In this document: positions 1-64,000 of the stretch, piece by piece
Layout: every line of letters starts with the position of its first letter
Position numbering within the stretch: the first letter of the stretch is position 1
Assembly (NCBI RefSeq): GCF_030272705.1
Contig: NZ_JARFYM010000002.1
Span: 124,001-188,000, forward strand
Reading direction: 5' to 3'
Length of the DNA: 64,000 bases
Source of the DNA: Rhizobium mayense
GTDB taxonomy: Bacteria > Pseudomonadota > Alphaproteobacteria > Rhizobiales > Rhizobiaceae
Program-made: the position numbers and the translations under genes
Notes under the pieces: model-generated
The model's database searches: none
Seen by the model: only the letters and a program-made list of their open reading frames with translations
What the model was told of the DNA's origin: nothing

Positions 1-520
1 TGACCATCTTGACCTGATCCTCGGCGATGCCGTTCTTGGCAAGCAGCGCGCGAAGCAGGATGAAGGCCGTCGGCTGCGTGGCGATCGTCTTGCCGATCAA
101 GTCCTTCGGCTCGCGGATCGGCGCTTTCTTCAGTGAAAAATAGGTGAAGGGGTGTTTCTGGAAGCCGGCGATAAAGGCTTTGACCGGAATGCCGGCCGAA
201 CGCGCCAGCATCACCGATGGGCTGGAAGAGATTTGTCCGAGCGTCGATTGACCCGCGGCGACACCGGCCACACCATCGACATTGGGGCCGCCCGGAACGA
301 TCTCCAACTCGACGCCCTGCTCCTTGAAGAAACCCTTCTTCTGCGCGACGACTTCGCCGATCACGCCGTTGGACACCAGCCAACCCAGTTGCATTTTCAC
401 CTGCGCGACGTCCTGGGCAAGGCCCGCGCGGACGCCGATCAAGGTTTGTGCTGCGGCCAGGCCGCCCACCGTTGCGACATTGGACATGAAGCGACGGCGA
501 TTCATCATGAAATGAGACAT
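1..520 (-). CDS. ABC transporter substrate-binding protein, NMT1/SsuA-like (3' end outside window)
   Basis: About 173 N-terminal residues are visible; the gene runs off the left edge. The product starts with a twin-arginine type leader (RRRF at residues 8-11, then a hydrophobic stretch ending near an Ala-Gln cleavage region), so it is probably exported folded by Tat. The mature part has the NMT1/SsuA pattern: LGWL, a run reading VAQKKGFFKEQGVE, and VAGVAAGQSTLGQ. Such proteins capture small organic solutes (pyrimidines, nitrate, sulfonates) for an ABC importer, whose membrane and ATPase genes would lie beyond the edge. It is divergent from a guanine deaminase gene, so a nucleobase-like ligand is possible, but that is inference. 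The ATG at 520 was chosen; internal ATGs at 508 and 505 are alternatives. Confidence 0.8.
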   Translation of the reverse strand, partial: MSHFMMNRRRFMSNVATVGGLAAAQTLIGVRAGLAQDVAQVKMQLGWLVSNGVIGEVVAQKKGFFKEQGVELEIVPGGPNVDGVAGVAAGQSTLGQISSSPSVMLARSAGIPVKAFIAGFQKHPFTYFSLKKAPIREPKDLIGKTIATQPTAFILLRALLAKNGIAEDQVKMV

Positions 521-872
521 AATAGTTCCCCTATTTGTTCCCTCGGCCCGACTTTATCATCGTTTACCGCAGCTCTTTTGCCGAATGCCCAGGAGGATGA
601 GCAATTTTCGCGTTCTAATAAAGAACAATTATTCGCTAGATGAGTTGCCGAAAAGGCAACAGTAGAACAAGAACCATTTGCCGGGCGAGCACAAGCGTTT
701 AGTCCGCCAATGCGTTCGAAATCGGCGGATGAGCTCGTTTCCCGATCTCGGGCAGAAACGGACGCTTGCTTTCGTCCCTTCCTAGTCCGATGGTATCGTT
801 GCCGGCCGTCGGCTGAAGGAAAAGGGCGTCGCATAAGGCACGACGATCATGGCCGCCTGAAAGAGCATAGTG
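521..872. promoter_or_regulatory. Divergent intergenic region with two small inverted repeats
   Basis: No gene is seen in this 350-base gap between the divergent binding-protein and guanine deaminase genes; the short open frames across it are shadows. It must hold both promoters. Two perfect inverted repeats stand out: GTTCT-N5-AGAAC at 612-626 and GTTGCC-N5-GGCAAC at 644-660. They could be regulator sites or, for the second, a small hairpin. No convincing -35/-10 pair was identified. Confidence 0.35.
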
Positions 873-2231
873 ATGAATTTGCGTAATAGGACGCTCAGCG
901 CGTCGGGATTTCATTCACCAAAGCGCGGCATCATCGACGTTTTGGATGACGTGCTGATCGAGATCGATGCCGAGGGTGTGATTACCGCCCTTCACCGTCA
1001 CGGCGATCCGAATTACCGGACCATTCGTGACGCCCGCGATGCATCCGGCGAACTCGTGACCCTTCCGGCCGGCTTTTATATCCTGCCCGGCTTTGTGGAT
1101 CTGCACGTGCATGCGCCGCAATACCCGCAGCTCGGCGATGCGCTCGATGTACCTTTGGAAGTCTGGCTGCAGAAATATACTTTCCCACTGGAGGCACGTT
1201 ATCAGGACGACGCCTTCGCACGCCGCATCTATCGTTTGCTGGTCGATGACCTTCTTGCCAACGGCACGACGACGGCGCTTTATTTCGCCACCATCCACCA
1301 GGAGGCGACGCGGGCGTTGGTCGATATCTGCGTGGAAAAGGGCCAGCGCGCCCTGATCGGCAAGGTGGCGATGGACAATACCGACGAGTGTCCGGACTAC
1401 TACCGCGACCGATCGACGGAAGAGGCGCTCGACGGCACGCGCGCGTTGATCGACTACGTGCGTGGACATCCACAAAATGGCGAGGGACGCGTCCTGCCGG
1501 TCGTCACGCCGCGCTTCATTCCCTCCTGCACCGATGCGACGCTTGAAGGCCTCGGCGCTGTCGCCAGGGAATGCGGCTGCCATGTGCAGACCCATTGCTC
1601 GGAAAGCGACTGGGCGCAAGGCTATGTGCTTGCCCGGCATGGCATGACGGATACGAACAGCCTCGATCGCTTCGGCCTCCTCGGCCGCAAGACGGTCCTG
1701 GCGCATGCGAATTTCCTGACGGCGAAGGATATGGAAACAGTCCGCGCGCGCAAAGCCGCCGTCGCGCATTGCCCGCTTTCGAATGCGTATTTCGCCAATG
1801 CCGTCTTTCCGCTGCGCGCCGCGCTGGAAAAGGGGCTGCATGTCGGTCTCGGCACGGATATTTCCGGCGGCCCCAGCGCTTCGATGCTAGAGAACGCCCG
1901 AGGCGCTATCCTGGCATCGAGGATGCTGCAACGCGGTGTCGACCCGAACCTTCCGGCCACTGCACGCGCGACGTTCGGGCCCGCACAGATCGATTTCCGC
2001 GATGCCTTCCATATCGCGACGACAGGCGGCGGCGTTGCGCTCGATCTACCCGTCGGGCAATTCACGCCCGGCTATCAGTTCGACGCCGTGCTGATCGATG
2101 CCGATGCCGAGAAAGGCACAGTGCGGCTGTTCGAAGACCGCGACAAAGGCGAGCGCATTCTGCAGAAAATTATTTATACCGCATCGAGGCCAAACATCGC
2201 GGCCACCTGGGTCGGCGGCAGCAAAGTTTGA
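873..2231 (+). CDS. guaD: Guanine deaminase
   Basis: Amidohydrolase of about 452 residues, the usual guanine deaminase length. It converts guanine to xanthine and ammonia in the cytoplasm. The metal-binding motif near residue 79 reads PGFVDLHVHAPQY, and the APQY part is typical of guanine deaminases rather than of chlorohydrolases. Further motifs are THCSESDWAQG (His and Glu ligand region) and GTDISGGPSASML with the last metal Asp. A GTG at 870 directly precedes the ATG at 873; the ATG is preferred. It stands alone on the plus strand, divergent from an NMT1-like binding protein and convergent with a lytic transglycosylase, and suggests use of purines as a nitrogen source. Confidence 0.9.
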   Translation: MNLRNRTLSASGFHSPKRGIIDVLDDVLIEIDAEGVITALHRHGDPNYRTIRDARDASGELVTLPAGFYILPGFVDLHVHAPQYPQLGDALDVPLEVWLQKYTFPLEARYQDDAFARRIYRLLVDDLLANGTTTALYFATIHQEATRALVDICVEKGQRALIGKVAMDNTDECPDYYRDRSTEEALDGTRALIDYVRGHPQNGEGRVLPVVTPRFIPSCTDATLEGLGAVARECGCHVQTHCSESDWAQGYVLARHGMTDTNSLDRFGLLGRKTVLAHANFLTAKDMETVRARKAAVAHCPLSNAYFANAVFPLRAALEKGLHVGLGTDISGGPSASMLENARGAILASRMLQRGVDPNLPATARATFGPAQIDFRDAFHIATTGGGVALDLPVGQFTPGYQFDAVLIDADAEKGTVRLFEDRDKGERILQKIIYTASRPNIAATWVGGSKV

Positions 2232-2287
2232 GGGCGGGCTAGGCCGCGTTGCTGGCGCACCGCTGCATCCCGCCGGGAGCCAAACGC

Positions 2288-3238
2288 TCAATTCTTGAAC
2301 ACAAGGCAAGCTCCGCCGTTCTGGCGGACTTGAGTGCAAACCGCATCCGCCTCGGCACGTGTCTGCCGGCCGATGCGCGCCGCATATCGGATGCGGAAAC
2401 CGAAATCGGCGTTGCGCTGGCGCACGATAAGCGGCTTTTCTTCACTCAGCGGTGCTGGAAGCTTAGCGACGCTCTCGGAGAAAAGGTCGCGGACGGTACC
2501 GAGCTGGAGATTCTCTGCAAGTTGAGCGCCCCAGGGCGCCCAGGGCCGCTCTTGTTCCAAGGCGATTTGTTTCAGCTTGCGGCTGCCGGCAAGCGCCATA
2601 CAGGCCTGTGCAAAAGGTTTGCCCTTGTCGAGTTCCAGCGCGACCGTATCAGGCGGGTCATCCTTCCATTGCTCGACCGTATGCGCCGTAATGGCAATCA
2701 CGTAGCTGCGCGTCTCGTAGGGGAGGTTGCCGGAGCTGAGAAAATTTGCGAGGCCGTTTTCGCCGGCATTATAGGCCGCCGCCGCCAAGCCGAGATTGCC
2801 GAAACGGTTGCGCAACTCGTCCAGATAAGCTGCCGCTTTACCCAGCGCCTCCAGCAGGTCGTAGCTGTCCTGAACACCGCGGAGTCTTGCCGTTCCCGGC
2901 ATGAATTGGGCAATGCCCTGCGCGCCCTTCGGGCTGACGGCATCGGGGCGAAACGTGCTCTCGCGCCAGATAAGCCTGGCAAGATAATCCGGCGGCAGAT
3001 GATTGGCACGGGCGAAATAGTCGATCGCGTCACAGAGATCGCGATTGTAACTTTCCTTGCGAATACAAAGTGTTTTGCCGGTCTTGGTTACCAAAGGTCC
3101 GGAAATGCAGGCCGGCGGCGCAACGCTCCATTCGGGCTGGGCACTCGCGGGACAAGCGGCCACAACCACGAAGCCGAATGCAATGATGAAATTTGTGGCC
3201 TTTCCGACAAGGCTGGGCCGATGCTGGTTGCCTGCCAT
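2288..3238 (-). CDS. Lytic murein transglycosylase (SLT domain)
   Basis: Exported 316-residue protein with an N-terminal hydrophobic signal ending at ASA-Q (about residues 1-33). The transglycosylase SLT domain begins near residue 70. WRESTF carries the catalytic Glu93 and is followed by SPKGAQGIAQFMPGTA and AAYNAGENG, the three hallmark motifs. The family cleaves the MurNAc-GlcNAc bond of peptidoglycan and releases 1,6-anhydroMurNAc products. The C-terminal part, with GFRIRYAARIGRQTRAEADAV, looks like a SPOR-type murein-binding region. It lies 1.7 kb beyond the end of the anmK/murQ island on the same strand, so it could supply that pathway, but it is separated by other genes and probably transcribed alone. 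Confidence 0.88.
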   Translation of the reverse strand: MAGNQHRPSLVGKATNFIIAFGFVVVAACPASAQPEWSVAPPACISGPLVTKTGKTLCIRKESYNRDLCDAIDYFARANHLPPDYLARLIWRESTFRPDAVSPKGAQGIAQFMPGTARLRGVQDSYDLLEALGKAAAYLDELRNRFGNLGLAAAAYNAGENGLANFLSSGNLPYETRSYVIAITAHTVEQWKDDPPDTVALELDKGKPFAQACMALAGSRKLKQIALEQERPWAPWGAQLAENLQLGTVRDLFSESVAKLPAPLSEEKPLIVRQRNADFGFRIRYAARIGRQTRAEADAVCTQVRQNGGACLVFKN

Positions 3239-3270
3239 CCGTGCGAAACCCGTTGGACACCGTCAAATCG

Positions 3271-3384
3271 CTAGAGCATCTTATCCGCTTTCGGGTGGAA
3301 CCACCCGAAAGCGGATAAGATGCTCTAGTTTCAAACGACTAGAGCAACCTTTGTGTGTTCAAGTGAACGCACGTCACTCTAGAG
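3271..3384. repeat. Rhizobial intergenic mosaic-type palindrome
   Basis: Bases 3271-3298 and 3301-3328 form a perfect 28-bp inverted repeat separated by only two bases; both outer ends read CTAGAGCA or its complement. A second, looser part runs to about 3384: it starts with ACTAGAGCAA at 3339, has an imperfect palindrome GTTCA-AG-TGAAC, and ends with CTCTAGAG. The CTAGAGC ends match the repeat at 10692-10798, which points to a family of short interspersed palindromes like those described as RIMEs in rhizobia. It lies in the head-to-tail gap between a GntR gene and a transglycosylase gene and could also act as a hairpin or terminator in RNA. Confidence 0.75.
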
Positions 3385-3489
3385 TGCCGCTCTTGATAGC
3401 ATCTACGAGCGATCACGAAAACCACCAAGGCTGTGAGAGGCTTCCCAGCTCAATGATCGGAGCGCCTGGAGCAATCTCGGTAATCCGCT

Positions 3490-4158
3490 TCAGGGCGCAG
3501 CAAAAACGATGCTGGCATCACTGACAGTGGCGACATGCGAATAGGCGGCCTGACTTGCCGCTTGGGCATCGGCCTGCAGGATGGCGGCGACGATGACGTC
3601 GTGCTCCTCGAAGGATATGGAAAGCCGGCCCGGAAGCCGGAACTGCGCACGGCGAAACGGCGCAAGCCTGGCCCGGGTTTGCGTCACCAATTCGAAAATA
3701 TGGTCGTTGTGAGCACCGCGATAGAGCTGGGTGTGAAACTCGGTGTTGTAGGCGGCATAATCCTCTGCGGCTCTGGCATGCACGAGCCGGAGGGAAGCGT
3801 GGTGCTCAAGCTCGAGGGCGCGACGCTCATCGACGGTCATTCGCTCTGCTGCCAGGCGCGCGCAGATGGCCTCGAGTTCCGCCATCGCTTCGAACATTGA
3901 ATGCAGATAGGCACCGGTCACATTCGTCACGACAGCGCTGCGGTTGGGTTCGCGGCCGACGAGGCCCATGGCGCCAAGCTCACGCAGCGCCTCTCGCACC
4001 GGCGTCCGCGATACGTCGAAACGGCTTGCCAGCGATATTTCGTCGAGTCTCTCCCCGGGAACGAGCGCACCGGTCACGATCATATCGGCAATTGCCCGCA
4101 CCATCTGTTCGACGGTCGTTCCGGCTCTGACGATTTCTCTGCGCTTGACCTGCTTCAC
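3490..4158 (-). CDS. GntR-family transcriptional regulator (FCD type)
   Basis: Winged-helix N-terminus (GALVPGERLDEISLASRFDVSRTPVREALRELGAMGLV is the diagnostic GntR signature, cited here only in outline) followed by an all-helical FCD ligand-binding domain with the expected Asp/His positions. It should bind DNA as a dimer and respond to an organic acid or similar metabolite. The open frame extends to a TTG at 4218, but that stretch contains TTGCGG-18-TATGCT, which looks like its own promoter. A GTG at 4158 is therefore preferred, giving about 222 residues; ATG 4104 is another option. The target is unknown; the flavin reductase-like gene upstream on the same strand is a candidate. Confidence 0.75.
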   Translation of the reverse strand: MKQVKRREIVRAGTTVEQMVRAIADMIVTGALVPGERLDEISLASRFDVSRTPVREALRELGAMGLVGREPNRSAVVTNVTGAYLHSMFEAMAELEAICARLAAERMTVDERRALELEHHASLRLVHARAAEDYAAYNTEFHTQLYRGAHNDHIFELVTQTRARLAPFRRAQFRLPGRLSISFEEHDVIVAAILQADAQAASQAAYSHVATVSDASIVFAAP

Positions 4159-4270
4159 CGCGATGCACTTGCCCCGATTTATAGCATACAGATCTATGCG
4201 CCGGCGCCGCAAAGTCAATTCTGGCGGCTGGCGCAGCTATGTAGCGGCAAAGGCTTAGCGTTAGGGCCTG

Positions 4271-4876
4271 TTACGCCCGGAAGGTTTTCCCGAGTTCGGT
4301 GTCGGACAAGTTGTAATAGTGACGGAAATTATAGACCAATGGTGACCATTTGTTCGGATCGATATGATCACTACCGTCCTTCAAGAACTCTTCCGAGGCA
4401 TGCACTTGCAAGATCTCGACAACAGCAACGAGGCCGCCTCCAAGTTCCGCCAGTTTTTTTCCGCCCATTTCGTGGAGCGACAAGACGCGGGCTTCCATTT
4501 GAACGGGGCATTCTGCGGCCCGCACAGGGCGAACCGACTCGCTGTCGAGCCTGGAAAATCCCGCAGCAGCAAATTTGTCCTTCTCGGTCCTGAACTGCTT
4601 AGATTTCAGTTCGGGTACGGGGTCTCTACCCGTCAGCGGTGCGAGCTTTTCGACCATCTGCCACATTGAGGGAGAAGGAAGGTTTACGACGCATTCCGCG
4701 TGCCGCGCGAGATTCTCCGCGAGCTTGGCATCATTCAGCAGGCCAAGCGACATCGTCCAGCCAAGCGCCCAAAATGATGAAATCGGCGACAAATTCGTCG
4801 AGTTATCCTCATTCAAGCTACTGATCAGTGCGACAGGGGTCCCAAAATAGAGAATTTTTGGCTCAACGGTTCTCAC
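4271..4876 (-). CDS. Flavin reductase-like FMN-binding split-barrel protein
   Basis: About 201 residues. The sequence KILYFGTPVALISSLNEDNSTNLSP matches the beginning of flavin reductase-like split barrels, which bind FMN and act as flavin reductases or as small flavoproteins of unknown substrate. A GTG at 4876 is chosen as start because AGGAGG lies five bases upstream and because homology-like sequence begins right there; the open frame extends to an ATG at 4933 without such support. It sits 52 bases upstream of a GntR regulator on the same strand and may be co-transcribed or controlled by it. The substrate is not inferable. Confidence 0.8.
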   Translation of the reverse strand: MRTVEPKILYFGTPVALISSLNEDNSTNLSPISSFWALGWTMSLGLLNDAKLAENLARHAECVVNLPSPSMWQMVEKLAPLTGRDPVPELKSKQFRTEKDKFAAAGFSRLDSESVRPVRAAECPVQMEARVLSLHEMGGKKLAELGGGLVAVVEILQVHASEEFLKDGSDHIDPNKWSPLVYNFRHYYNLSDTELGKTFRA

Positions 4877-4975
4877 TTCGTCCTCCTGAAACAGGATGCG
4901 TTGAGACCACCATAAGCGATTTTCGCTCGGCAATGGTTCGATTAGGATCGAAGTATGATTTCCGCTGAAGCTGGC

Positions 4976-6091
4976 CTATTCGGCGAGGCGTCCGCCGCAC
5001 ATCGGCGTCGGTACGCCTGTTGTTCCCGGGAAGCTGATCGGGAGGCCTCTCAAGACTCGCACGGCCAAAAACGCGAAGCATTCGGCTTCGACAGCGTCGC
5101 CACGCCAGCCAAGCGTTTCCGCCGAGATCGGCTCCACGCCGGCTCGGGTCTTGAGCATCGACATAATGGTCGGATTACGGCGGCCGCCGCCGCTGACCAC
5201 CAGTTTTTTCGGGCGACGGGGCAGCAGGTCCAGCGCCTTGCCGACAGCGGACGCGGTGAAGGCGGACAGCGTCGCCGCGCCGTCTTCTGGGCCGAGCCCA
5301 TCAGCCATGGAGGCGCCGAAGTCGAAACGATCCAGCGATTTCGGATAGGCTGCACTGAGATAGGGGTGTTGCAGCAGCCTCGCGAGCCTTGCCTCATCGA
5401 CCGTGCCAGCCCGGCCGAGCGCACCGTCCCTGTCCATCTCGCCAAGGCCGTGGGATCCAACGAAATCATTGAGCGGCGCATTGGCCGGCCCGGTGTCGAA
5501 GGCGACGAAATTGCCTTCGCCGTCCGACCAGGTGATGTTGGCGACGCCGCCAAGATTGAGGATGGCGGTATCGTCTCCAGCTCCGGCGCGGCGCAGCAGG
5601 GCGGTATGATAAGCAGCCGCCAAGGGCGCGCCCTGACCGCCTGCGCGCACGTCGGCGGAACGGAAGTCATAGGCGACCTTGGTACCGAGGATGGAGCGCA
5701 TCAATTCGCCGTCGCCAAGCTGGCGCGTATCGCCGAGGCGACCCTCCTGCGGTGCCCGATGCAGCACGGTCTGGCCGTGGAAACCGACTACCCCGATGTC
5801 GGCCATGGTCAGGCCATAGCTTTCGACAAGTTCCTTGACAGCGGCCGACTGCGCGCGCGTCAAGGCCTCCTCGGCTCGCTTGAAGATTTCCGGCTCAAGC
5901 CCGTTGAAATTCCAAATCCGGGCCTGCGCCAATGTCTCTTCCAGCAATGTCCTGATCCATTCCGGATAAGGCGCCAGCACATAAGGACCGAACTCCTCGA
6001 CCCGCTCGCCATCCGTCTTCAGCAGGGCGACATCAATATTGCCGTCGAGAACGGTTCCGGTCATCAGACCGACTGCCCAGATTGGTTCCAT
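4976..6091 (-). CDS. anmK: Anhydro-N-acetylmuramic acid kinase
   Basis: Phosphorylates and hydrolyses 1,6-anhydroMurNAc to MurNAc-6-phosphate, the substrate of MurQ encoded in the same cluster. The product has 371 residues, the normal length. The phosphate-binding start reads [17 protein letters not shown], a variant of the usual MSGTSLDG. Later motifs include [27 protein letters not shown] and [13 protein letters not shown], in family order. The start at 6091 is supported by TAGGAG six bases upstream; the longer frame to 6319 runs through the neighbouring gene. It is the last gene of the minus-strand recycling island and follows the hydrolase gene by 10 bases, so it is almost certainly in the same operon. 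Confidence 0.95.
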
Positions 6092-6101
6092 GATCAAGCT
6101 C

Positions 6102-7121
6102 CTAAGCTCTATTGACGAGATCGCCGACGGTTTGGCGAAGCGCCGCGATCCCACTGTCGAAATGGCGGGTCGGATGAATGCGGTTGGTGAGCAAGGTCCA
6201 GGCCCTGCCCTGATCGAAATCGATCCAGAGACCAGTACCGGTGAAGCCCGTATGACCGATCGTACCTGGCGAGCAAAAGTTGCCTCCGGACCAGCCGTCA
6301 TAGGGCCGCTCCCATCCATGGGTGCGTGTCGCCGACAACGGCGTGCGCATTAAAGCGATCGAGCGTTCGGCGGCGCCGGTCCCAGCGAGCAACCCCTCGG
6401 CAAAATCAAGGATCGAGCCGGCCGTTCCAAACAAACCGGCATGACCGGCGCCCTGCAGAGCCGAACAATTATCATCGTGGACTTCACCCGAGAGAACACG
6501 GTGACGCCAGGTGCAATCCTCCGTCGCGGCTGCCTGATCGGGCGCGGCAGAAAAGGCGAAGCCCGGTCCCGCATCCATGTCGCGGATCGTCTGACCCGTC
6601 AGGCGCTCCAGCGCAAAGCCGAGCAGAATGAAGTTGATGTCAGAATAAACAGGCGGACCGGCCCGCCACTCACGCTGCAGAATGAAGGCGCGCAGCAGGT
6701 CGGGATCGCGGCCGTAGGTATAAAGCGGCTCGACGGCGGGAAAGGGCGTCTGATGGCCGAGGCACTGGCGAAACGTCACCTTCCGCTCCCAGGCAGCCGC
6801 ATCATATTGGCGCAGATCCGGCAGCAGCGAAATCAGCCGTGCATCGAGATCGATCGTACCCGCTTCCGCCAAAGCTAGAATGCGCGGCGTTGTGAAGATG
6901 ACTTTGGTGAGGGAAGCCAAATCGAACCACGTATCGGCGAACATTGGCCGCGTGACCGGGATCTTCTGTGCCAAGCCAACCGCACGGACCATCCGGTTGC
7001 CGTCGCGATCGATCATGCCGAGCACGCCGCCGGGAATGCGTCCGGCCGCGACGGCGGCTTCAACCGGCGCGAACGCCTGATCGAAACGCTGTACGAATTC
7101 CATATTTCCCGCTGCCGTCAT
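6102..7121 (-). CDS. Serine hydrolase of the beta-lactamase/penicillin-binding protein fold
   Basis: 339 residues with the three active-site elements of class C type serine hydrolases: SLTK (nucleophile Ser and Lys, near residue 70), YSD (YxN-like motif) and HTGFTG (KTG-like motif). No signal peptide is visible, so it should be cytosolic. That is unusual for a penicillin-binding-type fold and suggests a peptidase or esterase acting on imported muropeptides rather than on the cell wall. It sits inside the peptidoglycan-recycling operon between the importer ATPase and anmK. A link to cleavage of muropeptides or lactyl-peptide bonds is inference. GGGGAGGGGAGC before the ATG at 7121 supports that start. 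Confidence 0.82.
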
Positions 7122-7145
7122 GCTCCCCTCCCCGTCGCGTCTCTC

Positions 7146-8888
7146 TCAAGCTTCCGCCTGGGCCATGTGATCCGGAGCAAACCGGCGCCATTCCGGCGCA
7201 GCCGGCTCGAAGCCGAGCGGGCGCACCAGTGAGGGGACCTGACGCGTATCCAGCGCAAAACTCTCCCGCCGGCGGTCGACCGTCGGAACCGCCGAGATCA
7301 GCCGCTTGGTGTAGGAATGCTTCGGCTGCGACAGCACCGACGCGGCATCGCCGATCTCGACGATCTGGCCGGCATAGATCACCGCGATCCTGTGTGCGAT
7401 CCGCTCGACGACGGCCATGTCATGCGAGATGAAAAGGTAGGCAAGCCCATACTCGCGCTGCAATTCGATCAACAGGTCCAGGACTTGCGCCTGAACGGAG
7501 ACGTCCAGCGCCGAGACGGCCTCGTCCAGCACAAGAACCGAGGGATTCAACATCAGCGCCCGCGCAATGCACAGCCTCTGGCGTTGTCCGCCCGAGAACT
7601 CATGTGGATAGCGCTCAAGGCTATTCTCGGGCAGGCCGACGCGCTTCAGCAACGTGACCATTCTGTTGCGCGTTTCGCCCGATGCACGGCCGCCGGCGGC
7701 GATAATGGGCTCGGCCAGGATGCTATCGACCCGAAGTCGTGGGTTGAGCGAGGCATAGGGATTCTGAAACACCATCTGCACGGCACTCGTGCGATCAGCC
7801 GTCTTCCCGGCACTCGCAGTAAACGTCCCGCGGGTCGACTTCACCAATCCGAGGATTGCCCGCGCCGTGGTGGATTTGCCCGAGCCGCTCTCGCCAACAA
7901 TCGCCAGCGTTTCGCCTTCCAGCAGATCGAAACCGACGCCCTCGACCGCATGCACCTCGCCGGTCGGACGGCGGAAAAAGCTGCCCGATACCGGAAAGCG
8001 AACAGTCAACCCATCGACCTTTAACGCCGGCGTGGGTTTCTCGGAGTCGTCACGGCTGAAATCCGAGCGCGCCGCGCGGCCCGCCGAAAAATGGGGGACG
8101 GAATGGAGGAGATGCTGCGTATAAGGATGGCTGGGCTTATCGAGGATCTGGTTTAGCTCGCCTTGTTCGACTGCTCGGCCTGCCTGCATCACCATGACCT
8201 TATCAGCGATGCCTGCAACGAGGCCGATGTCGTGAGTGATGAAAATCATCGACATGCCGGTCTCGCGCTTCAGCTCGGCAAGAAGCGCCATGATCTGCGC
8301 CTGCACCGTCACATCCAGCGCCGTGGTCGGCTCGTCGGCGATCAGCAGGCGCGGATTGCAGGCGAGCGCTGTCGCGATCATCACACGCTGCAGCATGCCC
8401 CCGGAAAGCTGGTTCGGGCAATATTTCAGCCGCCGCGTGGCATCGGGGATTCGGACACGATCCAGCGCATCCTTTGCGGCGGCGGTCGCCTGACGGCCGG
8501 TCAAGCCGCGATGCAGGCGGAAACACTCTTCGATCTGTGTGCCGATGGTCAGCACAGGATTGAGCGAGGTCATCGGCTCCTGGAAGATCATGCCGATCTC
8601 GGCGCCACGGATTTTCGTCAATTCCGCTTCGGTTGCCGTCGTCAGGTCGAGAACGCTGTTATCGGTCCGCTTTAGCTTGATCGAGCCACCGATGATGCGG
8701 CCACCGCCGAAATCGACGAGACGGTTGATCGACAGCGCGGTCACCGATTTCCCCGAGCCGCTCTCGCCGACAATCGCCAGCGTCTCGCCGGCGGCAAGAT
8801 CGAAGCTGACGCCGTGGACGATCCTGTTGGCCTCCGGATTGCGGCCAAAGCCCACTTGCAGATCGGAAACAGAAAGCAGAGGGCTCAC
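7146..8888 (-). CDS. Oligopeptide-type ABC transporter, fused double ATPase (YejF/GsiA type)
   Basis: 580 residues containing two complete nucleotide-binding domains. Each has Walker A GESGSGKS (first at residues 41-48), an ABC signature (LSGGMLQRV, then FSGGQRQRL) and a Walker B ending in DE. The oligopeptide-type C-terminal extension is seen after each domain. It powers import through the two permeases encoded immediately upstream, overlapping dppC-like by four bases. The fused arrangement is that of YejF, and YejABEF has been reported as the muropeptide importer of Agrobacterium, so together with MurQ and AnmK the likely substrates are anhydro-muropeptides or murein tripeptides. Confidence 0.92.
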   Translation of the reverse strand: MSPLLSVSDLQVGFGRNPEANRIVHGVSFDLAAGETLAIVGESGSGKSVTALSINRLVDFGGGRIIGGSIKLKRTDNSVLDLTTATEAELTKIRGAEIGMIFQEPMTSLNPVLTIGTQIEECFRLHRGLTGRQATAAAKDALDRVRIPDATRRLKYCPNQLSGGMLQRVMIATALACNPRLLIADEPTTALDVTVQAQIMALLAELKRETGMSMIFITHDIGLVAGIADKVMVMQAGRAVEQGELNQILDKPSHPYTQHLLHSVPHFSAGRAARSDFSRDDSEKPTPALKVDGLTVRFPVSGSFFRRPTGEVHAVEGVGFDLLEGETLAIVGESGSGKSTTARAILGLVKSTRGTFTASAGKTADRTSAVQMVFQNPYASLNPRLRVDSILAEPIIAAGGRASGETRNRMVTLLKRVGLPENSLERYPHEFSGGQRQRLCIARALMLNPSVLVLDEAVSALDVSVQAQVLDLLIELQREYGLAYLFISHDMAVVERIAHRIAVIYAGQIVEIGDAASVLSQPKHSYTKRLISAVPTVDRRRESFALDTRQVPSLVRPLGFEPAAPEWRRFAPDHMAQAEA

Positions 8889-9727
8889 GGATTGGACCTC
8901 CGCATCTTCGGATCGAGAATATCACGCAGCGCATCGCCGAGCAGATTGAAGCCGAGGATGCTAATCATGATGGTGAGGCCTGGGAAGATCAGCAGCCAAG
9001 GTGCGGTCTCCATCAGGTTGCGGCTGTCGCTGAGCATCAGTCCAAGCGAAGAGGCCGGCGGCTGCGTACCGAGGCCCAGGAAGCTCAAACCGGCCTCAGT
9101 TAGAAGCGACCAGGCGAGCGCCAGGGTAATCTGGACGGTCAGTGGTGCAACAAGGTTCAGCAGCAGATGCCGTGTCAGTATATAAGGCTTGCTGCTGCCG
9201 AAGGTGCGGGCCGCATCGACGAAATCGCGCGATTTCAATGATAGCGCCGGCCCGCGCACCACGCGGGTAAAGATCGGCGTGTAGACGATGGCGATAGCGG
9301 CAACGCTGGTCCATGTGCCGGGACCAATGATGGCGATGATCAATAGCGCAAGGAGGATGGCCGGGAATGCCAGCAGGACGTCCATAGTACGCATGATCAG
9401 CCCGTCCCATCGCTTTCCGAACCAGGCGGCCGTCAATCCGAGCACGGTGCCGATGAGGCTTGCGACCGCGACAGAGAGGAAGGCGACGATGAAGGATTCG
9501 CCAATGCCGCTCATGAGCCGGCTCATCACATCGCGCCCGAGCAGATCGGTGCCCATCCAAAATGCGAAACTTGGCGCATGAAGGCGGTTCAAGGGGCTCC
9601 GCATCACCGGATCGTGCGGCGTTAGCCCCAGAGTGCCGAGAATGGCGAGAATGACATAGACACCAACGATCACGCCACCGATGCGGCCGCTCGTATGCCC
9701 GAAAATGGCCTTTCCAATGCGCATCAA
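8885..9727 (-). CDS. ABC transporter permease, DppC/OppC type
   Basis: 280 residues with five to six membrane segments and the inner-membrane component signature near the C-terminus (SLTEAGLSFLGLGTQPPASSLGLML). The N-terminus carries the DppC-type loop HDPVMRSPLNRLHAPS and GTDLLGRDVMSRL. It forms the channel with the DppB-type partner encoded just upstream; the genes overlap by four bases at each end (8885-8888 and 9724-9727), which implies translational coupling. By context it belongs to the peptidoglycan-fragment importer. Confidence 0.92.
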   Translation of the reverse strand: MMRIGKAIFGHTSGRIGGVIVGVYVILAILGTLGLTPHDPVMRSPLNRLHAPSFAFWMGTDLLGRDVMSRLMSGIGESFIVAFLSVAVASLIGTVLGLTAAWFGKRWDGLIMRTMDVLLAFPAILLALLIIAIIGPGTWTSVAAIAIVYTPIFTRVVRGPALSLKSRDFVDAARTFGSSKPYILTRHLLLNLVAPLTVQITLALAWSLLTEAGLSFLGLGTQPPASSLGLMLSDSRNLMETAPWLLIFPGLTIMISILGFNLLGDALRDILDPKMRRSNP

Positions 9728-10683
9728 CCCTCTCCCAGACGAACGCGCGGATCGACCGCGACATAGGCAAGGTCGACGAGAAGATTGACGATCATGAAAT
9801 TGAAAGCGATGAACAGGACGCAGCCTTGGACCAGCGCATAGTCACGCTGTTGGATCGCATCCAGCACCAACCGTCCGAGACCGGGCAGCGCATAGATCTG
9901 CTCGACGAGCACGGCTCCGCCGAGAAGATAACCGAATTCCACGCCGCTCAGCGTCACGACCGGAATGAGCGCGTTGGGCAGCGCATGGCGCCAGATGACG
10001 CCGCGGGACGGCACGCCGCGACTGCGGGCGGTGCGGACATAGTCATCGCTCAGAACGTCCAGCATTGCCGAGCGTACGACGCGTGTGACCGAGGCTGCAA
10101 AGGCAAAGCCGAGCGTCAGCGCCGGCAGGATCATCTGGCCGAGATTGCCGAGCGGATCCTGCAGGAACGGAGTGAACGCGCCCATGGTCGGCAAGACGCC
10201 AAAACCCGCCGAAAGCGCATAGATGATAAGAAGGCCGAGGACGAAATTCGGTGTGGACTGCCCGACGATGGCGACGATGCGCACGGCAAGATCGGACAGC
10301 TTTTCGTTTCGTGTCGCAGCGAAGACGCCGGCAGGCAGGCCGATCAGCAGGGCGATCACCATGGAGAGCAGCGCAAGCTCGAGCGTCAGCGGAAATCGCT
10401 CGAGGATGATGTCGAGCACCGGCTTGCCGTAGGTGACGGAAATGCCGAGATTGCCCTGCAGTACGCCGAACAGCCAATGCCAGTACTGCACGAACCATGA
10501 TTGGTCGATGCCGAAATAGACTGCGAGGGCCTGCCGCTGCTCGGGCGTCAGCAGGCCGGCATTGGTTCCCAGCATCGCTGTGATCGCGTCACCCGGCACC
10601 AGCCGGATGGCGACGAACACGAGGACGGACACTCCCAACATGATCAGTGGGAATGTCGTCAGCCGGCGTGTCAGGTAACCCAT
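9724..10683 (-). CDS. ABC transporter permease, DppB/OppB type
   Basis: 319 residues from the ATG at 10683, beginning MGYLTRRLTTFPLIMLGVSV as in DppB proteins, with six membrane segments and the permease signature GVEFGYLLGGAVLVEQIYALPGLG. The open frame extends to 10773, but the extra 30 residues would be encoded by the intergenic palindromic element, so the internal start preceded by AGAGGACG is preferred. It pairs with the DppC-type permease. The element separates it from the binding-protein gene upstream. Confidence 0.92.
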   Translation of the reverse strand: MGYLTRRLTTFPLIMLGVSVLVFVAIRLVPGDAITAMLGTNAGLLTPEQRQALAVYFGIDQSWFVQYWHWLFGVLQGNLGISVTYGKPVLDIILERFPLTLELALLSMVIALLIGLPAGVFAATRNEKLSDLAVRIVAIVGQSTPNFVLGLLIIYALSAGFGVLPTMGAFTPFLQDPLGNLGQMILPALTLGFAFAASVTRVVRSAMLDVLSDDYVRTARSRGVPSRGVIWRHALPNALIPVVTLSGVEFGYLLGGAVLVEQIYALPGLGRLVLDAIQQRDYALVQGCVLFIAFNFMIVNLLVDLAYVAVDPRVRLGEG

Positions 10684-10691
10684 GGAACGTC

Positions 10692-10798
10692 CTCTAGAGC
10701 AATTCCAGGAAAAGTGCGAAGCGGTTTTCTGTCCGGAATTGCGTAAAAACAAAAGGTTAGAGCGGTTCTGCACTTCATGAAAAGTTGAACCGCTCTAG
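10692..10798. repeat. Rhizobial intergenic mosaic element (RIME-like), inside an operon
   Basis: A 107-base element made of two nested palindromes. GCAATTCC at 10699-10706 pairs with GGAATTGC at 10735-10742, and TAGAGCGGTTC at 10758-10768 pairs with GAACCGCTCTA at 10787-10797. Both ends carry CTCTAGA. The text between the first arms, AAAAGTGCGAAGCGGTTTTC, resembles repeats I associate with rhizobial intergenic elements. It lies between the binding-protein gene and the permease gene of one operon, where it would fold in the transcript and may lower downstream expression or stabilise the upstream message. Confidence 0.8.
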
Positions 10799-10811
10799 AA
10801 CCTGGTATCCG

Positions 10812-12332
10812 TTACTTGATGGATACCTTGCTGAGACCGAAGAGAGAGCCCGTCGGCGTCGGCACGAAGCCCTCGACGTTCTTCTGCTCGGCCGTGTAGC
10901 CGTATGCCGTATAGAGCCAGATCCAGGGCGAGACTTCGGCAATATGCTTTTCGAAGTCGGCGAAAATGACCTTGCGCTTCGCCGGATCGGTTTCGACACG
11001 GCCCTTCTGCATCTGACCGTCCAGCGTATCGTCGATATAGTTGGCGACCTTCTGCAGGTTGCCCGTCTTCGTCCAGTAGCGGTTATACATGGAATAGGGA
11101 TCGGCGCTTCCGCCGTTCAGCGCCACCGCCATGTCGAAATTGCCTTTCAGCCAAGCGTCGACATAGACGTTGAGTTCCATCACCTTGATATCGAGCTTGA
11201 TGCCGATTTCGGCGAGCTGCGACTGGATGACCTGGGCTTCGGCGGTCGCCGTCGGCGGCTCGCCGGTGGCGGCGATCACGGTTGCGGAAAAGCCGTTAGC
11301 AAAGCCCGCGTCGGCCATCAGCTTCTTTGCCTTCTCGACATCGCGCTTGTAGCAGAAGAGCTGGCTCGGATCAGTCGCATAGAGGGGCATAGTCAGCGGG
11401 CCGGTCACCTTGCCTTCGCCGAGCGCTGCCGTGTCCAGCACGTCCTGCCGGTCGATGGCGCAGGAGATCGCCTGACGCACGGCAAGCTGATCCATTGGCT
11501 TGCGCGACGGGTTGAGCTGCAGGACGTTATAGGAAAGCACCGGCGTCCGGGTTAGTTGCAGCTTCGGCTCCTTGGGAACGAGCGTCGCCACCAGCGGGTC
11601 GTTCAGAAGCGCAAAATCGATCTGGCCAGTACGAAGCGATGCCAGGATTGCCGTTTCATCCGGGAGGACGCTGACGTCGATGCCATCGACGCCTACCGTG
11701 CCGCCGGCCCAGGCCTTGTTGGCGCTTAGGACTTCCTTGGAATTCGGAACCCAATTCTCGAGCTTGAAGGGACCGGAACCGATCGCCTTCGTACCGATCG
11801 AGCCGGCGGTGATTTCGCTTGCCGGAACGATGGCGGCGTTGAGGCTGGTCATCGACGTCAGGATCGGAACGTCAGGCTGCGACAGATGGAAGACCACGGT
11901 CGTCGCATCGGGCGTATCGATGCTGGCGATCGAAAGGAAATTGGCGCGGGCGGCGGCACCTGTCGCCTGATCGAGAATGCGCTGGAACGATGCCTTCACG
12001 TCAGCCGAAGTGACGGCAGCGCCGTTCTGGAACTTGGCATTCGGATTGAGCTTGAAGGTCAGCTCCTTGCCATCAGCCGAAAACTGCCAGCTGTCGGCAA
12101 TGGCGGGCACGATCTGCAGATTGCTGTCGAGCCGGACGAGCGGCTCATAGATCAGCTCCAGCAGGCGAATCGAGGAAAAGGCAGTCTGCTTGTGCGGATC
12201 AAGCCCGGTCGCGTCCTGGGACCATGCAAGGCGCAGCGTTGCCGCGTATGCCTCCGTAGAAACCGACGCCATGCCGAGACCCGCCGCCACCGCGACACAC
12301 GAAATCAACTTCCTTGCAAAATGCCTTTTCAT
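10812..12332 (-). CDS. ABC transporter substrate-binding protein, family 5 (oligopeptide type)
   Basis: 506 residues with a Sec signal peptide (basic MKRHFARK, hydrophobic core, AYA cleavage near residue 30). The mature start TLRLAWSQDATGLDPHKQT and later FKLNPNAKFQNGAAVTSADV are the SBP_bac_5 signatures. It captures the substrate in the periplasm for the permeases and fused ATPase encoded downstream. In the context of MurQ and AnmK the ligand is probably a muropeptide or murein peptide; this is inference, since the family also carries nickel, opines and oligosaccharides. AGAGGGAGAAAAGA before the ATG is a good ribosome binding site. Confidence 0.92.
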   Translation of the reverse strand: MKRHFARKLISCVAVAAGLGMASVSTEAYAATLRLAWSQDATGLDPHKQTAFSSIRLLELIYEPLVRLDSNLQIVPAIADSWQFSADGKELTFKLNPNAKFQNGAAVTSADVKASFQRILDQATGAAARANFLSIASIDTPDATTVVFHLSQPDVPILTSMTSLNAAIVPASEITAGSIGTKAIGSGPFKLENWVPNSKEVLSANKAWAGGTVGVDGIDVSVLPDETAILASLRTGQIDFALLNDPLVATLVPKEPKLQLTRTPVLSYNVLQLNPSRKPMDQLAVRQAISCAIDRQDVLDTAALGEGKVTGPLTMPLYATDPSQLFCYKRDVEKAKKLMADAGFANGFSATVIAATGEPPTATAEAQVIQSQLAEIGIKLDIKVMELNVYVDAWLKGNFDMAVALNGGSADPYSMYNRYWTKTGNLQKVANYIDDTLDGQMQKGRVETDPAKRKVIFADFEKHIAEVSPWIWLYTAYGYTAEQKNVEGFVPTPTGSLFGLSKVSIK

Positions 12333-12415
12333 TCTTTTCTCCCTCTGAGCGTCTTAACGCTTCCCCGGCCGGTTTTGGCCGCTTTCATTAAAACCGTTGC
12401 TGCCGCAACGTAAGT

Positions 12416-13375
<960 letters not shown>

Positions 13376-13516
13376 TCAGGGATGGCAAGCTCGATCGATG
13401 ACGATCGGGCAGGCCGCAGCAGCTTTAATTTTCAACGCAACAGAAAGCTGGTCATCAGCCCACGCAGCCGGCCTTTGCGGCTCGTTCGCTGCGAGTTTCC
13501 CTGTTTACTTTTCTTA

Positions 13517-13568
13517 ACATTATGTCCATTTATTCCGATCGTCAATCGCTGTAGGAATAAAATATTCC
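13517..13568 (-). promoter_or_regulatory. murQ promoter with upstream RpiR/MurR-type operator
   Basis: On the minus strand TTGACG (13545-13540), a 17-base spacer and TAATGT (13522-13517) form a good sigma-70 type promoter reading into murQ. Eight bases upstream of the -35 lies the palindrome GGAAT-AAAAT-ATTCC at 13554-13568. The same GGAAT-N5-ATTCC core, at the same distance from the -35, precedes murA. This makes it a likely binding site of the RpiR-family regulator encoded at 15979-16839. Confidence 0.65.
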
Positions 13569-13609
13569 AAATTCGATGTGTCAAACCGGTGATGCGCGCG
13601 ACCGCCATT

Positions 13610-14485
13610 TCAGCGGCTGCAGACCGACTTCCTTGCAAGGATGATGGCGCCCAAGACGGCATCCCCGTCGATGGGTTTCAGGCGGCGGCGGACGTCCGGT
13701 GCGAGCCACGGCTCGAGCGGACTCGACAAGCCGCCAAGCAGGGAAACGCGAGGTGCGCCCTTGTCAAAAAGCGTGCGGATCAGCGTATCAACGTGTTCGG
13801 CCGCGCTCTGGACGATGCGCCGCCCGGCCGCATCTCCCTGGTCTGCGTGGCGCATCACCATCGGCGCCAGAGCGGCGTAGTCCGTTGCAGAGGCACGGTC
13901 CATCCAGGCGACCGCTTCCATCGGATCATTCTGAAAGCGCTGCATGATTTCGGCCAGCAGGGCCGTCTTCTCCTGGCGACCGTCATGCGCGCGCAGTGCA
14001 AGCTGCACCGCCTTCAGTCCGAGATATGCGCCGCTGCCCTCGTCGGAGATCGGAAAGCCATATCCGCCGACCCGCAGGTGGCGCCCTTCGACAAAACCGA
14101 GCCCAATCGATCCCGTCCCGGCAATGACGATCGCGCCGTCACGACCCGAATGGGCGCCGAGACAGGCGCCCTCGCCGTCACTGACGAAATCGATGCTGGC
14201 AAAAGGATGATTTATGCCTCGCAATGCCTCAAGCGCGCCCTTCCGCCCGATCCCCGCGAGCCCAACGCCTGCGTGAATCCGCTTGACCTCGGGCGCGCTA
14301 AGACCGGCCTCCTCAATAGCCGCTCCGAAGGCCCTCGCAATGGAAGCCCAGGCTTCGTCTATTCCGAGACGGGTGGTTGCGGGGCCGGACAGTCCCTGAC
14401 CCAATACTGTGCCGGCCGCATCCTCGATTCTTGCGCGACAACCAGTGCCTCCGCCGTCGATACCAAGAAAATAGCGCGCGCTCAT
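13610..14485 (-). CDS. BadF/BadG-type sugar kinase (N-acetylglucosamine kinase-like)
   Basis: 291 residues of the ASKHA fold. The N-terminal phosphate loop is GIDGGGTGCRARIED, then GTGSIGLGF, and the start of the second domain reads PISDEGSGAYLGLKA, all as in eukaryotic-type GlcNAc kinases and glucosamine kinases of the BadF family. It probably phosphorylates GlcNAc or glucosamine released from cell-wall fragments, though MurNAc is also conceivable. The ATG at 14485 overlaps the stop of the MurA-like gene as ATGA, so the two are translationally coupled; the longer frame to 14515 would overlap murA by more. Confidence 0.85.
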   Translation of the reverse strand: MSARYFLGIDGGGTGCRARIEDAAGTVLGQGLSGPATTRLGIDEAWASIARAFGAAIEEAGLSAPEVKRIHAGVGLAGIGRKGALEALRGINHPFASIDFVSDGEGACLGAHSGRDGAIVIAGTGSIGLGFVEGRHLRVGGYGFPISDEGSGAYLGLKAVQLALRAHDGRQEKTALLAEIMQRFQNDPMEAVAWMDRASATDYAALAPMVMRHADQGDAAGRRIVQSAAEHVDTLIRTLFDKGAPRVSLLGGLSSPLEPWLAPDVRRRLKPIDGDAVLGAIILARKSVCSR

Positions 14486-15738
14486 GACGTCAGCCGCTCG
14501 ATATCTGCGCCGCATAGGCGGAGCTTGCGATCCAGTTGCTCATAGCCACGGTCGAGGTGATAGACGCGGTTGATGATGGTTTCGCCCTCCGACACCAGCG
14601 CCGCGAGCACCAGAGAGACAGAGGCGCGCAGATCGGTCGCCATGACCTGTGCGCCTCGAAGAGGCGCGCCGCCCCGCACCAACGCCGTGGTGCCCTGCAG
14701 CTTGATGTTGGCGCCGAGACGCATCAATTCCGGCACATGCATGAAGCGGTTTTCGAACACCGTCTCGCGGATCAGCGAGGCGCCTTCAGCGCAGCAGGCG
14801 AGCGCCATGAACTGTGCCTGCAGGTCAGTCGGAAAACCGGGATAGGGTTCAGTAGTAATATCGGCGCCCTTGAGCGGACCATCCCTCGAAACAACCAGGC
14901 CGCGGTCGCTCGGCCAGACGCTGACGCCCATGGCCTCCAGCGCCTGCACAACCGAAGCCAGGTTCTCCAGTCTGGCGTGGATCAGTTCAAGCTGGCCGCC
15001 AGTGATCGCGGCTGCAACTGCGTAGGTACCGGCCTCGATCCGGTCGGAAATGCCATGATGCTTGGCGGGCTGCCACGTCGTGCTGCCTTCGATCAGGATG
15101 CGGTGCGTGCCGGCGCCCTCGATGCGGGCGCCCATGGCGCCGAGACAGGCAGCAAGATCGGCCACCTCCGGCTCGCGCGCCGCATTCAAGATCTCCGTCT
15201 CGCCCTTGGCCGCGCATGCCGCCATCATAGCCGTCTCGGTCGCGCCGACAGATGGGGAGCTTAGAACAACGCGCGCGCCCTTCAGCCCGCCAGGGGCCGA
15301 TGCGACGATTAGGCCATTCTCGATCGCAACGTCAGCCCCGAGCGTCGCCAGCGCCTTGATGTGCATGTCGACCGGCCGGGCGCCGATGGCGCAGCCGCCG
15401 GGCAAGGAGACGCGGGCATGCCCGAAGCGCGCCAGCAGCGGTGCCAGCACCAGCACGGTCGCCCGCATACGCCTCACTGTGTCGTAGGAAGTTTCCTTCG
15501 AGACGATGGCGCTTGTATCGATGATCGTGCCGTGCGCCGCACGGTTCACGACGGCGCCATGAAGCGTGACGACACCGAGCATGTTCTCGACATCGGTTAC
15601 AGCGGGCAGGTTCGTCAATTCCAGCGGATGGGGACTGAGCAGCGCCGCCGCGATTTGCGGCAAGGCGGCATTCTTTGCGCCGGAAATCGTCACAGCGCCC
15701 TGCAACCTGTTTCCGCCTGATATCCGCAATCTGTCCAT
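14482..15738 (-). CDS. murA: UDP-N-acetylglucosamine 1-carboxyvinyltransferase (MurA paralogue)
   Basis: 418 residues, the length of E. coli MurA. Transfers enolpyruvate from PEP to UDP-GlcNAc, the first committed step of peptidoglycan precursor synthesis and the target of fosfomycin. Start motif ISGGNRLQGAVTISGAKNAA carries the conserved Lys-Asn; the active-site loop reads SLPGGCAIGARPVDMHI with catalytic Cys116 present, so the enzyme is predicted active and fosfomycin-sensitive at that residue. The ATG at 15738 is chosen because homology-like sequence starts there; upstream frame to 15963 crosses the promoter. Its location at the head of a catabolic recycling island, under the RpiR regulator, is odd and suggests a second, regulated MurA. 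Confidence 0.9.
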   Translation of the reverse strand: MDRLRISGGNRLQGAVTISGAKNAALPQIAAALLSPHPLELTNLPAVTDVENMLGVVTLHGAVVNRAAHGTIIDTSAIVSKETSYDTVRRMRATVLVLAPLLARFGHARVSLPGGCAIGARPVDMHIKALATLGADVAIENGLIVASAPGGLKGARVVLSSPSVGATETAMMAACAAKGETEILNAAREPEVADLAACLGAMGARIEGAGTHRILIEGSTTWQPAKHHGISDRIEAGTYAVAAAITGGQLELIHARLENLASVVQALEAMGVSVWPSDRGLVVSRDGPLKGADITTEPYPGFPTDLQAQFMALACCAEGASLIRETVFENRFMHVPELMRLGANIKLQGTTALVRGGAPLRGAQVMATDLRASVSLVLAALVSEGETIINRVYHLDRGYEQLDRKLRLCGADIERLTS

Positions 15739-15800
15739 GATGTGAAACCCGTCAAGGAGAGGGGTGAAGGAGCAGACGTCAGCCCTCTGCTTCTGGCTCA

Positions 15801-15854
15801 AGATTATTCGGTCATTCCGCCATGTCAACGTAAATTGGAATTTTTTATTCCAAT
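15801..15854 (-). promoter_or_regulatory. murA promoter and shared RpiR/MurR-type operator
   Basis: Minus-strand TTGACA (15828-15823), a 16-base spacer and TAATCT (15806-15801) form a strong promoter for murA. Centred upstream is a palindrome with 8-base arms, ATTGGAAT-N5-ATTCCAAT (15834-15854), whose GGAAT-N5-ATTCC core begins eight bases from the -35. On the plus strand the T-rich centre overlaps the expected -35 region of a TATAAG (15865-15870) box for the regulator gene, so one site could both control murA and auto-regulate the regulator. Confidence 0.7.
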
Positions 15855-15978
15855 CGTTCTCTGCTATAAGGTCCATGGCCGACGGAGCGAAAGCATGGTT
15901 GCCCAGTCTCGGCCGGATGATATCTTGTGGCTCGATTGTGTCGACGCGTGAACCGGCCTCCACGGCCTGAAGGGGCGG

Positions 15979-16839
15979 ATGTCTATCTTAAAGAAAATCA
16001 GCGCGAAGCTCGAAGGCATGGCGCCTGCCGATCGTCAGATCGGGCAATTCATCGTCGAAAATCCCGACCAGATGCTGCGTCTGTCGTCCGCTGCGCTTGC
16101 CGCCGAGACCGGTCGCAGCCAGTCGAGCGTCGTCAAATTCAGCCAGAAACTCGGCTACGCCGGCTACCAGGAGCTGAAGCTCGCAGTCAGCGAGGCCAAA
16201 GCCCAGGAATGGCAGGCCCCAACGGGCATGATCCACGGGACTATCGAAGTGGACGACGGCTATCTGACCATCCTGCAAAAACTGCTTGGCAGCAAGCTGC
16301 AGGCCATGCAACAGACGATTGCCGTCAACAACGAACTCGATATCGACAAGGCGCTGAAGGCGCTTTACGAAGCGCGCCGCATTCATCTCGCCGGCGTCGG
16401 CGCCTCATCGCTGGTCGCTCGCGACTTTTCCTATAAGCTGATGAAGCTCGGGCGCAATGTGCTGCACGACAGCGACAGCCATGTGCAGATGGCCAATGCC
16501 TCGACACTTGGCGCCGACGACCTCCTGTTCGCTCTCTCCTATTCCGGCACCAGCATCGAAACGCTGCGAATCGCAGAACTTGCCAGCCAGCGAAACGCGA
16601 CCGTCATCGCCGTGACCGGTCTTCAAGACAATCCGCTGGCCCATGTCGCCGATATCCGCCTCTATACTGTCGGCGATGAAGACCGCGTCCGCTCCTCGGC
16701 CATCACTGCGCGCGACGCCCAACTGATGCTGACCGACCTGCTGTTCATCCTTTTGATTCAGAGGCAGCCCGACGCCAACGATTACGTACATAATAGCGAA
16801 GCGGCCGTCTCGGTGCTGAAGGCCAAGCAACTGTCATAG
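15979..16839 (+). CDS. murR: RpiR/MurR-family transcriptional regulator with SIS domain
   Basis: 286 residues: an N-terminal HTH_6 domain (about 1-77, with LSSAALAAETGRSQSSVVKF as recognition region) and a C-terminal SIS sugar-phosphate-binding domain (from about 124, HLAGVGASSLVARDF and ALSYSGTSIET). Family members sense phosphosugars such as MurNAc-6-phosphate or GlcNAc-6-phosphate. It is divergent from murA and thus from the whole recycling island, and a palindrome between them recurs before murQ. The name murR is given by context and fold. Whether it represses or activates is open: both operators lie upstream of the -35 boxes. Confidence 0.85.
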   Translation: MSILKKISAKLEGMAPADRQIGQFIVENPDQMLRLSSAALAAETGRSQSSVVKFSQKLGYAGYQELKLAVSEAKAQEWQAPTGMIHGTIEVDDGYLTILQKLLGSKLQAMQQTIAVNNELDIDKALKALYEARRIHLAGVGASSLVARDFSYKLMKLGRNVLHDSDSHVQMANASTLGADDLLFALSYSGTSIETLRIAELASQRNATVIAVTGLQDNPLAHVADIRLYTVGDEDRVRSSAITARDAQLMLTDLLFILLIQRQPDANDYVHNSEAAVSVLKAKQLS

Positions 16840-17141
16840 AAAACCTCTATACGGCCAGGCAAGTTATCGGGCAGATCCCGTCGATTGAAATTTAAAATTG
16901 ATACTTATTAAAATGCAACCATAACCTTGGTTGCAGTGACATTCCCGCAACATAGTCGATTGTTGCGCGCAATGATTGTCATTTTACTGTATCTATCATT
17001 GTTGCAAAATTGAGAATCTGTATATTCCAGGTCGCGGTTAGGGACCGCTACCCGAAAGGGTTTACGAAACGGGACCGGGGTGGGGACGTCGATTTTTCGG
17101 CGCGACAACCCGTGCCCAATCGAGAATAGATTGGACTTACT
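16840..17141. promoter_or_regulatory. Porin upstream region with promoter
   Basis: A 300-base gap without genes. TTGTTG (16999-17004), a 16-base spacer and TATATT (17021-17026) form a plausible plus-strand promoter for the porin, leaving a leader of about 110 bases. The leader is G-rich at 17030-17090, with the short complementary runs ACCGCTACCCG and CGGGACCGGGGT, so some folding is likely. Upstream is AT-rich sequence with repeated TTGTTGC/GCAACA. No terminator for the regulator gene was recognised. Confidence 0.5.
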
Positions 17142-18230
17142 ATGAACATTAGAACGCTTCTTCTCAGCTCCGCGGCGGCGCTCGCCGCCGCCTCCGGTGC
17201 GCATGCCGCCGACGCCATCGTTGCGGCCGAACCGGAGCCTCTTCAGTACGTTCGCATTTGCGATGCCTATGGCACGGGATATTTCTTTATTCCGGGTACC
17301 GAAACCTGCCTGAAGGTCGGCGGCGAAGTTCGCTCCGAAGGTGAATGGTATGACGCTTACAGCCCGACGAACCGCGTCGGCACGCTGTGGCATACCCGCG
17401 CCGAACTCAATCTCGATACCGCAACCGATACCGAATACGGCCCGCTGAAGACCAACATGGTCCTACGTTGGGACTGGCAGGAAGGCGGCACCACCGCCAC
17501 GAAACTGCTGTTTGCCAATATCAGCCTGGGCGGCTTCACCGTCGGCAAGCTCGATTCGCAGTACAACCTCTATGCAGGCTACGCCGGCGACGTCATCAAC
17601 GACGACGTGATCTGGGACGGCCCATACGAACTCAACCAGTTGACCTATAACTACGACGCCGGCAACGGCTTCACGGCGGTCATCTCGCTCGAAGATTCCA
17701 ACTCGGCCGGCGACAGCGATGCCTTCGACGGCGCCTGGGTCACGTCCAAGGCCAACCACTATGCTCCGAACGTCGTTGCCGGTGCTGGCTACAAGTCGGG
17801 CATCTGGGGCGTCAAGGTTGTTGGCGGCTATGACTCGATCGTCGAAGAAGGTGCCATCAAGGCCCGCGTCGACGCCGACTTCGGCGCTTTCTCGGCATTC
17901 TTGATGGGCGGTTGGAACACCGACGGCGACAAGCTGAACCAGTATGCCGGCTCCAACCTGTCGGAAGATTCCTGCCCTCCGGGCCGAGGCGATCTTTGCG
18001 GCTGGGGTGACTGGGCTGCCTGGGGCGGCGTCTCGGTTCCCTTCAACGACAAGCTGAAGTGGAACCTGCAGGTCGCCTATACCGACTCCAAGATCTTCGC
18101 CGCAACCACGAACCTGAAGTTCAATCCGGTTAAGAACCTCCTGATCGAACCAGAAGTGTCTTACACCAACTGGGATTCGATCAACGAAGATCAGTGGGCC
18201 GGTATCCTGCGCTTCCAGCGTAGTTTCTGA
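17142..18230 (+). CDS. Outer-membrane porin, Rhizobiales Omp/RopA family (Porin_2)
   Basis: 362 residues with a classic signal peptide cleaved after AHA near residue 22. The mature start carries the Porin_2 hallmark EPLQYVRICDAYGTGYFFIPGTETCLKVGG in outline, with two cysteines. The rest alternates aromatic and hydrophilic residues as expected for a 16-strand barrel, and ends with LRFQRSF, where the terminal Phe is the outer-membrane assembly signal. It provides general diffusion of small hydrophilic solutes. It has its own promoter and a hairpin terminator after the stop, so it is monocistronic. Confidence 0.93.
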   Translation: MNIRTLLLSSAAALAAASGAHAADAIVAAEPEPLQYVRICDAYGTGYFFIPGTETCLKVGGEVRSEGEWYDAYSPTNRVGTLWHTRAELNLDTATDTEYGPLKTNMVLRWDWQEGGTTATKLLFANISLGGFTVGKLDSQYNLYAGYAGDVINDDVIWDGPYELNQLTYNYDAGNGFTAVISLEDSNSAGDSDAFDGAWVTSKANHYAPNVVAGAGYKSGIWGVKVVGGYDSIVEEGAIKARVDADFGAFSAFLMGGWNTDGDKLNQYAGSNLSEDSCPPGRGDLCGWGDWAAWGGVSVPFNDKLKWNLQVAYTDSKIFAATTNLKFNPVKNLLIEPEVSYTNWDSINEDQWAGILRFQRSF

Positions 18231-18262
18231 TCAGATTGACCTCCGATCAGTAAATGGGGATT

Positions 18263-18291
18263 GGTCCGGTTTCCCTGCCGGACCTTTCCTT
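18263..18291 (+). terminator. Rho-independent-type terminator after the porin gene
   Basis: GGTCCGG (18263-18269) and CCGGACC (18278-18284) form a 7-bp GC-rich stem with an 8-base loop, followed by TTTCCTT. It lies 33 bases past the porin stop codon. It also precedes the end of the convergent Rrf2 gene and might work in both directions. Confidence 0.65.
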
Positions 18292-18311
18292 GCCGCAGGT
18301 TGAGGGACACT

Positions 18312-18803
18312 TCAGCTTTGCAGTGTTTCGAGGCTCTTGGCAGCCTTGGGACAGAAATCGGCCGCATGCAATTCCTGCTGCTCGATTTCCTTCAATTGAG
18401 AAAGCGCGTCCGCGATCGTCAAGCCGTTGAGCGCTCCCATCACCGCAAATTCCGCCCGGCGCGCCACACTTTCGAATAGCACCGCGATATGTGTGCTCAC
18501 AGGACAGCGGCACGGCACGTCATCGCGTGCGGCCCATAGCCGTTTGTCGAAAATGACTGAGCTATAGACGTCGTGAAGGGTGATTTCGTTCGCCGGTCGT
18601 CCTAGACGGATGCCGCCATTCTTCCCAGCCGACGAGATCAATATTCCGCTTTGGCTAAGCGGCACGAGCAATTTCCGAACAAAACTGGGATTGGAGCCGA
18701 GACCAGCGGCCAATTCAAAGCTTGTACACCGTAGGCCGTCCCGGTTGTGAACGGCTATAGTCAATACCATCTGAAATGCCGTCGGAAACCGAGTGTCTAT
18801 CAT
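18312..18803 (-). CDS. Rrf2-family transcriptional regulator
   Basis: 163 residues. N-terminal winged helix with the Rrf2 pattern: RFPTAFQMVLTIA, LAAGLGSNPSFVRKLLVPLSQSGIL and GKNGGIRLGRPANEITLHDVY. The Fe-S sensing members have three cysteines spaced by about five residues; here only Cys98 and Cys100 (CRC) lie in that region, plus Cys26, so a standard IscR/NsrR cluster is doubtful and a thiol-based or other sensor is more likely. It is convergent with the porin gene. Targets are unknown. Confidence 0.85.
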   Translation of the reverse strand: MIDTRFPTAFQMVLTIAVHNRDGLRCTSFELAAGLGSNPSFVRKLLVPLSQSGILISSAGKNGGIRLGRPANEITLHDVYSSVIFDKRLWAARDDVPCRCPVSTHIAVLFESVARRAEFAVMGALNGLTIADALSQLKEIEQQELHAADFCPKAAKSLETLQS

Positions 18804-19028
18804 TAAATTTTTGCAGCCTAGCCTCGCCTAACGATCCAGTGTCGCAGTTAAATGGCAAAATAGCCCGCTGTAAAGTAGAACAAATGCTCTTACAGACTTT
18901 GCCACCAAAACGAGAGATTACTGCACCGCACAGAATTAGGTGCGATGCACACAAAAATACTTTCAATCGGCGCAAAGCTCCGCGAAATCGATTTCAATCT
19001 CCGGAGTTATACGCAGGACAATTGCCGC

Positions 19029-19625
19029 TTACGGCTTGACGCCGTTGAGATGGCTTTCGAGGAAATGCAGATTGTCCTGTCCCCAATAGAGTTCGCCATC
19101 ATGAAGGAATGACGGAAAGCCGAAGACGCCGTTCTTGATGGCAAACTCACGATCCGCCGCCCACTTGCCCCGCACATCGACGTCACCTTCCCGCTTCGAA
19201 AGCGCGTCGCCATCGAAGCCCGCAGCGGTGGCGATCGCCTTGCGCACTTCGGGATTGCCGATATCCTCGCCGCGGCCCCAGAACGCTTCCTGCAGGACCT
19301 TGGTCAAGTCGAGCCACGGCTCGCCGTCGAGATAGGCGGCGATGACCATAAACGCTGCCGGTGCCGGATCGGCAAGCGGCGGGCGATTTTCCAGAAGCAG
19401 ATTCTTGCCGCGGAAACCGGCCCAGCGCTTGAGATCCCGCTGCCAATATTGCCGACGGGCTTCGGGTCTATTGCGTGAGAAGATGCCGCCATTCTCTTCG
19501 ACGACGGTGGTGAGATAAGGCCTGATTTCCGCGCCCGCCTTTTCGACGAGATCGAGAAATGGCTCAAGGCCGATATACGACCAGGGCGAGCCGATGGAAA
19601 AAACATAATCGATAATTTTGGTCAC
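19029..19625 (-). CDS. 2-hydroxychromene-2-carboxylate isomerase-like protein (DsbA/GST-kappa fold)
   Basis: About 198 residues from a GTG at 19625. The start IIDYVFSIGSPWSYIGLEPF is the thioredoxin-fold N-terminus of HCCA isomerases with the glutathione-linked Ser at the position of DsbA cysteine. The C-terminus reads FGFPSFLHDGELYWGQDNLHFLE, also typical. Members isomerise aromatic degradation intermediates or act as glutathione transferases; the substrate here cannot be told. The open frame extends to 19715 but the added residues do not look like the family. It is divergent from the frameshifted SDR gene, with which it may have formed a degradation pair. Confidence 0.82.
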   Translation of the reverse strand: MTKIIDYVFSIGSPWSYIGLEPFLDLVEKAGAEIRPYLTTVVEENGGIFSRNRPEARRQYWQRDLKRWAGFRGKNLLLENRPPLADPAPAAFMVIAAYLDGEPWLDLTKVLQEAFWGRGEDIGNPEVRKAIATAAGFDGDALSKREGDVDVRGKWAADREFAIKNGVFGFPSFLHDGELYWGQDNLHFLESHLNGVKP

Positions 19626-19814
19626 TGTCTGCCGCGTCCCGTGAATGATGATGAAACCCCGTAGATTTTGACCAGCAAGGCGAAGGATACGCAAGCGCCA
19701 CGGCGCAATTTCCATAACGATATCGTTACCCGGCTCGGGAAGATGCGGGCTGTACTCCGCGATCCCCAGGACATAGCCTCCGGCCCCGATTGCAACCTAT
19801 CTGGAGAAATTCCC

Positions 19815-20596
19815 ATGGACTTGGGTCTTGGCGACAAGGTCGTTCTGATTACCGGCGGGTCGAAGGGCATCGGTTATGCCTGCGCCAGCCTGTTCCAGTC
19901 CGAGGGCGCACATGTCGCCATTTGCTCGCGAGCGCAACCCAATATTGACGCAGCTCTCTCCCGTCTTCCTGGAGCCCATCCCATGGCTATGCCGCCGACC
20001 TAACTTCCGACCGACAGGCCCTGGAGGTCGTCGACAAGGTCGAAAACGACGTCGGTCCGATCGATATTCTCGTCAATAGCGCCGGTGCCGCCATGCGCAC
20101 GCCGGCGCAGGACCTGACCCCATCCGCGTGGCGGGCGGCAATGGAGGCCAAGTATTTTTCCTACATCAACGTTCTGGACCCGGTCATCAAGCGCATGGCG
20201 ACGCGCGGCTCGGGCACAATCGTCAATATCATCGGCAATGGCGGCAAAGTCGCCTCGCCGACCCATCTCGCCGGCGGTGCAGCCAATGCCGCGTTGATGC
20301 TCGCGAGTGTCGGCCTCGCCAATGCCTATGCCAGCCAGGGCGTGCGTGTCGTCGGCCTCAACCCCGGCCTCACCGAGACGGAACGCGTTGCCGAGGGCAT
20401 AAAGGCCGAGGCCAAGCTCGCCGGCGCCACCCAGGAAGATGCCTTGGCCGCCGCCCTGCGCCGCATCCCTATCGGCCGCATGGCAAGTCCGGAAGACATC
20501 GCCAATGTCGTCGCCTTCCTGAGTTCGCCCAGGGCAAGCTATGTCACCGGCGTCGTGATCAGCATGGATGGGGCGCAGGTTCCGACTGTGGTCTGA
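19815..20596 (+). pseudogene. Short-chain dehydrogenase/reductase family gene, interrupted by one frameshift
   Basis: The first part (19815-20003) encodes the Rossmann start LGDKVVLITGGSKGIGYACA and then stops at TAA. From about 19985 the frame shifted by one base continues with GYAADLTSDRQALEVVD, then DILVNSAGAAM, on to ISMDGAQVPTVV at 20596. A single missing base near 19979-19985 (context GCCCATCCCATGGC) explains both parts. The continuation has PTHLAGGAANAALM where normal SDRs have the YxxxK catalytic pair, so it belongs to a divergent subgroup that may not use the standard Tyr-Lys chemistry. It may be a true pseudogene or a sequencing error. Confidence 0.8.
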
Positions 20597-20609
20597 CAGC
20601 GGCTCCCTG

Positions 20610-21467
20610 TTACGCAGCTGATTTCCAATCAAGCCCGATATCAAGGGTCGGTGCGCTATGCGTCACCCAGCCGACGGAGATCAGATCGACGCCGGAGGCA
20701 GCAATTGCCGCAGCCATCGAAGGCGTGACACGGCCTGACGCCTCGGTGATTGCCCGTCCGGCAACGATTCTCACAGCCTCGTGCAGCTGATCGGGCGTCA
20801 TGTTGTCGAGTAGCACGGCGTCGACGTTCTCATCCATGGCTTCGCGAAGCTGTTCGAGCGTATCCACCTCGACCTCGATCTTGACCATATGGCCGACGCC
20901 GGCCTTGGCGCGCCGGATCGCCTCTGCGACGCCACCGGCGATCGCGACATGATTGTCCTTGATCAGCACCGCGTCGTAGAGCGCAAAACGATGGTTCATG
21001 CCGCCGCCGGCCCGGACCGCATATTTCTCAAGGGCTCGCAGCTCTGGGGTCGTCTTGCGGGTGCAGACGATCGATGCCTTCGTGCCGCTGACGGCTTCGA
21101 CGATACCGGCCGTCACCGTCGCAATGCCGGAGAGATGGCCAAGGAAGTTCAGCGCCGCGCGCTCGGCCGTCAACAGGCCACGGGACGGGCCTTCGATCGT
21201 TGCAATCAAGTCACCGGCATAGACCCTTGCACCATCGTGAAGGTGGCGGGTCATGACCGTTCCGGGATCGACAAGCTGGAAGGCGAGCTCCGAGACATCA
21301 AGTCCGGCAATCACCCCCGGCTGACGGGCCACCATGGCGACGCTGGAGCGATGATCCTCCGGGATGACGGCGGCAGACGTGATATCGCCGGCAAGGCCGA
21401 GATCTTCCAGCAGGGCATTGCGTACCAGCGGCTCGACAACGAGGCGCGGAAGGGGAATGAGGGTCAT
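20610..21467 (-). CDS. nadC: Nicotinate-nucleotide pyrophosphorylase (carboxylating)
   Basis: 285 residues. Converts quinolinate and PRPP to nicotinate mononucleotide, third step of de novo NAD synthesis. Visible motifs are LLEDLGLAGDITS at the N-terminus, ERAALNFLGHLSGIAT, CTRKTTPELRALEKYAVRAGGGMNHR in outline (substrate-binding Arg, Lys, His) and VLLDNMTPD with the barrel acidic residue. One base separates it from the nadB stop codon, so it is the third gene of a nadABC operon. It ends convergently with the frameshifted SDR gene. Confidence 0.96.
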   Translation of the reverse strand: MTLIPLPRLVVEPLVRNALLEDLGLAGDITSAAVIPEDHRSSVAMVARQPGVIAGLDVSELAFQLVDPGTVMTRHLHDGARVYAGDLIATIEGPSRGLLTAERAALNFLGHLSGIATVTAGIVEAVSGTKASIVCTRKTTPELRALEKYAVRAGGGMNHRFALYDAVLIKDNHVAIAGGVAEAIRRAKAGVGHMVKIEVEVDTLEQLREAMDENVDAVLLDNMTPDQLHEAVRIVAGRAITEASGRVTPSMAAAIAASGVDLISVGWVTHSAPTLDIGLDWKSAA

Positions 21468-21468
21468 A

Positions 21469-23010
21469 TCAGGCGCTCCTGGCGAAGGAATAGGGAATGA
21501 CGGACCGGGCGATGTCCAACACGTCTGGGAGGCGCATCGTCCGGCGTTGCGTCTGCTGCAGCTTCAGCGGAAAATCCGTTCGCGCATGAGCACCGCGCGA
21601 CTCCGTCCGCAGGCTGGCGAAAACAGCGATCAGCAACGCGACGATGGCGGGATCGGCGGCCGGCCCCTCGCTTTCGGCAAGCGGCAGAAGCGCAGCAATC
21701 GCTCCCTGAATGGCGCCGGCATTGCGAAGAACGCCGAGATGACGCGAGACGATCGGCCGAACAAGCGAGGCATCCGGAGCCGGCGAACGGGCGTGGTCCG
21801 AAGGCGCGTTTGCGGGGCTTGCCGGGACGCCGGCGATGTCCCGCGCCGCGCGTATGCCCATGACAGCAGCCTCCAGCAATGAATTGCTGGCGAGTCGATT
21901 GGCGCCGTGCAGGCCGGTTGATGCGGCCTCCCCCGCCACCCAGAGGCCGGAGACGGAGCTGCGGCCGTTCACATCAGTCGCCACGCCGCCCATGTGATAG
22001 TGAACAGCGGGGCGCACTGGTATGAGCTCGCGCGACGGATCAATGCCGGCCTCGCGGCAGAGCGCATCGATGACGGGAAAGCGGGCGGCAAAGCGGCTGC
22101 CGAGTGCTTCGCGGGCGTCGAGAAAAACACGGCCGCCGCGCGCGATTTCCGCACTGATCGCTCGGGCGACGACATCGCGCGGTGCCAGTTCCCCACGGGG
22201 AACCAACGCCATGAAGCGCTCGCCTTTCTCATTGACGAGCAAGGCGCCTTCGCCGCGCACGGCTTCGCTAACCAGTGCCAGCGGCCGGCGGCGGGAAGCA
22301 AGTGCCGTCGGGTGGAACTGCACGAATTCCATGTCGGCCAGAAGCGCCCCAGCTCTCGCCGCAAGTGCGATTCCCTGACCGAAATTGCCGACGGGATTGG
22401 TTGTCGCATCAAAGAGGCCGCCAATGCCACCGGTCGCGAGCAAGACGTGGGAGGTGGGCAGAACGGCCATCCCCTTCGGTGTCGCGCATAGCAGGCCGCT
22501 GATCCGCTCGCCATCCACGAGCAGCCGCCGCGCCTCATAGGCTTCAAGCACTGTAATGGACGGCGTGTTGGCGACGGCCAGCACCAGCGCCCGAACGATC
22601 GCCGCGCCGGAGCCGTCGCCTTCGGCATGAACGATACGGCGGCGCGAATGGGCGGCTTCGAGGCCAAGCGACAGCTCACCTGTGCCATTTCGATCAAAGC
22701 GGACACCCGCCCGCTCTAGAGCTGAAATCGCCGCCGGTGCTTCGGCGATGATGCTTGCGGCCACTGCCGGATGGCAGAGCCCGTCGCCGGCGGCGAGCGT
22801 GTCGGCCAGATGCAGCTCCGCGCTGTCATCCGCTCCCATGCCGGCGGCGATGCCGCCTTGCGCCCAGGCGCTCGACGTCTCGGCGCCGAGTGCAGCGCGG
22901 GTGACGACCACGGCCGGTTGCGGCGCCAGTGTCAGCGCTGCCATCAGCCCGGCGAGACCGCTGCCGACGATAACCACGCGATCTGCGAGTTCGTGAAGAA
23001 CCTCGGTCAT
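21469..23010 (-). CDS. nadB: L-aspartate oxidase
   Basis: 513 residues. FAD enzyme oxidising L-aspartate to iminoaspartate, which NadA condenses with dihydroxyacetone phosphate. The dinucleotide motif [16 protein letters not shown] is at the N-terminus, followed by [11 protein letters not shown] (substrate loop), [11 protein letters not shown] and [25 protein letters not shown] is the capping-domain signature and [16 protein letters not shown] the C-terminal FAD contact. Four bases overlap with nadA. The fumarate-reductase-like C-terminal helical domain is complete. Confidence 0.96.
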
Positions 23011-23978
23011 ATCGCCAACATCCTTTCCACGGCGCGACGGGCCGCGACGGCAATTGTCGGATCGACGGTCACTTCGTGCTGGTTTTCCTCGAGTGCCTTG
23101 CGGATGTTGCCAAGCGTAATGCGCTTCATGTGCGGGCAGAGATTGCAGGGCCGGATGAACTCGACATCTGGATGATGGACGGCGACATTATCGCTCATTG
23201 AACATTCGGTCAGCAAAACAACGCGCGCCGGGTGCTTCTTGCCGACATAGTCAGACATGACGGCGGTGGAGCCTGCAAAATCCGCCTCCTTGACGACGTC
23301 CGGCGGGCACTCCGGATGAGCAAGCACCGTTACGCCGGGATAATTTTCGCGTAGCTGGCGCACATCGTCGGCGGTGAAAAGCTCATGGACCTCGCAATGT
23401 CCATGCCAGGCGATGATCTCGACATTGGTCTCGCGCGCCACGTTCTGCGCCAGATACTCGTCGGGGATCATCAGCACCTTGGGAACGCCGAGCGATTCCA
23501 CCACCTGCTTGGCATTGCCTGAAGTGCAGCAAATATCTGATGCCGCCTTCACCGCAGCGGACGTGTTGACATAGGTGACGATGGGAACACCCGGATGCGC
23601 CTGGCGCAGCAGGGCAATGTCTTCCGGCGTGATCGACTCAGCCAGCGAGCAACCGGCGGCCATGTCGGGGATCAGCACGGTCTTTTCCGGATTGAGCAGC
23701 TTGGCGGTCTCGGCCATGAAATGCACGCCGGCGAGCACGATGATGTCGGCGTCCACGTCGATCGCCTTGCGGGCAAGCGCCAGGCTGTCGCCAACGATAT
23801 CGGCGACGCCGTGGAAGATCTCCGGCGTCTGATAGTTATGCGCGAGGATGACGGCATTGCGGCGCCGTTTCAGCTCGAGAATTGCCTCGACATCATCCTG
23901 AAACGTCAGCCATTCGGCTTTCGGAATGACGCGGCTGACACGATCATAGAGGGAGGATGCGGATACGGGGTAGTTCAT
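23007..23978 (-). CDS. nadA: Quinolinate synthase (4Fe-4S)
   Basis: 323 residues. Condenses iminoaspartate with dihydroxyacetone phosphate to quinolinate using an oxygen-sensitive 4Fe-4S cluster. The cluster cysteines are recognisable: Cys110 in MAAGCSLAE, the Cys of HPECPPDV, and the CNLCPHMK motif near the C-terminus. [22 protein letters not shown] and [12 protein letters not shown] match substrate-binding motifs. AAGGAG precedes the ATG at 23978 by about six bases. It is the first gene of nadABC, directly behind a promoter carrying two palindromic operators. Confidence 0.96.
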
Positions 23979-23992
23979 GACCGGCTCCTTAT

Positions 23993-24051
23993 TATACTCA
24001 ACTTGAGTATATCATACGCAAATAGATATTCTCGTTATGAGCATATGTCAA
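23993..24051 (-). promoter_or_regulatory. nadABC promoter with two palindromic operators (candidate NadQ sites)
   Basis: Minus-strand TTGACA (24051-24046), 17-base spacer and TATCTA (24028-24023). A palindrome TATTCTC-N5-GAGCATA (24027-24045) fills the spacer, and a perfect 19-base palindrome TATACTCAACTTGAGTATA (23993-24011) lies just downstream of the expected transcription start and abuts the ribosome binding site. Both fit TATnCTC-N5-GAGnATA. The placement is that of a repressor that blocks polymerase. The adjacent nadQ-like gene is the natural candidate for the binding protein. Confidence 0.75.
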
Positions 24052-24992
24052 TTGCGGGAGAGTGGCAATTTTGTTCCGGCGAGTTCACGCTCTTCAAGGA
24101 CGGCGCGACGGAAGCGGAAGAGTTTGGCCGGGCGGCCGCCTGTCTCGCTTTCGGTTGCGCCGGTTTCCTCCACCAGCTCCTGCTGTTCAATCAGCCGGCG
24201 GAAATTCTGCTTGTGCAGTGTCAGGCCTGCCAGAGCCTCGACGGTGCGCTGCAGTTGAAGGAGCGTGAAACTCTCCGGCATCAATTCGAAAACGACAGGA
24301 CGATATTTGATCTTCGCACGCAGCCGCGCCATACCGGTCGCAAGGATCCGCCGATGGTCGGCAAACATCGGCCGGCCGGTATTGCGCTCGTGTGTGCAGT
24401 GCGCCTCAAGGACAAACCCGGCCTCATAAAGAAGCTCATAGCGCTGCAGGACGAGGTCTTCGTTCCAGGCGGTACCGTTCAAACCAAAGGTAAAATCGGC
24501 GCGGCGCCGGCGCTGCTCATGCCGAGCTGGATCGCCGGCGATCCAGATATTCAGTCGCCCGACAATATCGTCGAGTACGGACGGCCGGCCGTGGCGATGG
24601 TCTTCCCAGGGGAAATATTCGTACCAACCATGCCATCCCGGCCTGCCGCCGCCGGGGGCCGCCTGCTCGCGCACCAGGCCGAGATAGCTGATCGAGATCG
24701 TTCTGCCGCCAAGAATCTCGTTGTTCCGGTCGCGATCGGCAAAAGTATAGAGCTGCTCCAGATATCCGACGGGATGCGCCGTCTGTTCCTGCACCCATTC
24801 GCGAAGACCGGTTTGTAATGTCCGATGCCCGAGCTCGAACGGTCCCGACGGCAATGCATCGCCGGACCGCACCGTCATAACCCTGGGATCGCCGCCGGTG
24901 ACGGCCGTCAGAACCGCGATCAATTCGGCATGCGCAAGTCCGATGGTCACGGCGACTCCATGTCTTGTTTTCGAGCTGATCTTTTCTCGCAT
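24048..24992 (-). CDS. nadQ: NAD biosynthesis regulator, Nudix-related with C-terminal winged helix (NadQ/NrtR type)
   Basis: About 314 residues from the ATG at 24992; the open frame reaches 25127 but family-like sequence begins only at VAVTIGLAHAELIAVLTAV. The N-terminal part resembles a degenerate Nudix domain (LREWVQEQTAHPVGYLEQLYTFADRDR) and the C-terminus is a winged helix (FTLLQLQRTVEALAGLTLHK, then QNFRRLIEQQELVEETG and GRPAKLFRF). This architecture is that of NrtR and of the alphaproteobacterial NadQ group linked to nadABC. It lies immediately upstream of nadA on the same strand, and paired palindromes occupy the nadA promoter, so repression of nadABC by NAD status is the likely role. 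Confidence 0.82.
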   Translation of the reverse strand: MREKISSKTRHGVAVTIGLAHAELIAVLTAVTGGDPRVMTVRSGDALPSGPFELGHRTLQTGLREWVQEQTAHPVGYLEQLYTFADRDRNNEILGGRTISISYLGLVREQAAPGGGRPGWHGWYEYFPWEDHRHGRPSVLDDIVGRLNIWIAGDPARHEQRRRRADFTFGLNGTAWNEDLVLQRYELLYEAGFVLEAHCTHERNTGRPMFADHRRILATGMARLRAKIKYRPVVFELMPESFTLLQLQRTVEALAGLTLHKQNFRRLIEQQELVEETGATESETGGRPAKLFRFRRAVLEERELAGTKLPLSRN

Positions 24993-25110
24993 GAAGCGCC
25001 GCCGAAGCCAATGCAGAGTTCGGTCACCGGACGTCTCACGGCATCTTGGAGCCTGGAAAACCCCTTCAATGCCGGGATGCGCGCTCGCAAAAGACACTGG
25101 AAGCGCGCTA

Positions 25111-25139
25111 TTGATATATTGATGCATTAGTGCTTTAGT
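25111..25139 (+). promoter_or_regulatory. 29-base promoter-proximal repeat before the MHS symporter, copy 1
   Basis: The bases from TTGATA to TTTAGT recur with 25 of 29 identities at 28152-28180, in front of the binding-protein gene of the neighbouring unit. The conserved heart is GATGCATTAGTGCTTTAGT at 25121-25139. TTGATA and TTTAGT are spaced 17 bases and could be -35 and -10 boxes. The copies start 73 and 79 bases upstream of their genes. The GntR regulator at 27409-28101 is the obvious candidate to act here. Confidence 0.6.
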
Positions 25140-25183
25140 GGGTGAATATTTGATGCCGGCCTTGCCGGACTTGGGAGGATATT

Positions 25184-26545
25184 ATGAGCAATACCGCAAT
25201 GCGGGAGCAGGCGAGCCCCGCCATGATGCGAAAGGTGGCGATCGCCTCCTGCATCGGCACCACTGTCGAGTGGTACGATTTCTTCATCTACGCCACGGCC
25301 TCGGCATTGGTTTTCAACAAGCTGTTTTTCCCGAGTTTCGATCCGCTCGTCGGCTCGCTTGTCGCGCTAGGCACCTATGCCGCCGGCTTCTTCGTGCGCC
25401 CGATCGGCGGCCTGTTGTTCGGCTATCTCGGCGACCGCTACGGCCGAAAGAGCGCGCTCGTGACCACGCTTTTGATCGTTGGTATCGCCACTTTCGTCAT
25501 CGGCCTGATGCCGACGTATAACAGCATCGGCATCGCCGCCCCGTTGATCCTGCTTTTCATCCGCATGCTCCATGGCTTCGGCATTGGCGGCGAACAGGGC
25601 AACGCCATTCTCATCATGTGCGAGCATGCGCCCGCCAAAAGTCGTGGCTATTTCGGCTCGTGGGTACAGACGGGCGCGCCAGCCGGCTTCATTCTGCCGC
25701 TTGGCATCTTCGCGGTATTGACGACGACGCTGTCGGATGAGGCGTTCATCAGCTGGGGCTGGCGTATTCCCTTCCTGCTCAGCCTCGTGCTGATCGGCGT
25801 CGGCATGTATATCCGCCTGCAGCTGACGGAATCGCCGCTGTTTCTGGAAATGCGCAAGCGCCGCGCAGAAGACCCGCATCCGCTGGTCGAGATCGTCAGC
25901 AAATATCCGCGTTATCTCGCCCTCGGCTGCGGCACCAAGTTTGCCGAAAGCGTTGCCTTCACCAGCTTTGCCGTGCTGATCACCGCCTATGCGACCAGCC
26001 GCGGCGTGCCGCGGCCGGTGATGACAACCGCATCGCTCGTGGCAATCGTGCTGGAACTGGTCAGCATGCCGTTTTGGGGCGCCCTTTCCGATCGCATCGG
26101 CCGCAAACCCGTCTATATCATGGGTGCGGCGACCGTGCTTCTGGCAAGCTTTCCCACCTTCGCGCTGATTTACTATCGCGTCGACAACTACATCTGGGTC
26201 GCCCTGACGGCGGCGCTGGCGATCGGCCATAGTGCCATGTATGGGCCGCAGGCAGCCTACTTTGCCGAATTTTTCCCGACGCGAATCCGCGCCAGCGGCG
26301 TCTCCTTCATCCAGCAGATCGGGGCGCTGATCGGTTCGGTCGGGACGCTTGCCGCCGGTTGGCTGCTGGCGCTCCTGAACGGTGCGCCCTGGGCGCTCGC
26401 CGGCTTCATCGCGATCGGCTGTGTTATTACCATCGCCTGCACGGCGGCGCTGCCGGAAACGGCACCACGCCTCGGACGATGGAAAGACCTCATTGACGGT
26501 TTGACAGCGGGCGATCATGCAGAAGCTCGCGGCCAGCGCGCATAA
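25184..26545 (+). CDS. MFS metabolite:proton symporter (MHS/ShiA-like family)
   Basis: 453 residues with 12 predicted membrane segments. The start ASCIGTTVEWYDFFIYATA is the hallmark of the metabolite:H+ symporter family, followed by GDRYGRKSALVTT and RMLHGFGIGGEQGNAILI. Family members import organic acids such as shikimate, alpha-ketoglutarate or proline-betaine. An SMP-30-type lactonase gene follows 12 bases on, and the same 29-base element precedes this gene and the sugar-acid ABC unit, so an aldonic acid or lactone is a plausible substrate. Its C-terminal half is nearly identical in pattern to the partial symporter at the right edge of the window. Confidence 0.9.
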   Translation: MSNTAMREQASPAMMRKVAIASCIGTTVEWYDFFIYATASALVFNKLFFPSFDPLVGSLVALGTYAAGFFVRPIGGLLFGYLGDRYGRKSALVTTLLIVGIATFVIGLMPTYNSIGIAAPLILLFIRMLHGFGIGGEQGNAILIMCEHAPAKSRGYFGSWVQTGAPAGFILPLGIFAVLTTTLSDEAFISWGWRIPFLLSLVLIGVGMYIRLQLTESPLFLEMRKRRAEDPHPLVEIVSKYPRYLALGCGTKFAESVAFTSFAVLITAYATSRGVPRPVMTTASLVAIVLELVSMPFWGALSDRIGRKPVYIMGAATVLLASFPTFALIYYRVDNYIWVALTAALAIGHSAMYGPQAAYFAEFFPTRIRASGVSFIQQIGALIGSVGTLAAGWLLALLNGAPWALAGFIAIGCVITIACTAALPETAPRLGRWKDLIDGLTAGDHAEARGQRA

Positions 26546-26557
26546 GTAAGAGACAAA

Positions 26558-27391
26558 ATGATATCAGCATTCGAAATATTCTCCGACCGATGGGGTTTTC
26601 TTGGCGAAAGCCCCATCTGGTCGGAGGATGGCAAGTGTCTCTGGTGGGTCGATACCGAAGGCTGCCGGCTGCTGCGGACGGACGCGGCATCGGGCAAAAC
26701 CGAGGTTTGGGGTGCACCGGAAGCTGTCGGTTGCATCGCCCTGCGGCCGGATGGGATCCTGTTGGCAGGTCTTGCCAGCGGCATTTTTCTCTTCGATCCG
26801 GCAAACGGCCGTTTCGATCCGGCCTGTTCGCCGGAGAGCCGCACGGATGTTCGCTTCAACGACGGCGCGCTAGATCCGAGAGGCCGTTTCTGGGCAAGCA
26901 CCATGCACCTGGAGCTCACGGAACCCGCAGGAGCCGTTTTCTGCATCGAAGCCGATCTTGCCCACCGCCGGCTTTTCGATGGCCTGTGGACGCCGAACGG
27001 GCTCGCTTTCGATCCCGTTCGGCACCGCATGTATTTCTCGGATTCTCATCCGACCGTGCAAACCATCTGGGTCTGCGACTATGATCTCGCCACGGGAACG
27101 CCAAGCAATCGCCGCGTCTTTGCGACGACGCATGATTTCGCAGGCCGGCCCGACGGTGCGTTCATCGATGATAACGGCATCTACTGGATTGCCGGCGTCG
27201 GTGGATCGCAACTTCTCCGCTTCGCACCATCAGGCGAAGCGCTGGAACCGGTATCCTTTCCAGTGACGCATCCAACCAAGATCGTCATGAACAGAGCCAA
27301 TCCTCGCTCCGTTTTCGTGACGACCAGACGGACGGCCCCGGAGGAGGAAAAGCACGCCTCTGGGCATGTGCTGCGGGCGATGTTGCTGTGA
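26558..27391 (+). CDS. SMP-30/gluconolactonase family protein
   Basis: 277 residues of a six-bladed propeller. LGESPIWSEDGKCLWWVDTEG carries the first metal-binding Glu, RFNDGALDPRGRFWAST the conserved Asn-Asp region, and TPNGLAFDP with FAGRPDGAFIDDNGIYW the later Asn and Asp ligands. Such enzymes hydrolyse sugar lactones to aldonic acids using Ca2+ or Zn2+. It follows the symporter gene by 12 bases and precedes, convergently, a GntR gene. Together with the dehydratase at 31 kb it fits an oxidative pentose or hexose pathway in which a lactone is opened and the acid dehydrated. Confidence 0.88.
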   Translation: MISAFEIFSDRWGFLGESPIWSEDGKCLWWVDTEGCRLLRTDAASGKTEVWGAPEAVGCIALRPDGILLAGLASGIFLFDPANGRFDPACSPESRTDVRFNDGALDPRGRFWASTMHLELTEPAGAVFCIEADLAHRRLFDGLWTPNGLAFDPVRHRMYFSDSHPTVQTIWVCDYDLATGTPSNRRVFATTHDFAGRPDGAFIDDNGIYWIAGVGGSQLLRFAPSGEALEPVSFPVTHPTKIVMNRANPRSVFVTTRRTAPEEEKHASGHVLRAMLL

Positions 27392-27408
27392 TCGCAATCA
27401 AGTAGCCG

Positions 27409-28101
27409 CTATCTGCTAACGTAATCCGGATATTTTTCGCAAATGAGATCGATGATCGACAGCGTGCCGGAAAGATGCTTGCGAAGCGCCGCCACCGCCT
27501 GTTCCATATCCCCTGACTGGACAGCATCGACGATGGCATGGTGATCGGCGATGACCTGCTGCTGTTTGCCCGGCATCGGCAGGTTCAGCATGCGAAGCCG
27601 GTCGAGATGGACGCTCTGGCGGCGGACGGTTGCCCAGAGTCCCAATATGCCCGCCCTTTCGAAGAGTACGCGGTGGAAATCCTTGTCGAGACCGTCGAAT
27701 AGATCGTAGGTCTCCGGCGACATGACATGCTCCTGCCGCACCAAAACATGCCGCAAAGCCGCCGCCGTTTCCTCAGGCGATTCGGCCGTCAGCCGCCGGA
27801 TGGCCTCCAGCTCGATCGACAAACGCAGGAAATGCGCCTCGACGGCGTTGCCGATATCGATCCTCGCCACGACAGTCGCATATTGCGGATAGACCTCGAC
27901 CAGCCCCTCTTCCTCAAGCCTGATCAAGGCGTCGCGAACCGGCGTCTGGCTGACGTTGAATTCGCTCTGAAGCGAGATGCGCGACAGAACGGTAGTCGGC
28001 GGCAAACTCATTGAAAGAATACGCGATCGCAGGATTTCCAGGATCTGCGGCGCGACCTGGCGGGAGCGGTCCAAGGCGAATTCTTTGCGGTTTACTTTCA
28101 C
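27409..28101 (-). CDS. GntR-family transcriptional regulator (FCD type)
   Basis: 230 residues from a GTG at 28101 (AGGAAGG upstream). The DNA-binding domain has SLPPTTVLSRISLQSEFNVSQTPVRDALIRLEEEGLVEV in GntR order; the FCD domain has the metal/ligand residues around EAHFLRLSIELEAIRRL and IADHHAIVDAVQSGD. It is divergent from the ABC binding-protein gene and sits between two units that share a 29-base upstream element, so it probably controls both in response to a sugar acid. Confidence 0.87.
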   Translation of the reverse strand: MKVNRKEFALDRSRQVAPQILEILRSRILSMSLPPTTVLSRISLQSEFNVSQTPVRDALIRLEEEGLVEVYPQYATVVARIDIGNAVEAHFLRLSIELEAIRRLTAESPEETAAALRHVLVRQEHVMSPETYDLFDGLDKDFHRVLFERAGILGLWATVRRQSVHLDRLRMLNLPMPGKQQQVIADHHAIVDAVQSGDMEQAVAALRKHLSGTLSIIDLICEKYPDYVSR

Positions 28102-28151
28102 TGGCTACCTTCCTGATCGAGAGCATCAGCTCATAAAGCACAATTTAGGGC

Positions 28152-28180
28152 TTGATGCACTGATACATTAGTGCTTTAGT
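28152..28180 (+). promoter_or_regulatory. 29-base promoter-proximal repeat before the NitT-type ABC unit, copy 2
   Basis: From TTGATG to TTTAGT; the core GATACATTAGTGCTTTAGT (28162-28180) matches copy 1 at 25121-25139 with a single change. CACT-N8-AGTG (28158-28173) gives this copy a small palindrome. It lies in the 129-base gap between the divergent GntR gene and the binding-protein gene. A joint operator/promoter for the sugar-acid regulon is the simplest reading. Confidence 0.6.
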
Positions 28181-28230
28181 CAATTTGTGTAAACGCGATT
28201 TCACGGGTTTGCGTCATTTGGGAGGATTTA

Positions 28231-29235
28231 ATGAGAGGATTTCTTCGTGGCATGACCGCGGTCGGCATGATGCTGGCCGGTGCGTTTTCGGCCAGCGCTG
28301 CTGAAAAAACCGATATTTCGATCACGCGTCAGCCAGGCATTCTTTATCTCGTCAGCCACGTCATGGAGACGCAGAAGCTGATCGAGAAACGCGCCGAGGC
28401 CGACGGCCTGCCGGGTGTGAAGGTCGAATGGCGCACCTTCAGCGGCGGTGGCGCGCAGACCGATGCGCTTCTCGCGGGCAGTGTCGACATCGTCAATACC
28501 GGTACCGGCAATCTGCTGCTGCTCTGGGATCGCACGAGAGGCAAGGTCAAGGGCATTGTCACAAATTCCGCCCAGCCGGTCATCATGGTCTCGCGCGATC
28601 CCCGCATCAAATCTCTGAAGGACATTCAGCCAAGCGACAAGATCGCCGTGCCGACGGTCGGAGTTTCGACGCAGGCAATACTGCTGCAGATGGCGGCCGC
28701 GCAGATGTATGGTGACGATCAGGTACACAAGTTCGATGCCAACACGGTACAGCTTGGTCATCCTGACGCGATGGCGGCGCTTGCAAACCAGAACCATGAG
28801 GTGAAGAGCCATTTCTCGGCCCCGCCTTTCCAATATCTGGAACTCAAGCAGCCGGGCGTTCATCAAGTTGTCGATTCGCGCGATATCATCGGCGGTGAAC
28901 TGACCCAGGGCACCTTCTTCACGACGACACAATTCGCCGGCACAAACCCGACGATCATCAAGGCCGTGCGCGAAGCAACGGCCGACGCTATCGATGTGAT
29001 CAAGAAGGACCCCAAGACCGCAGTCGAGGCCTACAAGACGGTGAGCGGCGACAAGACCAGTGTCGACGATCTGCTCGCGATCCTGAACCAGCCGCACATG
29101 ATGGAGTTCCGCATGGATCCGCAGGGGACCATGAAATTTGCGGCGCACCTCTACAAGATCGGAACCTTGAAGACGATGCCCAAGGCCTGGACCGACTACT
29201 ATCTGCCGGAAGCGGCGGATCTGAATGGCAATTGA
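28231..29235 (+). CDS. ABC transporter substrate-binding protein, NitT/TauT (NMT1-like) family
   Basis: 334 residues with a Sec signal (FLRGMTAVGMMLAGAFSASA). The mature part has the pattern of nitrate/sulfonate/taurine binding proteins: ITRQPGILYLVSHVME, VEWRTFSGGGAQTDALLAGSVDIVNTGTGN in outline, and the C-terminal MKFAAHLYKIGTLKTMPKAWTDYY. An ATPase and a permease gene follow directly. The genes downstream encode a sugar-acid dehydratase and an RraA-like protein, so the ligand may be an aldonate or another hydroxy acid, which would be an unusual ligand for this family. Confidence 0.9.
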   Translation: MRGFLRGMTAVGMMLAGAFSASAAEKTDISITRQPGILYLVSHVMETQKLIEKRAEADGLPGVKVEWRTFSGGGAQTDALLAGSVDIVNTGTGNLLLLWDRTRGKVKGIVTNSAQPVIMVSRDPRIKSLKDIQPSDKIAVPTVGVSTQAILLQMAAAQMYGDDQVHKFDANTVQLGHPDAMAALANQNHEVKSHFSAPPFQYLELKQPGVHQVVDSRDIIGGELTQGTFFTTTQFAGTNPTIIKAVREATADAIDVIKKDPKTAVEAYKTVSGDKTSVDDLLAILNQPHMMEFRMDPQGTMKFAAHLYKIGTLKTMPKAWTDYYLPEAADLNGN

Positions 29236-29287
29236 AGCCGGAGGGCGGCGCGAATGCCGCCTCTCGATCTATCTCTTGGAGGAGCCG

Positions 29288-30106
29288 ATGCTTCAGGCAA
29301 AAATCGCAACCGACACAATGACGACGGAAAGGGCAGCGACCGCCGCACCGCTCTTGAACGTCGACAAAGTGACGCTTCGCTACAAGACGCCGAACCTTTT
29401 GATCACTGCCACCGAAGAGGTCAGCTTTTCGGTCGCCCGGTCCGATCGCTTCGTACTCCTCGGACCATCCGGTTGCGGAAAATCGACGTTGCTGAAGGCC
29501 ATCGGCGGCTATCTGACGCCGACGGCGGGCCGCATCGAAATCAAGGGGCAGCCAGTCAGGAAACCGGGCGCCGACCGGATGATGGTCTTTCAGGAATTCG
29601 ACCAGCTCCTGCCTTGGAAGACCGTCCTGGAAAACGTCATGTTTCCGCTGACGACCGCCCGCCGCCTACCGCGCGCTGAAGCCGAAGCCATCGCCCGAGA
29701 TTATATCGAGAAGGTGAAGCTCACCCGCGCCGTCGATACTTATCCGCACATGCTTTCGGGCGGCATGAAGCAGCGTGTGGCGATCGCGCGCGGCATGGCA
29801 ATGCAACCCGATATCCTGCTGATGGACGAACCCTTTGCGGCGCTCGATGCGTTGACCCGCCGGCAGATGCAGGATGAGCTTCTGCAGCTCTGGGAGGATA
29901 CGCGTTTTACCGTCATCTTCGTCACGCATTCGATCGCCGAGGCGATCAAGATCTCCAACCGAATCCTGCTGCTTTCGCCGCATCCTGGCCGTGTCAAGGC
30001 CGAGGTCCGCAATGTCGAAGCTGTCCGCGACGACACTGCCGCAGCGGCGAAGCTAGAGCAGGAAATCCATCACATGTTGTTTGCCGAAGCAGGACATAGG
30101 GAATAG
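29288..30106 (+). CDS. ABC transporter ATP-binding protein, NitT/TauT family
   Basis: 272 residues from the ATG at 29288, which has GGAGGAG eight bases upstream; the frame also opens at 29225 inside the preceding gene. Walker A is GPSGCGKST, the Q-loop MVFQEFDQLLPWKTVLENV is typical of TauB/SsuB, the signature is LSGGMKQRVAIARGMA, and Walker B reads ILLMDEPFAALDA. It drives import through the permease encoded four bases downstream. Confidence 0.93.
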   Translation: MLQAKIATDTMTTERAATAAPLLNVDKVTLRYKTPNLLITATEEVSFSVARSDRFVLLGPSGCGKSTLLKAIGGYLTPTAGRIEIKGQPVRKPGADRMMVFQEFDQLLPWKTVLENVMFPLTTARRLPRAEAEAIARDYIEKVKLTRAVDTYPHMLSGGMKQRVAIARGMAMQPDILLMDEPFAALDALTRRQMQDELLQLWEDTRFTVIFVTHSIAEAIKISNRILLLSPHPGRVKAEVRNVEAVRDDTAAAAKLEQEIHHMLFAEAGHRE

Positions 30107-30109
30107 GCC

Positions 30110-30973
30110 ATGAGCGCACCGCAGATCATCCTCGGGGCCGAAAGGGCTGAACCCGCAGGCCACATTGCTGCTGTCGAGCAGAAGCTCGGCACCATCGAAC
30201 TTCTTTGGCAATCGAGCCTCTTCCGCAAGTCGCTGCTGATCGTCGTCCTGGCCATCATCTGGGAGACCTATGCGCGCCATCTGGACAATCCACTGCTTTT
30301 CCCGACGCTCAGCGACACGCTGACGGCGCTCTATGATCGCTTCGCGGACGGTGTGCTGCCGGAACGCATCTGGACGACACTGAAGGTGCTCGTGACAGGC
30401 TACGTGACCGGGACGGTCCTGGCTGCTGTTTTGACCGTTGTCGCGATCAACACACGGATCGGCACCGATTTTCTCGAAACCATGACGGCGATGTTCAACC
30501 CGCTGCCGGCGATCTCGCTGCTGCCGCTCGCCCTCATCTGGTTCGGGCTAGGGCCGGCGAGCCTCGTTTTCGTGCTCGTGCATTCCGTTCTCTGGGCAGT
30601 TGCCCTCAACACGCATGCGGGCTTTCTCGGCGTTTCGCGCACCCTGCGCATGGTCGGGGCCAACTACGGGCTAACCGGACTTTCCTATGTAATTCGCATT
30701 CTCATCCCGGCTGCCTTTCCATCAATCCTGACGGGATTGAAAATCGGCTGGGCCTTCTCCTGGCGTACATTGATCGCCGCCGAACTCGTCTTCGGCGTTT
30801 CTTCCGGCCAAGGCGGGCTCGGATGGTTCATCTTCGAAAACCGCAACCTTCTCGACATACCGTCGGTCTTCGCCGGCCTGCTGACGGTCATCGTCATCGG
30901 CCTCATTGTTGAGAACCTGGTTTTCCAAACGATCGAGCGTCACACCCTGCAGAAATGGGGCATGAAGGAATGA
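30110..30973 (+). CDS. ABC transporter permease, NitT/TauT (SsuC-like) family
   Basis: 287 residues with about six membrane segments. The EAA-type loop reads RTLRMVGANYGLTGLSYVIRILIPAAFPSILTG in outline, contacting the ATPase, and the C-terminal GLGWFIFENRNLLDIPSVFAGLL is the SsuC/TauC pattern. It is the third gene of the binding protein-ATPase-permease set. A 55-base gap leads to the dehydratase gene, so all five genes to 33.5 kb may be one transcript. Confidence 0.92.
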   Translation: MSAPQIILGAERAEPAGHIAAVEQKLGTIELLWQSSLFRKSLLIVVLAIIWETYARHLDNPLLFPTLSDTLTALYDRFADGVLPERIWTTLKVLVTGYVTGTVLAAVLTVVAINTRIGTDFLETMTAMFNPLPAISLLPLALIWFGLGPASLVFVLVHSVLWAVALNTHAGFLGVSRTLRMVGANYGLTGLSYVIRILIPAAFPSILTGLKIGWAFSWRTLIAAELVFGVSSGQGGLGWFIFENRNLLDIPSVFAGLLTVIVIGLIVENLVFQTIERHTLQKWGMKE

Positions 30974-31028
30974 AGTTTCATGCGGATTCGTCTCCTCGGC
31001 CAATAGTTGAATATAAGGTCATAAAATA

Positions 31029-32765
31029 ATGAATGCCAAAAGGAAATCGGCAGAATTGCGCAGCGCCAAATGGTTTGCGCCCGACGACCTCAGAAGTTCC
31101 GGACATCGTTCGCGCACCATGCAGATGGGCTACGCGCCGGAAGAATGGGCGGGTAGGCCGGTCATCGCCATCCTCAACACCTGGTCGGATGCCAATCCCT
31201 GCCATGCTCATTTCAAGCATCGTGTTGAAGACGTGAAGCGCGGCATCTTTCAGGCCGGCGGCTTCCCTCTCGAACTGCCGACGCTGTCGCTGTCCGAAAG
31301 CTATGTCAAACCGACGACCATGCTCTATCGCAATATGCTGGCGATGGAAGCCGAAGAGCTGCTGCGCTCGCATCCGATCGATGGCGCCGTGCTGATGGGC
31401 GGTTGCGACAAGACCACGCCGGGTCTCGTCATGGGCGCGCTCAGCATGGGCCTGCCAATGATCTACCTGCCCGCCGGCCCGATGCTGCGCGGCAATTACC
31501 GCGGCGAATATCTGGGCTCCGGGTCTGATTCCTGGAAATTCTGGGACGAGCGCCGCGCCGGCACGATTTCGGAAAAAGAATGGGTGGAGGTCGAAGCCGG
31601 CATTGCCCGCTCCTACGGTCACTGCATGACGATGGGCACGGCGAGCACCATGACCGCAATCGCCGAGGCGTTGGGCCTGGCCTTGCCTGGCGCAAGCTCG
31701 ATCCCGGCCGCCGACTCCAACCACATCCGCATGTCGTCAGCCGTCGGTCGCCGTATCGTCGAGATGGTCTGGGAAGACCTTATACCCTCGAAGATCGTCA
31801 CGGCCGCCGCCGTTGGTAACGCCGTCGCTGTTGCGATGGCAACGGGCTGTTCCACCAACGCCGTCGTGCATCTGATCGCGATGGCGCGCCGCGCCGGTGT
31901 CGACCTCACGCTGGACGACCTCGACAAGGCTGGCCGCACCACGCCGGTGCTTGCCAATATCCGGCCGACCGGCAAGGCCTATCTGATGGAAGACTTCTAC
32001 TATGCCGGCGGCCTGCGCGCGCTGATGGCGAAGCTCTCCTCCAAGCTTGATCTCTCCGCGTTGACCGTGTCCGGCGTTACCCTCGGCGAAACGCTGGAGG
32101 GCGCCAAGTGCTACAACGACGACGTCATCCGCTCGCTCGACAACCCCGTCTATCATGAAGGGTCGCTTGCGGTTCTGAAGGGCAATCTCGCGCCGACCGG
32201 TGCCGTCATCAAGCCGGCCGCCTGCGATCCGCGTTTCCACAAGCATCAGGGACCGGCGCTGGTGTTCGACAGCTATCCGGAGATGAAGGCGGCAGTCGAT
32301 GATGAAAATCTCGACATCACCCCCGACCACGTCATGGTGCTGCGCGGCGCTGGCCCGCAGGGCGGCCCGGGCATGCCCGAATGGGGCATGCTGCCGATGC
32401 CGAAAGCGCTGCTCAAGAAGGGCCATCGCGACATGCTGCGCCTGTCCGACGCCCGCATGAGCGGGACGAGTTATGGCGCCTGCATCCTGCATGTCTCCCC
32501 GGAATCGCACATCGGCGGCCCGCTGGCGCTGTTGAGGAACGGTGACATCGTTCGCCTCGATCTCGAAGCGCGACGGATCGATATGTTGGTGGACGAAGAT
32601 GAATTGCAGCGGCGGCGCGAAGCCTGGGTCAAGCCCGCGGAAAAATTCGGCCGCGGCTATGGCTGGATGTTCGCTCGTCATGTGGCGCAGGCCGACACCG
32701 GCTGCGACTTCGATTTTCTGGAAACCGGCTTCGGGCCGGCGCCCGGCGAACCCGATATTTATTGA
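31029..32765 (+). CDS. IlvD/Edd-family dehydratase, L-arabonate dehydratase-like
   Basis: 578 residues, the length of rhizobial L-arabonate and xylonate dehydratases. Dehydrates an aldonic acid to its 2-keto-3-deoxy form using an Fe-S cluster and Mg2+. Cys58 (SDANPCHAHFK), Cys126 (MGGCDKTTPG) and Cys199 (GHCMTMGTASTM) sit at the positions of the 2Fe-2S ligands in the arabonate dehydratase group; the C-terminal SDARMSGTSYGACILHVSPE holds the catalytic Ser. The exact sugar acid is not certain; arabonate, fuconate and related acids are possible. Transport genes precede it and an RraA-like gene overlaps its 3' neighbourhood. Confidence 0.88.
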   Translation: MNAKRKSAELRSAKWFAPDDLRSSGHRSRTMQMGYAPEEWAGRPVIAILNTWSDANPCHAHFKHRVEDVKRGIFQAGGFPLELPTLSLSESYVKPTTMLYRNMLAMEAEELLRSHPIDGAVLMGGCDKTTPGLVMGALSMGLPMIYLPAGPMLRGNYRGEYLGSGSDSWKFWDERRAGTISEKEWVEVEAGIARSYGHCMTMGTASTMTAIAEALGLALPGASSIPAADSNHIRMSSAVGRRIVEMVWEDLIPSKIVTAAAVGNAVAVAMATGCSTNAVVHLIAMARRAGVDLTLDDLDKAGRTTPVLANIRPTGKAYLMEDFYYAGGLRALMAKLSSKLDLSALTVSGVTLGETLEGAKCYNDDVIRSLDNPVYHEGSLAVLKGNLAPTGAVIKPAACDPRFHKHQGPALVFDSYPEMKAAVDDENLDITPDHVMVLRGAGPQGGPGMPEWGMLPMPKALLKKGHRDMLRLSDARMSGTSYGACILHVSPESHIGGPLALLRNGDIVRLDLEARRIDMLVDEDELQRRREAWVKPAEKFGRGYGWMFARHVAQADTGCDFDFLETGFGPAPGEPDIY

Positions 32766-32782
32766 CCACAAGGGACGATATC

Positions 32783-33508
32783 ATGAGCAATTACGTGTTG
32801 AGCAGCGAGACGCGCAACAAGTTGATGGGCGTGGCGACGCCGACGATCGCCACAGCGCTCTTCAAGCGAGGACTCCGCAATCAATTCATCCAGGATGTAC
32901 ACCCGCTGTCGCCGAAGAAGGCGAACATGGTGGGCCAAGCCTTTACGCTCCGCTACATCCCTGCGCGCGAAGACCTGAACACGCTCGACGTCTTCCGCAA
33001 CCCGGAGCATCCGCAGCGCGCCGCTGTCGAAGCGTGCCCGCCCGGCGCGGTTCTGGTCATGGATAGCCGTAAGGATGCGCGCGCCGCGTCAGCGGGCTCG
33101 ATCCTGATATCGCGGCTTCAGGTGCGCGGGGTGGCTGGCGTGGTGACCGATGGCGGCTTCCGCGACAGCCCGGAAATCGCCAATCTCGAAATCCCGGCCT
33201 ATCACCACCGCCCGTCCGCTCCGACAAACTTGACGCTGCACCAAGCGATAGAAATAAATGGGCCGATCGGCTGCGGCGATGTCGCAGTTTTCCCCGGCGA
33301 CGTTCTGGTCGGCGACAATGAAGGCGTCATTGTTATCCCGGCTCACCTCGCCGACGAAATAGCTGATGAGACCGTTGAGATGACGGCTTACGAGGACTTC
33401 GTCACCGAGCAAGTGCTGAACGGCGCCACCATCATCGGCCTCTATCCGGCAACCAGCGATGAGCCGAAGGCCAAGTTCGCCGAGTGGCGGAAGCAGAAAG
33501 GCCGCTGA
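32783..33508 (+). CDS. RraA/HMG-aldolase family protein
   Basis: 241 residues from the ATG at 32783 (AGGGA upstream). The RraA fold motifs are seen: GVATPTIATALFKRG, GQAFTLRY, VLVMDSR, then VRGVAGVVTDGGFRDSPEI with the metal-binding Asp and Arg, and FPGDVLVGDNEGVIVIP. The family includes RNase E inhibitors and class II aldolases for 4-hydroxy-4-methyl-2-oxoglutarate and related acids; the longer length and catabolic context favour an aldolase or similar lyase acting after the dehydratase. The gene lies 17 bases after the dehydratase stop. Confidence 0.85.
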   Translation: MSNYVLSSETRNKLMGVATPTIATALFKRGLRNQFIQDVHPLSPKKANMVGQAFTLRYIPAREDLNTLDVFRNPEHPQRAAVEACPPGAVLVMDSRKDARAASAGSILISRLQVRGVAGVVTDGGFRDSPEIANLEIPAYHHRPSAPTNLTLHQAIEINGPIGCGDVAVFPGDVLVGDNEGVIVIPAHLADEIADETVEMTAYEDFVTEQVLNGATIIGLYPATSDEPKAKFAEWRKQKGR

Positions 33509-33542
33509 TCGGCGTTTTCAGCTTCGCTAAAGCGCTAAACAC

Positions 33543-33570
33543 ATCCCGCCGCCAATCGCAGCGGCGGGAT
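33543..33570. terminator. Bidirectional hairpin between convergent operons
   Basis: ATCCCGCCGC (33543-33552) and GCGGCGGGAT (33561-33570) form a perfect 10-bp GC-rich stem with an 8-base loop, between the end of the sugar-acid operon and the end of the next, convergent operon. No T-run follows on either strand, so termination strength is uncertain. Confidence 0.6.
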
Positions 33571-33603
33571 CTATGATTCGAGAAATGATTGGATAAGAAT
33601 GGC

Positions 33604-35109
33604 TTATCCCGCCCAGCTCATTCGATTCAGGAAGAAGCTTTCATTGGGCGTCGGCTGGAAATTCAGCGCCTTGGCTGCGCCGTAGATCGCGTCCATCTGA
33701 TAGAGTGGCACCGTGGGCACCTGGTCTACGACAAACTGGCCGATCTTTTCATAATCCGCCAACCGCTTCTTTTCGTCCGACGAAGAACCTGCCTCGTCCA
33801 GCAGGGCGTCGATCTCCGGTTTGTCGACGATCGCCCAGGTGCTGCCCGAGTGGAACAAGTAATTCAAGACGCCATCTGCATCCTGGCACGCGCAGGAATT
33901 GGTGCTGATCGCCAAGGCCGGAGCACCTGCCGCGCCCTTCTGGATGAGCTGCAGGAAGGTCGGCGTGTCGACCTGCGAGATCTCGACGTCAAAGCCGACC
34001 TCCTGCAATTCCTGCAGAATGGCTTCGGCAACGCGTTGGTCGAAGAAGGCGCCGACGGTCAGCTGAAACTTCGCCGGCTTGCCGGCACTTGCGATCAGGG
34101 CCTTCGCCTTATCCGGATCATAGGGTAGCCCGGTAATCTTGTCGTTCCAGCCGAAATGCGCGGGCGTCATCATCTGACCGACCGGCTTGTCGAAGCCGCC
34201 AAGGATGCCCTGCGTAATGCCCTCCTTGTCGATGGCATAGGCGAGCGCTTGCCGCAACTCCAGTTTGTCGAAAGGCGGCTTGTTCGGATTGATGCGGATA
34301 AAGGCCATTCTTTCCGTCAGTACCGGCACAGCCTTGACGGTTTGCGATCCTTCCAACTGCGCCGCCTGGTCTGAAGACAGTGCACGGGCGAAATCGGCGA
34401 CGCCCGCCTGCAGGTCCGCAAGCCGGGTCGAAGCATCCGGCACGGCGCGGAACACGGCCTGCTCGAACGGACCTTTGTTACCCCAGTAACCGCCGTAACG
34501 GACAAGCGTGACGGAAACACCGCGATCCCATTTGACGAACTTATAAGGACCGCTGCCGACCGGTGCCAGATTGAACGCCTGATTGCCGACCTTCTGCACC
34601 ACATGCTCGGGAACGATGGAAAGCTTGGTCAACTGCGCCAGCAGCGCCGGATATGGCGTCTGCAATGTCAGCGTGACTTCATGATCACCGGAAACCTCGG
34701 CCTTTGCGATCTTGGCAAACTGGCTGAGCTGCGGGCTCGCCAGCTTCGGATCGATGATGCGATTGACGCTGAAGGCAACGTCCTCGGCGGTCAGCGGCGT
34801 GCCATCGTGAAAAGTCACGTCGCCGCGCAGAGTAAAGGCGACCTTCGTATCCGACAGGCTCTTCCAGGAGGTGGCGATCTCCGGAACGATCTTGCCGCTG
34901 TTGTCGCGTGTGACGAGATTGTCGAAAATGTTGCGATAGACGAAGTAACTGTCCGGGTTCCATTGAAGCTGCGGATCGAGCGTTGACGGCTCGTTGACGA
35001 GATCGACGACAATCTGCTGCTTTTCGGCAGCCTGGCTCGTTATCGCGGATGAGAGAAGGGCAAAGCCAAGAGCGGCTGTGAAAACAATAACCTTGCGTAG
35101 CATCATCAT
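33604..35109 (-). CDS. ABC transporter substrate-binding protein, family 5
   Basis: 501 residues with a Sec signal (MMMLRKVIVFTAALGFALLSSAITSQAA). SBP_bac_5 motifs: VDLVNEPSTLDPQLQW, FTLRGDVTFHDGTPLTAEDVAFSVNR in outline, and KLELRQALAYAIDKEGI. It is the last gene of a nine-gene minus-strand operon, eight bases after the ATPase gene, with GGAGT before the ATG. Peptide-like or gamma-glutamyl compounds are a reasonable guess because of the gamma-glutamyltransferase in the operon. Confidence 0.92.
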   Translation of the reverse strand: MMMLRKVIVFTAALGFALLSSAITSQAAEKQQIVVDLVNEPSTLDPQLQWNPDSYFVYRNIFDNLVTRDNSGKIVPEIATSWKSLSDTKVAFTLRGDVTFHDGTPLTAEDVAFSVNRIIDPKLASPQLSQFAKIAKAEVSGDHEVTLTLQTPYPALLAQLTKLSIVPEHVVQKVGNQAFNLAPVGSGPYKFVKWDRGVSVTLVRYGGYWGNKGPFEQAVFRAVPDASTRLADLQAGVADFARALSSDQAAQLEGSQTVKAVPVLTERMAFIRINPNKPPFDKLELRQALAYAIDKEGITQGILGGFDKPVGQMMTPAHFGWNDKITGLPYDPDKAKALIASAGKPAKFQLTVGAFFDQRVAEAILQELQEVGFDVEISQVDTPTFLQLIQKGAAGAPALAISTNSCACQDADGVLNYLFHSGSTWAIVDKPEIDALLDEAGSSSDEKKRLADYEKIGQFVVDQVPTVPLYQMDAIYGAAKALNFQPTPNESFFLNRMSWAG

Positions 35110-35117
35110 CTACTCCT

Positions 35118-36104
35118 TTAGGATTTTGGCGCTCTCACGTGGCATGCAGCGAAATGGCCGCCCTGCTGGAGGGCCTCAAGCTCGGGAGAGATCGTTCGGC
35201 AGATAGGCACGGCGATAGGGCATCGGGTCGAAAAGCGGCAGCCCGTCGGCGGATTGGCAGGGCTCGGCAAATCGCCTTGCAGGATGATGCGCTGCCGGTG
35301 GCGCTGCGCTTTCGGGTCAGGCAGCGGCACGGCGCTGAGCAACGCTTCGGTATAGGGATGAACCGGGTTCGCGAAAACCTCCGCCGTCGATCCGGTTTCG
35401 GCGATCCGGCCGAGATACATCACGGCAACGCGGTCGGCAAAGTGGCGCACGACCGAAAGGTCGTGCGAAATGAACAGATAAGAAAGACTCAGACGCTGCT
35501 GCAGTTCGAGCAGCAGGTTCAAGATCTGTGAGCGGATCGACACGTCGAGCGCCGAAACCGGTTCGTCGAGGATAAGCAGCTTGGGCTGCAGCGCGATGGC
35601 GCGGGCAATGACGATACGTTGCCGCTGACCGCCGGAAAAGGCGTTGGGCTTACGATCGGCATGGCTTGGATTGAGCCCGACAAGCTCCAGCAACTCCGCG
35701 ACGCGTCGCCGGCGTTCTTCCCGCGTGCCGACGCCGTGGACGATCAGAGGTTCGGCAATGCTCTCACCAATGGTGAGCTTGGGATTGAGCGCCGAAACCG
35801 GATCCTGGAACACGATCTGGATATCCCTGGAAAGATCGGCGCGGCGCACCGAGGCGTCGCTGGTGACATCCTCCCCATTGAAGACGATCCTGCCCGATGT
35901 CGCAGGCTGCATCCCGAGGATTGCCGCGCCGAGCGTCGACTTGCCACAACCGGATTCACCGACCAAAGCCAGGCTTTCGCCGGCCGCAATATCGAGATCG
36001 ACACCATCGACCGCCTTCAGCCAACCGACCGGCCGGCCGAGGAAACCACCGCGGACCGGAAAATGCACACGAAGATCGCGTACGGAAAGGAGCGGCGCAG
36101 TCAT
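35118..36104 (-). CDS. ABC transporter ATP-binding protein, DppF/OppF type
   Basis: 328 residues from the ATG at 36104, with GGGAGG just upstream and overlapping the preceding gene by four bases. Walker A GESGCGKST, signature FSGGQRQRIVIARAI, Walker B LLILDEPVSALDVS, and the oligopeptide-type C-terminal extension ending in GCRFSTRCPIAVPIC, which in this family carries cysteines. It is the second ATPase of the importer. The frame opens further upstream to 36188, inside dppD. Confidence 0.93.
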   Translation of the reverse strand: MTAPLLSVRDLRVHFPVRGGFLGRPVGWLKAVDGVDLDIAAGESLALVGESGCGKSTLGAAILGMQPATSGRIVFNGEDVTSDASVRRADLSRDIQIVFQDPVSALNPKLTIGESIAEPLIVHGVGTREERRRRVAELLELVGLNPSHADRKPNAFSGGQRQRIVIARAIALQPKLLILDEPVSALDVSIRSQILNLLLELQQRLSLSYLFISHDLSVVRHFADRVAVMYLGRIAETGSTAEVFANPVHPYTEALLSAVPLPDPKAQRHRQRIILQGDLPSPANPPTGCRFSTRCPIAVPICRTISPELEALQQGGHFAACHVRAPKS

Positions 36105-37072
36105 GCGAGCCTCCCGATCAGGTCCTGGTGCCAGCAGGCGGCGCGGCGATCCGTGCCGGCGGCCGCAAGCGGAGGCGTTTTCCGGCACTGCTCATCAGCC
36201 AATGGGCAGCGCGTCGAAAACCTGCATCCCTCCGGCCAGAAGCCGATATCCGGGACCGCTCCGCTGATGGTCGGCAACAGCGTCTTGGCCTCGCCATCGA
36301 GCCTTGGAATGGTCGATAGCAACATGCGCGTATAGGGGTGCCTCTGCTCGTCGAAGATTGCATCGACGGAAGCCTCTTCCACGATCCGGCCGGCATACAT
36401 GACGGCGACTCGGTCGGCGATATCGGCAACCACGCCCATATCGTGAGTAATCAACAGGATCGCCGTGCCGGTCTCGGCGCGCAGCCGCTTCATCAGCTCC
36501 AGGATCTGCGCCTGGATCGTCACATCGAGCGCGGTCGTCGGCTCATCGGCGATCAGAAGCCGCGGCCGGGTGATCAAGGCCATGGCGATCATCGCCCTCT
36601 GGCACATACCGCCGGACAATTCGAAAGGAAACTGATGGAAACGCATCGCCGGCTCGGGAATGCCGACCTCACCGAGCATGGCGATCGCCTGCCGCTGCGC
36701 CTCCTTGCCTCCAAGCCCGCGGTGGACGACCAGGCTTTCGGCGATCTGTTTGCCGATCGGCATCAGCGGATTGAGCGATGCAACGGGCTCCTGAAAGATC
36801 ATCGCCATCTCATCGCCGCGCAGGCGCTTCATAGCGGCGCTGTCGAGTTCGGTCAGTTCCTTGCCGTTCAGCCGGACCGAGCCCTTTTTTCGTGCGGCAA
36901 CGCGCGGCAACAGGCCCATGACCGAAAACGCCGTCATCGATTTTCCGCAACCGGACTCACCGACCAGCGTGACGATTTCACCCGCACCGACCGAGAAGCC
37001 GACGCCATCGACGACAGGCTTGCCGCCGATTGAGATATGCAAATCTTCCACGGTCAGAACCGGCGCCGTCAT
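36101..37072 (-). CDS. ABC transporter ATP-binding protein, DppD/OppD type
   Basis: 323 residues from the ATG at 37072, which overlaps the gamma-glutamyltransferase stop as ATGA. The open frame continues to 37501, but those 143 residues are an Arg/Cys-rich shadow of the upstream gene. Walker A GESGCGKSM, signature LSGGMCQRAMIAMAL, Walker B LLIADEPTTALDVT, and C-terminal GCRFSTRCPLADEQC. It works with the DppF-type partner. Confidence 0.93.
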   Translation of the reverse strand: MTAPVLTVEDLHISIGGKPVVDGVGFSVGAGEIVTLVGESGCGKSMTAFSVMGLLPRVAARKKGSVRLNGKELTELDSAAMKRLRGDEMAMIFQEPVASLNPLMPIGKQIAESLVVHRGLGGKEAQRQAIAMLGEVGIPEPAMRFHQFPFELSGGMCQRAMIAMALITRPRLLIADEPTTALDVTIQAQILELMKRLRAETGTAILLITHDMGVVADIADRVAVMYAGRIVEEASVDAIFDEQRHPYTRMLLSTIPRLDGEAKTLLPTISGAVPDIGFWPEGCRFSTRCPLADEQCRKTPPLAAAGTDRRAACWHQDLIGRLA

Positions 37073-38613
37073 CTCGGGTTCGCCTCCCGAACGGCAGCCC
37101 ATGGATTCTTCGGGTGGACCATTCCGATATTGACGCCCTCCCGGCGCAGAACCGCCGAAGGGACAGCGAAATTGACGGGATAGAGGGTATCTTCGATAAT
37201 ATCGACGTTGAACTCGGACCCGACCGCGGCAGCAACATCGGATGCTGCAGCCCGGTTGACGCGGATCGTCCTGCCGCTGGCATCGATACGCGGGCTGTGC
37301 AGCGCCTTCTCCAACGACAAGCCGTAAGCCGCGACAAAGGCGAGGATCTGCGTCACGGCCGGAACGATCTGCCGGCCGCCGGCAGCACCCAGCGCCAATT
37401 CCGGCACGCCATCGCGCGTTGCAACGACAGGGCACATATTGGCAAGCGGTCTGCTTGCGGGCGCGATCGAATTGGGCTGGCCCGGACGCGGGTCGAACCA
37501 CATCATGCCATTGTTGAGCGCAAAGCCCGCCTCCGGCACCACCACCTTCGAGCCGAAGCGCGACAGGAGCGTATTCGTCAGCGCAACCATGGTGCCATCG
37601 CCGTCGACGACGCTGATATGGCTAGTGCAGCTTTCGCCCGCGGCATGTCCGAGATGCTTGAGGCGATATTCACTGGCACCGCGGATCGCGCGGGCAAAGG
37701 CCAATGCCGCCGCCCCACCAAAGGGATCGTCCTTCGGCAGGCTGGCGTCCAGCTCTGCCAGTGCCGTGCAAAGCGTCGGACCGCCCGACAGGCCGGGGAT
37801 TGCATGGACGATCAGGCCCTTATAGTCCTGCGTCAACGGCGCCAGCCAGCGCGGGGCATAGCCGGCAAACTCCTCTCTCGAAAGCACCGAACCGCCGCCG
37901 GCGAGGCCCGCAACCAGCAGTGCGGCGATCTCGCCCTCGTAAAAATCGCGCGGCCCGGCCGCTGCCAATTTTTCCAGTGTCCTTGCCTTTGCCTTCATCG
38001 GCAGAAAAGCCTTTCGCCCACCCTCCGGTACGCGCGGTGCGCGGCCGTTGTGCAAGAACAAGTCTGACGCCGCCGGAAACTGCGCCAAATTGGCGCCGTC
38101 GATCGCCAGCGCCAGCGCGGCATACCAATCGAGCTGTAAGCCTCGATGCGCCTGCTCAATGGCCGGGGCCAGAGCATCAGCCCAGGAAATGGTGCCGAAA
38201 CGGGAAAGAGCTTCGGCAAAGCCGGCCACCGCTCCGGGCACACAGATCGACCCATAGCCGATCAGGTTACGGTCACCCTCGACCGACGGCCAATCGAACC
38301 AGTCGCCGTCGCGACCCGGTACGAGCGGATAACCGGCGGGATCGAGTGCTGCGGGCGAGATCACGTTGAAGTCGAGAACATCGACCGCACCGCTGCCGCC
38401 CTCGGCTCGAACCATGAAACCGCCACCGCCGATACCGGATAGCCATGGCACCACCACGCTCAAAACCAGTGCGGTGGTGACAGCCGCATCGACGGCATTG
38501 CCGCCTGCCGAAAGCACAGCTGCTCCTGCCTCCGCCGCAAGCCAATTCTGGCAGGCGACCATGCCGTGTTTGCTTCGCGTCTCGCGCTTGCCGATCTGCC
38601 AGGTCTCGTTCAT
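37069..38613 (-). CDS. Gamma-glutamyltransferase family protein
   Basis: 514 residues of the Ntn-hydrolase gamma-glutamyltransferase family. The self-cleavage site reads ESCTSHISVVDGDGTMVALTNTL; Thr330 corresponds to the nucleophile of E. coli Ggt (Thr391). HGMVACQNWLAAEAGAAVLSAGGNAVDAA is the family start and PLANMCPVV a later substrate-loop match. No signal peptide is present, so unlike the periplasmic Ggt this one should act in the cytosol on imported substrate, either gamma-glutamyl amides or cephalosporin-like amides. It is coupled at both ends by four-base overlaps with the deacetylase and dppD genes. Confidence 0.87.
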   Translation of the reverse strand: MNETWQIGKRETRSKHGMVACQNWLAAEAGAAVLSAGGNAVDAAVTTALVLSVVVPWLSGIGGGGFMVRAEGGSGAVDVLDFNVISPAALDPAGYPLVPGRDGDWFDWPSVEGDRNLIGYGSICVPGAVAGFAEALSRFGTISWADALAPAIEQAHRGLQLDWYAALALAIDGANLAQFPAASDLFLHNGRAPRVPEGGRKAFLPMKAKARTLEKLAAAGPRDFYEGEIAALLVAGLAGGGSVLSREEFAGYAPRWLAPLTQDYKGLIVHAIPGLSGGPTLCTALAELDASLPKDDPFGGAAALAFARAIRGASEYRLKHLGHAAGESCTSHISVVDGDGTMVALTNTLLSRFGSKVVVPEAGFALNNGMMWFDPRPGQPNSIAPASRPLANMCPVVATRDGVPELALGAAGGRQIVPAVTQILAFVAAYGLSLEKALHSPRIDASGRTIRVNRAAASDVAAAVGSEFNVDIIEDTLYPVNFAVPSAVLRREGVNIGMVHPKNPWAAVREANPR

Positions 38614-39557
38614 TTGCGCAATCCAGAGTGATTGGGGCCAGATCGAGGACCAAACCGCAAAGGGCCGATTGCGGCGGGAATGGCAAGCTCGACCGCGAAG
38701 CGCCCCTTATTACGGGATGCTACATGGTGACGGGCGATGTCTGCGGCGGTGGCGACCCAGCTCGAGGGCTCGGCGGTGATCGCATCGAGCAGCTTTTCGA
38801 GCATGGCAATCCGTTGCGCCCGACCGGATATCCAGTCGTGAATGGTCAACGTGAACAGCCCGCCGAAGCGATGCAGCGTGCGCCATTCCGTCAGCCAATC
38901 GTCCAGCACCTGAGCGCCGGCATAGGGTGCCCAGCGCTCATTGCCGCTATTCTCGAACTTGAAGAAGATCGCGTCATCTATCGCCCACTGCACGGGAATC
39001 TCGACCACCCCGTCAATTTCATAGGGATGATCGAAGCCCATAAGAGACGAATCGTAAGCAAGGCCGTTGCGGCGGATTTCGGCCAACATGTGCGGTGTCA
39101 TTTCCCAGGCAGGCGAGCGGAAACCCACCGGCTTTTGCCCGGTCTGCGCAACGAAGAGCGTCAGGCTGGCGTCCAGCGCAGCACTGAATTCCTCATCGCC
39201 GATGTCGCCGACGAGCTCGTGGAAATATCCATGCAGCCCGATCTCATGGCCGGCCTCGATCAGCGCCGGCAACAGATCGGGATCGGATTCGGCAATGACT
39301 GCAGGCACATAGAAGCTTGCCTTCACGTTGTATCGAGCAAAAAGATCGAGGATGCGCGTCATGCCCGTTCGGAGGCCGAAGCGGCGGATTTCCAATCGCG
39401 ATAGGCGATTGGAGATACCGTCCCGCTGCTCCCACAGAAAGGGAGCGGTCGCATCGACGTCGACGCTCAAGAGCACAGCGCTTTTCTTGCCGACCGGCCA
39501 TTCATAGGCCGGGAAAGGCGAAAAGCTGCTGCGAGGCTCGACCACATCCTGCGTCAT
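38610..39557 (-). CDS. Polysaccharide deacetylase-fold amidohydrolase (PuuE/HpPgdA type), cytosolic
   Basis: 315 residues, NodB-like fold. AVLLSVDVDATAPFLWEQR has the acidic base motif, GLHGYFHELVGD the metal His pair, and VGFRSPAWEMTPHMLAEI the RxPxW-like motif. No export signal is seen. This sub-branch, with a full-length N-terminus and aromatic tail, acts on small N-acyl or cyclic amides rather than on polymers. In an operon with gamma-glutamyltransferase and an importer, it may release an acyl group from the imported compound. It overlaps ggt by four bases. Confidence 0.82.
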   Translation of the reverse strand: MTQDVVEPRSSFSPFPAYEWPVGKKSAVLLSVDVDATAPFLWEQRDGISNRLSRLEIRRFGLRTGMTRILDLFARYNVKASFYVPAVIAESDPDLLPALIEAGHEIGLHGYFHELVGDIGDEEFSAALDASLTLFVAQTGQKPVGFRSPAWEMTPHMLAEIRRNGLAYDSSLMGFDHPYEIDGVVEIPVQWAIDDAIFFKFENSGNERWAPYAGAQVLDDWLTEWRTLHRFGGLFTLTIHDWISGRAQRIAMLEKLLDAITAEPSSWVATAADIARHHVASRNKGRFAVELAIPAAIGPLRFGPRSGPNHSGLRK

Positions 39558-39577
39558 GACGCTTTCCTCTCAAGAGC

Positions 39578-40369
39578 TTACAGCGGCTTCTTCTTATCTT
39601 GATAGACGGCGAGCGAACCGATGGAATTGCCGCCATCGGCCGCCAGCGTCGCTCCGGTGATGTAGGCGGCGGCATCCGAGGCAAGGAATAGCACCGCGTT
39701 CGCCGCATCGCTCGGCTGCGACGGACGGCCAAGCGGAATATTGCCGAGCACATTATCGATGTGTTCCTGCGTCAGATGGCTGACCTTACTGCCGGCCGCG
39801 AATCCGGGCTCGACGATGTTGACCCGGATACCGAACTCCGCGAGCTCGATGGCAAGGCCCTTGTTCAGCCGGTCGAGCGCCGTCTTGGAAACGCAATAGG
39901 GCACCACGCTGCGCCGCATCTTTCGCGATGCGCCGGAGGAGATGTTGACGATCGAACCCTTGACGCCCTGATCGATCATCTGGCGCGCAATTCCCTGCGA
40001 CAGCAGGAAGGGAGCGCGCAGATTGATGCTGAAAATCTTGTCCCAATCGTCGGCGTTGATATCGAGGAGGAAGCCGGACGGATAGATGCCGGCATTGTTG
40101 ACCAGAACATCAGTCGCACCCCAGTTTTCGGCAATGAAGGCGAGCAGCGCCTTGATGTCGCCATCGGAGGTCAGGTCTGCTGCGAATTGCAGATGATTAC
40201 CCTCGCCGAGATGGGAGGCCGCAGCCGCAAGCCGCGCCGGGTCCTTGTCGGTCAGCAGGACACGGGCGCCGGCGCTTGCGAAAGCCTGCGCGATCCAACC
40301 GCCGAAAATGCCCGCCGCACCGGTGACGACAACGCGCTTACCTTCGAAGTCTGGTGAAAAATCAACCAT
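39578..40369 (-). CDS. Short-chain dehydrogenase/reductase
   Basis: 263 residues from the ATG at 40369, which starts five bases after the permease stop; the frame opening at 40477 lies inside the permease gene. The NAD(P) motif is VVVTGAAGIFGGWIAQAFA, with Asp at the end of the second strand (LLTDKD) suggesting NAD. NNAG, the catalytic Ser (NISSGAS) and YCVSK are all present, and the C-terminus reads YITGATLAADGGNSIG. It is embedded between the permease and deacetylase genes, so it likely oxidises a hydroxyl of the imported compound. Confidence 0.88.
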   Translation of the reverse strand: MVDFSPDFEGKRVVVTGAAGIFGGWIAQAFASAGARVLLTDKDPARLAAAASHLGEGNHLQFAADLTSDGDIKALLAFIAENWGATDVLVNNAGIYPSGFLLDINADDWDKIFSINLRAPFLLSQGIARQMIDQGVKGSIVNISSGASRKMRRSVVPYCVSKTALDRLNKGLAIELAEFGIRVNIVEPGFAAGSKVSHLTQEHIDNVLGNIPLGRPSQPSDAANAVLFLASDAAAYITGATLAADGGNSIGSLAVYQDKKKPL

Positions 40370-40374
40370 GTGAT

Positions 40375-41235
40375 TCAATTGCTCCGTGGGTCGAGGCGAT
40401 CGCGTAGGTGATCGCCGATGAAATTGACGGAAAGGACGAGAAGAAAGAGCGCAAGGCCGGGCGTGACCGAAAGCCACCAGGCGGTCGCAACATAGTTGCG
40501 CCCTGTCGAAAGCATGGCGCCCCAGCTCGCCGTCGGTGGCTGCACCCCGAGGCCGAGGAAGGAAAGTCCTGCTTCGAACAGCACCATCAGCCCGAATTCA
40601 AGCGTCGCCACGACGATGAGCGCGCCGGCGATGTTGGGCAGCACATGCCGCCACAGCACCCGAAACCACCCTGCCCCCATGAATCGGGACAGGCGCAGAT
40701 AGGGCATATTGGCGACCGTCAGGGTCTGTCCGTAGGCGACGCGCGCATAGCGCGGCCAGCGGGTCAGCGCCAGAACCAATACGACATTCAAAAGGCCCGG
40801 CCCAAGCACCGCAACCGTGATGATCGCCAGCAAAATAGCGGGCACCGACAGAACGATATCGACCAGACGCATGATGAATGTCTCGGTCCAGCCGCGATAG
40901 AAAGCCGCAAGCATGCCGATGACGCATCCCGAGACGCCCGAGAGCAGCACCGAAGCAACCGCAACGAACAGCGAGACCCGAGCGCCGTAGATCAGCCGGC
41001 TCAGCGTGTCGCGTCCCAGCTCATCCGAACCGAAGAGATAGAGCGTATTGCGCACCACCGTGCCAGGCGGCTTCAGCCGTCCCAGGAGGTTTTGCGTATT
41101 CGGGTCGTGCGGCGCAATCAACGGCGCGAAGATCGCCATCAGCACGATCAGGATCAGGATGACGACCGAGAGGACAACGCCAGCGGGCATGCTGCGCACG
41201 AGCCTCGCCGATCCGCCGAGAGACACCATACTCAT
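40375..41235 (-). CDS. ABC transporter permease, DppC/OppC type
   Basis: 286 residues. HDPNTQNLLGRLKPPG and GSDELGRDTLSRLIYGARVSLFVA are DppC-type motifs in order, with the signature LVLFEAGLSFLGLGVQPPTASWGAML near the end. Overlaps the DppB-type gene by four bases (41232-41235). Three enzyme genes follow before the ATPases, so the importer genes are interleaved with catabolic ones. Confidence 0.92.
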   Translation of the reverse strand: MSMVSLGGSARLVRSMPAGVVLSVVILILIVLMAIFAPLIAPHDPNTQNLLGRLKPPGTVVRNTLYLFGSDELGRDTLSRLIYGARVSLFVAVASVLLSGVSGCVIGMLAAFYRGWTETFIMRLVDIVLSVPAILLAIITVAVLGPGLLNVVLVLALTRWPRYARVAYGQTLTVANMPYLRLSRFMGAGWFRVLWRHVLPNIAGALIVVATLEFGLMVLFEAGLSFLGLGVQPPTASWGAMLSTGRNYVATAWWLSVTPGLALFLLVLSVNFIGDHLRDRLDPRSN

Positions 41236-42161
41236 GCCTGCCTCCCGGAAAGACGGATGCGCGGATCGATGACACTGTAGAGAATATCGGCGAGGAGATT
41301 GAGCAGAATGGCGGCGGCCGCGCCGATCAGCACGACACCTTGAACGATCGGAAAATCCCGCGCACTGATTGCCTGTATCGTCAACTGGCCGAGACCGGGC
41401 CAGGCGAACACGGTCTCGATAATGATCGCGCCGGTCAGCAGATTGGCGATCTCGAGCGCCGATATCGTCACCAGCGGCACGGCCGCATTACGCAGCAGAT
41501 GGCGCAGGACGATGCGCGTCAGCGACAAGCCCTTGGCATGGCCGGTGCGAACATAGTCCTTCTCCAGCTCATCCAGAACGGAGGTGCGGGCAACACGGGC
41601 GAAAGTCGCCATCGACAAAAACCCGAGCGCGAAGGCAGGCATCAACAAGCTTGTTACGCCGCGTGCCCCAGAGGTCGGCAGCCACCGCAACAATACGCCG
41701 AATAGCATGATGAGAAGAATGGACGTCCAGAAGGTCGGCATCGACTGACCGATCAGCACGAAGCTCATTAGCCAGCGCGATTCCCAGGAATGGCGGCGCA
41801 CCGCGATGACAATGCCGATCGGCACCCCAAGACCAAGCGCCACCACCAACGCTCCTGCCGCCAGCGACAATGTATAGGGCACGCGACTGCCGATGATATT
41901 CAGCACCGGAAGGTTCTGAACATAAGACTGGCCGAGATCGAACCGCAGCAGACCCGCCAGAAAATGCAGATATTGTAGATAAAGCGGCTGATCGAAGCCG
42001 AGCGCCGCACGCATGGTGTCGATATCCGCCTTGCTCGCGTCCGGCGGCACCAGCAGCAACACTGGATCGCCGGTCAGGCGCTGCAGGAAAAAGACGAGCG
42101 TCACCACACCGAACAGAGCGATCACGGCCTGCAACAGACGCTTGGCGATGAATGCAGGCAC
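41232..42161 (-). CDS. ABC transporter permease, DppB/OppB type
   Basis: 309 residues, beginning MPAFIAKRLLQAVIALFGVV with six membrane segments and the signature ISALEIANLLTGAIIIETVFAWPGLGQL in outline. First transport gene of the operon, 46 bases downstream of a GntR-type regulator gene on the same strand. Confidence 0.92.
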   Translation of the reverse strand: MPAFIAKRLLQAVIALFGVVTLVFFLQRLTGDPVLLLVPPDASKADIDTMRAALGFDQPLYLQYLHFLAGLLRFDLGQSYVQNLPVLNIIGSRVPYTLSLAAGALVVALGLGVPIGIVIAVRRHSWESRWLMSFVLIGQSMPTFWTSILLIMLFGVLLRWLPTSGARGVTSLLMPAFALGFLSMATFARVARTSVLDELEKDYVRTGHAKGLSLTRIVLRHLLRNAAVPLVTISALEIANLLTGAIIIETVFAWPGLGQLTIQAISARDFPIVQGVVLIGAAAAILLNLLADILYSVIDPRIRLSGRQA

Positions 42162-42207
42162 GTTTTACTCCCATCGGTTAGAAATCATAAGAAACCGGCG
42201 AGGCGAG

Positions 42208-42996
42208 CTAACTCGTCCGCTTCGGATTGGGCTCGTTTTTGGATAAAACTGTTGTGGGAAACTCAGCGCCCATCGGTGCCCTCGATTTTTTTGGCGCAGG
42301 CTCGACGGCCGCAACGTCCGATTCCAGAAACCGCGCTTGGGCGAACCTCGCAAAGCTTTCGCAGGCCTCGGCCAGAAATTCGCGTGCAGCTTCGATCCGG
42401 CCCACGCGCTTGGCCTCGACAAACGCACTCCAATCGATGAGCGGGAACTTCTGAGTGCCGCTCACTTCGAGGAACCCGATATATCTATCCGATTTATCCC
42501 ACAGATTTTCGAGCCATCCGGCGATCAGCGGCGCCTTGAGGTGCATCGCCAGCAGGTGCTTCAATTGCCGTTCGTAACGCCGCGCCAGGACAATCTGTTC
42601 ATCCAGGCCTGCGACATGCGCGGCCGTCAAAGCCGCCTGCATATCGCATAGCGTCTCCATGCGCATGAACTCTTCAGCCGGAAGTTCGACATCTGCCAGC
42701 AATGACTCCAGTTGACGGCGACCGAGGATCACCTCGCGCAAGCCGATGGCAGTTATCGGCGTAACCTTCCAACCGCTGCGCGGCTGAGAGACTACGAAGC
42801 CGGAATGGGTCAGCCGGACAAGTGCCGCGCGCACGATGCCGCGGCCCAGCCCATGCGCCCGGCAAATCTCTACTTCGGACAAGCGCTCACCGGCGGTAAG
42901 CGCTCCGGAGATGACGGCATGCTTCAACTTATTTTCGGCTATCGAAACCGAGTCAGGCATGCCGGTCGGCAAGAAAGGGCTTTGAACATCGAACAT
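42208..42996 (-). CDS. GntR-family transcriptional regulator (FCD type)
   Basis: 262 residues. The DNA-binding region reads ISGALTAGERLSEVEICRAHGLGRGIVRAALVRLTHSGFVV in GntR order, and an FCD-like helical domain follows. It heads the minus-strand importer operon. The C-terminal 25 residues are basic and Pro-rich. TCAGTT-N5-AACTGA at 43015-43031, just before its start, is a candidate self-operator. It may also control the divergent aspartoacylase-like gene. Confidence 0.83.
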   Translation of the reverse strand: MFDVQSPFLPTGMPDSVSIAENKLKHAVISGALTAGERLSEVEICRAHGLGRGIVRAALVRLTHSGFVVSQPRSGWKVTPITAIGLREVILGRRQLESLLADVELPAEEFMRMETLCDMQAALTAAHVAGLDEQIVLARRYERQLKHLLAMHLKAPLIAGWLENLWDKSDRYIGFLEVSGTQKFPLIDWSAFVEAKRVGRIEAAREFLAEACESFARFAQARFLESDVAAVEPAPKKSRAPMGAEFPTTVLSKNEPNPKRTS

Positions 42997-43014
42997 AGAA
43001 ATGAAACTAACATC

Positions 43015-43031
43015 TCAGTTTTGTGAACTGA
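43015..43031. promoter_or_regulatory. Inverted repeat in the divergent GntR / aspartoacylase-like promoter region
   Basis: TCAGTT (43015-43020) and AACTGA (43026-43031), perfect six-base arms with a five-base spacer, lie 19 bases before the GntR start codon and about 235 bases before the divergent hydrolase gene. A GntR operator is likely here on position alone. The rest of the 269-base gap shows no gene. Confidence 0.4.
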
Positions 43032-43265
43032 AGTGTCACATTTGCGCAAGCATGCCGTATTGCGGACTTTTTTATCGGGATCGACATCTCTTGGGGAAAA
43101 AATGATTGGGATGCGCAGTGGGAGGGCAATGAAGCCGAATTCCTAGCTGATCCGGCAGCTCATTCAGCATCGGCGCAAGTCGCACGATTTGATCGCTGAC
43201 GCGGTATCGCTATGCTTTTGTCGATTAAATCTTGGTCGGCACGTTTTCAGAAAGGATGTGCATTC

Positions 43266-44192
43266 ATGAATGGATTACCAGCCTTCAAGACCGGAAAACT
43301 GCGGGCCGAATTCGGCCATGTCAAACCCATCGAGGATCTCGAAATCCCGTTCGGCATCATCGAAGGCTCCGAGTCCGGCCCGACACTGCTGATCACCGCT
43401 GGCGTTCACGCTTCCGAATTCTGCTCGATCGAAGCCGCAGTTCGGCTCATGCAGACGAAACCGGAACAGATCAAAGGCACGCTCGTCGTCCTGCCGATCC
43501 TCAATATCGAAGGTTTCAGCAAGCGCAGCATCTACGTCATGCCTCAGGACGGAAGAAACCTGAACCGCATGTTTCCGGGCAATCCCGAGGGGACGACCGG
43601 CGAGCGGCTGGCGAACTGGCTCATGACGAGCGTCTATCCCCAGGTCAATGCCTATATGGATCTGCACGGTGGCGACCTGGACGAGAGCCTTGCGCCATTC
43701 ACGATCTTTCCGGCAGGCTGCGAAAAATCCAAGGCGTTGGCCGAAGCTTTTGGTCTGCCGATCGCCGTCGCCTCCAGCCGGCCCGGCAACAGCGTCAACG
43801 GAGCCCGGCAAGTCGGCGTCCCCAGCATCCTGCCAGAAATCGGCGGCAATGGCCTATGGAATGAAGATACCGTCGGCCTGATGGTCGCGGGCATCCATCG
43901 TGTCATGCAGCATCTCGGCATGATCGCCGACGCGCCCAGGCCTGCCAAGCGGGAACCGATGAACATCTTCACCATGTGGGTTCCGACCGCCCCGGTCACC
44001 GGCTTGTGGTATGCGAAGAAGGAGCTTTCCGAGACTGTCGCCAAGGGCGAGACGCTAGGCGAAATCCGCGATGTTTTCGGCAAGGTCCTTGCAACCATCA
44101 CCTCTGAAAATGACGGTTTCATCCTCTACCGAATGTCGAGTCTGTCGGTCAATCAGGGCGAAGCGCTGCTTGGTGTCGGCGTCGCCGTCTAA
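43266..44192 (+). CDS. Succinylglutamate desuccinylase/aspartoacylase family zinc hydrolase
   Basis: 308 residues from the ATG at 43266 (AAAGGA upstream; the frame opens 18 codons earlier). Zinc-ligand motif HASEFCSIEAA (His, Glu) near residue 55, GRNLNRMFPG with the carboxylate-binding Arg-Asn-x-x-Arg, and YMDLHGGDLDE with the third ligand His. The C-terminal part resembles a barrel-sandwich hybrid (VAKGETLGEIRDVFGKVL). Family members deacylate N-acyl amino acids or related amides. It stands between the importer operon and the lar operon, with over 200 bases to larA, so it is probably its own unit. Confidence 0.85.
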   Translation: MNGLPAFKTGKLRAEFGHVKPIEDLEIPFGIIEGSESGPTLLITAGVHASEFCSIEAAVRLMQTKPEQIKGTLVVLPILNIEGFSKRSIYVMPQDGRNLNRMFPGNPEGTTGERLANWLMTSVYPQVNAYMDLHGGDLDESLAPFTIFPAGCEKSKALAEAFGLPIAVASSRPGNSVNGARQVGVPSILPEIGGNGLWNEDTVGLMVAGIHRVMQHLGMIADAPRPAKREPMNIFTMWVPTAPVTGLWYAKKELSETVAKGETLGEIRDVFGKVLATITSENDGFILYRMSSLSVNQGEALLGVGVAV

Positions 44193-44419
44193 TCAAGCCC
44201 TTCCTTGTGGAAGTCGCTATTGCGAACGACGACGGCAGAAGGCGGCTGACGATCGGTCAGCCTGGTTGACGTGAAAATGGAAGACTATACGATCGCCGGC
44301 GCAGCTCACCACAGCTCATCCCGCTCTGTCGAACAGTCCGTATCATTCGTCAGATTGACCGATGTCGTGCCTTACGAGCTGCTGAACCGGTAGGTCTACC
44401 GGCATTGCGGAGGAGCACT

Positions 44420-45712
44420 ATGACCGAAGAATCGATCGCCATTTCCTACGGGCGGGGCCATCTGCCATTGACACTGCCGGAAAAGGCGAAGGCTACGCTG
44501 ATCCGCAAACGGGCACTGCCGAAACTACCCGACTCGAAGGCCGCGATTGCGGCAGCCCTCAGTGCGCCAGTCGCTTCGCCGCCACTCACCGAGCTGGCAA
44601 AAAACCGGGCGAGCGCCTGCATCCTGATCTGCGACATCACGCGGCCCGTGCCGAACCGGCTGTTCCTGCGGCCGATGATCGAGACGATGGTCGCCGCCGG
44701 CATTCCGATCGGGGCCATCTCGGTGCTGGTCGCGACCGGCCTGCACCGGCCGAACCTCGCCGATGAACTCTCCGAACTCGTCGGCGATCCCTGGGTGCTC
44801 GAAAATGTCCGCGTCGAGAACCATTATGCCCGCGACGAGGCCGCCCACGTCGATCTCGGCTTTACGAAAACCCGGCACACACCGGTCAAGCTCGACCGGC
44901 TGTTCGTCGAGGCTGATCTCAGGATCGCCACCGGCTTGGTCGAGCCGCATTTCATGGCCGGCTGGTCGGGCGGCCGCAAGGTGATCGCGCCTGGCGTTGC
45001 CCATCACGAGACCATCCGCACCTTCCACTCGGCCCGCTTCATGGAGAACCCGTTAGCGGTCCAGTGCAATCTGATCGGCAATCCCCTGCATGAGGAGCAG
45101 CTGGAGATCGTCCGCATGCTCGGCGAGGTCTATGCGCTCAACACCGTGCTCGACGAGGACCGCGACCTCGTCTGCGTCACCTTCGGCGAGATCATCGCCA
45201 GCCACCAGGCTGCCGTCGATTTCGTCAGCGCCGCGACACAGGTGCCGCTTGCGCGGAAATATTCGACCGTCGTCACCTCGTCGGCCGGCTATCCGCTCGA
45301 CAAGACCTATTACCAGACGATCAAGGGCATGGTGACGCCGCTCGACATCCTGAAACCGGGCGGCACGTTGATCATCGCCTCGGAATGTTCCGAAGGCTTT
45401 GGCTCGCCGGAGTTCCGCAAAGCGCAGGCGAGGCTTGTCGAACTCGGCCCCGAGCGCTTCCTGGCGACGCTGACCGCGAAAAGCCTTGCCGAGGTCGACG
45501 AATGGCAGACCGAGATGCAGCTGAAGCCGATGCGGCTCGGCAAGGTCGAACTCTACACCACAGGCCTTGCCGGCGAAGACCGAACCTTGACCGGCGTCGC
45601 GATGATCGACGACATCAAGGCGGCGATCGACCGCAGCATCGCAGCAAGCGGCGATCCCAATGTGGCGATCATCCCGGAGGGACCCTATGTCGTTCCCCGT
45701 TATGCCGCCTGA
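44420..45712 (+). CDS. larA: LarA-family nickel-pincer racemase/epimerase
   Basis: 430 residues from the ATG at 44420, preceded by GGAGGAG. DUF2088 N-terminal part with CILICDITRPVPNRLFLRP and VATGLHRPN, then GLVEPHFMAGWSGGRKVIAPGVAHHETIRTFHS in outline, whose His residues include the catalytic ones, and TVVTSSAGYPLDKTYYQ. It uses the covalent nickel-pincer nucleotide made by LarB, LarE and LarC, all encoded directly downstream. Prototype LarA interconverts D- and L-lactate, but homologues act on several 2-hydroxy acids, so the substrate is open. A 227-base gap with no gene precedes it. Confidence 0.92.
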   Translation: MTEESIAISYGRGHLPLTLPEKAKATLIRKRALPKLPDSKAAIAAALSAPVASPPLTELAKNRASACILICDITRPVPNRLFLRPMIETMVAAGIPIGAISVLVATGLHRPNLADELSELVGDPWVLENVRVENHYARDEAAHVDLGFTKTRHTPVKLDRLFVEADLRIATGLVEPHFMAGWSGGRKVIAPGVAHHETIRTFHSARFMENPLAVQCNLIGNPLHEEQLEIVRMLGEVYALNTVLDEDRDLVCVTFGEIIASHQAAVDFVSAATQVPLARKYSTVVTSSAGYPLDKTYYQTIKGMVTPLDILKPGGTLIIASECSEGFGSPEFRKAQARLVELGPERFLATLTAKSLAEVDEWQTEMQLKPMRLGKVELYTTGLAGEDRTLTGVAMIDDIKAAIDRSIAASGDPNVAIIPEGPYVVPRYAA

Positions 45713-45719
45713 GTCTGCC

Positions 45720-47018
45720 ATGATATCGGAATGTCTCGAACTGCATCTCGACCCTCTTGGTGGTATTGCGGGAGATATGTTTGCCGCTGCCCTGCTCGAC
45801 CTGAGGCCCGACCTGGAGGCGGAGTTGAGGCGGGCGCTTGCGCTCTGCCCGCTGATGGAAGATGTGGAATTCGAATTTGCCGCTCACAATGATGATGTGC
45901 TGACCGGTCACCGCTTCCTCGTGCGTCGCGACGGCGACAGGCACCTCGCCGAAGGACGGCATCATCATCACCACGATCATCACCATTCACATGACCATGA
46001 TCACGACCATGATGAACATGGTCACGCGCACGGCAGCCACCACCACACCCATTGGAGCCTGATCCGCGAAGCCCTGATTGCGTCCAAGCTCGACCGCGAC
46101 ACCGTAAAGCATGCCATCGGCATCTTCTCGCGGCTCGCTGAGGCGGAGGGGAAAGTGCACGGCGTCGAGCCCGATGCCGTTAGCTTCCACGAGGTGGGCG
46201 CCTGGGATTCGATTGCCGACATCGTTGCTGCCGCATGGCTGATATCGCAATTTGATGCCGTCCGTTGGACAGTCGGCCCGCTGCCGCTCGGTGGCGGCCG
46301 CATACGCACAGACCATGGCCTGCTCCCCGTTCCGGCGCCGGCGACAGCCCGCCTGCTTGAGGGCTTTTCCACGATCGACGATGGCATCGGCGGCGAGCGC
46401 GTCACGCCAACCGGAGCCGCCATTCTCGCTTATCTCTGCGACCGGACATCGCCGCCGCCAAAGCCCCGAACCCTGACGGGCTCCGGTTACGGTTTCGGCA
46501 CGCGGCGGCTGCCGGGCATCAGCAATTGCCTGCGTGTCCTGGCTTTCAAAAGCGCTGAACCCGCCACCGGCCTGGAAAGCCAGATCGCCGTTCTGGAATG
46601 CGAAATCGACGATCAGACGGGTGAAGACTTGGCGCAGGCGGTCGAACGGCTGCGGAGTCAGAAAGGCGTTCTCGACATCATCCAGGCGCCGGTCTTCGGC
46701 AAAAAGGGCCGGATGATGACGCATTTGCGCGTTCTTGCCGAACCTGCGGCACGTGACGAAATCCTGGCAGGCATTTTCGACGAGACCACCACCATCGGTA
46801 TCCGTCATTCGCTTGTGCAACGCAGCACCCTGCCCCGGCAGGCGATGACGGCCGCAGCCGACGGCCGGACGCTGCGGCTGAAAGTCGTTGACCGCCCCTC
46901 GGGCCGCACTGCCAAGGTGGAAGCCGACGATCTCACCGATGTAGCCGGAAGTGCGGCCCGCAATGCGCTGCGCCATATGGCTGACACTGCCCTCCAGAAA
47001 GATCAAAAGGAAGACTGA
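45720..47018 (+). CDS. larC: Nickel-pincer cofactor cyclometallase LarC
   Basis: 432 residues. LHLDPLGGIAGDMFAAALLDL is the LarC start. Inserts nickel into the pincer nucleotide in a CTP-dependent step. A histidine/aspartate-rich stretch encoded at about 45958-46053 (HHHHHDHHH and following) probably stores or delivers nickel. Unlike the Lactobacillus gene, which needs a programmed frameshift to join LarC1 and LarC2, the frame here is continuous through FHEVGAWDSIADIVAAAW and ECEIDDQTGEDLAQA. ATG 45720 starts eight bases after larA; an earlier ATG at 45687 has GGAGGG five bases upstream but overlaps larA, whose conserved end may explain that sequence. Confidence 0.92.
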   Translation: MISECLELHLDPLGGIAGDMFAAALLDLRPDLEAELRRALALCPLMEDVEFEFAAHNDDVLTGHRFLVRRDGDRHLAEGRHHHHHDHHHSHDHDHDHDEHGHAHGSHHHTHWSLIREALIASKLDRDTVKHAIGIFSRLAEAEGKVHGVEPDAVSFHEVGAWDSIADIVAAAWLISQFDAVRWTVGPLPLGGGRIRTDHGLLPVPAPATARLLEGFSTIDDGIGGERVTPTGAAILAYLCDRTSPPPKPRTLTGSGYGFGTRRLPGISNCLRVLAFKSAEPATGLESQIAVLECEIDDQTGEDLAQAVERLRSQKGVLDIIQAPVFGKKGRMMTHLRVLAEPAARDEILAGIFDETTTIGIRHSLVQRSTLPRQAMTAAADGRTLRLKVVDRPSGRTAKVEADDLTDVAGSAARNALRHMADTALQKDQKED

Positions 47019-47815
47019 TGCGCGCTGCCCTCGAAGCCGTTCTCACCTCGCTCGGGCCTTCCGCCGTCGCCGTCAGCGGCGGAGTCGATTCCATGACGCT
47101 TGCCGTCTTTGCCAACCGGCTTCTCGGCAATGAGCACATCACCATGATGCATGCCGTCTCGCCGGCTGTGCCGCCAGAAGCGACCGAACGCGTCAAGGAC
47201 TGGGCCAAGCGTGAAGGTTGGACGCTGCGCATTCTCGATGCCGGCGAGTTCGGAGATAGCAACTATCTCAGCAACCCAGTCAATCGCTGCTTCTTCTGCA
47301 AGAGCAATCTCTATAGCGCGATTGCCAGCCTATCCGATCGGCAGATCCTCTCCGGCGCCAATACCGACGATCTCGGCGAATACCGCCCAGGCCTCGATGC
47401 CGCCCGTGATCACGGCGTACGTCATCCCTATCTCGAGGCGGGCATCGACAAGAAGACGGTTCGCGCGCTTGCCCGCGACTTCGGCCTCGGCGGCCTTGCC
47501 GAACTGCCGGCCTCTCCCTGCCTCTCTAGCCGTGTGGAGACAGCGATTGCAATCGATCCCGAGATGCTGAAGGCGATCCATGGCGTGGAACGTCTCGTCA
47601 ATGAGAGGCTGGCGCCGAAGACGGTCCGTTGTCGCATCCGTCGTAGCGGCCTGGTCATCGAAATGGATCCCACGAGCCTCGCAAACGCCGATGGCGAGCA
47701 ACGCGATACTCTATCGCGTTCCATCGCCGGTTTGCTGCCGGCTTCCCTTTCCGGCAAGCCTATCGGCTTCGAGCCATACCGCAACGGCAGCGCCTTCGTG
47801 GGAGTGAAATCGTGA
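47018..47815 (+). CDS. larE: Pyridinium-dinucleotide sulfur transferase LarE
   Basis: 265 residues. PP-loop motif AVSGGVDSMTLA at residues 18-29 activates the nicotinate dinucleotide by adenylation; the sulfur for both thioacids comes from a cysteine in sacrificial LarE, here Cys168 in LPASPCLSSRVE. Two more cysteines form CFFC (Cys91, Cys94), and such a three-cysteine set resembles the LarE subgroup proposed to use a 4Fe-4S cluster rather than self-sacrifice; this is inference. The start codon overlaps the larC stop as TGATG. Confidence 0.9.
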   Translation: MRAALEAVLTSLGPSAVAVSGGVDSMTLAVFANRLLGNEHITMMHAVSPAVPPEATERVKDWAKREGWTLRILDAGEFGDSNYLSNPVNRCFFCKSNLYSAIASLSDRQILSGANTDDLGEYRPGLDAARDHGVRHPYLEAGIDKKTVRALARDFGLGGLAELPASPCLSSRVETAIAIDPEMLKAIHGVERLVNERLAPKTVRCRIRRSGLVIEMDPTSLANADGEQRDTLSRSIAGLLPASLSGKPIGFEPYRNGSAFVGVKS

Positions 47816-48498
47816 CCAGCGAGGATGTCGTTTTCGATTTTGGCCGCGCCGGCCGTATCGGTCTTGACGAGTCGGTGTTCTGCGCCGGCAAGAGTGCCGG
47901 GCAGATCGCCGGCATCCTCGAAAGCGCGAGAGAGCGCGACGCCGGGCTCCTGCTGACGCGGTTGGACGCGGACAGACTGACGCAACTGCCTGCCGAATTG
48001 CGGGAAGCGATCGACTATTGCGCTCTGTCCCGCACCGGCTTCTTCGGCCCGCTCCGGCCGGTCGCGATGTCAGGCAAGATAGCGATCGTCGCAGCCGGCA
48101 CTTCGGATGCGCCCGTCGCCCGCGAAGCGGCGCGTACGCTGCGCCACGCAGGGATCGAAGCGACCATCGTTACCGATGTCGGTGTTGCCGGTCTCTGGCG
48201 GCTGATGGATCGGATCGAAGACATCCGCCGCCATCCAATCGTGATCGCCGTTGCCGGCATGGATGCGGCATTGGCAAGTGTGCTTGGCGGCCTCGTCTCC
48301 AGTGCACTGATCGCCGTCCCGACATCGGTCGGCTACGGTGCGGCGGAGGGTGGCCGCACCGCGTTAAACGCCATGCTCGCAAGCTGCGCAGCCGGCATCA
48401 CGGTCTGTAACATCGATAATGGCTATGGCGCCGCCGCCGCCGCCATACGCATTCTGAACAGCTTCACCGCGCTGGCGGACGAATCCGTGCAGAGCTGA
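47812..48498 (+). CDS. larB: Pyridinium-3,5-biscarboxylic acid mononucleotide synthase LarB
   Basis: 228 residues from a GTG overlapping the larE stop as GTGA. AIR-carboxylase-like fold: AIVAAGTSDAPVAREAARTL, VTDVGVAGLWRLM, VIAVAGMDAALASVLGGLV and VPTSVGYGAAEGGRTALNAML. Carboxylates and hydrolyses nicotinate adenine dinucleotide, the first step of pincer synthesis, so it links to the NAD genes at 20-25 kb only by substrate. It completes the operon larA-larC-larE-larB and ends convergently, five bases from the phosphodiesterase gene. Confidence 0.92.
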   Translation: MTSEDVVFDFGRAGRIGLDESVFCAGKSAGQIAGILESARERDAGLLLTRLDADRLTQLPAELREAIDYCALSRTGFFGPLRPVAMSGKIAIVAAGTSDAPVAREAARTLRHAGIEATIVTDVGVAGLWRLMDRIEDIRRHPIVIAVAGMDAALASVLGGLVSSALIAVPTSVGYGAAEGGRTALNAMLASCAAGITVCNIDNGYGAAAAAIRILNSFTALADESVQS

Positions 48499-48503
48499 CA
48501 GTC

Positions 48504-49316
48504 TTAGCTCTCGAGTTCTGCGGCGCTTCTGCCCAGCATGCAAAGAAAGTCGACATCGTCGCCGATCAAGGCGTCGATAAGCCCATCCTTGATGCAGCGA
48601 CGGATCAGCGGCAGCCGGTCACGGCCACTTTGCCAGAACACAGCAAGCTTTTCAGGAAGGGGTAGGCTCAGACGTACCGCGATCCCAGCTTCCTGGAGAG
48701 CCTCCGCGTCGGCGCGGTAGAAATAATTGAGCTCAAGCGAAACGCCGTCGATGCCGCAGGTGCGCATTGAATTGACGAGATCCAATGGGCGATGATGGAT
48801 AATGGCTTCCGTTTGCAAGCGCGGTTCGATTTCCTTCACTCGGCGCAGATCAAGATGATCGAAGGAGGAAATAGCAACATGGCCGAACGCATCCATTTCA
48901 CGTAGCGTGGCGATCATGACATCGGCAAGGCGATCGGCGCGCTCCCGCTCCTTCATCTCGATAGCAAGGCGCGTGTCGGTCTGCTTGGCCCAGGCGACCA
49001 CCTCGGCAAGTGTCGGTGCACGTGTACCGGCAAAGCGGGGATCGAATTTCGCACCCACGTCCAGGGCCAGAATATGATCGAGATCATGATCACCAACGAA
49101 ACCCCAGCCATTTGTCGTCCGGTCCAAAGTGCGATCGTGCATGACGACGATCTTTTCGTCGCGGGTCAGCATCAGATCGATCTCGCATTCATTGGCACCG
49201 GCATCCACGCCCTTCTGATAGGCAAGGATCGTGTTCTCGGGAAAGTGCCGGCTGAAGCCGCGATGGGCGGCAATGCGGAGCGATCCTTGACGGGCGGCGT
49301 GAAGAGGCAAAGGCAC
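48504..49316 (-). CDS. Glycerophosphodiester phosphodiesterase (GDPD/UgpQ-like)
   Basis: 270 residues from a GTG at 49316 with AAGGAG upstream. GDPD-family catalytic set: His18-Arg19 (AAHRGFSR), Glu45 and Asp47 (NECEIDLML), and His60 (VVMHDRTLDRTT). Hydrolyses glycerophosphodiesters or sugar phosphodiesters with a divalent metal; no signal peptide, so cytosolic. It is the last gene of the LacI-linked ABC operon, 38 bases after the DppC-type gene, as AccF follows the importer genes in agrocinopine operons. Confidence 0.9.
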   Translation of the reverse strand: MPLPLHAARQGSLRIAAHRGFSRHFPENTILAYQKGVDAGANECEIDLMLTRDEKIVVMHDRTLDRTTNGWGFVGDHDLDHILALDVGAKFDPRFAGTRAPTLAEVVAWAKQTDTRLAIEMKERERADRLADVMIATLREMDAFGHVAISSFDHLDLRRVKEIEPRLQTEAIIHHRPLDLVNSMRTCGIDGVSLELNYFYRADAEALQEAGIAVRLSLPLPEKLAVFWQSGRDRLPLIRRCIKDGLIDALIGDDVDFLCMLGRSAAELES

Positions 49317-49354
49317 GGGAAATCTCCTTAGGTTATGGGAAGGCTTTTTGAAAC

Positions 49355-50248
49355 TCAGTGCAGCGTCGGATCGAAGGCGTCCCGCAGGTAGTCGCCGATG
49401 AGGCTAATCGAAAGAGACAGCAGGAAGATCGCGATCCCCGGCAAAGTCGATATCCACCATTCGGTCATCACGTAGTCGCGACCGGCGCCGACCATGCTGC
49501 CTAGGCTGACCATGGGCGGCTGGATACCGAGGCCGAGGAAGCTCAGCGCAGATTCCTGCATCAGAATGTCGGGCAGAACGACAGTCAAATTGACGAAAAC
49601 CACCGAGAGGATGTTGGGCAGGACGTGCATGACGGCGATGCGTGCCGTGCTCGCGCCGTTGCGTTTCAGCGCCGCGACATAGCCTCGTTCCAGCTCCAGG
49701 CCAGTCATGGTGCGGACGAGCCGGGCATAGCGCTCCCATCCATAGAGGCCGAGCAGCGCCATGAAGAGCCAGAGATTGTCACCGAAGAAGGCGAGCACGG
49801 CGAGCGCGATGATGAGGAACGGCATCGAGGCCTGGAAATCCACTGCGACGCGGATCAGCATATCGGCAAGTCCGCGGCGAAACGCTGCGAGGAGGCCGAG
49901 CGTCGTGCCGAGCATCAAGCTGATTGCCGAGGCGCCGAGCGCGATCAGCAGGCTGGTGCGGACGCCATAAAAGACGCGGCTCAGAATATCGCGCCCGAGT
50001 TCGTCGGTGCCGAGAACATGCTTGATAGTACCTCCGAACAGGAAGGGCGGCGCCTTTCGAGCATGAAGATCAATCTGCGCAAAACCATAGGGCGCAAGCA
50101 CATTGGCAAAAATCGCGAGCACGATGAAGGTGACGAGAACGACCAGGCAAATCGCGGTCGTCGCGTCCAGCCGCACGCTGCGCGGCAATCTATCGGCTTT
50201 CGTTTCGGTCAGACCGTCAATGCCGGTCGCTGCATTCGCCATGGTCAT
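49355..50248 (-). CDS. ABC transporter permease, DppC/OppC type
   Basis: 297 residues. KHVLGTDELGRDILSRVFYGVRTSLLIA and ESALSFLGLGIQPPMVSLGSM mark a DppC-type permease, with six membrane segments. Eighteen bases after the DppB-type gene; the phosphodiesterase gene follows. The preceding Lys/Pro-rich loop is as in the family. Confidence 0.92.
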   Translation of the reverse strand: MTMANAATGIDGLTETKADRLPRSVRLDATTAICLVVLVTFIVLAIFANVLAPYGFAQIDLHARKAPPFLFGGTIKHVLGTDELGRDILSRVFYGVRTSLLIALGASAISLMLGTTLGLLAAFRRGLADMLIRVAVDFQASMPFLIIALAVLAFFGDNLWLFMALLGLYGWERYARLVRTMTGLELERGYVAALKRNGASTARIAVMHVLPNILSVVFVNLTVVLPDILMQESALSFLGLGIQPPMVSLGSMVGAGRDYVMTEWWISTLPGIAIFLLSLSISLIGDYLRDAFDPTLH

Positions 50249-50266
50249 CCCTTTCGAAAACGCGGA

Positions 50267-51193
50267 TCAGGCAGCCGTCCGATGCCGCAGGCGCGGATCG
50301 GCGAGAATATAGAGAAAGTCGATCAGCAGATTGGCGCTCACCATGGTGGCGGTAATGAGGATGACGATGGTCTGCACAATGTTGAGGTCGCGCTGTGCCA
50401 CGGACGAAACCAGAAAGCGGCCGACGCCCGGCCAGGCATAAACCGTTTCGACGATCGCCGCGCCGCCGATCATCCCGCCGACCAGGAAACCGAGCATGGT
50501 CAGGAGCGGCAGAGCCGCGTTGGGCATCACATGCTGCAGCAACACGGCCCGCTCGCCGATCCGCTTGGCGCGGGCTGCCAGAATGTATCGCTGTCCCAAT
50601 ACCTCCAGCACGCTGGAGCGCACGAAGCGGGCGATGATGCCGGCGTTGGCAAGGCCTATGACCAGAACCGGCATGACGAGATGCGCCGGCGTCGATCCGC
50701 CGCCGCTCGGCAACAGACGCAGCGACACGGCAAAGAGCTGGATCAGAAGAATAGCGATCAGGAAATTCGGCAGGGAATGCGTCAGGACCGCCAACCCCAT
50801 GACGAGGCGGTCGATCAGGCTGCCGCGGTTCTGCGCGGCCAGGATGCCGAGCGGTACGCCCGCGCCGAATGCCACCACCAGAGCAGCACCCATCAGTTCG
50901 AGCGTCGCCGGAACCTTGGAGAGCACCAGCACCAGCGCGTTCTGCCCATTCTGCAGCGATGTGCCGAAATCGCCACGCAGAAGATGGCCGAGATAGGAGA
51001 GATACTGAACGTAAAGCGGCTGATCGAGGCCCCATTGCTGACGCATGAGTGCCACCACCTCGGGCGGCGTCTCGATGGGCAGCAGCGAATGCAGGGGATC
51101 GCCGCTGACGCGCAGGATGATGAAGGTGAAAGTAATGGCGAGGAAAAGCGTGACAGCAGCCCTGAGGAGAGAGCGCATGACGGCCTGGAACAT
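50267..51193 (-). CDS. ABC transporter permease, DppB/OppB type
   Basis: 308 residues beginning FQAVMRSLLRAAVTLFLAIT, with six membrane segments and the periplasmic DppB loop DPLHSLLPIETPPEVV. The signature GGMIGGAAIVETVYAWPGVGRFLV is near the C-terminus. Thirteen bases after the DppF-type gene. A large open frame on the opposite strand is a coding shadow. Confidence 0.92.
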   Translation of the reverse strand: MFQAVMRSLLRAAVTLFLAITFTFIILRVSGDPLHSLLPIETPPEVVALMRQQWGLDQPLYVQYLSYLGHLLRGDFGTSLQNGQNALVLVLSKVPATLELMGAALVVAFGAGVPLGILAAQNRGSLIDRLVMGLAVLTHSLPNFLIAILLIQLFAVSLRLLPSGGGSTPAHLVMPVLVIGLANAGIIARFVRSSVLEVLGQRYILAARAKRIGERAVLLQHVMPNAALPLLTMLGFLVGGMIGGAAIVETVYAWPGVGRFLVSSVAQRDLNIVQTIVILITATMVSANLLIDFLYILADPRLRHRTAA

Positions 51194-51205
51194 GGCGGAT
51201 CTCCT

Positions 51206-52075
51206 TCAGAGCGTTTCGAGAATCGTGCTTGCCTGACGCAATTTCTGCCGCCTACCGCGCGGGACGGCGGACAGAAGTTTTGCGGTGTAGGGATGCTTTG
51301 GGTTTGAAAAGACCTCTTCCGTCGGACCAGTCTCGACGATCTGTCCCGCCTCCATGATCGCCACCCGATGCGAGACATGTCGGACGACCCGGACGTCATG
51401 GCTGATAAACAGCAATGACAGGCCGCGGGTACGCTGAAGTTCAAGCAGGAGATTGAGAACCTGGGCCTGCACCGACACATCGAGCGCTGAGACCGGCTCA
51501 TCGCAGAGCAGAATTTGCGGTTCGACGACCAAGGCTCGGGCAATAGCGACGCGCTGGCGTTGGCCGCCGGAAAGCTGGTGAGGAAATTTTTGCAAGGCCG
51601 AAACCGGAAGGCTGACGGCCTTGAAGGTCTCGGCAGTGCGCTCGCGGCGGCTTGCGGCGTCGCCAATCGCATGGATCGCCAGCGTCTCCAGCATCTGATG
51701 CCCAACGGTGCGGCGCGGATCGAGCGCACCCAAGGTATCCTGCGAAATCACCTGCAGATGTTTTGCCAGCCCGCGCCGGTTCGGCTTCATAAGGTTGCCG
51801 AAGGACTGGCCGAAGAGTTCGATGTCCCCGGAAGCCGGAACCCGGTCGCCGCAGAGAAGCGAGGCAAGCGTGGACTTGCCGCAGCCCGATTCTCCGACCA
51901 GGCCCAGCGTCTCGCCTGACTTCAGCTCAAGGTTGACATCCCTGATCGCATGGAAGCCTTTGGTTCGCCGTGGCCATATCGTAAAGCCGGGCGAATAGGA
52001 AAATTGCAGGTTACGGGCAGCGAGAGCGGTATGCGTTCCACTCCCATTCAGCGGTGATCTTTCCTCAGATATCAT
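51206..52075 (-). CDS. ABC transporter ATP-binding protein, DppF/OppF type
   Basis: 289 residues. Walker A GESGCGKST, signature LSGGQRQRVAIARAL, Walker B ILLCDEPVSALDVS, and the Q-loop QVISQDTLGALDPRRTV typical of OppF. It is shorter at the C-terminus than usual (about 289 versus 320-330) and lacks the Cys-rich tail. The start overlaps dppD by 11 bases. Confidence 0.92.
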   Translation of the reverse strand: MISEERSPLNGSGTHTALAARNLQFSYSPGFTIWPRRTKGFHAIRDVNLELKSGETLGLVGESGCGKSTLASLLCGDRVPASGDIELFGQSFGNLMKPNRRGLAKHLQVISQDTLGALDPRRTVGHQMLETLAIHAIGDAASRRERTAETFKAVSLPVSALQKFPHQLSGGQRQRVAIARALVVEPQILLCDEPVSALDVSVQAQVLNLLLELQRTRGLSLLFISHDVRVVRHVSHRVAIMEAGQIVETGPTEEVFSNPKHPYTAKLLSAVPRGRRQKLRQASTILETL

Positions 52076-53033
52076 GGACGCTCCATGGATTGAAGCAGGC
52101 GAGCGAGGCCGCGCCCGCGATCAAAGGCGGAACCGTCGTCGCGCACTGCGTTTCGGCGCGCGGACAGCGCGGCGCGAAGGCGCAAGCGGAAGGTGCTGCA
52201 TCATGCAGTTTTAGCTCGCCCGGAATATCCGCCAGCTTTTCCAGCGGAGTTCCGTGTCCGGGCATCGCTTCCAGCAACAGCCGCGTATAGGGATGACGGG
52301 GGCTGTCGTAGATGTCTTCGGTGCCGTTGATCTCGACCAGCGATCCGGCATACATCACCGCGATGCGATCGCAGACCTCGGAGACGAGATCGAGATCATG
52401 GCTGATGAAGATCATGGGGATGCCGCGTTCGCGCACCGCCTTGACCAGCAGCGCCACCACTTGCGCCTGCACTGTGACGTCGAGCGCCGTGGTCGGCTCG
52501 TCGGCGATGATCAGCCGTGGCTGCATGGCCAGAGCGGTCGCGATCATCACACGCTGACACATGCCGCCGGAAAACTGCGCCGGATAGGCATTGTAGCGTG
52601 TCTCGGCCTGCGGGATGGCGACCTCCGCAAGGAGCCGCAGCGCCTCGGCCTTCGCTTCCGCCGCGGACATGCCGGCGCTCATTGCGGCCTCGGCGATCTG
52701 CGAACCTATGGTGCGCACCGGATCGAGGCAGGAGACCGGCTCCTGGAAGATCAGGCCTATGGAGGGGAGTTTCGAGCGCGCCATCCCGCCGAGCTCGCCG
52801 ACATCGTACATGGCGTCTTCGAATGAGATGGCCCCCGTCGCACTCGCCGTTGGCCCTAGCAGGCCGGCAAGTGCAAGACAGGTCACGCTCTTGCCCGAGC
52901 CGCTTTCCCCGACGATGCCGAGGATTTCACCCTCGGCAAGGTCAAAGGAGACATTGTTGACCGGATAGGACCGGCCAGCCCTTGTCCGAAAGGTCACGCT
53001 CAGATTGTCGACCGAGACGATGGGAGTGGCCAT
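52065..53033 (-). CDS. ABC transporter ATP-binding protein, DppD/OppD type
   Basis: 322 residues from the ATG at 53033; the open frame to 53129 extends into the preceding gene. Walker A GESGSGKSV, Q-loop IGLIFQEPVSCLDPVRTI, signature FSGGMCQRVMIATAL, Walker B LIIADEPTTALDVT, and the C-terminal CAFAPRCPRAETQC. Partner of the DppF-type ATPase. Confidence 0.93.
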   Translation of the reverse strand: MATPIVSVDNLSVTFRTRAGRSYPVNNVSFDLAEGEILGIVGESGSGKSVTCLALAGLLGPTASATGAISFEDAMYDVGELGGMARSKLPSIGLIFQEPVSCLDPVRTIGSQIAEAAMSAGMSAAEAKAEALRLLAEVAIPQAETRYNAYPAQFSGGMCQRVMIATALAMQPRLIIADEPTTALDVTVQAQVVALLVKAVRERGIPMIFISHDLDLVSEVCDRIAVMYAGSLVEINGTEDIYDSPRHPYTRLLLEAMPGHGTPLEKLADIPGELKLHDAAPSACAFAPRCPRAETQCATTVPPLIAGAASLACFNPWSVHDI

Positions 53034-53043
53034 CGCGGACGGC

Positions 53044-54651
53044 TCAGCTCTTCTGCTCTTCAAAGGATAGGCTGCCGGCGCCGAGATCCATCTGGAAGGC
53101 CGGCAACGGCTGCCACTTGATACCGTCACGGATGCCGTAGAAGACGGCGTTCTGATGCAGAACCGTCTCGCCCGGGTCGTTCCATTCGATCAGTTGCAGC
53201 ATGTCGCGGAATATCTTGGCGCGTTCGGCCGGATCGACGGCTTTTTCCATCTTGGCGCCGAGAGCGTCGAAATCCGCATTCTGCCAGATCTTGAACGAGC
53301 TCAAAGAACCGGCCGAGCCAAACTGCGTGTAGAAGGAAATATAGGGATCCGGGATTTGCGCGGTGCTCGACCAGTTGCCGGTCGCGCGGCCGGGCGCATT
53401 TTCAAACAGCTTGCCGCCTTCGACGAACTTCATCTTGGCATTGACGCCGATCGCCTGCCACATCGCGACCACGGCCTGTGTGACCGGATTTTCCGCCGTG
53501 TAGTAATTGTTCTGCGAGCGAACTTCGATTTCCTCGCCGTTGTAGCCGGCGTCCTTGAGGAGCTTCGCGGCCTGGTCCGGATCATATTTATAAGCCGGAT
53601 AGTCCTTGAGATAGACAGGGCCATAGAGCTCGAACTGCAGGCCGTTCGGCACCCGGGTGCGGCCGTTCCAGATCGAGTCGACGATGGCTTGCCGGTCGAT
53701 GGCAAGGATGAGGGCCTGGCGGACGCGCGGATCCTTCAGCGCCGGGTTGGTCTTGTCGAAATAGAGGATGCGGTGGTTCGGAACCGGACCGCCGACGATC
53801 GAGTGACCAGGGCTGCCAGTGACCGCTGAAAGCTGATCCGGCGGCAGGTCGGTGGCGATGTCATAATCGCCGGCGAGAAGGCCAGCGATGCGCGAGGAGA
53901 CTTCCGGCACGATGCGCAGGGTCACGCGCTTGGCGGCCGGCTTGCCCCGGAAAGCCTGATCGTGGGAGACGAGAACCACGTTTTCGTTCGTGGCAAAGCT
54001 CTCGACCTTGTAGGGACCGGCGCCGATCGGCTTCTGGCGCCATGTCGTCCAGTTGCCACCGTTCTTCTGCCAGGCATCCTTGCTGATGACGACGGCGGCA
54101 TAGCATGCCAGGCGCTGCAGGAAGATCGGATCCTGGAACTTGGTGATGAAACGCACCGTCAGCGGATCGACCACTTCGACGTGATCGAGGCTGGTGAAGC
54201 TTGTGAGATAGACCGGGTAGCCGGGCGCATTCTTGTTGAGCAGGCGCTCGGGACCAAACGAGAAGGCGACGTCTTCCGCGGTCATCTCCCGCCCGTCATG
54301 GAAAATCACGCCGGGACGCAGCTTCATTTCCAGAATGGTCGGCGAAACCCAGGTCCAGGAAGTCCCGAGATTGGGCTTTACGGAGAAATCGCCTCGCATG
54401 TCGATGGCGAGAACCGTTTCATGGATCGAGTAGTTGTTGCGGAAGGCAACATTGCTGGCCGCATCGACCGGCTCTTGCGAGGTCGGGTTCTGCTGAACGG
54501 CAATGCGAAGTTCGGGCCTGACGTCGCCTGCATCGTCCGCGGCCGCGGGGAGCGCCGGTACCAAGGCGGAGAGGCCGGCCGCGGCTCCCATGAGCAAGGT
54601 CGTGCGGCGGGTGACGGCCGTATAGAGGCCGGTGAACGCGTTTTCGGACAT
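53044..54651 (-). CDS. ABC transporter substrate-binding protein, family 5, Tat-exported
   Basis: 535 residues from the ATG at 54651 with AGGAGA eight bases upstream; the frame opens earlier at 54732 across the operator. A twin-arginine leader (TRRTTLLMGAAAGLSALV) ends at PAAA. Motifs: LRIAVQQNPTSQEPVDAASN, MKLRPGVIFHDGREMTAEDVAFSF in outline, DPRVRQALILAIDRQAIVDSIW. It heads a LacI-controlled operon with a phosphodiesterase gene, so the ligand may be a sugar or sugar phosphodiester like agrocinopine rather than a peptide. Confidence 0.9.
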   Translation of the reverse strand: MSENAFTGLYTAVTRRTTLLMGAAAGLSALVPALPAAADDAGDVRPELRIAVQQNPTSQEPVDAASNVAFRNNYSIHETVLAIDMRGDFSVKPNLGTSWTWVSPTILEMKLRPGVIFHDGREMTAEDVAFSFGPERLLNKNAPGYPVYLTSFTSLDHVEVVDPLTVRFITKFQDPIFLQRLACYAAVVISKDAWQKNGGNWTTWRQKPIGAGPYKVESFATNENVVLVSHDQAFRGKPAAKRVTLRIVPEVSSRIAGLLAGDYDIATDLPPDQLSAVTGSPGHSIVGGPVPNHRILYFDKTNPALKDPRVRQALILAIDRQAIVDSIWNGRTRVPNGLQFELYGPVYLKDYPAYKYDPDQAAKLLKDAGYNGEEIEVRSQNNYYTAENPVTQAVVAMWQAIGVNAKMKFVEGGKLFENAPGRATGNWSSTAQIPDPYISFYTQFGSAGSLSSFKIWQNADFDALGAKMEKAVDPAERAKIFRDMLQLIEWNDPGETVLHQNAVFYGIRDGIKWQPLPAFQMDLGAGSLSFEEQKS

Positions 54652-54672
54652 CAGCAGACTCTCCTGTTGGTG

Positions 54673-54692
54673 TTGCTCAAACGTTTGCGCAA
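54673..54692. promoter_or_regulatory. LacI-type operator before the family-5 importer operon
   Basis: TTGCTCAAACGTTTGCGCAA is a 20-base palindrome with one mismatch and a central CG, the classic form of LacI/GalR-family operators. It lies 21 bases before the binding-protein start codon and directly follows the LacI-family gene (54733-55785) on the same strand, so repression of the importer operon by that regulator is likely. Confidence 0.8.
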
Positions 54693-54732
54693 CAGAAAAA
54701 GCACGACCTGCGGTGAAAATTGCTTTTTTCAA

Positions 54733-55785
54733 CTACGCAGGAGGAATGTGCTGCAGGCTAGGGAAATCCGATGACGCACGTATGACAAGTTCAGGCGGAA
54801 TAAGCCGCATCGGTCGCATGGCGGCACGGGCATCCGCCGAAAGGTTCGTCAATTCAACAAGCAGATCGAGCGAAGCTTCGCAAAGAGAATCCGTCGGTTG
54901 CGCCACCGTCGTCAAAGGCGGCGACCAATAGGCCGTGTCGGGCACATTGTCATAGCCCACGACGGAAATATCGTCTGGAATCTTTAGACCCAGCTCCCGC
55001 AGCAGCGCCACGACCTCGATTGCCAGGCCGTCGCTTCCGCAGATTAACGCGGTCGGTCGTGCTGACGGGACTGCCAACAATCGACGGAATGCCTCGCGAT
55101 CGATGTCCGCCCTTTCGAAGGAAATGACCTCCCCTTCCATGCCGGTCGAGCCCTCGCGGATCACCTGCTGGAAAATTGTTCGGCGATCACTGAGGGCGAG
55201 CCGGCTTACACGGTAGACAAAGGCAATATGGCGGTGTCCGAGCGCCATCAAATGCTCGAACAGCAAACGCATGCCGAGCCGGTCATCGGTCAGCACGGCC
55301 GGCGTCGGGCCGGTAAGGCCCCCACAGAGGGTGACATGCGCCTTGCCCATTCGGTCGAGATGCTCACACAGAGCTTCATGGCCGGGAAGATCGCTGACCA
55401 TAATCACACCATCGAAAAAATCGTCCTGGAACAGGTGAAGCTGCCCCGCGATTTCGCCGGCATCGGCCTTGGCCTGCGCAACCAGCAGTTCCACCCCGCG
55501 CCGCTGCGCCACCGCCTGCAATCGACTGGTCAGATGTGGCTGGTAGTGCCCCGAGAGGCTGCCGACGATCGCACCGAAGACGCCCGTCCGATGGGTTCTG
55601 AGCGAGGTCGCCAGCCGGTTGACGACGTAGCCGGCATCGCGCGCCGTCGCCTTGACGCGTTCCTGAGTTTCCAAGCTGATGCGCGCATCATCCGCACGAT
55701 CGTTCAAAACGCGCGATACCGTCGCGGCTGAGACCCCCGCTAGCCGCGCGACTTCCAGAATTCCGATTCTCGCCCGAGTTTTCAC
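54733..55785 (-). CDS. LacI-family transcriptional regulator
   Basis: 350 residues from a GTG at 55785 with GGGGGAG just upstream. DNA-binding helices IGILEVARLAGVSAATVSRVLN and the hinge region GYVVNRLATSLRTHRTGVFG are diagnostic, followed by a periplasmic-binding-protein-like effector domain ending LTTVAQPTDSLCEASLDLLVEL. Regulators of this family sense sugars or sugar derivatives. Its operator-like palindrome lies between its gene and the importer genes it probably represses. Confidence 0.93.
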   Translation of the reverse strand: MKTRARIGILEVARLAGVSAATVSRVLNDRADDARISLETQERVKATARDAGYVVNRLATSLRTHRTGVFGAIVGSLSGHYQPHLTSRLQAVAQRRGVELLVAQAKADAGEIAGQLHLFQDDFFDGVIMVSDLPGHEALCEHLDRMGKAHVTLCGGLTGPTPAVLTDDRLGMRLLFEHLMALGHRHIAFVYRVSRLALSDRRTIFQQVIREGSTGMEGEVISFERADIDREAFRRLLAVPSARPTALICGSDGLAIEVVALLRELGLKIPDDISVVGYDNVPDTAYWSPPLTTVAQPTDSLCEASLDLLVELTNLSADARAAMRPMRLIPPELVIRASSDFPSLQHIPPA

Positions 55786-56097
55786 ATCTCCCCCGAAGCG
55801 CTCTTCTGCCGTGTGGCGACAATGGCGAAACGCTACCGCCGGGGCAAGCCGTCAGCGTCAATATCAATCGCGCTCGCCGAGAGCGAGTCACGTGGATACG
55901 GCCTCCAACACCATCAAGACCAACAGGTAGACGGGTTTATGCCTTTCTGGAAAATCAGTTTCACCGGACTTCACGGGCGCAACTTCGTGTCTCCGCGTTG
56001 CCAATCGGCAGAATGCCGGTCTAGCTAGGAACAACCGGCGCGGTGCCCAACCGGCTGTGTTCACCATAAGAATTTGATATCAAGGAGTTGCAAGCCC
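55786..56097. other. 312-base gap without a recognisable gene
   Basis: Lies between the divergent LacI gene and the GlcG/HbpS-like gene. It should hold both promoters; no clear -35/-10 pair or operator-like palindrome was found. CGCTCGCCGAGAGCG near 55870 is a short inverted repeat. AAGGAG at 56083-56088 serves the next gene. Confidence 0.4.
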
Positions 56098-56517
56098 ATG
56101 CCCGTCACGCGCGAAACCCTGATCCTGTCCCATGCCGGCGCAATGCAGGCTCTTGCCGCCGCGATCGCCCACGCCGAGAAGATCGGTATCCCGCAGTGCG
56201 TCTTCATTGTTGACGCGAGCGGCGAAACCATTGCCAGCATCCGGATGGACGGGGCGAAATATCTGAGCATGCACACGGCTCGCGCCAAGGCCCGCACCGC
56301 CGCATCGAGCAACGCGCCGACGGGTACCATGTCCTTCGAATTCGGTACCGCTGCCGGCATCGCCTCGCAGGGCGGCGTCACGCACCTGCCGGGCGGCCTG
56401 CCCATTCGTTTCGGCAGCCGGCTCGCCGGTGCGATTGGTGTCGGATCGGGCACGGGCGATCAGGATTTCGAAGTCGCGCGCGCTGCGCTCGCTGCCATTG
56501 GAGCCGATGCCGTTTAA
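56098..56517 (+). CDS. GlcG/HbpS-like DUF336 protein
   Basis: 139 residues from the ATG at 56098; a TTG eight codons upstream is also in frame. Reads ETLILSHAGAMQALAAAIAHAEKIGIPQ, then VFIVDASGETIASIRMDGAKYLSMHTARAKARTAA and GGLPIRF, GAIGVGSGTGDQDFEVARAALAAI. This is the small HbpS/GlcG fold, some of which bind heme or act as accessory proteins in catabolic operons. No signal peptide. It ends 13 bases from the convergent SelA-like gene. Confidence 0.88.
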   Translation: MPVTRETLILSHAGAMQALAAAIAHAEKIGIPQCVFIVDASGETIASIRMDGAKYLSMHTARAKARTAASSNAPTGTMSFEFGTAAGIASQGGVTHLPGGLPIRFGSRLAGAIGVGSGTGDQDFEVARAALAAIGADAV

Positions 56518-56530
56518 GGCAAGCCTCCCC

Positions 56531-57733
56531 TCAGTCCGGCCATTTGCGAACGTTGCTTGTCGATCTCTGCGGCACCAGCATCGCGTCGGCCGGTTTTTCC
56601 CTGGCTGACAACAGCGAATGAAGTTCGCGGGCAACGGTCTCGGCTTCTCCCGGATGAAGATTGCAGGGGTCGAGGAAGAAGTGTCCGCGTTCGACTTCAT
56701 GATTGCGGACAATGATCGGCATCTGAGCCCGGGCAAGAGCGGCGGCAAGCCCGGCCGCCGTAAAGCCGCTCTCGGGCCGCACGTTGATTTCCAGCCTGTC
56801 CAGGGGATTGCTGGTTGGATCGGGAACAATGATGGCTTCGATGCCTGCAAGCCCCTCCAGCGTGTTTTTCCATAGGTCCAGCGCCGCCCGCTCGTGGCGG
56901 CGGATACCGTCATGGTCGCGTTGCTCCCATGCCTCAAGCGCCGCCATGACACCGGCGATGCTCTCCTTGCCGACTTTCATTCCGCGTCCGATCCCCCGGT
57001 TCTGCAAGAAGGTGGAGCGCACCAGGTCCTTGCGGCCGGCGACGATACCGGTGGTCGGGCCGCCCAAAAATTTGTGCCCGCTGTAGACGACGATATCCGC
57101 ACCCTGCTCCAGGAAGATCCGCAAATCATATTCGGATGCGGCATCGACGATGACAGGCACGTTCCTGGCATGGCAGATAGCCACGAATTCCGGCAGGGAG
57201 AGCATGCCGTATTGCACCGTATGATGCGAAACCACGTAGAGGGCGGCGGCAGTGCGGTCGTTGATCGCGTCGGCGACGTGATAATCGTTGACGACGCTGA
57301 CCGTGCCTGCCGCAATGACCTTGCCGCCGGCGAGCCGCACCGCCTGATCGATATTGCCGCCGAAGCTGACCATATGGCCGATCTGGACGATGACCTCGGT
57401 CTTCAGCCCCTCGGTCCGGTCCGGAAGATTCTCGATTGCCAACAGGTTGTCGCCGGTGATCGCAGCGGCCAGCGCCAGGCTGATACCGCTCGCACAGGAC
57501 GCAGTGACAAAACCAGCTTTCCCACCGGTAAGGCGCGCGATCACCTCGCTCGCGCGCCGGTGCAGATCATCCATCTCCACGAATTGCGAGGCGATTTCGC
57601 TCATCGCCTTGATTGCCTCGGGTACGATGATTGACGCACCCAAGGCAGTCATCGTGCCGGAGACGTTGATGATGGGGCGGAGATTGAGCCGTTCTCTGAT
57701 CGGCTGTTCGGAGCCTTTTGTAGTCGCAACCAT
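56531..57733 (-). CDS. SelA-like PLP-dependent enzyme (ammonia-lyase/aminotransferase-like)
   Basis: 400 residues, fold type I. The PLP-binding Lys221 is in [16 protein letters not shown], the ring-stacking and Asp positions in [13 protein letters not shown] and [12 protein letters not shown]. The start [22 protein letters not shown] matches the SelA/D-glucosaminate-6-phosphate ammonia-lyase branch. No selenocysteine system is visible, so a catabolic lyase or racemase for an amino acid or amino sugar acid is more likely than selenium transfer. It is the last gene of the amino-acid importer operon, after RidA, which would hydrolyse the enamine/imine made by such a lyase. Confidence 0.78.
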
Positions 57734-57747
57734 ATAATCGGGGCCTT

Positions 57748-58215
57748 CTAGCTATGAATTTCGATAATTGCTTCGATTTCGACGGTGATATTGTTCGGCA
57801 GCGAACCGACGCCGATTGCCGCGCGTGCATGCATGCCGATGTCGCCAAACACGTCGACGAACAGATCCGAACAGCCGTTGATCACCTTCGGGTGTTCGAT
57901 AAATTCCGGAGTCGCGTTGACGAATCCCAATAGTTTCACGACCTGCTTGACCTGGCTTAGATCGCCAATGCCAGCCGACAAGGTCGACAGGATATTGAGC
58001 CCCGCCAGCCGCGCATGCTGGTAAGCAGCTGCCACATCCACATCTTGCCCGACCTTGCCCGTATGGAGCGTGCCGTCGGCATCCAGAGGCCCTTGTCCCG
58101 AGATGAACAGCAGGGGACCACTGCGGACGAAATTGCGAAAATTGCCGATTGGCGTCGGTGGTGTGAAGAGCTCCAGGCCGAGAGCCTTCAACCGATCGTG
58201 AGGCGTCATCTCCAT
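57748..58215 (-). CDS. RidA/YjgF family protein
   Basis: 155 residues. Reads [60 protein letters not shown] and [24 protein letters not shown]; the Arg in the last motif corresponds to the conserved active-site Arg of imine deaminases. It belongs to the longer-loop subgroup rather than RidA proper. RidA-like proteins hydrolyse reactive enamines and imines released by PLP enzymes, which fits its place between the importer ATPase gene and the SelA-like gene. Confidence 0.9.
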
Positions 58216-58229
58216 GCTCCCGTTCGATC

Positions 58230-59033
58230 TCAGACGGCCGGGGCCGCGTGGAAGCGGGACAAGAAAGCCTTCAGCCGCTCATTCTCCGCCACAAGCGTCG
58301 GAAGATCCTTCGGCGCGCCCTGAGCGGACACTTTTCCATCGGCCATGAACACGATGCGGTCGCTGGCATCCCTGGCAAAGGCGATCTCATGGGTAACCAT
58401 CAGCATCGTCATGCCCTCCTCCGCCAACTGCCTGACGACATCGAGAACTTCGTTCACCAATTCCGGATCGAGCGCCGAAGTGATTTCGTCAAGCAACAGG
58501 ATCTTGGGGTCCATGGCGACCGCGCGGGCGATGCCGACACGCTGCTGCTGACCACCCGACAATTCCGACGGTAGATTGTCGATGCGGTGTCCGAGGCCGA
58601 CACGATTGAGCCAATGTTCGGCTATCTCCCGCGCTTCCTTCTTTGACTTGCCGCGGACCTTCTGAAGGCCGAGCATCACGTTTTCCGCCGCAGTCAGATG
58701 CGGAAAGAGGTTGAAGCTCTGAAAGACCATGCCCGTTTCGGCGCGCATGCGCGCCAGGTCCTTCTCGCCGCGGCGCTGCTGATTGGTGCCGTCTCGATAG
58801 CCGACTTCGACCCCATCTATCTGGATCGAGCCGCTGTCGTAGCTTTCGAGAAAGTTCACGCAGCGCAGGAGCGTGGTCTTGCCGCTGCCCGAAGGGCCGA
58901 TGACCGAGACGACCTCGCCTTTCGCAACATCCATGTCAATCGAGCGCAGCACCTGCACGGGTCCAAACGCTTTGGCGACATTGCGTATTCTAAGGAGCGG
59001 CAGGGCCGATTGGGTATTGTTCATGACGGTCAT
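58230..59033 (-). CDS. Polar amino-acid ABC transporter ATP-binding protein
   Basis: 267 residues. Walker A GPSGSGKTT, Q-loop TGMVFQSFNLFPHLTAAENVM, signature LSGGQQQRVGIARAVA, Walker B ILLLDEITSALDPE (Ile instead of the usual Pro after DE), then MLMVTHEIAFARDASDRIVFM. This is the GlnQ/HisP-type ATPase. Start overlaps the permease stop as ATGA; RidA follows 14 bases on. Confidence 0.93.
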   Translation of the reverse strand: MTVMNNTQSALPLLRIRNVAKAFGPVQVLRSIDMDVAKGEVVSVIGPSGSGKTTLLRCVNFLESYDSGSIQIDGVEVGYRDGTNQQRRGEKDLARMRAETGMVFQSFNLFPHLTAAENVMLGLQKVRGKSKKEAREIAEHWLNRVGLGHRIDNLPSELSGGQQQRVGIARAVAMDPKILLLDEITSALDPELVNEVLDVVRQLAEEGMTMLMVTHEIAFARDASDRIVFMADGKVSAQGAPKDLPTLVAENERLKAFLSRFHAAPAV

Positions 59034-59677
59034 TCCCTGATGTAGGAGTAGCGGCGCTCCATTCTCCGGCTCAGGCTGGAGAGACTGTAATTGATCGCGA
59101 AATAGATGAAGGCTCCAAGAAGGTAGAGCGGCATGGCCTCATAGGTCCGGCCGATCACTTCGTTGATCGACTGCATGAGGTCGACTATGCCAAGCAGCGA
59201 AATCAGAGCACTTCCCTTCACCGCATCGGTCACACCATTGATCCAGGGCGGCAGAAAGCGGCGGGTCGCCTGCGGAAAGATGACGTAACGCAGGCGCTGA
59301 ACGAAGGTCAGGCCGATCGACATGCCGGCCTCCATCTGTCCCCTAGGAATGGAGAGGACAGCCCCGCGCACATATTCGACGACCTGGGCCGATTTGAACA
59401 GCGTCAACGCGACGACACCGGCCCAGAAGGCGACGATGTGCAGGCCGAGCGCCGGGAAGCCGTAGTAGACGATGAAGATGAGGACGAGGATTGGTATGCC
59501 TCGGATACAATCGCTGAAGAAGCGCACCGCCAGCTTGACCGGCCAGGGACCATAGATCAGCCCGACGCCGAAAACGATGCCGATGCCGAGCGAGAGCGCG
59601 ACGACGATCGCGGAGACCCAAAGCGTGATCAGCAGGCCTTTCAAGAGGAACGGCAGAGCATAGACGATCGCAGCCAT
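59030..59677 (-). CDS. Polar amino-acid ABC transporter permease (HisM/GlnP type), second subunit
   Basis: 215 residues, with about five membrane segments. The amino-acid permease loop SIPRGQMEAGMSIGLTFVQRLRYVIFPQATRRFLPPWING in outline contacts the ATPase. Only one base separates it from the partner permease stop region, and four bases overlap with the ATPase gene. Confidence 0.92.
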   Translation of the reverse strand: MAAIVYALPFLLKGLLITLWVSAIVVALSLGIGIVFGVGLIYGPWPVKLAVRFFSDCIRGIPILVLIFIVYYGFPALGLHIVAFWAGVVALTLFKSAQVVEYVRGAVLSIPRGQMEAGMSIGLTFVQRLRYVIFPQATRRFLPPWINGVTDAVKGSALISLLGIVDLMQSINEVIGRTYEAMPLYLLGAFIYFAINYSLSSLSRRMERRYSYIRE

Positions 59678-59678
59678 T

Positions 59679-60344
59679 CTAGCGCTCCACCCTGAAATGA
59701 CCTTCCAGCCGACGCAGGCCGAACAGGATGAGATAGCCCGTGACGAGATACATCACGGTCGTGATGATATAGACCTCGACGATACGGAAGGTGTTGAAAT
59801 TGATCCATTGCGCGCCGTAGGTGAGCTCCGGAACAGCAATGACCGAGGCGACCGATGTATCCTTGAAGAGCGAAATGAAGGTGTTGGATAGCGCAGGCAG
59901 GGTAATGCGCGTCATCGTCGGCAGGCGGACATAGAGGAGACGCTGCAGTGGTGTCAGCCCGATCGCCTTGCCGGCATCGATCTGGCCGCGTGGTACCGCT
60001 TCGAGGCCGGAGCGGAACACTTCGACGAGATAGGCACCGGCATAGACCGACAGGGTAATGACGAAGGATGTTGTCGCGCTATAGGCAATGTTTACCGCGG
60101 TCGGCAGTCCGTAAAAGACGAGATAGACGAGCAGAATGAGCGGCACATTGCGGATGAACTCGACATAAGCAGCGATGAAGCCGCGAACAATTTTGCCGGC
60201 CGATACGTACCAGATGGCGAGGACGAGCCCTATCAAGGCACCGATGGCAATGGAAATGACCGCCAGCTCGAGGCTGAGCAGAAGCCCGCCCCACAGCTTG
60301 TCGATGTGTCGCCAGATAAGATTGAAATTCAGATGATAGCCCAT
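59679..60344 (-). CDS. Polar amino-acid ABC transporter permease (HisQ/GlnP type), first subunit
   Basis: 221 residues from the ATG at 60344; the open frame to 60416 adds 24 residues without family resemblance. Membrane segments and the loop AVPRGQIDAGKAIGLTPLQRLLYVRLPTMTRITLPALSN in outline are typical. Partner of the permease downstream; the binding-protein gene ends 80 bases upstream. Confidence 0.9.
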   Translation of the reverse strand: MGYHLNFNLIWRHIDKLWGGLLLSLELAVISIAIGALIGLVLAIWYVSAGKIVRGFIAAYVEFIRNVPLILLVYLVFYGLPTAVNIAYSATTSFVITLSVYAGAYLVEVFRSGLEAVPRGQIDAGKAIGLTPLQRLLYVRLPTMTRITLPALSNTFISLFKDTSVASVIAVPELTYGAQWINFNTFRIVEVYIITTVMYLVTGYLILFGLRRLEGHFRVER

Positions 60345-60424
60345 GCCGGCCGTTATCTCCCGCGATGCGATCGATATCTGCTGCGGTGCCAGCGCCAGCC
60401 GAGGCCGCGCTGGCACCGTTCAGA

Positions 60425-61300
60425 TCAGATGGTCGGGAAACCCGGCTTGCGCACCGGCGCATCCAGGCCGAAATATTCCTTGAAGGCGGCGTCATAGAGC
60501 GCCGATTCATGGCCGAACATCGCGGTATTGAACGTCGTATTGACGAAATATAGCCAGTCGAGATCGCCCTGACGGACTGCGGCGCCATAAAGCATGCTGT
60601 TCCACTGCTTGCCGGCGTCGAAATAACGATCGGGCGTTCGCGAGGCGAGCCAGCGCACCGTCGACAAATCGACTGCGGCCGCATCTGCGCGCTTGGCTTC
60701 CAATGCCTGAATGACGTTGGCCTGTGTGTCGATCTGCAGGACCTGCGCATCCGGCAGAACGAGGTGAACGGTTTTTTCCGCGTCGACGTTCTGGAGAATG
60801 GAAATGCGCGTGCTACCGCCGCCGGCGAGCAGCTTATCGAAAGTCTTGTTGTCGGCATCCGGACGGGTCAGCAGAGCCACGCCTTCCACATAATAGGGCC
60901 GGGAGAAGTTGATGAGCTGCGCACGCTGCGCCGACATCGTCATGAACTGGATGGTGATGTCGACCTTGCCGGTAACAATGTTCGGAATGCGCTGCTGTGC
61001 GTCCTGCTTGACGAATTCGACCTTGGTTTCATCGTCGAACAGACCCTTGGCAAGAATGCGGCCCATGGTGATGTCCATGCCGACCAGTTCGCCGGCATCG
61101 TTCTCGAAATGCCAGGGAGCGTTGGTGCTGCCGGTGCCGACAATCAGGTGGCCGCGATCGAGCACAGTGCGTAGCAGGCTGTCGCTGGCGGCCTGAGCTG
61201 CCGCCTCTTCGCTGCTGGCCATCAGGCCAACAGCAGTGCCGACCGCCAGGCCACCCAGGCCCAGCTTCAAAAAATCACGACGCTGCGAAATATCGTTCAT
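60425..61300 (-). CDS. Polar amino-acid ABC transporter substrate-binding protein (family 3), Tat-exported
   Basis: 291 residues from the ATG at 61300 with GGAGG just upstream; the frame opens earlier at 61351. A Tat leader (SQRRDFLKLGLGGLAVGTAV) precedes the mature start LRTVLDRGHLIVGTGSTNAPWHFENDAGELVGMDI in outline, the family-3 pattern. NIVTGKVDITIQFMTMSAQRAQLINFSRPYY is the next family block. It is first in the operon and divergent from an IclR-family regulator, with a paired palindrome between them. Confidence 0.92.
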   Translation of the reverse strand: MNDISQRRDFLKLGLGGLAVGTAVGLMASSEEAAAQAASDSLLRTVLDRGHLIVGTGSTNAPWHFENDAGELVGMDITMGRILAKGLFDDETKVEFVKQDAQQRIPNIVTGKVDITIQFMTMSAQRAQLINFSRPYYVEGVALLTRPDADNKTFDKLLAGGGSTRISILQNVDAEKTVHLVLPDAQVLQIDTQANVIQALEAKRADAAAVDLSTVRWLASRTPDRYFDAGKQWNSMLYGAAVRQGDLDWLYFVNTTFNTAMFGHESALYDAAFKEYFGLDAPVRKPGFPTI

Positions 61301-61357
61301 GTAAGCCTCCGCGTTTGAGATAGAGTTCCCGTTATCGAGCTTGTTTTCCAAGCTTTT

Positions 61358-61393
61358 GTCTTATATATAAGACACGTTTCTTATATTTAGGAC
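61358..61393. promoter_or_regulatory. Tandem palindromic operator between importer operon and IclR gene
   Basis: GTCTTATATATAAGAC (61358-61373) is a perfect 16-base palindrome; TTCTTATATTTAGGAC (61378-61393) matches it at 13 of 16 positions. The copies start 20 bases apart, two DNA turns, as expected for two dimers on one face. The first copy overlaps a plus-strand TTGTTT (61341-61346)-17-TATATA (61364-61369) promoter for the IclR gene, so self-control plus control of the importer is likely. Confidence 0.72.
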
Positions 61394-61419
61394 GATATAC
61401 CGATTTTGGCGCTGGCGCA

Positions 61420-62259
61420 ATGCCAGAGCGGCAGCAATGGAGCATTTCTGGCATGGTTTCGAACGGCGACGGTGCGCGAAAAACCCGCGAGGCCCACGGA
61501 CCCCGTGAGCGCGGTATCGATAGGGTCTTGAAATTGCTCGCCTATCTGAACAAGACCGGGCAACCGGTGCGGCTCGCCGACCTGTCGAAAGCAATCGACG
61601 CGCCGCGATCGACCATCTATGACCTCGTCGGCATCCTCTCGGATGCGGGTATTCTGGAGACGAACGGCAGCGACAATAGGGTCTATTTCGGCAAGCTGCT
61701 TTATCTCTATGGCACGCGCTACCTGCAGGAAAACGACATCATTATTCGCGGCAGGGAAGCTGTCGAGCGGCTGTCGAAACAGACGGGCGAAACGAGCGAG
61801 CTCTGTGTGCGCCACAGGAACAAGCAGGCGATCGTCCATGCCGCCCCTGGCTCGCGCCCGCTGCGCATCAGCTCTGAGATCGGATCGCAGGTACCGATCC
61901 CTTGGACTGCATCGGGAAGGCTGCTGCTGTCACATCTGTCCAAGGAAGAAATCGGCAAATTGCTGGAGGAAGGCGATTTGACGCTTCCCGACGGACGTTC
62001 GGTCGACCTCGACGATTTCGCACGCGAATGCAGTGAGGCCAAAGGAAAGGGATTGATCGTCACCACAGGGCTAATCAACAGCTTCACCCAATGCATGGCC
62101 GCCCCCATCTGGAACTCGAACGGCATAGTCGAAGCGACGATCTGTTTCGTCCTGCCGATCGATGTCTCCGAGGATCATAAGACGGCTCTGGGCGCAGAGC
62201 TCGTTCGCACGGCAGAAGCCCTTTCAATCGGCAACAGCTATCTGGCCGCCGCACAATAA
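61420..62259 (+). CDS. IclR-family transcriptional regulator
   Basis: 279 residues; ATG 61420 or, equally possible, ATG 61453. Winged helix: GIDRVLKLLAYLNKTGQPVRLADLSKAIDAPRSTIYDLVGIL in outline. Effector domain: LSKQTGETSELCVRHRNKQAIVH, SEIGSQVPIPWTASGRLLLSHLS and AAPIWNSNGIVEATICFVLP. IclR regulators sense small organic acids. It is divergent from the amino-acid importer operon and presumably controls it through the tandem palindrome. Confidence 0.9.
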   Translation: MPERQQWSISGMVSNGDGARKTREAHGPRERGIDRVLKLLAYLNKTGQPVRLADLSKAIDAPRSTIYDLVGILSDAGILETNGSDNRVYFGKLLYLYGTRYLQENDIIIRGREAVERLSKQTGETSELCVRHRNKQAIVHAAPGSRPLRISSEIGSQVPIPWTASGRLLLSHLSKEEIGKLLEEGDLTLPDGRSVDLDDFARECSEAKGKGLIVTTGLINSFTQCMAAPIWNSNGIVEATICFVLPIDVSEDHKTALGAELVRTAEALSIGNSYLAAAQ

Positions 62260-62273
62260 GGCGTCGACGAGAT

Positions 62274-62873
62274 CTACTGCTCCCTTACCAATTTAAGGAC
62301 AAGCTGCTGGAGATTGCCGCCGTCGCTGAGCTCGGTTTTGTCGAAATCCCGGGCTCGCTGCCGCTGTTTGTTCGAGATCTCGGACAGGCGCGTCGTCAGA
62401 TCGGCCCTGATTTTACGGCAATCCGGATCATCCGCGGCGGATAGGCCGACGCTTACAGCCTCGATCTCCTTCACCATGTCCTTGATCATCTCGCCATGCA
62501 CGAGCTCATGTTTGCGCACGCCAGCGATGAAGGTCTCCCAACTTCTCCGGGTCGAGGCCGGCAGCTGCTCCGCAGGCTTGGGCAATGTATAGGTGATGAT
62601 CAGCTTCGGCTGCGCCGAGACGAGGACGCAGGAACCTTCCTGAGGCTCATACTTCCTCGTCCAGGTCAGCTTGAAACCCGTGTATGCGATAGCGCGAACT
62701 TTGCTTCCCACCTCCGGGCCTCGTCCACCGATCGACTCATAAAGTTCGGCGCCGGATTTCCCCGTTATGGCATAGATCTTCACCTTTTCGACTGCCTGCC
62801 ATTCCGCATGTGCCGCCATCGGCAAAGATACGAGAAAGGCCGCCAGCAAGCAAAATCGAACGCCTGCCCCCAT
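62274..62873 (-). CDS. DUF922 protein, probable secreted Zn-dependent protease-like
   Basis: 199 residues with a signal peptide ending MAAHA-E near residue 23. The DUF922 pattern is visible: VKIYAITGKSGAELYESIGGRGP, TGFKLTWTRKY, then RSWETFIAGVRKHELVHGEMIKDM with an HExxH-like HELVHG zinc motif. GGGGGA precedes the ATG. Periplasmic location expected. Function unknown; it ends 14 bases from the convergent IclR gene. Confidence 0.85.
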   Translation of the reverse strand: MGAGVRFCLLAAFLVSLPMAAHAEWQAVEKVKIYAITGKSGAELYESIGGRGPEVGSKVRAIAYTGFKLTWTRKYEPQEGSCVLVSAQPKLIITYTLPKPAEQLPASTRRSWETFIAGVRKHELVHGEMIKDMVKEIEAVSVGLSAADDPDCRKIRADLTTRLSEISNKQRQRARDFDKTELSDGGNLQQLVLKLVREQ

Positions 62874-62949
62874 GCAAATCCCCCAAAAACGATGCCCTCG
62901 TTAGCGGCGAAACTACCGGCTGCAGGTTCTGCTTTCAATCGGGCTTTAG

Positions 62950-63474
62950 TCACGAATGCAAGAGTTCCTCAGCCTCCTCTCGGCTCATATCGAAAATCGC
63001 CTTGCCGACCTCAAAGCCGAATCCGTTACGGGCGAATGCAGCCAGTTCCTTCGCCTTTCGCTTCTCATCGAGCTCATTTCGCCGAAACGGGCCGAAGCCG
63101 CGCTTACGGGCAAAGATGACGGCGGCGAATACGTCGTTGGTCGCATCCAAAGCCGTCGCCACCGTATCGCCGTCTATGCCGTTCGCAGCGAGCTTGTAGG
63201 CGATGGCCTTCCTCGATTTGCCGGAGCGGACTGCGGATCGAGTGCTGACTTCGGCATAGGCGACATCGTCAAGCGCCTTCTGGTCGTAGGCGAATTTGAC
63301 GGCGAAATCAGCGACGGCCTGGATCTGCGCGTCGCTGATGCCTTCAAACTTCTGCTTCGCTTTTCTCGCGATCGCGTCGAACAACTGCTTTTCAGTCATC
63401 ATCTTGCGTTCAAGACGATAGATCGTCGAATTGCGCGCCCAGGCCAGCATACGAGTGGTCGGAGTTTGGTCCAT
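62950..63474 (-). CDS. recX: RecX-family regulatory protein
   Basis: 174 residues from the ATG at 63474. The RecX three-helix repeats are visible: RMLAWARNSTIYRLERKMMTEKQLFDAIARKAKQKF in outline, ALDDVAYAEVSTRSAVRSGKSRKAIAYKLAANGID, and GFEVGKAIFDM. Family members bind RecA filaments and modulate recombination. The frame opens to 63642, but the added residues overlap the symporter gene and do not look like RecX. It follows the MHS symporter on the same strand. Confidence 0.85.
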   Translation of the reverse strand: MDQTPTTRMLAWARNSTIYRLERKMMTEKQLFDAIARKAKQKFEGISDAQIQAVADFAVKFAYDQKALDDVAYAEVSTRSAVRSGKSRKAIAYKLAANGIDGDTVATALDATNDVFAAVIFARKRGFGPFRRNELDEKRKAKELAAFARNGFGFEVGKAIFDMSREEAEELLHS

Positions 63475-63532
63475 GGGCGGAGAAGCGTTCAGATTCGGCG
63501 AAAGAGAGATTCGGGGCGCGAACGTCTTTACG

Positions 63533-64000
63533 TTACGCACCCTGTTTTCGCAATGAATTCCCCCTTTCAGGTACGAAACCGCTGACCAGATCCTTCCATT
63601 TGCCGAGGCGCGGCGCCGTTTCCGGAAGGATAGCGGTCGCAATGATCGTGATCACGCAGCCGCCTGCGATGAAGGCCGCAAGAGCCCATGGGGCGCCATG
63701 GCCGACTTCCAGCAGCCATCCCGCCGCCAGCGTGCCGACGGAGCCGATGAGTGCACCGATCTGTTGAACGAAGGAGACGCCGCTGGCGCGAACCGATGTC
63801 GGAAAGAACTCGGAATAGAAGGCGGCCTGTGGCGCGTACATTGCGCTATGGCCAATGGCGAGCGCGGCCGTGAGGGCGATCCAGATGAGATCGTCGGCCC
63901 GGTAAAAGACGAAGGCAAAAGCCGGGAATGTAGCCAGCAGAACAGAGGCGGCGCCAAGAATATAGACCGGCCGCCGGCCGATCCTGTCGGACAGCGCGCC
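63533..64000 (-). CDS. MFS metabolite:proton symporter (MHS family), 5' part outside window
   Basis: The C-terminal 155 residues are present and the frame continues to the right edge (the first visible codons read GALSDRIGRRPVYILGAA). The text is close to the symporter at 25184-26545 throughout: both have the SDRIGR loop, LTAALAIGHSAMY, SGVSF, QQIGALIGSVGTLAAGWLL and LPETAPRLG. It is thus a paralogue, with a similar hydroxy-acid or related organic-acid substrate likely. The tail after WKDLVSG differs. Confidence 0.9.
   Translation of the reverse strand, partial: GALSDRIGRRPVYILGAASVLLATFPAFAFVFYRADDLIWIALTAALAIGHSAMYAPQAAFYSEFFPTSVRASGVSFVQQIGALIGSVGTLAAGWLLEVGHGAPWALAAFIAGGCVITIIATAILPETAPRLGKWKDLVSGFVPERGNSLRKQGA

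What the first reader, a model, noticed from the sequence alone, without database searches (positions are those of the whole stretch)
4976..16839. Peptidoglycan-recycling island with its own MurA paralogue
On the minus strand, in transcription order: MurA, BadF/GlcNAc-type kinase, MurQ, family-5 binding protein, DppB, DppC, fused YejF-type ATPase, cytosolic beta-lactamase-fold hydrolase, AnmK; a divergent MurR/RpiR gene heads it. A complete import-to-GlcNAc-6-P route for anhydro-muropeptides is readable. The unexpected member is MurA, a biosynthetic enzyme with intact catalytic Cys116, at the head of a catabolic cluster. It may let the cell tie new precursor synthesis to the supply of recycled wall, or provide an inducible, fosfomycin-relevant second MurA. 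Known: AnmK, MurQ and Yej roles. Inferred: the coupling.
Basis: partly seen in the sequence, partly recalled or inferred. Interest (0 to 1): 0.75.

Follow-up and report, generated by a model that had tools for sequence, protein, structure and literature searches.

The report
Salvage operon with dedicated MurA twin
In soil bacteria of the Rhizobium group, genes for salvaging cell-wall fragments include a second, intact copy of MurA, the first wall-building enzyme, with the same DNA motif (a predicted control site) in front of it as in front of MurQ, the enzyme predicted to destroy the salvaged wall sugar, so the cell likely switches on rebuilding whenever it switches on breakdown.

Summary
The gene order is confirmed. 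The island's MurA (MurA2) is a true second murA: a housekeeping copy lies elsewhere (53% identical); the other two family members are AroA. All 58 distinct MurA2 sequences collected keep the catalytic residues, Cys115 included, and all 58 are directly followed by a BadF-type kinase. In all 25 genomes found with MurA2 by whole-genome sampling, a murQ lies on the same contig (23 within 2.6 kb). A 15-bp palindrome, GGAATN5ATTCC, occurs exactly twice in the 64-kb window: before murA2 and before murQ, each 8 bp from a -35 box. It stands before murA2 in 40 of 40 MurR-type loci of relatives (3 with one mismatch), even where the two units lie 20 kb apart. So murA2 and murQ are predicted to form one MurR regulon. 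The genome also has AmgK- and MurU-like genes, the salvage route that bypasses MurA. Best explanation (inferred): MurQ drains that bypass and MurA2 makes up the lost UDP-MurNAc. All 23 MurA2 genomes tested have AmgK, but only 2 of 10 MurA2-negative MurQ-I genomes do. This is confounded by kinship (genus level p = 0.06), and many genomes with a divergent MurQ lack MurA2. My paper searches showed no description of it.

The parts
15979..16839 (+). MurR/RpiR-type regulator (HTH_6 + SIS), divergent
   Evidence: a MurR relative over 55% identity lies in 40 of the 50 longer loci that hold MurA2 (the 10 without: L022, cut by a contig end, and L123-L126, L257-L260, L265)
14482..15738 (-). MurA2, UDP-GlcNAc enolpyruvyl transferase paralogue, 418 aa
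   Evidence: TIGR01072 529 bits; catalytic residues invariant in 58 of 58; own group in the tree; dN/dS 0.03-0.07
13610..14485 (-). BadF/NagK/MurK-type sugar kinase, overlapping the murA2 stop (ATGA)
   Evidence: PF01869; PDB 1zc6 E 1.7e-45, 8zo3 (MurNAc/GlcNAc kinase) E 1.2e-22; directly behind MurA2 in 58 of 58
15837..15851 (.). predicted MurR operator 1 (GGAATN5ATTCC) before murA2
15801..15828 (-). sigma70-like promoter before murA2 (TTGACA, 16 bp, TAATCT), read by eye
   Evidence: sequence; operator to -35 spacing 8 bp
13554..13568 (.). predicted MurR operator 2 before murQ
13517..13545 (-). sigma70-like promoter before murQ (TTGACG, 17 bp, TAATGT), read by eye
   Evidence: sequence
12416..13339 (-). 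MurQ, MurNAc-6-phosphate etherase
   Evidence: TIGR00274 424 bits, cut-off 302
10812..12332 (-). family-5 periplasmic binding protein
   Evidence: PF00496; PDB relatives AgaA, YliB, dipeptide-binding protein
9724..10773 (-). DppB-type permease
   Evidence: PF00528, PF19300
8885..9727 (-). DppC-type permease
   Evidence: PF00528
7146..8888 (-). fused double ATPase, GsiA-like
6102..7121 (-). beta-lactamase-fold serine hydrolase without an evident signal peptide (PBP4B/YfeW-like, below cut-off; possible MurNAc-L-Ala amidase)
   Evidence: PF00144 116 bits; PRK03642 58 bits, cut-off 385
4976..6091 (-). AnmK, anhydro-MurNAc kinase, the only copy found in the genome

Best explanation
MurA2 is likely the make-up MurA of a predicted MurR-controlled muropeptide-salvage regulon: when MurR lets go, MurQ and the kinase would pull MurNAc away from the MurA-bypassing AmgK-MurU shunt, and the co-induced MurA2 would rebuild the UDP-MurNAc that the shunt no longer supplies. 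Shown: two murA genes; MurA2 intact and conserved; the MurA2-kinase pairing; the MurQ linkage; the same operator-and-promoter layout at murA2 and murQ; AmgK- and MurU-like genes side by side in the same genome; a single AnmK, inside the island, upstream of both branches. Inferred: that MurR binds GGAATN5ATTCC and senses MurNAc-6-P; that the kinase accepts MurNAc and/or GlcNAc; that the hydrolase is a MurNAc-L-Ala amidase; that MupP is present; that UDP-MurNAc supply is what MurA2 restores.
For: Two murA copies, the other two family members scoring as AroA over its cut-off. Tree: MurA2 (35 rows) plus 3 more distant murQ-linked rows form one 38-row group with SH-aLRT 100, apart from all other MurA rows. 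The kinase follows MurA2 in 58 of 58. MurQ on the same contig in 25 of 25 MurA2 genomes: 18 of 247 in the family sample, 5 further of 249 in the order sample, 2 further of 289 in the class sample. In the family sample MurA2 is in 0 of 139 genomes without MurQ, in 15 of 20 with MurQ over the cut-off and in 3 of the 227 others (p 3e-17). Operator: 2 exact sites in 64 kb, at murA2 and at murQ. Before murA2 it is exact in 37 and one mismatch off in 3 of the 40 MurR-type loci; before murQ (over 60% identity) exact in 47, one mismatch in 4, none in 1 of 52 loci (loci are related and a few repeat the same genome). In Nitratireductor G374 and its sister G285, with MurR-murA2-kinase 20-23 kb from murQ, both units keep it (murQ of G374 with one mismatch). 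AmgK: 9 of 9 MurA2-positive MurQ-I genomes tested against 2 of 10 MurA2-negative ones (p 7e-4); with 5 further named and 9 divergent-MurQ genomes, 23 of 23 tested MurA2 genomes have AmgK and MurU hits. dN/dS 0.03-0.07. Literature, passages: proteobacteria usually have either MurQ or AmgK-MurU, and Pseudomonas blocked in the shunt does not make up UDP-MurNAc de novo (PMC5371407); UDP-MurNAc formation proposed as a bottleneck in Caulobacter (PMC13046382); the shunt is used by the relative Agrobacterium (PMC9790009).
Against: The AmgK association is confounded by kinship: by genus it is 6 of 6 against 2 of 6, p 0.06. Two MurA2-negative MurQ-I genomes (G294, G360) have AmgK and MurU. Four of the eight AmgK-negative genomes (G005, G140, G201, G235, one genus) still have a weak MurU-like match of 36-39%. 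A divergent MurQ type, below the NCBI cut-off, occurs without MurA2 in 85 of the 88 family genomes that have only that type, while MurU is in 223 of 249 genomes of the order; the rule therefore holds at best for MurQ-I. The own AmgK and MurU score best against their own NCBI models but below the curated cut-offs (210 against 500; 215 against 370 bits). MupP, NagA and NagZ were not checked. No expression or activity data. With one mismatch allowed the motif count in the window (2, both exact) is at chance (2.29 expected); the case rests on exactness, position and conservation.
Confidence: 0.45

Rival explanations
1. General nutrient coupling: muropeptides signal a food supply, and MurA2 simply raises wall synthesis for growth.
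For: Shared predicted operator with murQ and the importer unit; import genes in the same island.
Against: It does not explain why all eight AmgK-negative MurQ-I genomes (G396, G452, G316, G005, G140, G201, G235, G137) lack MurA2. In the five of these whose murQ neighbourhood was fetched, four have no kinase relative there and G137 has only a 34% one.
Confidence: 0.25
2. MurA2 has shifted function: another sugar substrate, loss of UDP-MurNAc feedback, or a regulatory role of the kind known for MurA in coordinating wall and outer membrane in Pseudomonas (PMC9995270, search listing only; the detail recalled).
For: 21 positions are typical of MurA2 and rare in other MurA, among them Ser93 to Thr and the position of E. 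coli Lys160, which is Ser in 51 of 58 (E. coli numbering recalled).
Against: The catalytic and PEP-binding positions listed and the SVG loop are invariant in 58 of 58; position 160 also varies among the other MurA (Lys in only 35 of 77).
Confidence: 0.15
3. Backup MurA for fosfomycin tolerance by dosage.
For: A second active-looking MurA could titrate the drug.
Against: Cys115, the fosfomycin target, is invariant in 58 of 58; in the samples MurA2 was not found in a genome without MurQ; it is tied to a sugar kinase.
Confidence: 0.08
4. Chance linkage without functional meaning.
For: Gene order alone can persist in close relatives.
Against: Linkage holds across orders with otherwise different islands; after a 20-kb split the operator is kept; dN/dS 0.03-0.07.
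Confidence: 0.03

Closest known systems
E. coli murR-murQ-murP-yfeW divergon and B. subtilis murQRP-amiE-nagZ-ybbC (PMC5061867, passages read)
   Same: MurR-type regulator, MurQ and a PBP4B or amidase gene; the E. coli murR is divergent
   Different: ABC peptide importer instead of the PTS MurP; AnmK inside; a MurA paralogue and BadF kinase heading one of two operator-controlled units
Pseudomonas-type AnmK-MupP-AmgK-MurU shunt, also in Caulobacter and Agrobacterium (PMC5371407, PMC13046382, PMC9790009; passages read)
   Same: a TsaE-AmgK fusion and a MurU-like gene lie side by side in the same genome
   Different: described as an alternative to MurQ in proteobacteria; here both occur and share one AnmK
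Paired MurA isozymes of Gram-positive bacteria (MurAA/MurAB recalled; the Listeria murA/murZ pair is mentioned in PMC8959180, passages read)
   Same: two intact MurA paralogues in one genome
   Different: here the paralogue forms its own group beside alphaproteobacterial MurA and is tied to a sugar kinase and MurQ
MurK, MurNAc/GlcNAc kinase (PMC10465942, passages read; PDB 8zo3)
   Same: same kinase superfamily; in a hand-made mapping (human NagK letters recalled) no bulky Glu or His at the lactyl-facing positions
   Different: closer by sequence to 1zc6, a probable GlcNAc kinase; substrate untested

Membership tests
MurA (UDP-GlcNAc 1-carboxyvinyltransferase) | TIGR01072 equivalog score above cut-off | tested here: met
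   529.4 bits against 392.7
MurA (UDP-GlcNAc 1-carboxyvinyltransferase) | K22, N23, R91, C115, R120, D305, R331, D369, R371, R397 (E. coli numbering, recalled) | tested here: met
   invariant in 58 of 58 MurA2 and 77 of 77 other MurA
MurA (UDP-GlcNAc 1-carboxyvinyltransferase) | enolpyruvyl transfer to UDP-GlcNAc | not testable with these tools
   needs an enzyme assay
MurR-MurQ MurNAc divergon | RpiR/MurR gene divergent from the MurNAc genes | tested here: met
   252 bits for PRK11557 (MurR/RpiR family), below that model's cut-off of 355
MurR-MurQ MurNAc divergon | MurQ equivalog | tested here: met
   TIGR00274 424 bits against 302
MurR-MurQ MurNAc divergon | PTS transporter MurP in the cluster | tested here: not met
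   a Dpp/Gsi-type ABC importer sits in its place
Pseudomonas-type MurU shunt | AmgK and MurU in the genome | tested here: inconclusive
   best NCBI models are AmgK (209.6 bits, cut-off 500) and MurU (215.4 bits, cut-off 370), below both cut-offs; the two genes are adjacent and AmgK is fused to TsaE
Pseudomonas-type MurU shunt | MupP phosphatase | not tested
YejBEF-YepA muropeptide importer | YejF and YejB scores above cut-off | tested here: not met
   548.7 against 834 and 109.3 against 445 bits
NagK (NagK_SO3507 type) | score above the NF046058 cut-off | tested here: not met
   279.8 against 370 bits

The most novel reading that the evidence does not exclude
These bacteria run both MurNAc salvage routes, described for proteobacteria as alternatives, and switch between them at MurNAc-6-phosphate: a MurR regulon built of two separately promoted units turns on destruction (MurQ, kinase) together with a dedicated MurA2-kinase cassette that keeps UDP-MurNAc constant while the MurU shunt is starved. 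To my knowledge this would be the first MurA isozyme assigned to making up for the salvage of its own pathway's product.
Probability: 0.4. Interest if true: 0.75.

Novelty: new variant of a known kind. Interest (0 to 1): 0.6.

Why it matters
MurA is the committed step of wall synthesis and the target of fosfomycin. A MurA isozyme placed by its operator-like site in a wall-salvage regulon makes testable how a cell balances eating wall sugar against rebuilding it, and suggests how MurQ and the MurA-bypassing shunt, described as alternatives in proteobacteria, can live in one cell. It also gives a concrete, conserved candidate operator (GGAATN5ATTCC) for MurR-type regulators in Rhizobiales, and a MurA2-kinase cassette to look for elsewhere. 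If fosfomycin susceptibility depends on muropeptide supply in such species, this could be the reason.

Tried and rejected
Simple duplication of the housekeeping murA was rejected: MurA2 does not group with the MurA of its own genome. A Gram-positive-type origin was considered because of the SVGATE loop, but that loop is also in 30 of 77 other MurA rows. Fosfomycin-insensitive target: rejected, Cys115 is invariant. MurA2 as needed whenever any MurQ and AmgK coexist: rejected for the divergent MurQ type. The second MurA of G222 (57%) groups with general alphaproteobacterial MurA and is not counted as MurA2; G533 has two MurA copies of about 60%, of which one was in the tree, outside the MurA2 group. 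The MurA2 group without L173-L175 has only weak support (25); with them 100. Kinase substrate from sequence: a hand mapping onto MurK positions is compatible with MurNAc, but the paper says MurNAc binding cannot be identified from sequence; left open. Structure prediction was not used, as MurA relatives of known structure match along the whole length. PMC13041923 (abstract and passages) was read because it deals with an unusual MurNAc route; it concerns mycobacteria, with murA doubled in one strain by a chromosomal duplication, and does not bear on this arrangement.

Rows dropped: 20 near-identical MurA rows before the tree (115 of 135 used). MurA2 absence in L039, L059 and L071 was judged only from the fetched locus, so these were left out of the Fisher test (their AmgK: none, a weak 33% match, none), as was L041, whose MurA2 state is unknown. 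L037, L044 and L068 lie in genomes that repeat G321, G374 and G452 (same match coordinates or contig length). The AmgK or MurU state of seven MurA2-positive MurQ-I family genomes (G432, G295, G378, G384, G439, G480, G291) was not tested. Family-sample absence of MurA2 means no match at E 1e-145 or better. The composite operator pattern found sites in 47 of 66 sources; it missed several Mesorhizobium loci that do have exact palindromes, so the extra half-site is not universal.

Papers: the searches, for murA with murQ, recycling, rhizobia, AmgK or paralogue, listed no paper that describes this arrangement by title or abstract start; I looked into six of the papers found in all searches by passages only, and most subscription journals are not held.
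Full report
What is there. The ten ORFs of the finding are real and correctly named. The closest named relatives by MurQ are Rhizobium sp. BK313, Rhizobium sp. ICMP 5592, R. rhizogenes and R. leucaenae, so the host is taken to be of the Rhizobium tropici group (inference). On the minus strand: MurA2 (14482-15738), BadF-type kinase (13610-14485, ATGA overlap), a 270-bp gap, MurQ, family-5 binding protein, DppB, DppC, fused GsiA-like ATPase, beta-lactamase-fold hydrolase, AnmK. MurR is divergent at 15979-16839. The importer looks Dpp/Gsi/Opp-like; the Yej models stay far below their cut-offs. The hydrolase is a PF00144 protein with only a weak link to PBP4B/YfeW (58 bits against 385), and its substrate is open.

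Second murA. The own genome has four members of the EPSP synthase family. One is the island's MurA2; one is the housekeeping MurA (L090; TIGR01072 545 bits; 53% identical to MurA2); two score as AroA over the TIGR01356 cut-off (345 and 446 against 287). AnmK is single and lies in the island.

MurA2 is old, intact and selected. In a tree of 115 MurA proteins, the 35 MurA2 rows and three more distant rows that are also murQ-linked form one group with SH-aLRT 100, apart from all other MurA rows, including that of the same genome (the group of 35 alone has support 25). The catalytic residues are invariant in 58 of 58 MurA2. Against seven Rhizobium relatives dN/dS is 0.033-0.068. Twenty-one positions are typical of MurA2.

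Linkage. The kinase lies directly behind MurA2 on the same strand in 58 of 58 (distance -31 to +55 bp). Whole-genome samples: order, MurA2 of at least 67% identity in 8 of 249 genomes; family, 18 of 247 at E 1e-145 or better; class, 52 of 289 passed a laxer threshold, of which the own genome and 2 others are MurA2 and 49 are 56-61% matches (those of the 49 that were in the tree fell outside the MurA2 group; the rest were not placed). Together 25 genomes carry MurA2. In 25 of 25 a MurQ is on the same contig, in 23 within 2.6 kb, in two (G374, G285) 20-23 kb away. G374 is Nitratireductor by contig match. In those two the unit MurR-MurA2-kinase stands by itself. In the family sample 15 of 20 genomes with MurQ over the NCBI cut-off have MurA2, 3 of 88 with only a divergent MurQ, and 0 of 139 without MurQ. 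Outside the MurR-type islands the triad MurA2-kinase-MurQ occurs with a divergent MurQ, and in two genomes (L125, L126) a NamZ gene lies nearby (PF07075 and PF20732 on the L125 copy).

Shared operator. GGAATN5ATTCC occurs exactly twice in the 64-kb window, at 15837-15851 before murA2 and 13554-13568 before murQ. In both cases a -35 box follows after 8 bp, with a further GGAAT half-site in the spacer. With one mismatch allowed the number in the window is what chance gives (2 against 2.29), so the evidence is exactness, position and conservation. Before murA2 the site is exact in 37 and one mismatch off in 3 (L026, L029, L037) of 40 MurR-type loci; before murQ of over 60% identity it is exact in 47, one mismatch off in 4 (L036, L041, L044, L261) and missing in 1 (L266) of 52 loci. 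Loci L005-L041 hold 67 exact sites against 0 in five block-shuffled sets. These loci are related, and some repeat a genome, so they are not independent. A composite pattern (palindrome, -35, half-site) that allowed 6-11 bp found 74 sites in 47 of 66 sources, with spacing 8 or 9 in 73. The site stands before murQ in islands without MurA2 (L039, L059, L068, L071, L267-L269, L271) and before both separated units in G374 and G285, in G374's murQ with one mismatch. It is not seen before murA2 in the MurR-free islands (L123-L126, L257-L260, L265; L123 has one exact match elsewhere). None of the four other own-genome loci L089-L092 has an exact site. That MurR binds it is inferred.

Two salvage routes in one cell. 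The own genome has a TsaE-AmgK fusion and a MurU-like gene side by side. Their best NCBI models are AmgK and MurU, but below the curated cut-offs (210 against 500, 215 against 370 bits). In Agrobacterium a Tn-seq screen pointed to AnmK, MupP, AmgK and MurU for reuse of MurNAc (PMC9790009, passages). Borisova et al. write that proteobacteria, particularly beta and gamma, have either MurQ or AmgK-MurU, and that Pseudomonas blocked in the shunt has less UDP-MurNAc and does not compensate by de novo synthesis (PMC5371407, passages). Work on Caulobacter proposes UDP-MurNAc formation as a bottleneck (PMC13046382, passages). Among MurQ-I genomes checked over the whole genome for both MurA2 and AmgK, 9 of 9 MurA2-positive and 2 of 10 MurA2-negative have AmgK (p 7e-4; by genus 6 of 6 against 2 of 6, p 0.06). 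With five named MurQ-I genomes (G780-G783, G785) and nine MurA2 genomes with a divergent MurQ (G026, G208, G051, G084, G591, G596, G341, G463, G408), 23 of 23 tested MurA2 genomes have AmgK and MurU matches (G591 and G596 at 39-40%). Four AmgK-negative genomes of one genus keep a weak MurU-like match of 36-39%. Of the MurQ-I type neighbourhoods without MurA2, none of L039, L059, L068, L071, L266-L269, L271 and L272 shows a relative of the kinase; L270 shows a 34% one.

Mechanism. AnmK would turn imported anhydro-MurNAc into MurNAc-6-P, the predicted inducer and branch point. Without induction the shunt would carry it to UDP-MurNAc. With induction MurQ would burn it to GlcNAc-6-P and D-lactate, the kinase would phosphorylate free sugar, and MurA2 would take over the supply of UDP-MurNAc from UDP-GlcNAc. 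In genomes without AmgK there is no shunt to lose, and MurA2 was absent from the eight such MurQ-I genomes. Against it: G294 and G360 have AmgK and MurQ-I but no MurA2; divergent-MurQ genomes mostly have no MurA2 (8 neighbourhoods looked at, none with it); kinship is not corrected; MupP is untested; there are no expression or activity data.

Verdict. A real, conserved MurA isozyme that shares a predicted operator with MurQ in a salvage island, not described in the papers my searches listed: a new variant of a known kind.

Noticed in passing
L125 11517-12719, L126 11502-12704: A NamZ gene (exo-N-acetylmuramidase family, by Pfam on the L125 copy) lies near the MurA2-kinase-MurQ triad in two genomes of one family, without the ABC importer nearby: a differently fed version of the cluster.
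   Followed up: partly
L273-L280: A divergent MurQ type, often beside a distant BadF kinase and a SIS-domain protein, is common (88 of 247 family genomes have only this type) and mostly lacks MurA2; whether it is a MurNAc-6-P etherase is unclear.
   Followed up: partly
L261-L264 (G374, G285): In Nitratireductor the MurR-MurA2-kinase unit sits 20-23 kb from MurQ and the importer, yet both units keep the operator (one with a mismatch).
   Followed up: yes
L009, L016-L021, L130, L257-L260, L265: In 13 loci 1.0-1.6 kb separates the kinase from murQ; in some of these murA2 or another gene lies between, in others the content was not identified.
   Followed up: no
G000:C80 (L091) and G000:C65 (L092): The genome carries two AroA-type EPSP synthases (345 and 446 bits).
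   Followed up: partly
window 17142-23010: Neighbours outside the island look ordinary: Porin_2, Rrf2 regulator, DsbA-like protein, quinolinate phosphoribosyltransferase and a FAD-binding protein next to it.
   Followed up: no
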